IMG/VR virus record: IMGVR_UViG_3300021378_000188
Location: 1 to 21,636 of that record
Reading direction: 5' to 3' (one strand)
Source of the DNA: a virus
DNA length: 21,636 bases
How positions within the stretch are numbered: position 1 is the first letter of the stretch; each line of letters starts with the position of its first letter. The notes beneath the pieces were generated by a model. It saw only the letters and a program-made list of their open reading frames with translations, was not told the origin of the DNA and did no database searches. Both the position numbers and the translations under genes were made by a program. Below, piece by piece: positions 1 through 21,636 of this stretch.

Positions 1-1
1 A

Positions 2-409
2 TCCAAACCTGACCACGATGTAGCGGCTCAGGTGCTGGAACTGATGCGCGCGGGCTATTCGCTTTCCGCTGCTGCTGGCGCTCTGGGCGTCTGGCGCCAA
101 CGGATTTACGAATGGGCCGAAAACGATCCCGAACTTGCGGACACTATACGGATCGGACAGGCCGCGAGGACGTTCAAGCTGGAGGGCGATCTGCTTTCCG
201 CAGAGAATGGGCACACCGTCACAAGCCGTATTTTCGCGCTGAAAAACTCGGCGCCCGAAGAATGGCGCGACCGCGTGATAACCGAAATGACCGGCGCCGA
301 TGGTGGCCCGATCAAGACCGAGGAACAGGGCACCGGCGCCGCAAGGCTTGCCGCTGTGCTGGATTCGATTGCAGAGCGTAGCGGAACGTCTGGCGGCTCT
401 GGGGCCTGA
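2..409 (+). CDS. terS: Terminase small subunit (5' end truncated by window edge)
   Basis: The reading frame is open to the left edge: codons from base 2 read SKPDHDVAAQ before the first possible in-window start (GTG at 32), so the true start probably lies outside the window. The protein would recognise the packaging site on phage DNA and hand it to the large subunit. What is seen is an N-terminal helix-turn-helix (YSLSAAAGALGVWRQRIYEW), a helical middle part, and a short segment with SAPEEWRDR. These are usual for small terminase subunits that resemble HTH proteins of terminase/transposase type. The C-terminus is Gly/Ser/Ala-rich. It is followed, with overlap, by the large subunit, the standard order in tailed phages. 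The family call rests on the HTH plus this context. The DNA site it binds is not visible. Confidence 0.8.
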   Translation, partial: SKPDHDVAAQVLELMRAGYSLSAAAGALGVWRQRIYEWAENDPELADTIRIGQAARTFKLEGDLLSAENGHTVTSRIFALKNSAPEEWRDRVITEMTGADGGPIKTEEQGTGAARLAAVLDSIAERSGTSGGSGA

Positions 410-1703
410 TGCGAGGGCCGAGGCTCTCGCGGTCCTATCCGATGCTGAGGCAGAAGCCCTTCTATTCGACTGGCGCGGCTTTCTTGCGCGACCCGCGCAG
501 CTTATGCCAAGCGGCGATTGGGATATTTGGCTGGTCCTGGCAGGGCGCGGCTTCGGTAAGACCCGAACCGGCGCCGAGGCGGTCAGGGAAGAGGTTGCAG
601 CCGGACGCGCTGGACGAATAGCGCTGATCGCTGAAACGGCGGCAGACGCGCGCGACGTGATGGTTGCGGAGTTGTTGCGCATCTATCCGCCGAATGAGCG
701 ACCGATCTACACCAAAAGCAATCGGTGCGTTGAGTTCGCCAACGGCGCGAAGGCATTCACATACAACGCGGTTGAACCTGACCAGCTTCGTGGCCCGCAA
801 CACGACTTCATCTGGCACGATGAGTTAGCCAAGTGGCGCTATGCAAGGGAAACCTGGGACCAAGCGCAGTTCGGCTTGCGTCTTGGCCGTCACCCGCGCC
901 AGATCATCACGACAACGCCGCGCCCGATCGAACTGCTAAAGGCGATCGTTGCCGGCACCGAGGGCAAGGTGGAAATCACGCGCGGTTCAACGATGGACAA
1001 CCGGGCAAACCTCGCAGCAAACTTCATGGAGCGCATACAGGCGCGCTATGCGGGCACTCGGCTTGGTCGGCAGGAACTGAACGCGGAAATCCTGAGCGAC
1101 CTTCCCGGCGCGATCTGGACGCAGACAGCGATTGATATTTACCGCGTGTCCGAACCCGTTGGCCTCGGTCGCGTCGTGGTGGCTGTCGATCCGGCGGTTA
1201 CGAACACAGAAAACAGCGACGAGCATGGGATAATCGTTGCGGGCATCGGCGCCGACCAAACCGGCTACCTGATCGAGGACGCCAGCATGAGCGGCGCCCC
1301 GATCGACTGGGCGCGCAAGGTTTCGCAGATGGTTCACAAGCATGGCGCGGATGGCGTTGTCGTCGAGGTCAATCAAGGCGGCGACATGGTGGCGCATACG
1401 CTGCGCACGGTGTCGCCTAACCTCAACATCATCGAAGTGCGGGCGAGCCGTGGCAAACACGTCAGGGCCGAGCCTGTTGCCGCACTCTACGAGCAAGGCC
1501 GCATCCGCCATGTCGGGCAGTTTGCGGAACTGGAAAATCAAATGACGCAATTTACGAATGAGGGCTATCAGGGCGAAGGAAGTCCAGACCGCGTTGACGC
1601 GCTGGTTTGGGCATTCTCGCATCTGTTCCCTGACATGGTTGATAGCGTTCCAGACGTGTCGCGGTTTGAAATGCCTGCGGCTAAGGGGTGGCTGAATGGA
1701 TAA
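369..1703 (+). CDS. terL: Terminase large subunit (ATPase-nuclease packaging motor)
   Basis: This is the motor that translocates DNA into the procapsid and cuts it. Numbered from the TTG at 369 (444 aa), the ATPase has a Walker A GRGFGKTR near residues 59-66, a Walker B IWHDE with acidic pair 151-152, and a coupling motif TTTPRP near 181-186. The C-terminal RNase H-like nuclease shows VVVAVDPA (Asp 274), VVVEVN (Glu 333) and SPDRVDAL (Asp 407 and 410), so all expected acidic residues are present. The start is uncertain. An ATG at 300 is in frame but would overlap the small subunit by 110 bases and adds an Arg/Pro-rich stretch unlike terminases. The TTG at 369 leaves a 41-base overlap but has only a weak ribosome site. 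The end overlaps the portal gene by 8 bases. Confidence 0.95.
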   Translation: MQSVAERLAALGPDARAEALAVLSDAEAEALLFDWRGFLARPAQLMPSGDWDIWLVLAGRGFGKTRTGAEAVREEVAAGRAGRIALIAETAADARDVMVAELLRIYPPNERPIYTKSNRCVEFANGAKAFTYNAVEPDQLRGPQHDFIWHDELAKWRYARETWDQAQFGLRLGRHPRQIITTTPRPIELLKAIVAGTEGKVEITRGSTMDNRANLAANFMERIQARYAGTRLGRQELNAEILSDLPGAIWTQTAIDIYRVSEPVGLGRVVVAVDPAVTNTENSDEHGIIVAGIGADQTGYLIEDASMSGAPIDWARKVSQMVHKHGADGVVVEVNQGGDMVAHTLRTVSPNLNIIEVRASRGKHVRAEPVAALYEQGRIRHVGQFAELENQMTQFTNEGYQGEGSPDRVDALVWAFSHLFPDMVDSVPDVSRFEMPAAKGWLNG

Positions 1704-3699
1704 GAAAGCGCTCCTTGAACTCGCACGCAAACGCATGGCGGATGCGGTGTCTGCGGATCGTGAAAACCGTGAAAACGGGATGGACGATCTGGCCAAGCTG
1801 ACCGGCGATCAGTGGCCCGATGACATTCGGTCAGCGCGCGAGTCCGAGGGCAAGCCGTGCTTGACCATCAATCGCTTGCCGCAGTTCGTGCGCCAGGTGA
1901 CGGGCGATATTCGCAGGCTGAACCCGGCCATCAATGTCACGCCGGCAGACAGCAACAGCGACGAGGACACGGCTGAGATTATCGAGGGGCTTATTCGTCA
2001 GATCGAATACCGCTCCGATGCTTCAAGCGTCTACGAGGGTGCGACGGAATGCGCCGCTGCCGCGTCAATCGGCTGGTGGCGCGTCACGCACGATTGGGAA
2101 GATGATGATAGTTTCGATCAGGAAATCCTGATCAAGGCAATCCGCAATCCGTTCTCGGTCTATTGCGACCCGGACGCGCAGATGCCGACGCGCGAAGATG
2201 CGACTTGGCTGTTCATCACTGAGCAGATGAGCGAAGACGAGTTCAAGGAGGCCTATCCCGGCAAATCGGCGGTCAGCGCTGAATATGACGGCACGACTGA
2301 CGGGCTGGAGAACTGGCGCAATTCCGGCACCGTTGTTGTTGCCGAATACTACTGGCAAGAGCCTGTAACCAAGACCATCTATCAGATGGCAGACGGCAGC
2401 GTGATTGGCGAGGATGAGTTCGTTGCGCCGATGAATGCCGTGCGCAAGCGTAAGGTGGACACGCACCGGGTCATGTGGGCCAAGGTGAGCGGCACTGACG
2501 TGCTCGAAGGTCCGACCGAACAGGCCAGCAAGTCGATCCCGGTCATCGCTGTCACCGGCGAGGAATGGCACATCGGTGATCGCGTCCACCGATCCAGCGT
2601 GATCCGGTACGCCAAAGACGCGCAGCAGATGTACAACTATTGGCGCAGTGCTTCGACCGAACTTGTAGCGCTGCAACCCAAGGCGCCTTTCGTTGTCACG
2701 GCAAAGCAAGTGGCGGGCCTGGAACGGTTCTGGAACGAAGCCAATTCGTCCAACCGCCCATATCTGCCCTACAACGCAGACCCCGCTGCACCGGCTCCAC
2801 AGCGCGCCTTGCCGCCGGTCAGTTCGCAAGGCATGTTGCAGGAGATTGCCAGCGCAGCCGAGGACATGAAGGCGACGACTGGCATTTACGATGCCGGCCT
2901 CGGTCAGCGGTCAAACGAGCAATCCGGCGTGGCCATTCGTCAACGCCAGATGGAAAGCGACGTGTCCACGTCGATCTATTCCGACAACATGGCTAAGGCG
3001 ATCGCCCACACGGGCCGCATCATCATCGAAATGATCCCGTCGATTTACGACACGAAGCGGGTCATTCGCATTCTTGGCAAGGACGACGCGCAGAAGATGG
3101 TTCCGGTCAATGACATGCAACTTGCGGTGGGCGAACAGGGCCTGATGCAAGTTCCTGTCAACGATCTGACTGTCGGCAAGTACGATCTGCGGGTTTCGGT
3201 GGGGCCGAACTACTCGACGCGGCGTCAGGAAACGCAGGAGGGGATGCTTGGCTTTATTCAGGCGTTCCCGATGGCGGCGCCTGTCGTTGGCGATCTGGTG
3301 GCGAAGGCGATGGACTGGCCCGACGCTGACCAATTTGCTGAACGGCTCAAGAAAACCCTGCCGCCGGGAATGATCGACCAAGGCGACCTGTCGCCAGAGG
3401 AACAGCAGGCGCAGATGCAGGCTCAACAGCAGCAGATGCAAGCCCAGCAAGCCCAGATGCAAGCGCAACAAGAGGCGCAGGCGGCTCAACAGGCGGCGTT
3501 TCAGATCGAGATGCGCAAGGCCACGGCAGAGGCCACAGAGGCCGAGGCAGACGCCACCAAGGCGGGCCTTGAGGTCATGGACACACAGCTAGAACTTGCC
3601 GCCAAGAGCGGCCAACTCAACGACGCGGTTGCCCTGCTGATCCAGCAGGAAGTCGCTCGTGCGCTGCAAAGCGTGATGGGGCAACAGCCCCGAATGTAA
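1696..3699 (+). CDS. Portal protein, P22 type
   Basis: Forms the dodecameric ring at one capsid vertex through which DNA enters and leaves. The 667-residue length and N-terminal part (GDQWPDDIRSARESEGKPCL followed by TINRLPQFVRQ and VTGDIRRLNP) match the P22-like portal family. A segment near residues 390-430 reads TTGIYDAGLGQRSNEQSG, and a central wing/stem region precedes it. From about residue 560 to the end the protein is almost entirely helical, including four 7-residue Gln/Met/Ala repeats, then Ala/Glu-rich helix. P22 portal also ends in a long helical barrel, so this fits a portal tube extending into the head. ATG at 1696 is preceded by AAGGGG (1683-1688) at good spacing and overlaps the terminase end, suggesting coupled translation. 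Confidence 0.93.
   Translation: MDKKALLELARKRMADAVSADRENRENGMDDLAKLTGDQWPDDIRSARESEGKPCLTINRLPQFVRQVTGDIRRLNPAINVTPADSNSDEDTAEIIEGLIRQIEYRSDASSVYEGATECAAAASIGWWRVTHDWEDDDSFDQEILIKAIRNPFSVYCDPDAQMPTREDATWLFITEQMSEDEFKEAYPGKSAVSAEYDGTTDGLENWRNSGTVVVAEYYWQEPVTKTIYQMADGSVIGEDEFVAPMNAVRKRKVDTHRVMWAKVSGTDVLEGPTEQASKSIPVIAVTGEEWHIGDRVHRSSVIRYAKDAQQMYNYWRSASTELVALQPKAPFVVTAKQVAGLERFWNEANSSNRPYLPYNADPAAPAPQRALPPVSSQGMLQEIASAAEDMKATTGIYDAGLGQRSNEQSGVAIRQRQMESDVSTSIYSDNMAKAIAHTGRIIIEMIPSIYDTKRVIRILGKDDAQKMVPVNDMQLAVGEQGLMQVPVNDLTVGKYDLRVSVGPNYSTRRQETQEGMLGFIQAFPMAAPVVGDLVAKAMDWPDADQFAERLKKTLPPGMIDQGDLSPEEQQAQMQAQQQQMQAQQAQMQAQQEAQAAQQAAFQIEMRKATAEATEAEADATKAGLEVMDTQLELAAKSGQLNDAVALLIQQEVARALQSVMGQQPRM
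3409..3492 (+). repeat. Four 21-bp tandem repeats encoding Gln/Met/Ala heptads in the portal
   Basis: Four consecutive 7-residue units, AQMQAQQ, QQMQAQQ, AQMQAQQ and EAQAAQQ (portal residues about 572-599), are encoded by imperfect 21-base repeats. The third bases vary, so selection acts on the protein rather than a recent slippage event. The 7-residue period suits a helical coiled coil in the portal barrel. Confidence 0.8.
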
Positions 3700-3738
3700 C
3701 CGAACTGCCCCGCTGTGAAGCGACGGCTTTTCCCATAG

Positions 3739-4593
3739 ATGGACCTACTTACAATGACCGACGATGATCTGGGCGCCTCTGAGGCACCCGATATGGAAGT
3801 CGTGCAATCTGAGGCCGAGCAGGCCGAGGCGTCGGAAGCGACGGAAAGCACAGAAGGGCAGACCGAACAGGCGCCCGCCGAGGTGGAGTCAGAAGACGAC
3901 ACCAAGGAGAAGACCAGCAGGCACCAGCGCCGGCGCGCTGAACTTGCTAAAATACGCGAGGAACGCGAACGGCTTCAAGGCCAGCTTGCCGAGGTCGAAA
4001 AGGCACGCAAGCGCGCGCTGTCCTTCGCAGAATCCACACGACCCCCGACTGAAAGTGAGTTTGCCAACTACGACGAATTCCTGCTGGCCAAAGGTGCGTT
4101 TATCGCAGGCCGGGAACAGGATCGCCGTGCGGTTCGGCAGATTGACGAACAGGCGACCGAGGCGAAAACGAAACTGCAAGCCCTGGAGGCGCAGCAGCTG
4201 CATGAACTGGATGCCAACTGGCAAGACCAGACTGCGGAGGCGCGCAAGCGGTATGCGGATTTTGACCGCGTCGTTACGAATCCGAATCTGACGATCACGG
4301 ATCACATGGCCATGATTATCAAGGCCACAGATGCATCGGCGGATGTTGCCTACCAATTGGGGATGAATCCGGGTCTGGCCGAGCGCATCGCTCGCATGGA
4401 TCCACTTTATCAGGCGATCGAACTGGGAAAGCTGTCAGCAGCCGTTTCCAGTGCAACGCCTAGAACGCAATCACGCGCACCCGAACCCATTCGTCCTGTC
4501 AAGCCGAGCGCTGCGGGCACAGTGGACCCCGACAAGATGAGCCATAAGGAATGGACAGCTTGGCGAAATTCGGGCGGCGTTCCCGGTCAATAA
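3739..4593 (+). CDS. Putative scaffolding protein
   Basis: Lies between portal and coat genes, the scaffold position in P22-like phages. The 284-residue product has a strongly acidic, disordered N-terminus (Glu/Ala/Ser/Thr-rich, about residues 1-60), a basic patch RHQRRRAELAK, long charged helices with coiled-coil character (about 65-165), and a C-terminal part ending in DKMSHKEWTAWRNSGGVPGQ. A mostly helical, charged protein with a C-terminal basic/helical binding segment is typical of scaffolds that guide coat assembly and then leave. There is no sequence motif that proves it, so the call is mainly by position and character. ATG at 3754 is an alternative start five codons in. Neither start has a strong ribosome site. 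Confidence 0.7.
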   Translation: MDLLTMTDDDLGASEAPDMEVVQSEAEQAEASEATESTEGQTEQAPAEVESEDDTKEKTSRHQRRRAELAKIREERERLQGQLAEVEKARKRALSFAESTRPPTESEFANYDEFLLAKGAFIAGREQDRRAVRQIDEQATEAKTKLQALEAQQLHELDANWQDQTAEARKRYADFDRVVTNPNLTITDHMAMIIKATDASADVAYQLGMNPGLAERIARMDPLYQAIELGKLSAAVSSATPRTQSRAPEPIRPVKPSAAGTVDPDKMSHKEWTAWRNSGGVPGQ

Positions 4594-4605
4594 GGACTGA
4601 ACGAA

Positions 4606-5838
4606 ATGGCTAATACGTTTCTGACGCCATCCGTTTTCGCTTCCGAGGCGCTGATGCTCCTCGAGAACGAAATGGTGATGGGCAACAAGATCCACACGGA
4701 TCTTTCCAAGGAATTCGCCATGGTTGGCGATACCATCAACATCCGCCGCCCCACCTCGTACCTGGGTCAGGCGGACAACCTGGATATCACGTCCTATCGT
4801 GAGGACATTACCCAGGGCAAAACCACGATCAGCATGAACAAGACGCTTTCCATCCCGGTGGATATTGGCGTGCTTGATGCAACGCTGTCGTTTGATCGCG
4901 TCGTGGAGGACGTGATCAAGCCGGTGATCGTCCGCATGAAGGATAAGATCGAGTCTGACATTGCCTCGCTCTATTCTTCGCTGTACTGGTTCAGCGGCAC
5001 TCCCGGCACCGTTCCCGGCACCTTCAAATCGCTGGGTTCTGCCCGCGCGATCATGACGGATGCGGGGATTCCGATGGACGGGCGCGCAGCCTTCCACTCG
5101 ACCGACGCCATCATCGAACTGGCCGATGGCCTCAAGGGCCTCAACGTGACCGACAAGGCCAAGACAGCGCTGGAAATGGCGAATATCGGCAAGTACGCCG
5201 GTTTCGAAAACTACGAATCGGTTCACATCCCGGTCCACACCGTTGGAACTGCGACCGGAACCCCGCTGGTCAACGGCGGCTCGCAGAACACGACCTATGC
5301 GCTTGCTAAGGACTCGTGGTCGCAAACCCTGAACACCGATGGTTGGACCAACTCCATCACCGGCATTCTCAAGGCTGGCGACATCATCACGCTTGCAGGC
5401 GTGTATGCGGTCAACCCCGTCTCCAAGGCTTCGACCGGGCGCCTCCAGACGTTCACCGTGTTGGCAGATGCCAACTCTGGTGCTTCGACTGGCCCGGCTG
5501 CGCTGACCATCAGCCCGCCGATCATCACGTCTGGCGCATACCAGACCGTGTCGGCGGCTCCGGCTGACAACGCGGCTGTCACCGTCAAGACTGGCACCGG
5601 CGGCACCGGCTACCGTCAATCGCTCCTGTTGAACCCGAAGGCTTTCGCGCTCGTTTCGCGTCCGCTCAAGATCAGCAACGCGGCTGGCGTCAAGACCAGC
5701 ACGAAGTCGGGCAACCGGGTGACTATCTCCTGCACCGAGTTCGTCGATGGCAACACTCTGGCGCACACCATGCGCTTCGACATGCTGTATGGCGTCAAGT
5801 GTATCGACCCGCGTTTGGGCCTGCGCCTGACGAACTAA
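4606..5838 (+). CDS. Major capsid (coat) protein, P22 coat type
   Basis: Builds the icosahedral shell. The N-terminus (MANTFLTPSVFASEALMLLE), then VGDTINIRRPTSY and KTLSIPVDIGVLDATLSFD, is characteristic of the P22 coat protein family, and the length (410 aa against about 430 in P22) agrees. Residues about 215-330 are Gly/Thr/Ala-rich and beta-like, beginning around GTATGTPLVNGG. They occupy the place of the inserted (I) domain of P22 coat. The C-terminal segment (HTMRFDMLYGVKCIDPRLGL) returns to the conserved HK97-like core. AAGGA at 4592-4596 sits 9 bases before the ATG, and the gene follows the scaffold stop by 12 bases. A strong stem-loop lies just after the stop codon. Confidence 0.93.
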   Translation: MANTFLTPSVFASEALMLLENEMVMGNKIHTDLSKEFAMVGDTINIRRPTSYLGQADNLDITSYREDITQGKTTISMNKTLSIPVDIGVLDATLSFDRVVEDVIKPVIVRMKDKIESDIASLYSSLYWFSGTPGTVPGTFKSLGSARAIMTDAGIPMDGRAAFHSTDAIIELADGLKGLNVTDKAKTALEMANIGKYAGFENYESVHIPVHTVGTATGTPLVNGGSQNTTYALAKDSWSQTLNTDGWTNSITGILKAGDIITLAGVYAVNPVSKASTGRLQTFTVLADANSGASTGPAALTISPPIITSGAYQTVSAAPADNAAVTVKTGTGGTGYRQSLLLNPKAFALVSRPLKISNAAGVKTSTKSGNRVTISCTEFVDGNTLAHTMRFDMLYGVKCIDPRLGLRLTN

Positions 5839-5845
5839 GCGACAG

Positions 5846-5870
5846 GGGCGCGGCTGTAATGGCCGCGCCC
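5846..5870 (+). terminator. Perfect 9-bp GC stem-loop after the coat gene
   Basis: GGGCGCGGC (5846-5854) is the exact reverse complement of GCCGCGCCC (5862-5870) with a 7-base loop. It starts 7 bases after the coat stop codon. The bases that follow are ATTCTCT, not a run of T, so it is either a weak terminator that trims late transcription or an mRNA-end protecting hairpin. It lies in the 54-base gap before the gp4-like gene. Confidence 0.45.
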
Positions 5871-5892
5871 ATTCTCTGCATGGGGTGACAGC

Positions 5893-6285
5893 ATGACGCG
5901 AATGGTTGACATTGTGGGCCGCGCCTATCGCAAGATCGCGGTTGGCGGCACTGGCGAGGCCATCGAGGCCGAATATGTGGCCGAGGGCGTCGATACCCTG
6001 AACATGATGCTGCACGAGTGGAAGCTGCACGGCGTCGATATTGAGCATACCACCCTTGACGCGGCAGACACCTTCCCGCTAGGCCCGGAGTTCGAAATGG
6101 GCACGGTTTATCTGCTGGCCGAAAAGCTGGCACCCGACTATTCCATCCCGCAGGCATTCAGCACGCGCGAGTTTTTCGACGCGATCAGGGCCGCATACCT
6201 GACCATCGAAGCCGCGGCCATGCCGCCTGCGATGATCTGGCTACCGTCGCGTCATGAGCGCGACCGCACCGCCGGGCTGCTCTGA
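5893..6285 (+). CDS. Tail accessory / packaged-DNA stabilisation protein, P22 gp4-like
   Basis: In P22, gp4 binds under the portal after packaging and starts the tail machine. This 130-residue protein (P22 gp4 is about 166) begins MTRMVDIVGRAYRKIAVGG, followed by AEYVAEGVDTLNMMLHEWKL, matching the helical N-terminal part typical of gp4-like neck proteins, in which a bundle of helices packs against the portal. It is a little short at the C-terminus, ending in SRHERDRTAGLL. GGGGTG (5882-5887) precedes the ATG. Its stop overlaps the start of the gp10-like gene by one base (TGATG), a coupling arrangement fitting two proteins that assemble in sequence. Confidence 0.85.
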   Translation: MTRMVDIVGRAYRKIAVGGTGEAIEAEYVAEGVDTLNMMLHEWKLHGVDIEHTTLDAADTFPLGPEFEMGTVYLLAEKLAPDYSIPQAFSTREFFDAIRAAYLTIEAAAMPPAMIWLPSRHERDRTAGLL

Positions 6286-7721
6286 TGAAAGTCGAGTTTG
6301 TCGGCCAATCCGTCAGGGATGGCGACAACGCGCAATCCGACCCGTCGCGGCTGGTGAACTTCTACCGCTACAACCTGGGCGGCACTCCGGTTCTGCGCAG
6401 CGTCTTGGGCACCGAGGCTTTTGCGGAGATTGACGCGGTTTTTCTCCGCGCGCTGCATGAATACGATGGCAAGGTTTTCGCGGCGCTTGGCGGCAATCTG
6501 TACAAGGTTCGCAAGTCCGGCGTGTCGGTCCTGATGGATTCGATCACAGACAGCGCGCAAACCAGCATATCAGTGAATAACGGGATCATCACGATTGCGG
6601 CTGGTGGCGACTATGCCAATTTCACGGTTGCAGGCGCCAAGACAACGCCAGCGACCGGTGCGTTCAGTTCGGTTGGTTCGGTTGCCTTCCTCGGCCAGCG
6701 CACGATCATCACGGAACTGAACGGGCGGCGCATTAGCTGGTCTGACGTGACTGACCCGGCAACCTTCGACGGCTTCAACTTCGCCACGGCTGAAAGCAGT
6801 TATGACGACATTGTGCGCGGCGTCGTGATCGGCTCGCAGTATTGGGTATTCAAGAAGGAAAGCATCGAACGGTGGTATCTGACCGGATCGGGCGATGCGA
6901 CACAGTTCCTTGCCCCGATCGCAGGCGCATCCCTTGGTCGCGGCCTGAAATCGTTCAACCTGCTGACCACGCTGCCGAATGGGGCGTTCTTCGTTGGTTC
7001 TGATGGCAAGGCTTATATCGTTGGCGAGGGGATGCAGCCGGTATCCACGCGCGGCGTAGAGACCAGCATCAAGACCGACGATCCGACCCACTGCCTGTAC
7101 TATCAGGACGAGGGGCAAGAGTTTTGCGTGATCCGGTTCGGCAATCGCCCGGCTTGGGTGTACGACCTGACCACGGGCGAATGGCATGAGCGCGCCGAGG
7201 CATTCGATCGGCCTTGGTCTGCAATCGCCTCGGTGAAGGCCTGGGGTGATCACTACGTTGGCACTGACACCGGGCTGATCAACCGGCTGGCGCGCGTCAA
7301 TACTGACGTGTCGGGGCCGCTGATCCGGTCTGCTGTGTCTCGGACGCTGGAGTTCGAAGGCAAAGGCCGTGTGATCAGCAACATCACCTTTGCGCCGACA
7401 GTGGGGCAATCGCGCATCATGGAAGCGTCTGAAATATTGGATGCGGGCGGCGGCGAGGCTCTCGACGTTGATGGCGGCGTTCTCGCCATGTACATCACGG
7501 ACCCCGACGCAATTGAGGCAAGGGCGCTGTTCGAAATCAGCAGCGACAGGGGCCAGACGTGGCGCCGTGAGATGTGGCGCGGGCTGGGTCTGCGCGGCGA
7601 GTATGACAAGGTGGTGAACCTTCGCGCCTTGGGTCAGCACCGCAACGCAAATATCCGCATGACCATCTCGGAGCCAAGCGACACGGCCATTGTGTCCACC
7701 GCTGATGTGGTGGTCGCATGA
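6285..7721 (+). CDS. Packaged-DNA stabilisation protein, P22 gp10-like
   Basis: Plugs the neck after gp4 and provides the platform for the tail. The 478-residue length equals P22 gp10 (about 472). The start FVGQSVRDGDNAQSDPSRLV followed by NFYRYNLGG, and repeated beta-rich blocks such as FLGQRTIITELNGRRISWSD and WVFKKESIERWYLTGSGDA, are typical of this family of beta-propeller-like neck proteins. A WVYDLTTGEWHER segment follows near residue 287. No truncation is visible. ATG at 6285 overlaps the gp4-like stop by one base, and its own stop overlaps the next small gene by four bases (ATGA), so 4-10-needle position genes are one translational unit. Confidence 0.88.
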   Translation: MKVEFVGQSVRDGDNAQSDPSRLVNFYRYNLGGTPVLRSVLGTEAFAEIDAVFLRALHEYDGKVFAALGGNLYKVRKSGVSVLMDSITDSAQTSISVNNGIITIAAGGDYANFTVAGAKTTPATGAFSSVGSVAFLGQRTIITELNGRRISWSDVTDPATFDGFNFATAESSYDDIVRGVVIGSQYWVFKKESIERWYLTGSGDATQFLAPIAGASLGRGLKSFNLLTTLPNGAFFVGSDGKAYIVGEGMQPVSTRGVETSIKTDDPTHCLYYQDEGQEFCVIRFGNRPAWVYDLTTGEWHERAEAFDRPWSAIASVKAWGDHYVGTDTGLINRLARVNTDVSGPLIRSAVSRTLEFEGKGRVISNITFAPTVGQSRIMEASEILDAGGGEALDVDGGVLAMYITDPDAIEARALFEISSDRGQTWRREMWRGLGLRGEYDKVVNLRALGQHRNANIRMTISEPSDTAIVSTADVVVA

Positions 7722-7900
7722 AGAACGTCGAACGCGCCCAGATCGGGCTGATGTTCACCAATAACGGCCAGTTGACGGATTACGGCGTGATCCTGCTGCA
7801 AAAGCTGGCCGACGCGCTGATCGAGGCGCAGGACACCATCGCGGCGCAGGCTGTCACGATAGCCGACCACGAGGCGCGCATCACGGCGCTGGAACCGTAA
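7718..7900 (+). CDS. 60-residue coiled-coil protein in the tail-needle position
   Basis: A small gene whose ATG overlaps the gp10-like stop (ATGA) and which is followed by an 11-base gap to the next gene. Residues 1-25 contain a mixed segment IGLMFTNNGQLTDYG. From 27 to 58 there is a regular heptad pattern: positions 27, 34, 41, 48 and 55 are Leu, Leu, Ile, Ile, Ile, and 30, 37, 44, 51 and 58 are Leu, Ala, Gln, His, Leu. Ile at one core position with Gln/His at the other favours a parallel trimer. In P22 the gene after gp10 encodes the trimeric needle gp26, so this may be a miniature plug or needle base. The fold is inferred from the pattern; homology to gp26 is not shown. Confidence 0.7.
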   Translation: MKNVERAQIGLMFTNNGQLTDYGVILLQKLADALIEAQDTIAAQAVTIADHEARITALEP

Positions 7901-7911
7901 AGGATTACAAC

Positions 7912-8799
7912 ATGGGTTTGGAATTGGCAGGCGCTCTTGCGAGCGGCATCATTGGTGCGTTTTCGGCCAATAAGGCGGCGAAGGCACAACAGGCGGCAGC
8001 GGCGGCGCAACTCGGGCTTGAAACGCGGGTTTACGACGAGACAACGGCGCGCTTTGACCCCTATATGCAGGCGGGCAACAACGCGCTTGCGGCATACAAT
8101 TTCGAGAACGGTCTGGGGCCGCGTCCGACATTCGGCGGCGCTCCCTTGCAGGTTTCGCAGTTCAGCGAAACCATTCCCGGCACCGGACAGGGCGGCACTT
8201 ACTACGGCAATCAAGGCGGCATGATCCGCGACCCGAGCAATCCCGATCGGTGGATTATGCCGGGTTCGCAGGACACCCAACGCACCGGCTACCGCGTGGG
8301 CGATCAGGTGTTTTACGACCGCGCGGCTGCCGATGAGTACGCCGCTGCCAACGCGACCGGCGGGCAGGAATATCAGGGCTACCAAGCGACACCGGGTTAC
8401 AACTTCCAGTTGCAGCAGGGCATCGGCGCGATCGACAGCAGCGCCGCAAGCCGTGGCAACCTGTTCAGCGGATCGACCATGAAGGCCGCGCAGACCTACG
8501 GGCAGGGGTTGGCGCAGCAGGACTATGGCAACTACCTGAACCGCTTGCAGGGCATGGCGCAGAGCGGGCAAAGCGCGGCGGGCAACCTGGCCACAGCCGG
8601 GGCGAACTACGCGACCGGCGCCGGCAATGCGCTTGCGGCATCGGGCAATGCGCAAGCTGCCGGATACATCGGCATGGGTAATGCGCTGAACACCGGGATC
8701 GGCAATGCTATCGGGGTGATGAATTATCAAAACATGATGAAGCCGCAACAGCCGACTTGGACGCCGCAACAGATGGCACAGGTTCGGGCGGTCCTGTAA
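7912..8799 (+). CDS. Putative DNA transfer / ejection protein (Ala/Gln/Gly-rich)
   Basis: First gene of the ejection cassette, at the position of P22 gp14/gp7. The 295-residue product starts with a small-residue hydrophobic helix AGALASGIIGAFSA (about 6-19) followed by an Ala/Gln helix. The middle is Gly/Tyr/Gln-rich (about 80-160). The C-terminal half is dominated by Ala/Gly/Gln/Asn helices (GNLATAGANYATGAGNALAA). Proteins of this composition are found inside podovirus heads and are injected with the DNA to form a channel across the envelope. No enzymatic motif is seen. AAAGGA at 7899-7904 precedes the ATG. The exact P22 counterpart cannot be settled from the sequence alone. Confidence 0.7.
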   Translation: MGLELAGALASGIIGAFSANKAAKAQQAAAAAQLGLETRVYDETTARFDPYMQAGNNALAAYNFENGLGPRPTFGGAPLQVSQFSETIPGTGQGGTYYGNQGGMIRDPSNPDRWIMPGSQDTQRTGYRVGDQVFYDRAAADEYAAANATGGQEYQGYQATPGYNFQLQQGIGAIDSSAASRGNLFSGSTMKAAQTYGQGLAQQDYGNYLNRLQGMAQSGQSAAGNLATAGANYATGAGNALAASGNAQAAGYIGMGNALNTGIGNAIGVMNYQNMMKPQQPTWTPQQMAQVRAVL

Positions 8800-8800
8800 C

Positions 8801-10525
8801 ATGGGCAACTTTTTCAGCCGTGAAGCTGGACAGGCTAGAAGCGCGGCACTGAACAACGCGCTTGCGTCCGGTCTGCAATACTACCTTGGGCCTACTGGTC
8901 TGCCCGATCGGCTGAACGCTCTGGGGATGCTGAACCCTGTCAATGACATGGAGCAGGCGGGCCAGAACGCGGAACGGGTTTATCAGGGCGACAACAGCGC
9001 AATCGTGCCGATGCTGACGGACATGGCCACGGTTCTGGCACCGGCAGCGGCTGCGCGCATTGCGGGCGGTTCGGCTGTGAACGCGCTGACGGAAAGCCTG
9101 ACCGGCATCGGTGCGCCGACGCGGCAGGGTGTGGACGACGCGGCGCGGCGGTTTGTGGCGGATGAAAGCGGTGGTGTTGATTTAAACCCTCTGACGTTCT
9201 TTCATGGAACGCCGGATGGTCGAGAAGTCAGGGCATCCGGCGGATTTCAGCCGCGCACCCAAAGCGTCAGCACCATAAGCGATCCGCAGGCATACCAGCG
9301 GGTGCAAGAGGCAATGCAGTCGGCAGAAAATGGTAGTGCCGAATATTTTGCGCTTCTTGACGAGGCTGCGCGGCTGTCAGCTTATGAAAGCATACCAAAG
9401 CCCGTCTTCCTGTCTGACGCGCAACGTGTAGCGAGCACTTATGCTGATGATGCTAGAGCGTTTGACTACCAATCAGCGGTGCCGGAAGTGTTCAGCGCGA
9501 AAACAAACCCGCAGCGCGCCTTTGACGTGGACGCAGGCGGGGCAGATTTTCGTGGGATTAGTCTTGATGCGGTTCGGCGTGGCCTCACTGGCGCGGGTGT
9601 TCCCGCAGGAGACATAGATGATGCGCTATCTCGCTTGCGGCTGGGGCGTTCGGACGGGAAAATATCGACGGATGATCTGACGTTCCTTGCTAATCGCTTC
9701 GGGTTTGAAGCTGTGGACGTTAAGAATGTGCGAGACACTTACAACGCTACAGCGTCGGCTCCAAGGTCAACAGTCCGCATGATGCTGGATCCAAGCCGCA
9801 TTCAGATTGAAGGGCTTGCACCGACCGACCCCGCCACCGCCCGCGCGCAATCCGTTCTAGACATGCTCACATCGGGCCGCGCGTCCGAAGTCACCGACGA
9901 GATGCTTGATCTTGGCGACGGTGCGGCCAATGCGCGGCTGAATGAGTACCTTTTCAACAACTACGACATGCCGATGGACGAGGCATCCCGGATGCAGCGG
10001 GCGGGGGAAATGGGGTTGGTTGACGACCAATTCCACGCAACGACAGCAGACTTTCCTGCATTTAGGCCGAGCGAAACCGGGCTTGCGGGGCGCGGCGTTT
10101 ATACTGGTGATTTCCCGGAGGATGTTGGCGTTTACGCAACGGCAAGAATGGAAGGCACGGACAGAACCGGCTTGAACGTGATTCCGACTCGCGCGCCCGG
10201 ATATGACACCTATGCACCTAATTTAGCGTATTCGCGCGCAGCCGATGCCGACCCGGACTGGCCATATAACGCAACGATGGAAGAAAACATCGCAGGGATG
10301 CGCCGCGTTGCGGGGCGGCTGTCGGATCAAGGTTTTTCGGGGGTTAAAAGCCAACCGGGCGAGCGCGTCACCTTCGACCCCGCTAACATCCGCTCCCGTT
10401 TCGCCCGCTTCGACCCGCGCCTTGCGCACCTTCGCAACCTGTCTGCGGCCATTGGCGGCGGCGCGATGATCGGCAGCTATGAGCCGACCGAGGACGATGT
10501 GCGCGCGTACCTGGAGGGGCTTTGA
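8801..10525 (+). CDS. Putative ejected virion protein with two ADP-ribosyltransferase-like domains
   Basis: A 574-residue protein in the ejection cassette. Residues 1-125 are Ala-rich helices with a hydrophobic stretch (ATVLAPAAAARIAGG) suited to a virion/ejection region. ART-like domain 1 runs from FFHGTPDG (His 135) through VFLSDAQRVASTYADD to VRMMLDPSRI. A linker (ARLNEYLFNNYDMPMDEASR) leads to ART-like domain 2, from QFHATTADF (His 412) through GRGVYTGD and DVGVYATAR to VTFDPANIRSRFARFDPRL. The FHGT/FHAT start, the middle Tyr and the FDPxxI end are the layout of ART domains of phage polyvalent proteins. The sequence coding domain 1 is AT-richer than its flanks. The gene starts 1 base after the preceding stop and its own stop overlaps the lysozyme start. 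Activity and target are unknown. Confidence 0.72.
   Translation: MGNFFSREAGQARSAALNNALASGLQYYLGPTGLPDRLNALGMLNPVNDMEQAGQNAERVYQGDNSAIVPMLTDMATVLAPAAAARIAGGSAVNALTESLTGIGAPTRQGVDDAARRFVADESGGVDLNPLTFFHGTPDGREVRASGGFQPRTQSVSTISDPQAYQRVQEAMQSAENGSAEYFALLDEAARLSAYESIPKPVFLSDAQRVASTYADDARAFDYQSAVPEVFSAKTNPQRAFDVDAGGADFRGISLDAVRRGLTGAGVPAGDIDDALSRLRLGRSDGKISTDDLTFLANRFGFEAVDVKNVRDTYNATASAPRSTVRMMLDPSRIQIEGLAPTDPATARAQSVLDMLTSGRASEVTDEMLDLGDGAANARLNEYLFNNYDMPMDEASRMQRAGEMGLVDDQFHATTADFPAFRPSETGLAGRGVYTGDFPEDVGVYATARMEGTDRTGLNVIPTRAPGYDTYAPNLAYSRAADADPDWPYNATMEENIAGMRRVAGRLSDQGFSGVKSQPGERVTFDPANIRSRFARFDPRLAHLRNLSAAIGGGAMIGSYEPTEDDVRAYLEGL
10513..10519 (+). promoter_or_regulatory. Ribosome binding site deciding the transglycosylase start
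   Basis: GGAGGGG ends 5 bases before the ATG at 10525. An in-frame TTG directly in front (10522) would add one residue, but the ATG has the better spacing and forms the common TGATG overlap with the preceding stop. Confidence 0.7.
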
Positions 10526-11130
10526 TGGACCTGAGACAAGGCATCATAGAAACGGCTGCGGCGTTGGGCATGGACCCGGTGGACCTTGCAACGATCATTT
10601 CCTACGAGACCGGCGGGACGTTTGATCCGACCAAGGCGGGGCCGACAACGCAATGGGGCCAGCATAAGGGCCTGATCCAGTTTGGCGAACCGCAGGCCAG
10701 TCAATACGGTGTGGACTGGAACGATCCGCTTGGATCGCAGCTTGGCGCGAATGGCGCGATTGCCAATTACTACCGCTCAAATGGCTGGCAACCCGGTATG
10801 GGGATGCTTGATGCGTACAGCATTGTCAACGCGGGCGGGCCGGGGCGTTACGGCGCATCCGACGCGAACAATGGCGGCGCACCGGGCGACGTGCGCAACA
10901 AGGTCGAGACGCAGATGGATGGCCATCGCGCAAAGGCAATTGCCCTTCTGGGCGGCTCAGGGGCGGGCTACAGCGGCTCTAACGCTTTGGGCGGTCAGGG
11001 TAGCGCGCAAGACCGTCAGGCCGCTCTGAACGCACTGGCACGCATGGGGCCGCGTCACACGGTCAACCATCTTGACCCCGCTGCATACATGACAGCCGCA
11101 CCGGCGCGGCAAAAACTCGCTTTTAGCTGA
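10525..11130 (+). CDS. Virion-associated lytic transglycosylase / lysozyme-like protein
   Basis: A 201-residue enzyme expected to open peptidoglycan during DNA entry. Residues about 20-55 carry ISYETGG (Glu 28, likely catalytic) and, downstream, HKGLIQFGEPQAS, the Glu-then-GL(M/I)Q layout of SLT/goose-type lysozyme folds. The core ends around YSIVNAGGPGRYGASDANNG, with a Gly/Ser/Gln-rich tail and a C-terminal segment NHLDPAAYMTAAPARQKLAF. There is no signal peptide, fitting a protein packaged in the head rather than secreted. It lies among ejection-protein genes, not in the lysis cassette, so entry is the more likely role. The separate endolysin at 19722 would serve exit. The family is assigned from motifs only. 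Confidence 0.78.
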   Translation: MDLRQGIIETAAALGMDPVDLATIISYETGGTFDPTKAGPTTQWGQHKGLIQFGEPQASQYGVDWNDPLGSQLGANGAIANYYRSNGWQPGMGMLDAYSIVNAGGPGRYGASDANNGGAPGDVRNKVETQMDGHRAKAIALLGGSGAGYSGSNALGGQGSAQDRQAALNALARMGPRHTVNHLDPAAYMTAAPARQKLAFS

Positions 11131-11139
11131 GGACACAAT

Positions 11140-12393
11140 ATGGCTTTGAACCCGAATATCATCCTGGCGGGTCAGCAGCCCGATATTGTCAACGCGCTGG
11201 CCCGATCGACGCAGGCGGCGGGCATGGCGCAACAGGTGCAGCAGGAGGCTAAAAAGAACGCATTTCTTGGCCAGAACGGCGCCGCGCTGATGGCTGGCGA
11301 TCCGCAGGCACTTTCTGGCTTCGCGCGGTTCGATCCTGTGAATGCGACGAACATGCTGGCCAAGCGGCAGGACATGACGATGCAAGCGCAGGCGAATGAA
11401 CGGGATGCATCCAAGTACAAGACCGAAATCGCCAAGAGCATCCGCGAATGGGATGAGGCAACGCTGAAATCCGAACAGGCCCAGATGGACGCCTTCCTGA
11501 AAAACGCGGCGTCTTTCATGATGCAAAACAACCTTGAGGGCGTCAATCAGGTCTTTTCGGAGGCAGGTCTTGGCCCGGTCAAAAACCTTGATGAAGCGCG
11601 CGCTGTTGTGATCCGCAGTAAGGACGCAAGGGATATGATTGAGGCTGAGGCGAAAATGCGCGCGCCACTCTCCCAACCGGGTATGGTTCAAGCTGATATT
11701 GATCGCGGCAACCTTCCACCGGGCACGCCGCTAAGATCGCCCGGCGCAAAGGTCGAAGTGAACAACAACGCGCCAGTTGATGATTCCGAAGCGCTCAAGT
11801 CACTTGACAGGGAAGATGGCAAGGCTTGGGCGGCGATACTGCAAAGCGGCAGGGAGGTTCCTGCCACGATGGCGCAGATTGATCGGCTTGAAGAATTGTT
11901 GATGGACCAAACGACACCGGAAGGCATGGAAGCCGGAATCAAGGCGTGGCTTGGTGATTACGGCCTGCCGACCGAGGGTCTGTCTAATTTGCAGGCCGCG
12001 CGAGCGGTAATCAGCAAGCTAGTACCGGCGCAAAGGGAGCAGGGTTCCGGGTCGCTTTCAGATAAGGACATGCTGGGTTTCCAGCAATCCCTGCCGCGCC
12101 TGATCAACACGCGCGAAGGCAACAAGATGATTATAGACGCGCTTCGCGGCATTCAGGTTTACAACTTGAAGCAGGCTGAAATTGCAAGAGCCGTTGCCAA
12201 TCGTGAAATCACTCTAGCCGAGGGCAGGGAACGGGCTGCGGCAGTGGAAAACCCGCTCGAGGTATTCCGCAAGCCCGGTGCCACCAGTATCGGCGGGTAT
12301 GCAAAAATCACCTCTCAGGAAGAATACGACGCACTGCCGCCCGGGACTGTGTTCATTGACGCAGAAACCGGCAAGACCAAAAGGAAGCCGTAA
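11140..12393 (+). CDS. Putative internal virion / ejection protein, helical
   Basis: A 417-residue, mainly helical protein without a known enzyme motif. The N-terminus reads ILAGQQPDIVNALARSTQAA, then long Gln/Ala/Lys helices (about 30-165) suitable for coiled coils. A loop region (PGTPLRSPGAKVEVNNNAPV, about 190-212) leads to a second helical block. The C-terminus ends with a small beta motif, YAKITSQEEYDALPPGT followed by VFIDAETGK, a tail often found at the end of phage internal and structural proteins. By order it corresponds to P22 gp20 (gene order 7-20-16), but no sequence identity is claimed. TGAGGA (11128-11133) precedes the ATG and overlaps the previous stop. Its stop codon abuts the next ATG. 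Confidence 0.68.
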   Translation: MALNPNIILAGQQPDIVNALARSTQAAGMAQQVQQEAKKNAFLGQNGAALMAGDPQALSGFARFDPVNATNMLAKRQDMTMQAQANERDASKYKTEIAKSIREWDEATLKSEQAQMDAFLKNAASFMMQNNLEGVNQVFSEAGLGPVKNLDEARAVVIRSKDARDMIEAEAKMRAPLSQPGMVQADIDRGNLPPGTPLRSPGAKVEVNNNAPVDDSEALKSLDREDGKAWAAILQSGREVPATMAQIDRLEELLMDQTTPEGMEAGIKAWLGDYGLPTEGLSNLQAARAVISKLVPAQREQGSGSLSDKDMLGFQQSLPRLINTREGNKMIIDALRGIQVYNLKQAEIARAVANREITLAEGRERAAAVENPLEVFRKPGATSIGGYAKITSQEEYDALPPGTVFIDAETGKTKRKP

Positions 12394-14532
12394 ATGGGTA
12401 ACTGGCGCGATGCTCCCGATTACGTTCCAACGTGGCGCGATGCCCCGGAACACACCCAAATGCCTGCCCCGCGCGAGGAAATCGGCAACGTGGGCGGGTT
12501 GGCTGCGAATGCCACGCAAGGCTTTCTTGCGGGCGCTGGGGATGAATACATGGCGGGCCTGTCTGCCATCCTCGGCCTGCAACCGGATGGCAACGGCAGC
12601 GCCGATTGGTTCCAGTACGACAAGCCGCTAAGGGAGCGTTACGGGACTGCACTTGAGGCGATCCGATCTGAGATGGGCCAATACCGCGAGGACAACCCCG
12701 GAAAGGCTTTGGCGGCTAACGTAGTCGGCGGCATTGCTGGCGCTGCGACCGTTGCGAAGGCCGCACCCGCCGCGCTGCTGCCCAAAGCGGCCACGACCAC
12801 TGCGGGCAAGGTTGCCCAGATCGCAGCAGGCGGGGCCGCTGGTGGCGCTGTCGAGGGCTTCAACAGCGGCGAGGGCGGGATTATCAATCGCGCCAAGTCT
12901 GCCGCTCTGGGTGCGGGTGTTGGGCTTGTGTTCGCGCCTCTGATTGGCCTCGGCATGTCCAAGACGCTGGCAACGGTCGAACGCCTCGGCGGCAGGGCAT
13001 TGCGGAAGGTGTTCAGTAGTCGCGGCTTCTATGACCAGAAAACAGGAACGCTCACGCCGCGCGGCGTCGCCAAGCTGGAGGAAATGGGCATCAGCGCGCG
13101 GGAACTGTCCGAAAAGATGCAAGCGGCATTCGCGCGTTCAGCCGACGCACTTGAGGCAAGCGGCGACAATGCAACGCCGGCCACACTCACAAGGATGGCA
13201 ACGGCGGATCGCTTTGGCGTACCACTGACGCGCGGGCAGGCGATGGGCGACGTGGCCCAGACGGCGACCGAGGAAAGTATGCGGGCAGGTGTTCGCGGCG
13301 CTCCTGCTTCGCAAATCATCGGCTCTTTTGACAACGCTCAGAGCGGCGCGGTTCGCAACGCCATGACTGACGTGGCCGACACTCTGGGCAATAGCGGCGG
13401 GCGGATTGATGCCGCCGAGGCCGTCATGTCTGGCGTGCGCAGGGAGGGCGAGGCGGCACGGCAAGCGGGGCGTGCGGCCTATGAGGCGCTAGAGCAATCT
13501 GGTGCTGCGGTTGACGGTTCGGCCATTGGCCCGCTTCGCCGGCAGATCGAACTTGCGGTTCAAAACGAGGGCTTTGCGATCGACGCAGGAACGCCTAACG
13601 CACAAGCCGCCATGAATATGCTTGATGGCGCATTCAAGACCGAAAACGGCGGCGCGGTGCCATTCAACACGATCGAGCGCACAAGGCAGCGGCTCAACAC
13701 TTTGCGCCGCGCCTCGGCAAGCGGGTCCAATGGTGCGGATCAGGTATCCATGGGCAAGGTTCTGGACGAGTTTGACGCATGGGTTGATGACACCATTACC
13801 GGCGCGCTGATTTCCGGCGATGAAACCGTGATCGACCAGGCCAAGGGCGCGCGGGAACTGTGGGCCAAGTATCGCAATACGTTCCTGAGCCGTGACGGCG
13901 CGGACAACTTCGTGCGCAAGATTGTGCAGGACGATCTGTCACCTGATCAAGTTGCGGGCTGGCTTTTCGGCGGTTCGCAGCATGTCGGCGGCGGTCAGAC
14001 GCCGCTGGTTGCAGCGCGCATCAAGGGCATTCTTGGCGAGGACTCGCCGGAATGGGGCGCGGTTCGTCGCGCTGCATGGGATCAGATCACAACGGCGGTA
14101 GAGGGCAAGGCGCAACCGGGACCGCAAGCCATTTCCTCGCGCATATCGGAAATGATCAGCGGGCGCGGTAAGACGCTGGCGCGAGAACTGTTCACACCGA
14201 AGGAACTGGAACTGATGGGCGAGTTCAGCAACATGCTGAACGTGTTGATCCCGCCACGCCGCGCAACGAACGCCAGCGGGTCAGGTTATCAGGTGGAGCG
14301 CGGCATTCAGAACATGCTAACGGCAATGGCAAGCATGATCGGGACGGCTTCGGGCGGGCCTATGGCTGGCGCTGCAACAGCTGGCGCAGTGCGTGGCGGT
14401 GCGAGCCTGCGGGGGGCGCTACAGGCGCGCGCTGCGGCTTCTGGAATCGTGCCGCGCGGCGCATCGGTGCCTGCTGCCATCGGCGCGGGTGTGGCTGCTG
14501 GTGCGGCTGCGCAAGAGCAATTCGCGCGCTAA
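12394..14532 (+). CDS. Large Ala/Gly-rich putative ejection protein (P22 gp16 position)
   Basis: A 712-residue protein, last of the ejection cassette, whose ATG directly follows the preceding TAA with AAGGA (12380-12384) upstream. The N-terminus repeats WRDAP twice (residues 4-8 and 14-18). Gly/Ala-rich hydrophobic stretches at about 109-129 (NVVGGIAGAATVAKAAPAAL), 139-153 and 168-188 (ALGAGVGLVFAPLIGLGM) could insert into membrane. A long helical, charged middle (about 190-630) follows, and the C-terminal 70 residues are again small-residue rich (MAGAATAGAVRGG). P22 gp16 has this position and a similar membrane-active role at DNA entry. There is no recognisable peptidase or muramidase motif. 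The function is inferred from position, size and composition. Confidence 0.68.
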   Translation: MGNWRDAPDYVPTWRDAPEHTQMPAPREEIGNVGGLAANATQGFLAGAGDEYMAGLSAILGLQPDGNGSADWFQYDKPLRERYGTALEAIRSEMGQYREDNPGKALAANVVGGIAGAATVAKAAPAALLPKAATTTAGKVAQIAAGGAAGGAVEGFNSGEGGIINRAKSAALGAGVGLVFAPLIGLGMSKTLATVERLGGRALRKVFSSRGFYDQKTGTLTPRGVAKLEEMGISARELSEKMQAAFARSADALEASGDNATPATLTRMATADRFGVPLTRGQAMGDVAQTATEESMRAGVRGAPASQIIGSFDNAQSGAVRNAMTDVADTLGNSGGRIDAAEAVMSGVRREGEAARQAGRAAYEALEQSGAAVDGSAIGPLRRQIELAVQNEGFAIDAGTPNAQAAMNMLDGAFKTENGGAVPFNTIERTRQRLNTLRRASASGSNGADQVSMGKVLDEFDAWVDDTITGALISGDETVIDQAKGARELWAKYRNTFLSRDGADNFVRKIVQDDLSPDQVAGWLFGGSQHVGGGQTPLVAARIKGILGEDSPEWGAVRRAAWDQITTAVEGKAQPGPQAISSRISEMISGRGKTLARELFTPKELELMGEFSNMLNVLIPPRRATNASGSGYQVERGIQNMLTAMASMIGTASGGPMAGAATAGAVRGGASLRGALQARAAASGIVPRGASVPAAIGAGVAAGAAAQEQFAR

Positions 14533-14720
14533 AAGTGGCCGAAGCCAAGCCCGGCGGCAACAAGTCCGAAGGCATACAGAAAGCACGGCGTTCCTAGCAG
14601 CAAGGCCGGGAACCTGTAGCCGCGCGCCCAAAGAACGAACGACATTCTAAACAGGAAAATAAGACCTGCGGCAATAAGCACGCCGCTGGCGACAAGTTCC
14701 GTAGATACGGCGTTTTCCAT
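14529..14720 (-). CDS. Small two-helix membrane protein on the opposite strand (sieA-like position)
   Basis: The only convincing minus-strand gene in the window, filling the 226-base gap between the last ejection gene and the tail fibre gene. The 63-residue product is almost entirely membrane helix: about residues 9-31 (LVASGVLIAAGLIFLF and following) and 38-60 (PALLLGTPCFLYAFGLVAAG), joined by a short basic turn (WARGYRF). This is not the composition expected from an antisense shadow. Its TAG overlaps the preceding plus-strand stop by 4 bases. GAGAGG touches the ATG, too close for a normal ribosome site. P22 carries its membrane superinfection-exclusion gene sieA in reverse at the same place, so an exclusion role is attractive but inferred. 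No plus-strand gene fits the gap. Confidence 0.6.
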   Translation of the reverse strand: MENAVSTELVASGVLIAAGLIFLFRMSFVLWARGYRFPALLLGTPCFLYAFGLVAAGLGFGHF

Positions 14721-14726
14721 CCTCTC

Positions 14727-14755
14727 AAAATATCACCAAACAAAGAACGGGGCAA
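14727..14755 (-). promoter_or_regulatory. Candidate promoter for the minus-strand membrane gene
   Basis: On the minus strand, TTGCCC (14750-14755) and TATTTT (14727-14732) lie 17 bases apart, each matching 4 of 6 bases of the -35 and -10 consensus. Transcription from it would begin at or next to the ATG at 14720, giving a leaderless message. This would explain the lack of a properly spaced ribosome site. A match of this quality can occur by chance. Confidence 0.3.
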
Positions 14756-14758
14756 GAC

Positions 14759-15661
14759 ATGGCCGATAGGGTTCTCATGTTGCGCGCGACGGATACCAAT
14801 GGCGACATTGTACCGGGCGCGCGGGCATATTTTTACCTGAACAACACTTCAACGCCGGTGGACGTGTACACCGACGCGACGGCGGCGACGGTGCATCCTA
14901 CGCCGGTCCTGGCCGATGCTGACGGGGTGTTTCCTGACGTGTTCACCACTTCGGCACTCAAGCTGATCGTGCAAGACGCGGACGGCGTGACGCTGCCGGG
15001 CTATCCATCGAATAACTGGCACATCTCGCCAACTGTCGGCACGGCGGCTGAACTGGTTGCCTTCGCCCCGATCCCCGGCAACCCGTCAACCGATGTGCAG
15101 GCAGCGATTACGGTCAATACCGAACTTTGGAACACGGTGACGCCTTTCAGCCGGGGCGCACTTGAGGCCACAACCGACTCCGGCTGGCGCGATGAGTTGG
15201 GACTTGGTGTCGCCGCGACCTACAACATCTCGAACGACGGCAACCTTACACTTAGCCGCACGACGCACCTGACCACCGAACACGCGGTCAAGGTGTACGC
15301 TGATGCCGTGGCTGTGGCTGCGCGCGGGTGGGAATACACCAGCGCCGAGCAAGCCATCACAGCGGCCAGCACATTGACGCTGACGCACGGCCTGGGCGCC
15401 GCTCCGACCCGGTTTGGCTTCGCGCTGCGGTGCAAGACCACGGAACACAACTACGCGGTGGGCGACGAGGTGCAGGTAGCCGGCGCGATCGATGACGTTG
15501 CCGCAACCGTGCGTGGCCCGATCTGCATCATCGAGAACGGCAATACAACGGAAATCAAGGTTCTGATCCCTGACGCATTCGTGATTGCAGACAAAACAAC
15601 CTACGCGCGAGCAGCCCTGACGGCGGGCAATTGGCGCCTTATCGTGAGGGCCAGCCGATGA
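14759..15661 (+). CDS. Tail fibre / tail adaptor protein
   Basis: A 300-residue protein at the start of the adsorption module. The N-terminus (VLMLRATDTNGDIVPGARAY, with FYLNNTSTPVDVYTDA after it) resembles the beta-rich particle-binding domains of podovirus fibres that join to the tail hub. A DGVFPDVFTT and PGYPSNNWHI stretch follows. The middle contains VQAAITVNTELW and DSGWRDELGLG. The C-terminal third, from about residue 195 (WEYTSAEQAITAASTLTLTH), with later NGNTTEIKVL and NWRLIVRAS, looks like a compact beta-sandwich tip found at the ends of phage fibres. GGGG at 14749-14752 precedes the ATG. The stop overlaps the next start (ATGA), so fibre and spike are co-translated. The receptor is unknown. 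Confidence 0.75.
   Translation: MADRVLMLRATDTNGDIVPGARAYFYLNNTSTPVDVYTDATAATVHPTPVLADADGVFPDVFTTSALKLIVQDADGVTLPGYPSNNWHISPTVGTAAELVAFAPIPGNPSTDVQAAITVNTELWNTVTPFSRGALEATTDSGWRDELGLGVAATYNISNDGNLTLSRTTHLTTEHAVKVYADAVAVAARGWEYTSAEQAITAASTLTLTHGLGAAPTRFGFALRCKTTEHNYAVGDEVQVAGAIDDVAATVRGPICIIENGNTTEIKVLIPDAFVIADKTTYARAALTAGNWRLIVRASR
15644..15650 (+). promoter_or_regulatory. Ribosome binding site fixing the tailspike start
   Basis: GTGAGGG ends 7 bases before ATG 15658, which overlaps the previous TGA as ATGA. An upstream in-frame TTG (15631) lies inside the fibre gene and lacks such a site. Confidence 0.7.
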
Positions 15662-18600
15662 GCAGCACCATCAATGTCACGCTGAAAAAGGCGGGTGACG
15701 TAACAGCAGCAGACGCAGCCGATTCGGCAACTGATGCCGCGCTGATGGCGGTGGGTGGCGAAACCCGGCGCGTAGATGCTGACGGAGTGCGCGCGTTCCT
15801 TGCTGACAATGCCGCCTTGCCGCTGTCCTATCCGTCGCGTGCGGACCTTGTGACGGCTGTCACCGGCCTTGCGAATGATGCCTATACCGATGGCACTGTT
15901 TTCGTTGTCGGCCCGACGCAATGGCGTTGGTTGGGTGGCAACACGGCTATTCCCGACCTGCCGAACCTTGTGCCGAACCTTCAAGGCGGCTTCAAGGCGG
16001 CAAGCCATCTGCATTTCATGTCCAGCGATGCAGACACTACCGGCAAGACGGCTTCGGAAACATGGTCGCGCAACAACCTGATCCCGGTGGCGCAAGACCT
16101 GCTGACCAACGAGGATGACAAAGGATCCATTCGCATCGGGGATCAAAGCGGGTTTGTGCGCGCGCAGAATGATGCGCTTTACGCGATTGCCTACGAGGTC
16201 GAGGACGGCAAGAAAAAGCGCACTGGCGTTACAGCTGGAACTGAGCGGGTTTCGATCCTTGCAACGCATCTGACCATCAACGATCCCGACGCGGGCGGCG
16301 ATTACATCGGTTATTCGATGACAGCCACCAGCAATACGGGCGCGCTGTCGGGGCAGCGTCTGAGCGTCATTCCGGGGCAGGCAACGGCGAAACTGTTGGA
16401 CGGCGCCGAGGATGGCGTCGACCCATCCGCAGGCACCGAGGGCGCGCAAGCATGGGGCATGTATATCCAAGCCCTGCCGCCGCAGGATAACGACTACACC
16501 AACCCGGATGCGCTGACGCGCGTTGTCGGGACGCTGCATGGCCTCGGCGTCGGAGCCAAGCCGTATGGTTTCCCGGATGCGCCAGACCCGACTGATGGCA
16601 CCGCACACCACAGCTATGACATTGTGTTCGAAGTCGGCTCCGATGCGCCGGGCTCTGAAAGCTATGACGTAATCGCCCGCAAAACCGCCATGATGAAAAA
16701 CGGCACGGCGCGGGATGGCGACCACGGTCGGTCGGGCGCGTTCTTTGGCGCGTGGTGGCAAGGCGTCTGGACCGACTTCATGCGCTTTTCGAGACCGCCG
16801 GAAAAGGCAACCGATGTTCGGATGCTTAACGGCATCAACAACTTTTCCACCTTGCGCACCATTCAAATCCACCAGACCGACGCGGCGGCGTCTGATCGGT
16901 CAACCGATCTGGACACCCTGACCGCCGGGGATATGTTCCTTGCGCTGGTCGAGGATAACGGCTTCCTTGAGCGCGAACCGTCTGTCTGGCTGGTCTATGA
17001 CGTTGAAAAGGTCGGATCGGTCTACAACGTGCGGGTGGTGGTTGACGACCACGGCGCAAAGCTGGCGGTTGATGGCTCTTATGAGTTCCGGTTTTATCGC
17101 AACACCGGCGCGACGGCTGTCTTGCACGGCACACATGCGCAGGTGTTCGTCGGGACGTGGGCCTATACCTACACCAACAGCGCGCCGACTGCTGGCCTGA
17201 TCAGCCACAACACCGCAGCCGAGACAGTGCGGAATAACCGCGCATGGGCTGAAAGCGTTATAGCTGTCCCGCACTCTACCGGCATCGGCGTACATACCAA
17301 GGCGTCGAATGACTACGAGGAAGGCATCGGCACGAACACTGTCGAGGTTCTGGACGCTGTGGCGTTCAGCACGAACGGGGCTGATGACGCTCCGATCATG
17401 ACTGTGCAGGCTGAAACCATCTTTTCGGCTGACTCGAATGATCAGACCATTTTCCGGCGCGGCGGCGCGGACTGGTCAATCTACACCGAAAGCGATGGCA
17501 GCACGTTCAGGGTGGCAAAAGATAACACCCTTGCGGCGGTTATTGATGTGACCGGCACGGCAACGACAAACGCGAATACCGTCATGACGCGGGAAAAGGG
17601 TGACTCTCGTTATCGTTACCTCGTTTCGCCGCGCGACTTCGGGGCGGTTGCGGATGGCGCGACGGACAGCAGCGCAGAGTTGCAGGACTGGCTTGATTAT
17701 CTTGTCGCAAATCCGGGGCGCGTCGGCATCATTGATGGGCGATATGCGATTGCAACGGGGCTTGTCGCAACCGGGCCTGTAACCATCACATCGGGAACCT
17801 GGGGCGATGCCACGACCAGCAGCAGCCAACCGGGGACACCTTCCTGCGCTCTGGTCGCGCTGACTGTCGATATGACTATGCTGACGGTCAAATCCGACAC
17901 TCCCGGCGAACGCATCTGGAACGCCAATCTTGAGTTGTACCTTGATGGCGACAACAAGGCGGCGAATGGCCTGATTATGTCCGGCTGTTTCTTCTCGGTT
18001 GTCCGGTTGGCAGGCGAGCGGGTGCGCGGCACATTCCTTGATTATTCGGACTTGAACGGGATCAGTTCCGGCGCGCATTCGGCATTCAACAAGATTGAAT
18101 ACCTGCGCTACCAAAGCGGCTCTAGCGGCCTGTGCAGGAAGTCAATCGGCCTCAAGATCGACGGCACGACCAGTTCCGGCGGGACGCAATTCGAGGTCGG
18201 GCAAGCGGTCTGCGCCACGCACGAATACAACATTGACACGATCACTGACAGCAGCGGCGCGGCGTTGATTACGACCGACGCGGCGCACGACCTGGCCCCT
18301 GGTGACATGGTGATCGTCTACAACACCGGACTGCATGACCAGACCTGGGCGGAAGTCCTGACCACTCCGACGACCACGACGCTTACTGTTGACGGGCTTT
18401 CCTACGCTGGCGCAGACAGCGGCGGCTTTGTTTCGGCTGGCGTTTCGTTTTGGCTTGGCGACACCGACAGCGGCATATTTCACCGGATGCAGGGGAGTAG
18501 CATGTATGTGGCCGGTGATCGGACTGGTGACAGCCCGGCCCGTCGAGCATTCCGCAAGAACCAGATCGGGCTGTGTTCGGCCAACATCATCCTTGAACCG

Positions 18601-19242
18601 GGCGCGCTGAATGACTTTGGGCTTATTAACTCCGAGAACGCCACTGTCACCGTCTTGGGCAATTCCACGATGGGCGGCTCGCGGCTGATCGACAGGAACA
18701 CCGGGCGCACTTGGCAAGCCGAGATGTACCGCTTTACCGACGAAGTGAGCGTGTCACCGGCTGGCGCGTTGCTGACCACGGCAACGCTTGCCGGGACTGG
18801 TGCATTCGGGGCGCCTGCAATCGTGATGGCCGATGCGACGACAAGCACGGCGGTGTGGACCGTGCCAATCTCGCGCAAATGGGCTGAGGGCGACATTGTG
18901 TCAGCGCGCGTCGTGTACGGCGCCAGCGGCACAACCGGGGCCTTTAGATGCCAGATCACAACTGCACCGCGTGCCATCGGGCAGGGCATTTCCGGCGGCG
19001 ACACTGTGGCGGCAACGCTTGCTGTGCCTGCTTCGGCAACGCAACTAACCGAGGCAATCATCCCGCTTGCGACCACGTTTAGCGAGGGCGACACGCTGCT
19101 GTTGAAATTCGAGCGGCTTGGGTCTGACGGGCTGGATACGTCCACCAGCATCTTCCACCTGTATTCGGTGACGCTCTCTTTCAAAGCAGACGGCCCGGTA
19201 GAGGCAAGCAAGCGGTTTAACGCGCCCACAATGTCGGTCTGA
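15658..19242 (+). CDS. Tailspike protein with pectate-lyase-type beta-helix domain
   Basis: The largest gene, 1194 residues from ATG 15658. Residues 1-100 include SSTINVTLKKAGDVTAADAA and a short adaptor-like part (DAYTDGTVFVVGPTQWRWLG). Residues about 110-640 form a long unassigned, beta-rich region containing RDGDHGRSGAFFGAWWQGVW and RIDGES-free Gly/Asp/Thr-rich strands. At residues 660-667 DFGAVADG, followed by TDSSAELQDWLDYL, marks the start of a pectate-lyase-3-type right-handed beta-helix, seen in spikes that bind or cut surface polysaccharide. The last about 150 residues (VWTVPISRKWAEGD, DTLLLKFERLGSDG) look like a beta-sandwich trimer tip. Catalytic residues cannot be named from sequence. 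With the fibre gene upstream this is the likely host-range determinant. Confidence 0.8.
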   Translation: MSSTINVTLKKAGDVTAADAADSATDAALMAVGGETRRVDADGVRAFLADNAALPLSYPSRADLVTAVTGLANDAYTDGTVFVVGPTQWRWLGGNTAIPDLPNLVPNLQGGFKAASHLHFMSSDADTTGKTASETWSRNNLIPVAQDLLTNEDDKGSIRIGDQSGFVRAQNDALYAIAYEVEDGKKKRTGVTAGTERVSILATHLTINDPDAGGDYIGYSMTATSNTGALSGQRLSVIPGQATAKLLDGAEDGVDPSAGTEGAQAWGMYIQALPPQDNDYTNPDALTRVVGTLHGLGVGAKPYGFPDAPDPTDGTAHHSYDIVFEVGSDAPGSESYDVIARKTAMMKNGTARDGDHGRSGAFFGAWWQGVWTDFMRFSRPPEKATDVRMLNGINNFSTLRTIQIHQTDAAASDRSTDLDTLTAGDMFLALVEDNGFLEREPSVWLVYDVEKVGSVYNVRVVVDDHGAKLAVDGSYEFRFYRNTGATAVLHGTHAQVFVGTWAYTYTNSAPTAGLISHNTAAETVRNNRAWAESVIAVPHSTGIGVHTKASNDYEEGIGTNTVEVLDAVAFSTNGADDAPIMTVQAETIFSADSNDQTIFRRGGADWSIYTESDGSTFRVAKDNTLAAVIDVTGTATTNANTVMTREKGDSRYRYLVSPRDFGAVADGATDSSAELQDWLDYLVANPGRVGIIDGRYAIATGLVATGPVTITSGTWGDATTSSSQPGTPSCALVALTVDMTMLTVKSDTPGERIWNANLELYLDGDNKAANGLIMSGCFFSVVRLAGERVRGTFLDYSDLNGISSGAHSAFNKIEYLRYQSGSSGLCRKSIGLKIDGTTSSGGTQFEVGQAVCATHEYNIDTITDSSGAALITTDAAHDLAPGDMVIVYNTGLHDQTWAEVLTTPTTTTLTVDGLSYAGADSGGFVSAGVSFWLGDTDSGIFHRMQGSSMYVAGDRTGDSPARRAFRKNQIGLCSANIILEPGALNDFGLINSENATVTVLGNSTMGGSRLIDRNTGRTWQAEMYRFTDEVSVSPAGALLTTATLAGTGAFGAPAIVMADATTSTAVWTVPISRKWAEGDIVSARVVYGASGTTGAFRCQITTAPRAIGQGISGGDTVAATLAVPASATQLTEAIIPLATTFSEGDTLLLKFERLGSDGLDTSTSIFHLYSVTLSFKADGPVEASKRFNAPTMSV

Positions 19243-19253
19243 AAGGGCACCCC

Positions 19254-19547
19254 ATGAAACTACTTCTAGCCGATCTGGGTTTCTGGGTGGCCGTCGCTGT
19301 GGCGGTTGCCCTGAAAATCAAGGCATCGCCCACAATGTCACCGATCGGCGCGGTTGTGACTGTGCTAATTGCCCTGGGCGCGGCGCTGATATTCACGCAG
19401 CCGATCGTTGCATTCCTCGCACTTGATGGCGCGGTTTACACTAATGCCGTCGCGGCGCTGGTGGCGTTGAGTGCGGAACACCTTTCCCGGCAAATGCTGG
19501 ACCTGAAAATAATGGAACTGATTGCCGCGTGGAGGGGCAAAAAATGA
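19254..19547 (+). CDS. Holin-like membrane protein
   Basis: A 97-residue protein opening the lysis cassette. Hydrophobic segments lie at about 5-21 (ADLGFWVAVAVAVAL), 31-57 (GAVVTVLIALGAALIFTQPI and on) and 60-73 (VYTNAVAALVALSA), followed by EHLSRQMLDL and a basic end WRGKK. Three helices and a charged C-terminus fit a holin. The EHLxRxxLD end resembles LydA-type (holin superfamily III) proteins, though that is a loose likeness. It would make the inner-membrane lesion that times lysis. AAAGGG (19242-19247) is 6 bases before the ATG, and the stop overlaps the next gene's ATG by 4 bases. A second membrane protein at 20267 competes for the holin role. Confidence 0.65.
   Translation: MKLLLADLGFWVAVAVAVALKIKASPTMSPIGAVVTVLIALGAALIFTQPIVAFLALDGAVYTNAVAALVALSAEHLSRQMLDLKIMELIAAWRGKK
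19531..19537 (+). promoter_or_regulatory. Ribosome binding site for the 57-residue secreted peptide
   Basis: GGAGGGG lies 6 bases before ATG 19544. It rules out the in-frame GTG at 19529 as start and supports a real gene. Confidence 0.75.
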
Positions 19548-19717
19548 AGTGGACCATATTTATACTTGCGGCGTGGTCCGCATTGTTTACTGCCAGCGCT
19601 TTTGATATTGTCAAAAGCAATCGAAACGCGCCGGATCACTTCATCTATTTCGGCCCAAACTCAACCATAGTTTGTCCGGGCGCACAATGCCCCGCAAATG
19701 CTGCATATTTGAGGTGA
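19544..19717 (+). CDS. Small secreted two-cysteine peptide, unknown function
   Basis: A 57-residue product not recognised as a member of a known family. Residues 1-19 are a good signal peptide: Lys 2, hydrophobic core TIFILAAWSALF, and an ASA cleavage motif at 17-19. The mature part of about 38 residues contains DHFIYFGPNST and a VCPGAQCP motif with Cys 44 and Cys 49, able to form a disulfide in the periplasm. It overlaps the holin-like stop as ATGA and ends 4 bases before the endolysin start, so it is within the lysis transcript. By hand count 62 of 120 bases in 19561-19680 are A/T, richer than most of the window. An uncleaved version would be a one-helix membrane peptide, so an antiholin-like role is another option. 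Confidence 0.62.
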   Translation: MKWTIFILAAWSALFTASAFDIVKSNRNAPDHFIYFGPNSTIVCPGAQCPANAAYLR

Positions 19718-19721
19718 CTGG

Positions 19722-20264
19722 ATGAAACACTACGACCTCGCTCGCGCTGAAATCGGCACCTTCGAATGGAAGGACGGGCACAACCCAAAGGTTATTGAAT
19801 ACTTTGCGGAAGTTGGTCATTCGTGGGTGACTGATGACGAGACCGCTTGGTGTGCCGCATTCGTCGGGGCGATGCTGGAACGCAGCGGGATTGCATCAAC
19901 CCGGAAGTTGAACGCGCGTTCATATCTGGATTGGGGCGTCTTGGTGAAACTTGAAGCTGCCGAGCCGGGCGATGTGGTCATATTTTCGCGCGGCGATCCG
20001 AAGGGGTGGCAGGGTCATGTCGCATTCTTTGTCAAGGAAAACGCGACTACGCTAACGGTTCTTGGCGGCAATCAATCAAACCAAGTGATCGAGGCGCGTT
20101 ACCCCAAGGATCAGCTTCTAGGCATTCGGCGCCCGCTTATTGCCAAGCCGTTTGAACCGGCTGCCAAATGGCACGAAACCCCGCACTCTGTGCCAAATGT
20201 AACACAATCGGGCTGGCTCGCCGCGCTCATTGCCGCAGTCGTCGCGCTGTTTCGAAAGGGCTGA
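19722..20264 (+). CDS. Endolysin, Cys/His amidase-peptidase (TIGR02594 / NlpC-P60-like)
   Basis: Cleaves cell-wall peptide bonds at the end of infection. The 180-residue protein has the catalytic layout of this superfamily: WCAAFVGA with Cys 44, GHVAFF with His 99, and LGGNQSN with Asn 117. The LARAEIG start, the NARSYLDWG segment and the PGDVVIF strand before the His are typical. There is no N-terminal signal, so release through a holin is expected. The last 18 residues, after SGWL, form a hydrophobic tail (WLAALIAAVVALF, 165-177) ending in Arg-Lys-Gly, which is unusual for this enzyme and may attach it to the membrane. GAGGTG precedes the ATG, and 2 bases separate the stop from the next gene's ATG. 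Confidence 0.85.
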   Translation: MKHYDLARAEIGTFEWKDGHNPKVIEYFAEVGHSWVTDDETAWCAAFVGAMLERSGIASTRKLNARSYLDWGVLVKLEAAEPGDVVIFSRGDPKGWQGHVAFFVKENATTLTVLGGNQSNQVIEARYPKDQLLGIRRPLIAKPFEPAAKWHETPHSVPNVTQSGWLAALIAAVVALFRKG

Positions 20265-20266
20265 CC

Positions 20267-20473
20267 ATGTTCGCCAAGTATTTCAAGCCGACTTCGCTGA
20301 CGTGGCTCGCGTCCTGCGCGCCACTGGTGGCCGGTGTTTTCATGGCCACCGAGCCGCTGCATGGGCTGACGGTCTATGTCGAGGTGATCCGGTCGGCCTT
20401 CGGTGGCGTGCCTGCTGCTGTGCTGATCAATGCGGGCTTGGCGGGCATCGGTCTGCGCGGTGCAATCAAATGA
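20267..20473 (+). CDS. Small two-helix membrane protein, possible second holin
   Basis: A 68-residue protein starting at ATG 20267 with AAGGG just inside the preceding gene. Two hydrophobic stretches, about 12-27 (TWLASCAPLVAGVFMA) and 45-64 (FGGVPAAVLINAGLAGIG), are joined by a polar loop (TEPLHGLTVYVEVIR). The N-terminus has Lys 4 and Lys 7, and the end is RGAIK. The shape fits a class II holin or antiholin. Small proteins of this look are frequent between endolysin and spanin genes in Rhodobacterales phages. The stop overlaps the i-spanin start by 4 bases. Whether it or the 97-residue protein is the working holin cannot be told. Confidence 0.65.
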   Translation: MFAKYFKPTSLTWLASCAPLVAGVFMATEPLHGLTVYVEVIRSAFGGVPAAVLINAGLAGIGLRGAIK

Positions 20474-20700
20474 TGTGGTTGGTCACTAGCAAGCTGGGAC
20501 GGCTTGTGGGGGCCTTCGTGGGGGCGCTGCTGGCCTGCGCGGGCATCTACCTAGTCGGCCAACGCAGCGCCCGTCAGGCGGCTGAAAACGAGGCTCTAAA
20601 GCGCAACGTTGAAACCAGAGAAAGAATTGATAATGCGGTACGCGATACCCGGCGTGATGCTTCTGATGTTCGTGAGCGGTTGCGCAACCTATCCGAGTGA
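20470..20700 (+). CDS. Inner-membrane spanin-like protein (Rz type)
   Basis: A 76-residue protein with one N-terminal membrane helix (about 10-29, RLVGAFVGALLACAGIYLVG) and a charged periplasmic helix (ARQAAENEALKRNVETRERI and on to the end) with coiled-coil character, the plan of an i-spanin that links to an outer-membrane lipoprotein and fuses the membranes after wall loss. It starts at ATG 20470 overlapping the previous stop (ATGA), with a second ATG directly after it. Its last 68 bases overlap the start of the lipoprotein gene in another frame, as in Rz/Rz1 pairs. Ending in RERLRNLSE, it is short for an Rz (lambda Rz is about 153 residues). The call rests on topology and the overlapping lipoprotein. 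Confidence 0.68.
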   Translation: MMWLVTSKLGRLVGAFVGALLACAGIYLVGQRSARQAAENEALKRNVETRERIDNAVRDTRRDASDVRERLRNLSE

Positions 20701-20833
20701 TGCTGCGATCTGTTCCGCAACTGTCCAGATGCGCAAGGACCACGCGCGGGCACTATTGCAGGACGGTGGCGAAATTAGCCAACGCACCGGCGAGCGGCTA
20801 TTGACCGGAATCAAAGCGGGTTGCGCTGAATAA
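20633..20833 (+). CDS. Lipoprotein, probable outer-membrane spanin (Rz1 role)
   Basis: A 66-residue product from ATG 20633 (AGAAAG upstream). Residues 1-16 (MRYAIPGVMLLMFVSG) are a lipoprotein signal with lipobox VSGC, placing the lipid on Cys 17. The mature 50 residues contain two more cysteines (AAIC and AGC, the latter next to last) and charged helix (QMRKDHARALLQDGG). It overlaps the i-spanin-like gene by 68 bases in a different frame, the arrangement of many Rz/Rz1 pairs. It lacks the Pro-rich stretch of classical Rz1, so it may instead be a regulatory or exclusion lipoprotein. Its stop overlaps the next ATG by one base. An upstream in-frame TTG (20609) would spoil the signal peptide and was not used. 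Confidence 0.65.
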   Translation: MRYAIPGVMLLMFVSGCATYPSDAAICSATVQMRKDHARALLQDGGEISQRTGERLLTGIKAGCAE

Positions 20834-21024
20834 TGGACGCAATCGAAGCCGTCACAAATGCAACACTCGGCCTGATTATTTCGATCTTGGCCGTATATTT
20901 GCTTTGGCCGTTGTTCGGTTGGGTTGCCACACCATCCCAATCGTTTATGGTCACGGCAATATTCTGGATATTGTCAGCCGTTCGAGGCTACGCTCTCAGG
21001 AGGTTATTTCGCTGGCTATCGTGA
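20833..21024 (+). CDS. DUF7220-like small membrane protein
   Basis: A 63-residue protein with two hydrophobic segments, about 10-29 (ATLGLIISILAVYLLWPLFG) and 36-50 (SQSFMVTAIFWILSA), then the basic end VRGYALRRLFRWL. The N-terminal AIEAVTNATLGLIIS and the R-x-YxxRRxF finish recall the DUF7220 family of phage and prophage proteins, which has no known function. This family link is from memory of the pattern and was not searched. The start overlaps the lipoprotein stop by one base and the stop overlaps the following GTG by four, so it belongs to the same transcript. Bases 20999-21005 (AGGAGGT) near its end act as ribosome site for the HNH gene. Confidence 0.68.
   Translation: MDAIEAVTNATLGLIISILAVYLLWPLFGWVATPSQSFMVTAIFWILSAVRGYALRRLFRWLS
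20999..21005 (+). promoter_or_regulatory. Strong Shine-Dalgarno inside the DUF7220-like gene
   Basis: AGGAGGT is the best ribosome binding sequence in this part of the window, but it lies about 15 bases before GTG 21021, longer than usual. In-frame CTG 21012 or ATT 21006 would be closer, so the HNH protein may start at a rare codon. Confidence 0.5.
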
Positions 21025-21452
21025 AAGAGGAACAACAGGCCGGAAACCTGAGGCGCCAGCATATTGCGGCGGCGAAATGGGACAGCCGCAAGGCAGAAAT
21101 ACAATCCCTGTACATTGATGGCGAAATGTCTCAAGAGCAGCTTGCAAAGCGCTTCGGGGTTTCACAGCAGGCTCTGGCCAAGGCGATCAAGCGAATGGGC
21201 ATGGCTTCCAAGCCAAGATCCCGAACCGGATCGGCAAACGGTCGCTTTGTGGACGGCTCGCAAAGTACATCGTACAGGGGCATGATAACAAAGACGCGCT
21301 GCAATAAATGCGGTTCAACTGAAAAATTGCTTGTTCACCATATCGACGGTGTTCACACGAACAACGTGGCCGAAAACCTAGAGGTTTTGTGCAGCCCCTG
21401 CCACACAAGTTACCACAAGAAAGTGTGGTGGGCTTCACGGAAATCAGGGTGA
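21021..21452 (+). CDS. HNH endonuclease with N-terminal helix-turn-helix
   Basis: A 143-residue protein from GTG 21021. Residues about 20-60 form an HTH (SQEQLAKRFGVSQQALAKAI) of the kind used for DNA recognition. Residues about 90-140 are an HNH zinc-binding nuclease: CNKCG, then LVHHIDG (catalytic His pair), TNNVAENLEVLC, and SPCHTSYHK closing the metal site. Both CxxC halves and the His residues are intact, so it is probably active. Free-standing HNH enzymes in phages act as homing nucleases or assist terminase. Here it sits after the lysis genes, away from terminase. An ATG at 20904 in frame would overlap the previous gene by 121 bases and was not chosen. Confidence 0.82.
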   Translation: MKEEQQAGNLRRQHIAAAKWDSRKAEIQSLYIDGEMSQEQLAKRFGVSQQALAKAIKRMGMASKPRSRTGSANGRFVDGSQSTSYRGMITKTRCNKCGSTEKLLVHHIDGVHTNNVAENLEVLCSPCHTSYHKKVWWASRKSG

Positions 21453-21482
21453 TTTCTCCGTTTCATGTCATGAGGCCAACCG

Positions 21483-21636
21483 ATGCGCATAACAGACCTA
21501 TCCCGCGTTATGCATGACAGCCTGTTCCGCGATTGCAGTCAATCGCTCTGCGCGCGGGCTTGGCAATACAGACACGCTTCAAGGTTCTGGGCCTTCTGGG
21601 TTCGGGTATTTGGCGCACGACACTGCCGCCGGTCGT
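21483..21636 (+). CDS. Uncharacterised Cys/Trp/Arg-rich protein, cut by the window end
   Basis: An ATG at 21483, with GAGG in TGAGGCC shortly upstream, opens a frame that runs through the last base without a stop. The 51 visible residues begin MRITDLSRVMHDSLFRDCSQ and contain SLCARAWQYRHASRF, then WAFWVRVFGARHCRRS. Three cysteines (18, 23 and 48) and many Trp/Arg/His residues suggest a small metal- or nucleic-acid-binding protein, but I do not recognise the family with confidence. The gene follows the HNH stop by 30 bases that hold no other signal I can see. The length and C-terminus are unknown. Confidence 0.6.
   Translation, partial: MRITDLSRVMHDSLFRDCSQSLCARAWQYRHASRFWAFWVRVFGARHCRRS

What the first reader, a model, noticed from the sequence alone, without database searches (positions are those of the whole stretch)
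8801..10525. Ejection-cassette protein carrying two tandem ADP-ribosyltransferase-like domains
The sequence shows two copies of the ART-type layout (FHGT at His 135 and FHAT at His 412, each with a mid-domain Tyr segment and an FDP/LDPxxI end) in one protein encoded among P22-like ejection genes. T4 is known to inject the ART Alt to modify host RNA polymerase. ART domains also occur in polyvalent proteins delivered by phages and plasmids. A double-ART protein delivered from a P22-like head could be an early host-takeover or anti-defence effector. The two domains are quite different from each other, so they may have different targets, or one may be a pseudo-enzyme.
Basis: partly seen in the sequence, partly recalled or inferred. 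Interest (0 to 1): 0.65.

Follow-up and report, generated by a model that had tools for sequence, protein, structure and literature searches.

The report
Phage effector with two swappable ADP-ribosyltransferases
This gene of a P22-like phage encodes a protein with two different predicted ADP-ribosyltransferase domains, probably carried in the virus particle and injected into the host, and in related phages the enzyme domains of this protein family are swapped in and out like cassettes at fixed points between near-identical flanking sequences.

Summary
Window 8801-10525 encodes a 574-aa protein with two ADP-ribosyltransferase-like (ART) domains, residues 133-336 and ~405-530. Neither passes Pfam's cut-off alone. 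Families built from relatives match ART-PolyVal (best 9e-19 and 1e-8), match each other in profile comparison (97.8%), and the N-domain model matches viral ART-PolyVal models. The first domain keeps invariant H135/Y214/D312, the H-Y-D signature published for polyvalent-protein ARTs; the second has H412/Y445/E521. The gene lies between a gp7-like DNA-ejection gene and further ejection/tail genes. So it is best read as a small phage polyvalent protein, probably virion-delivered; delivery and activity are inferred. Tandem ARTs in such proteins are already published.

Less expected are the relatives. A conserved linker (VTDEML...PMDEASRMARA) and tail (IRSRFARFDPRLAHL.NLSA) bracket the C-terminal ART, and its core is exchanged wholesale. 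L057 and L077 share 96-98% DNA identity over 6.3 kb, including linker, tail and downstream genes, while their ART cores do not align. Breakpoints recur at nearly the same residues across such pairs. 68 loci carry 35 core types, and a second slot upstream varies independently. No neighbouring immunity gene moves with the cassette. This resembles polymorphic-toxin exchange, with two slots in a virion-associated phage protein.

The parts
8801..10525 (+). 574-aa double-ART protein
   Evidence: ORF; coupled to the genes before and after it
8801..9184 (+). N-terminal helical head (res 1-128), no recognised domain; shared by relatives that carry other cargo
   Evidence: phmmer finds it in L087, L064, L052, L070, L086, L049, L079, L012, L081, L003-L005, L016, L065; model all-helical, low to moderate confidence; weak tape-measure-type hit PF10145 E 0.0099
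9197..9808 (+). first ART domain, slot 1 (res 133-336); H135, Y214, D312 invariant in the family
   Evidence: model pLDDT mostly 90-98; BFVD fold matches to ART-PolyVal proteins E 1.2e-7 and 3.6e-5; family matches PF18760 9.3e-19
9851..10000 (+). conserved linker (res ~351-400; EVTDEMLDLGD...NYDMPMDEASRMQRA)
   Evidence: nearly invariant in 38 aligned relatives, invariant M-D..S-R (PMD..SR)
10010..10390 (+). second ART domain core, slot 2 (res ~404-530); H412, Y445, E521
   Evidence: PF18760 E 0.006; 25 of 31 cores in this slot match PF18760; Foldseek PDB best hits include ART-superfamily RES toxins, KptA and pertussis S1, E 0.02-0.6
10391..10522 (+). conserved tail (IRSRFARFDPRLAHLRNLSAA... 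to C-terminus)
   Evidence: ARFD invariant in A4
7912..8799 (+). P22 gp7-like DNA ejection protein, immediately upstream
   Evidence: phrog_598 'DNA ejection' 4.9e-32
10525..11130 (+). downstream gene, weak peptidase/baseplate-hub match
   Evidence: phrog_21656 1.3e-4, phrog_196 8.5e-4; ATG overlaps the ART stop
11140..12393 (+). possible injection translocase (417 aa)
   Evidence: PF16928 Inj_translocase E 0.014, below cut-off
1696..3699 (+). P22-type portal; with TerL 300-1703, scaffold 3739-4593, coat 4606-5838, gp4-like 5893-6285 and gp10-like 6285-7721 it shows the P22-like lineage
   Evidence: P22_portal 7.2e-195, P22 coat 2.3e-53, gp4 1.7e-4; Hc3 4.9e-52; scaffold 1e-39

Best explanation
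The protein is a compact, virion-associated phage effector of the polyvalent-protein kind. A helical head, probably needed for packaging or ejection, carries two ADP-ribosyltransferase domains in tandem. The protein would leave the particle with the ejection proteins and modify host molecules with ADP-ribose from NAD+ early in infection, either to redirect host machinery or to disarm defences. The ART domains sit in exchangeable slots. In relatives, recombination in conserved linker and tail sequence replaces the ART core while the rest of the gene and genome stays the same, so lineages sample different target specificities. Shown by sequence: two ART-family domains, gene position, cassette exchange with fixed breakpoints in relatives, purifying selection on cassettes. 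Inferred: packaging, injection, catalysis, targets, and that the window's own gene is subject to the same exchange (seen at protein level only).
For: Both domain families match ART-PolyVal and each other. First domain: invariant H/Y/D as published for polyvalent ARTs (PMC5512222), confident model, BFVD matches named ART-PolyVal. Second domain: closest PDB folds include ART-superfamily members; the slot-2 profile touches diphtheria toxin, exotoxin A and PARP10 at the H..Y motif, E 0.2-1. Position next to gp7-like ejection gene. Relatives lie beside TerL/tail tubular (L007), TerL and a virion protein (L028), gp4-gp10 (L055) or portal/coat (L108, L078). Exchange: 60 pairs aligned at DNA level in linker and tail but not in the core; L057/L077 96.3% over 1.8 kb and 97.8% over 4.5 kb flanking a non-aligning core. 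Of 109 pairs with linker and tail >80% identical, 48 have cores <40% and 50 >80%. Breakpoints: median 9.0 aa after PMD..SR (IQR 8.7-10.3) and 4.7 aa before ARFD (IQR 6.6-4.0). 35 core types in 68 loci. Within a core type dN/dS 0.05-0.22.
Against: The window's single domains do not pass Pfam's cut-off. The first domain has no convincing PDB fold match (best ART, tankyrase, E 2.3) and the second model is only moderate (pLDDT 72.6). No virion proteomics. The gene's place varies between phages, so it is not a fixed part of the ejection machine. No close relative of the window gene is known, so exchange there rests on architecture: L081 carries the first-domain type in slot 2, and L003-L005 lack slot 1. 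The third active-site residue varies among slot-2 cores, so some may be inactive.
Confidence: 0.72

Rival explanations
1. Virion-carried antibacterial toxin of the polymorphic (MuF-like) type, used to kill competitors or superinfected cells, with the phage or lysogen protected by an immunity protein.
For: Exchange of a C-terminal enzymatic cassette behind a conserved head is the hallmark of polymorphic toxins; some MuF toxins are putative ARTs (PMC5576092).
Against: No MuF domain. The cassette is internal: tail and downstream genes stay 90-98% identical when the core changes, so no neighbouring immunity gene travels with it. With nearly the same patterns that gave 96 confirmed viral loci, 0 relatives were confirmed in 84,980 bacterial and archaeal genomes, unlike MuF toxins of prophages.
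Confidence: 0.12
2. The domains keep the ART fold but act chiefly as NAD+ hydrolases/phosphorylases (RES-like), depleting NAD+ or counteracting NAD-based defence, instead of modifying macromolecules.
For: The best PDB fold matches of the second domain include RES-type NAD-degrading toxins 9r35, 6fkg and 8gug.
Against: These matches are weak (E 0.02-0.6) and mixed with KptA and pertussis toxin; sequence profiles point to ART-PolyVal.
Confidence: 0.15
3. Structural or ejection protein in which the ART folds are decoys or scaffolds without enzymatic function.
For: Head is helical with a weak tape-measure hit; third catalytic position variable in slot-2 cores; second-best PDB fold match of the C-terminal model is a cyanophage pre-ejectosome protein (9k3a_B).
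Against: Invariant H/Y/D in the first domain over 28 sequences at ~26-40% identity to the window; wholesale exchange of the cores and their purifying selection fit activity better than structure.
Confidence: 0.1
4. The exchange pattern is an assembly or metagenome artefact, and the window protein is an ordinary two-ART protein.
For: Relatives are metagenomic contigs; related strains in one sample can be mis-joined.
Against: Breakpoints fall at the same protein positions in 160 ordered pairs from many samples; the same cores recur in different backbones and samples; the genes with exchanged cores are open reading frames; isolate phage DB2 (L007) shows nearly the same linker and tail as metagenomic L073 and L084 with a different core.
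Confidence: 0.05

Closest known systems
Polyvalent-protein ARTs (Pfam PF18760 ART-PolyVal; Tox-ART-HYD2 clade; Iyer et al. 2017, PMC5512222)
   Same: H-Y-D signature in the first domain, family matches for both domains, several ARTs per protein, phage origin, predicted co-injection with DNA; relatives also carry LPD23, PBECR5 and GNAT domains, all polyvalent-protein domains
   Different: Window domains are below the Pfam cut-off; the protein is compact; two defined slots with fixed linker and tail and DNA-level core exchange were not found described in the passages read
MuF polymorphic toxins (PMC5576092)
   Same: Phage gene near head genes; conserved N-terminus with exchangeable enzymatic part, ARTs among them
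   Different: No MuF domain, cassette internal and followed by a conserved tail, no immunity gene moving with it, not found in bacterial genomes here
T4 Alt/ModA/ModB
   Same: ART delivered, or proposed to be delivered, from the phage head to modify host targets
   Different: R-S-E active site, different ART clade (PMC5512222); here H-Y-D and H-Y-E
P22 ejection proteins gp7, gp20, gp16
   Same: Gene sits in the ejection block, directly behind a gp7-like gene, with a helical N-terminal part
   Different: No sequence match to any of them; location within the late block varies among relatives

Membership tests
ART-PolyVal (PF18760) | Profile score above the curated cut-off (31.2 bits) for the protein itself | tested here: not met
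   17.8 bits, E 0.006; relatives such as L009 reach 50 bits
ART-PolyVal (PF18760) | Family-level homology over the domain | tested here: met
   14/28 first-domain relatives and 25/31 slot-2 cores match, best 9.3e-19 and 1e-8; the two profiles match each other 97.8%
Tox-ART-HYD2 / polyvalent ART | Active site His (strand 1), Tyr (strand 2), Asp (strand 5) | tested here: met
   First domain: H135, Y214, D312 invariant; H135 in strand 132-137 and D312 next to strand 304-311 of the model; pocket geometry itself was not measured
Tox-ART-HYD2 / polyvalent ART | Same triad in the second domain | tested here: inconclusive
   H412 and Y445 present; third position is E521, E also in L009, L010 and L059 but variable in the family
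Polyvalent proteins | Two or more effector domains in one phage or plasmid polypeptide | tested here: met
   Two ARTs; related proteins add GNAT, LPD23, PBECR5
Polyvalent proteins | Packaged in the capsid and injected | not testable with these tools
   Only gene position supports it
MuF polymorphic toxins | N-terminal MuF domain | tested here: not met
   No MuF match in Pfam or PHROGs
MuF polymorphic toxins | Immunity gene downstream, linked to the toxin cassette | tested here: not met
   Tail and downstream DNA stay 90-98% identical when the core changes (L057/L077, L062/L080, L075/L080)
T4 Alt-type ART | R-S-E active site | tested here: not met
   Both domains have the HG/HA-T...Y pattern instead
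P22 ejection proteins | Sequence homology to gp7, gp16 or gp20 | tested here: not met
   No Pfam or PHROG match
ADP-ribosyltransferase enzymes | NAD+-dependent transfer of ADP-ribose | not testable with these tools
   needs an assay

The most novel reading that the evidence does not exclude
Several phage lineages, P22-like ones among them, carry a virion-associated effector gene built as a cassette exchanger: unrelated helical heads joined to one or more units of linker - enzyme core - tail, with the core replaced at fixed points by recombination and no immunity gene moving with it. The window protein, with different ART types in both slots, is one state of this system. The diversity would reflect an arms race over host targets or defences.
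Probability: 0.5. Interest if true: 0.72.

Novelty: new variant of a known kind. Interest (0 to 1): 0.57.

Why it matters
Injected ARTs are among the few phage proteins that can act before any phage gene is expressed. If one backbone gene exchanges ART cores while the rest of the phage stays constant, nature has supplied near-isogenic phage pairs differing in one effector. Comparing them would make a direct test of what polyvalent ARTs target and whether they are anti-defence factors, which is still open. It would also put polymorphic-toxin-style variation inside phage particles without linked immunity genes.

Tried and rejected
PDB sequence search with the protein gave nothing, and family profiles gave only weak ART toxin/PARP hits for slot 2. 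PDB fold search of the N-terminal model gave no significant hit; the viral library did. Two scans of bacterial/archaeal genome contigs found no relative. BLASTP between the two domains shows no alignment of their active-site motifs; only profile comparison links them. The two kinds of N-terminal head are not related by profile comparison (probability 0.1%), so the idea of one universal delivery domain was dropped. Filing under T4 Alt or MuF was rejected on tested features. dN/dS for the window against its nearest relatives could not be estimated (dS saturated). Literature searches found no description of fixed-point ART cassette exchange in phage virion genes, but the library holds open papers only; mosaicism of polyvalent proteins is reported for Helicobacter.

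Full report
Observation. The window is a 21.6-kb IMG/VR virus record. Its late genes are P22-like: terminase subunits, P22 portal (7e-195), scaffold, P22 coat (2e-53), gp4- and gp10-like head completion proteins and a gp7-like DNA ejection protein. The gene in question (8801-10525) starts one base after the gp7-like gene, and its stop overlaps the ATG of the next gene.

Are the domains ARTs? For the single protein the evidence is thin: ART-PolyVal at E 0.006 for residues 411-448 only. I therefore gathered relatives: 5 with the protein, 80 with the C-terminal half and 37 with the first domain, plus the isolate phage DB2. The first-domain family (28 sequences aligned) has invariant HGTPD, Tyr and Asp, i.e. 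H135, Y214, D312. This is the H-Y-D signature that Iyer et al. give for polyvalent-protein ARTs (PMC5512222). Half of its members match ART-PolyVal, best 9.3e-19. The model of residues 131-336 has pLDDT mostly above 90. It matches predicted viral proteins named ART-PolyVal at E 1.2e-7 and 3.6e-5, though no PDB entry significantly. For the second domain, 25 of 31 different cores from the same position match ART-PolyVal, and the best PDB folds include ART-superfamily members (RES toxins, KptA, pertussis S1) at E 0.02-0.6. The two profiles, with no shared members, align at 97.8% probability over the Tyr-to-FDP part. I take both as ART-fold domains (about 0.9).

Architecture of the family. The protein is head (1-128, helical), slot 1 (first ART), linker (VTDEML...PMDEASRMARA), slot 2 (second ART) and tail (IRSRFARFDPRLAHL.NLSA). 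L003-L005 lack slot 1; L081/L002 carry the first-domain ART type in slot 2. The window-type head occurs with other cargo in about a dozen relatives. Other relatives use an unrelated head, and L045-L051 have hardly any head. Slot 1 of relatives can hold another ART-like motif (L017, L020, L028, L043), a GNAT domain (L022 by Pfam; L085 by inspection), LPD23 (L010, L075) or PBECR5 (L056), or a ParB-like sequence (L062, by inspection only). L022, L025 and L036 contain the linker unit twice. Double-ART proteins recur; the window is not unique in that.

Cassette exchange. Comparing DNA of loci with the same linker and tail, 60 of 129 pairs align in linker and tail but not in the core between them. 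L057 and L077 are 96.3% identical over 1796 bases up to the linker and 97.8% over 4506 bases from the tail on, with nothing alignable between. Identity of slot-2 cores is bimodal: of 109 pairs with linker and tail above 80% identity, 48 are below 40% and 50 above 80%. Divergence alone would fill the middle. Breakpoints lie at a median of 9.0 residues after PMD..SR and 4.7 before ARFD, with interquartile ranges under 3 residues, in 160 ordered pairs; these pairs are not independent. One linker sequence (DMAKRIL.LRAQGRASEVTDEMMAQADPQYMFANTPLPMDEASRMARA) precedes four different core types. Slot 1 changes independently: slot-1 type A1 occurs with cores B4, B11 and B26, and core B4 with slot-1 types A1, A3 and A4. 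Cassettes of one type evolve under purifying selection, dN/dS 0.05-0.22. No gene next to the cassette changes with it.

Function. Delivery with DNA is inferred from gene position: beside gp7 in the window, between TerL and tail genes in DB2 and L028, and beside portal or gp4/gp10 in others. The polyvalent-protein literature proposes the same (PMC5512222, PMC9503650). The simplest mechanism is NAD+-dependent modification of host molecules at the start of infection. The exchange suggests that targets differ or change under selection. A toxin-immunity role is less likely because no immunity gene moves with the cassette and no relative was confirmed in bacterial genomes.

Known or new. Tandem ARTs and mosaic domain make-up in polyvalent proteins are published, and exchangeable ARTs behind a phage head domain are known for MuF toxins. 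Two internal slots with fixed breakpoints and DNA-level exchange in virion-region genes were not found described. I rate it a new variant of a known kind. For the window gene itself the exchange is inferred from protein architecture, because no near-identical relative was found.

Noticed in passing
L072, L025, L036, L057 and others (protein level): A short spacer, ANASKSTGLL(T/S), follows each exchanged domain and resembles the protein's own tail (AANASPIxGLL), as if repeated spacers between cassettes serve as recombination sites.
   Followed up: partly
L062, L007 (slot 1): Slot 1 appears to hold a ParB/sulfiredoxin-like sequence instead of an ART, by inspection only.
   Followed up: no
L091-L105: The first-domain ART type occurs as a stand-alone 220-260-aa protein, in several cases in contigs of 70-597 kb, and inside very large ORFs (L111, L115).
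   Followed up: partly
window 8801-10525, C-terminal model: The second-best PDB fold match of the C-terminal model is a cyanophage A4 pre-ejectosome protein (9k3a_B, E 0.038); whether that ejection protein holds an ART-like fold was not checked.
   Followed up: partly
window 16536-16618 (-): ARAGORN calls a tRNA-Ala inside the 1203-aa ORF on the other strand (15631-19242); probably a false call.
   Followed up: no
window 15631-19242: A 1203-aa ORF with no PHROG match, in the place of a tail fibre or spike gene.
   Followed up: no
window 19722-21452: Lysis genes (lysozyme-like, spanin) and an HNH endonuclease end the window.
   Followed up: partly
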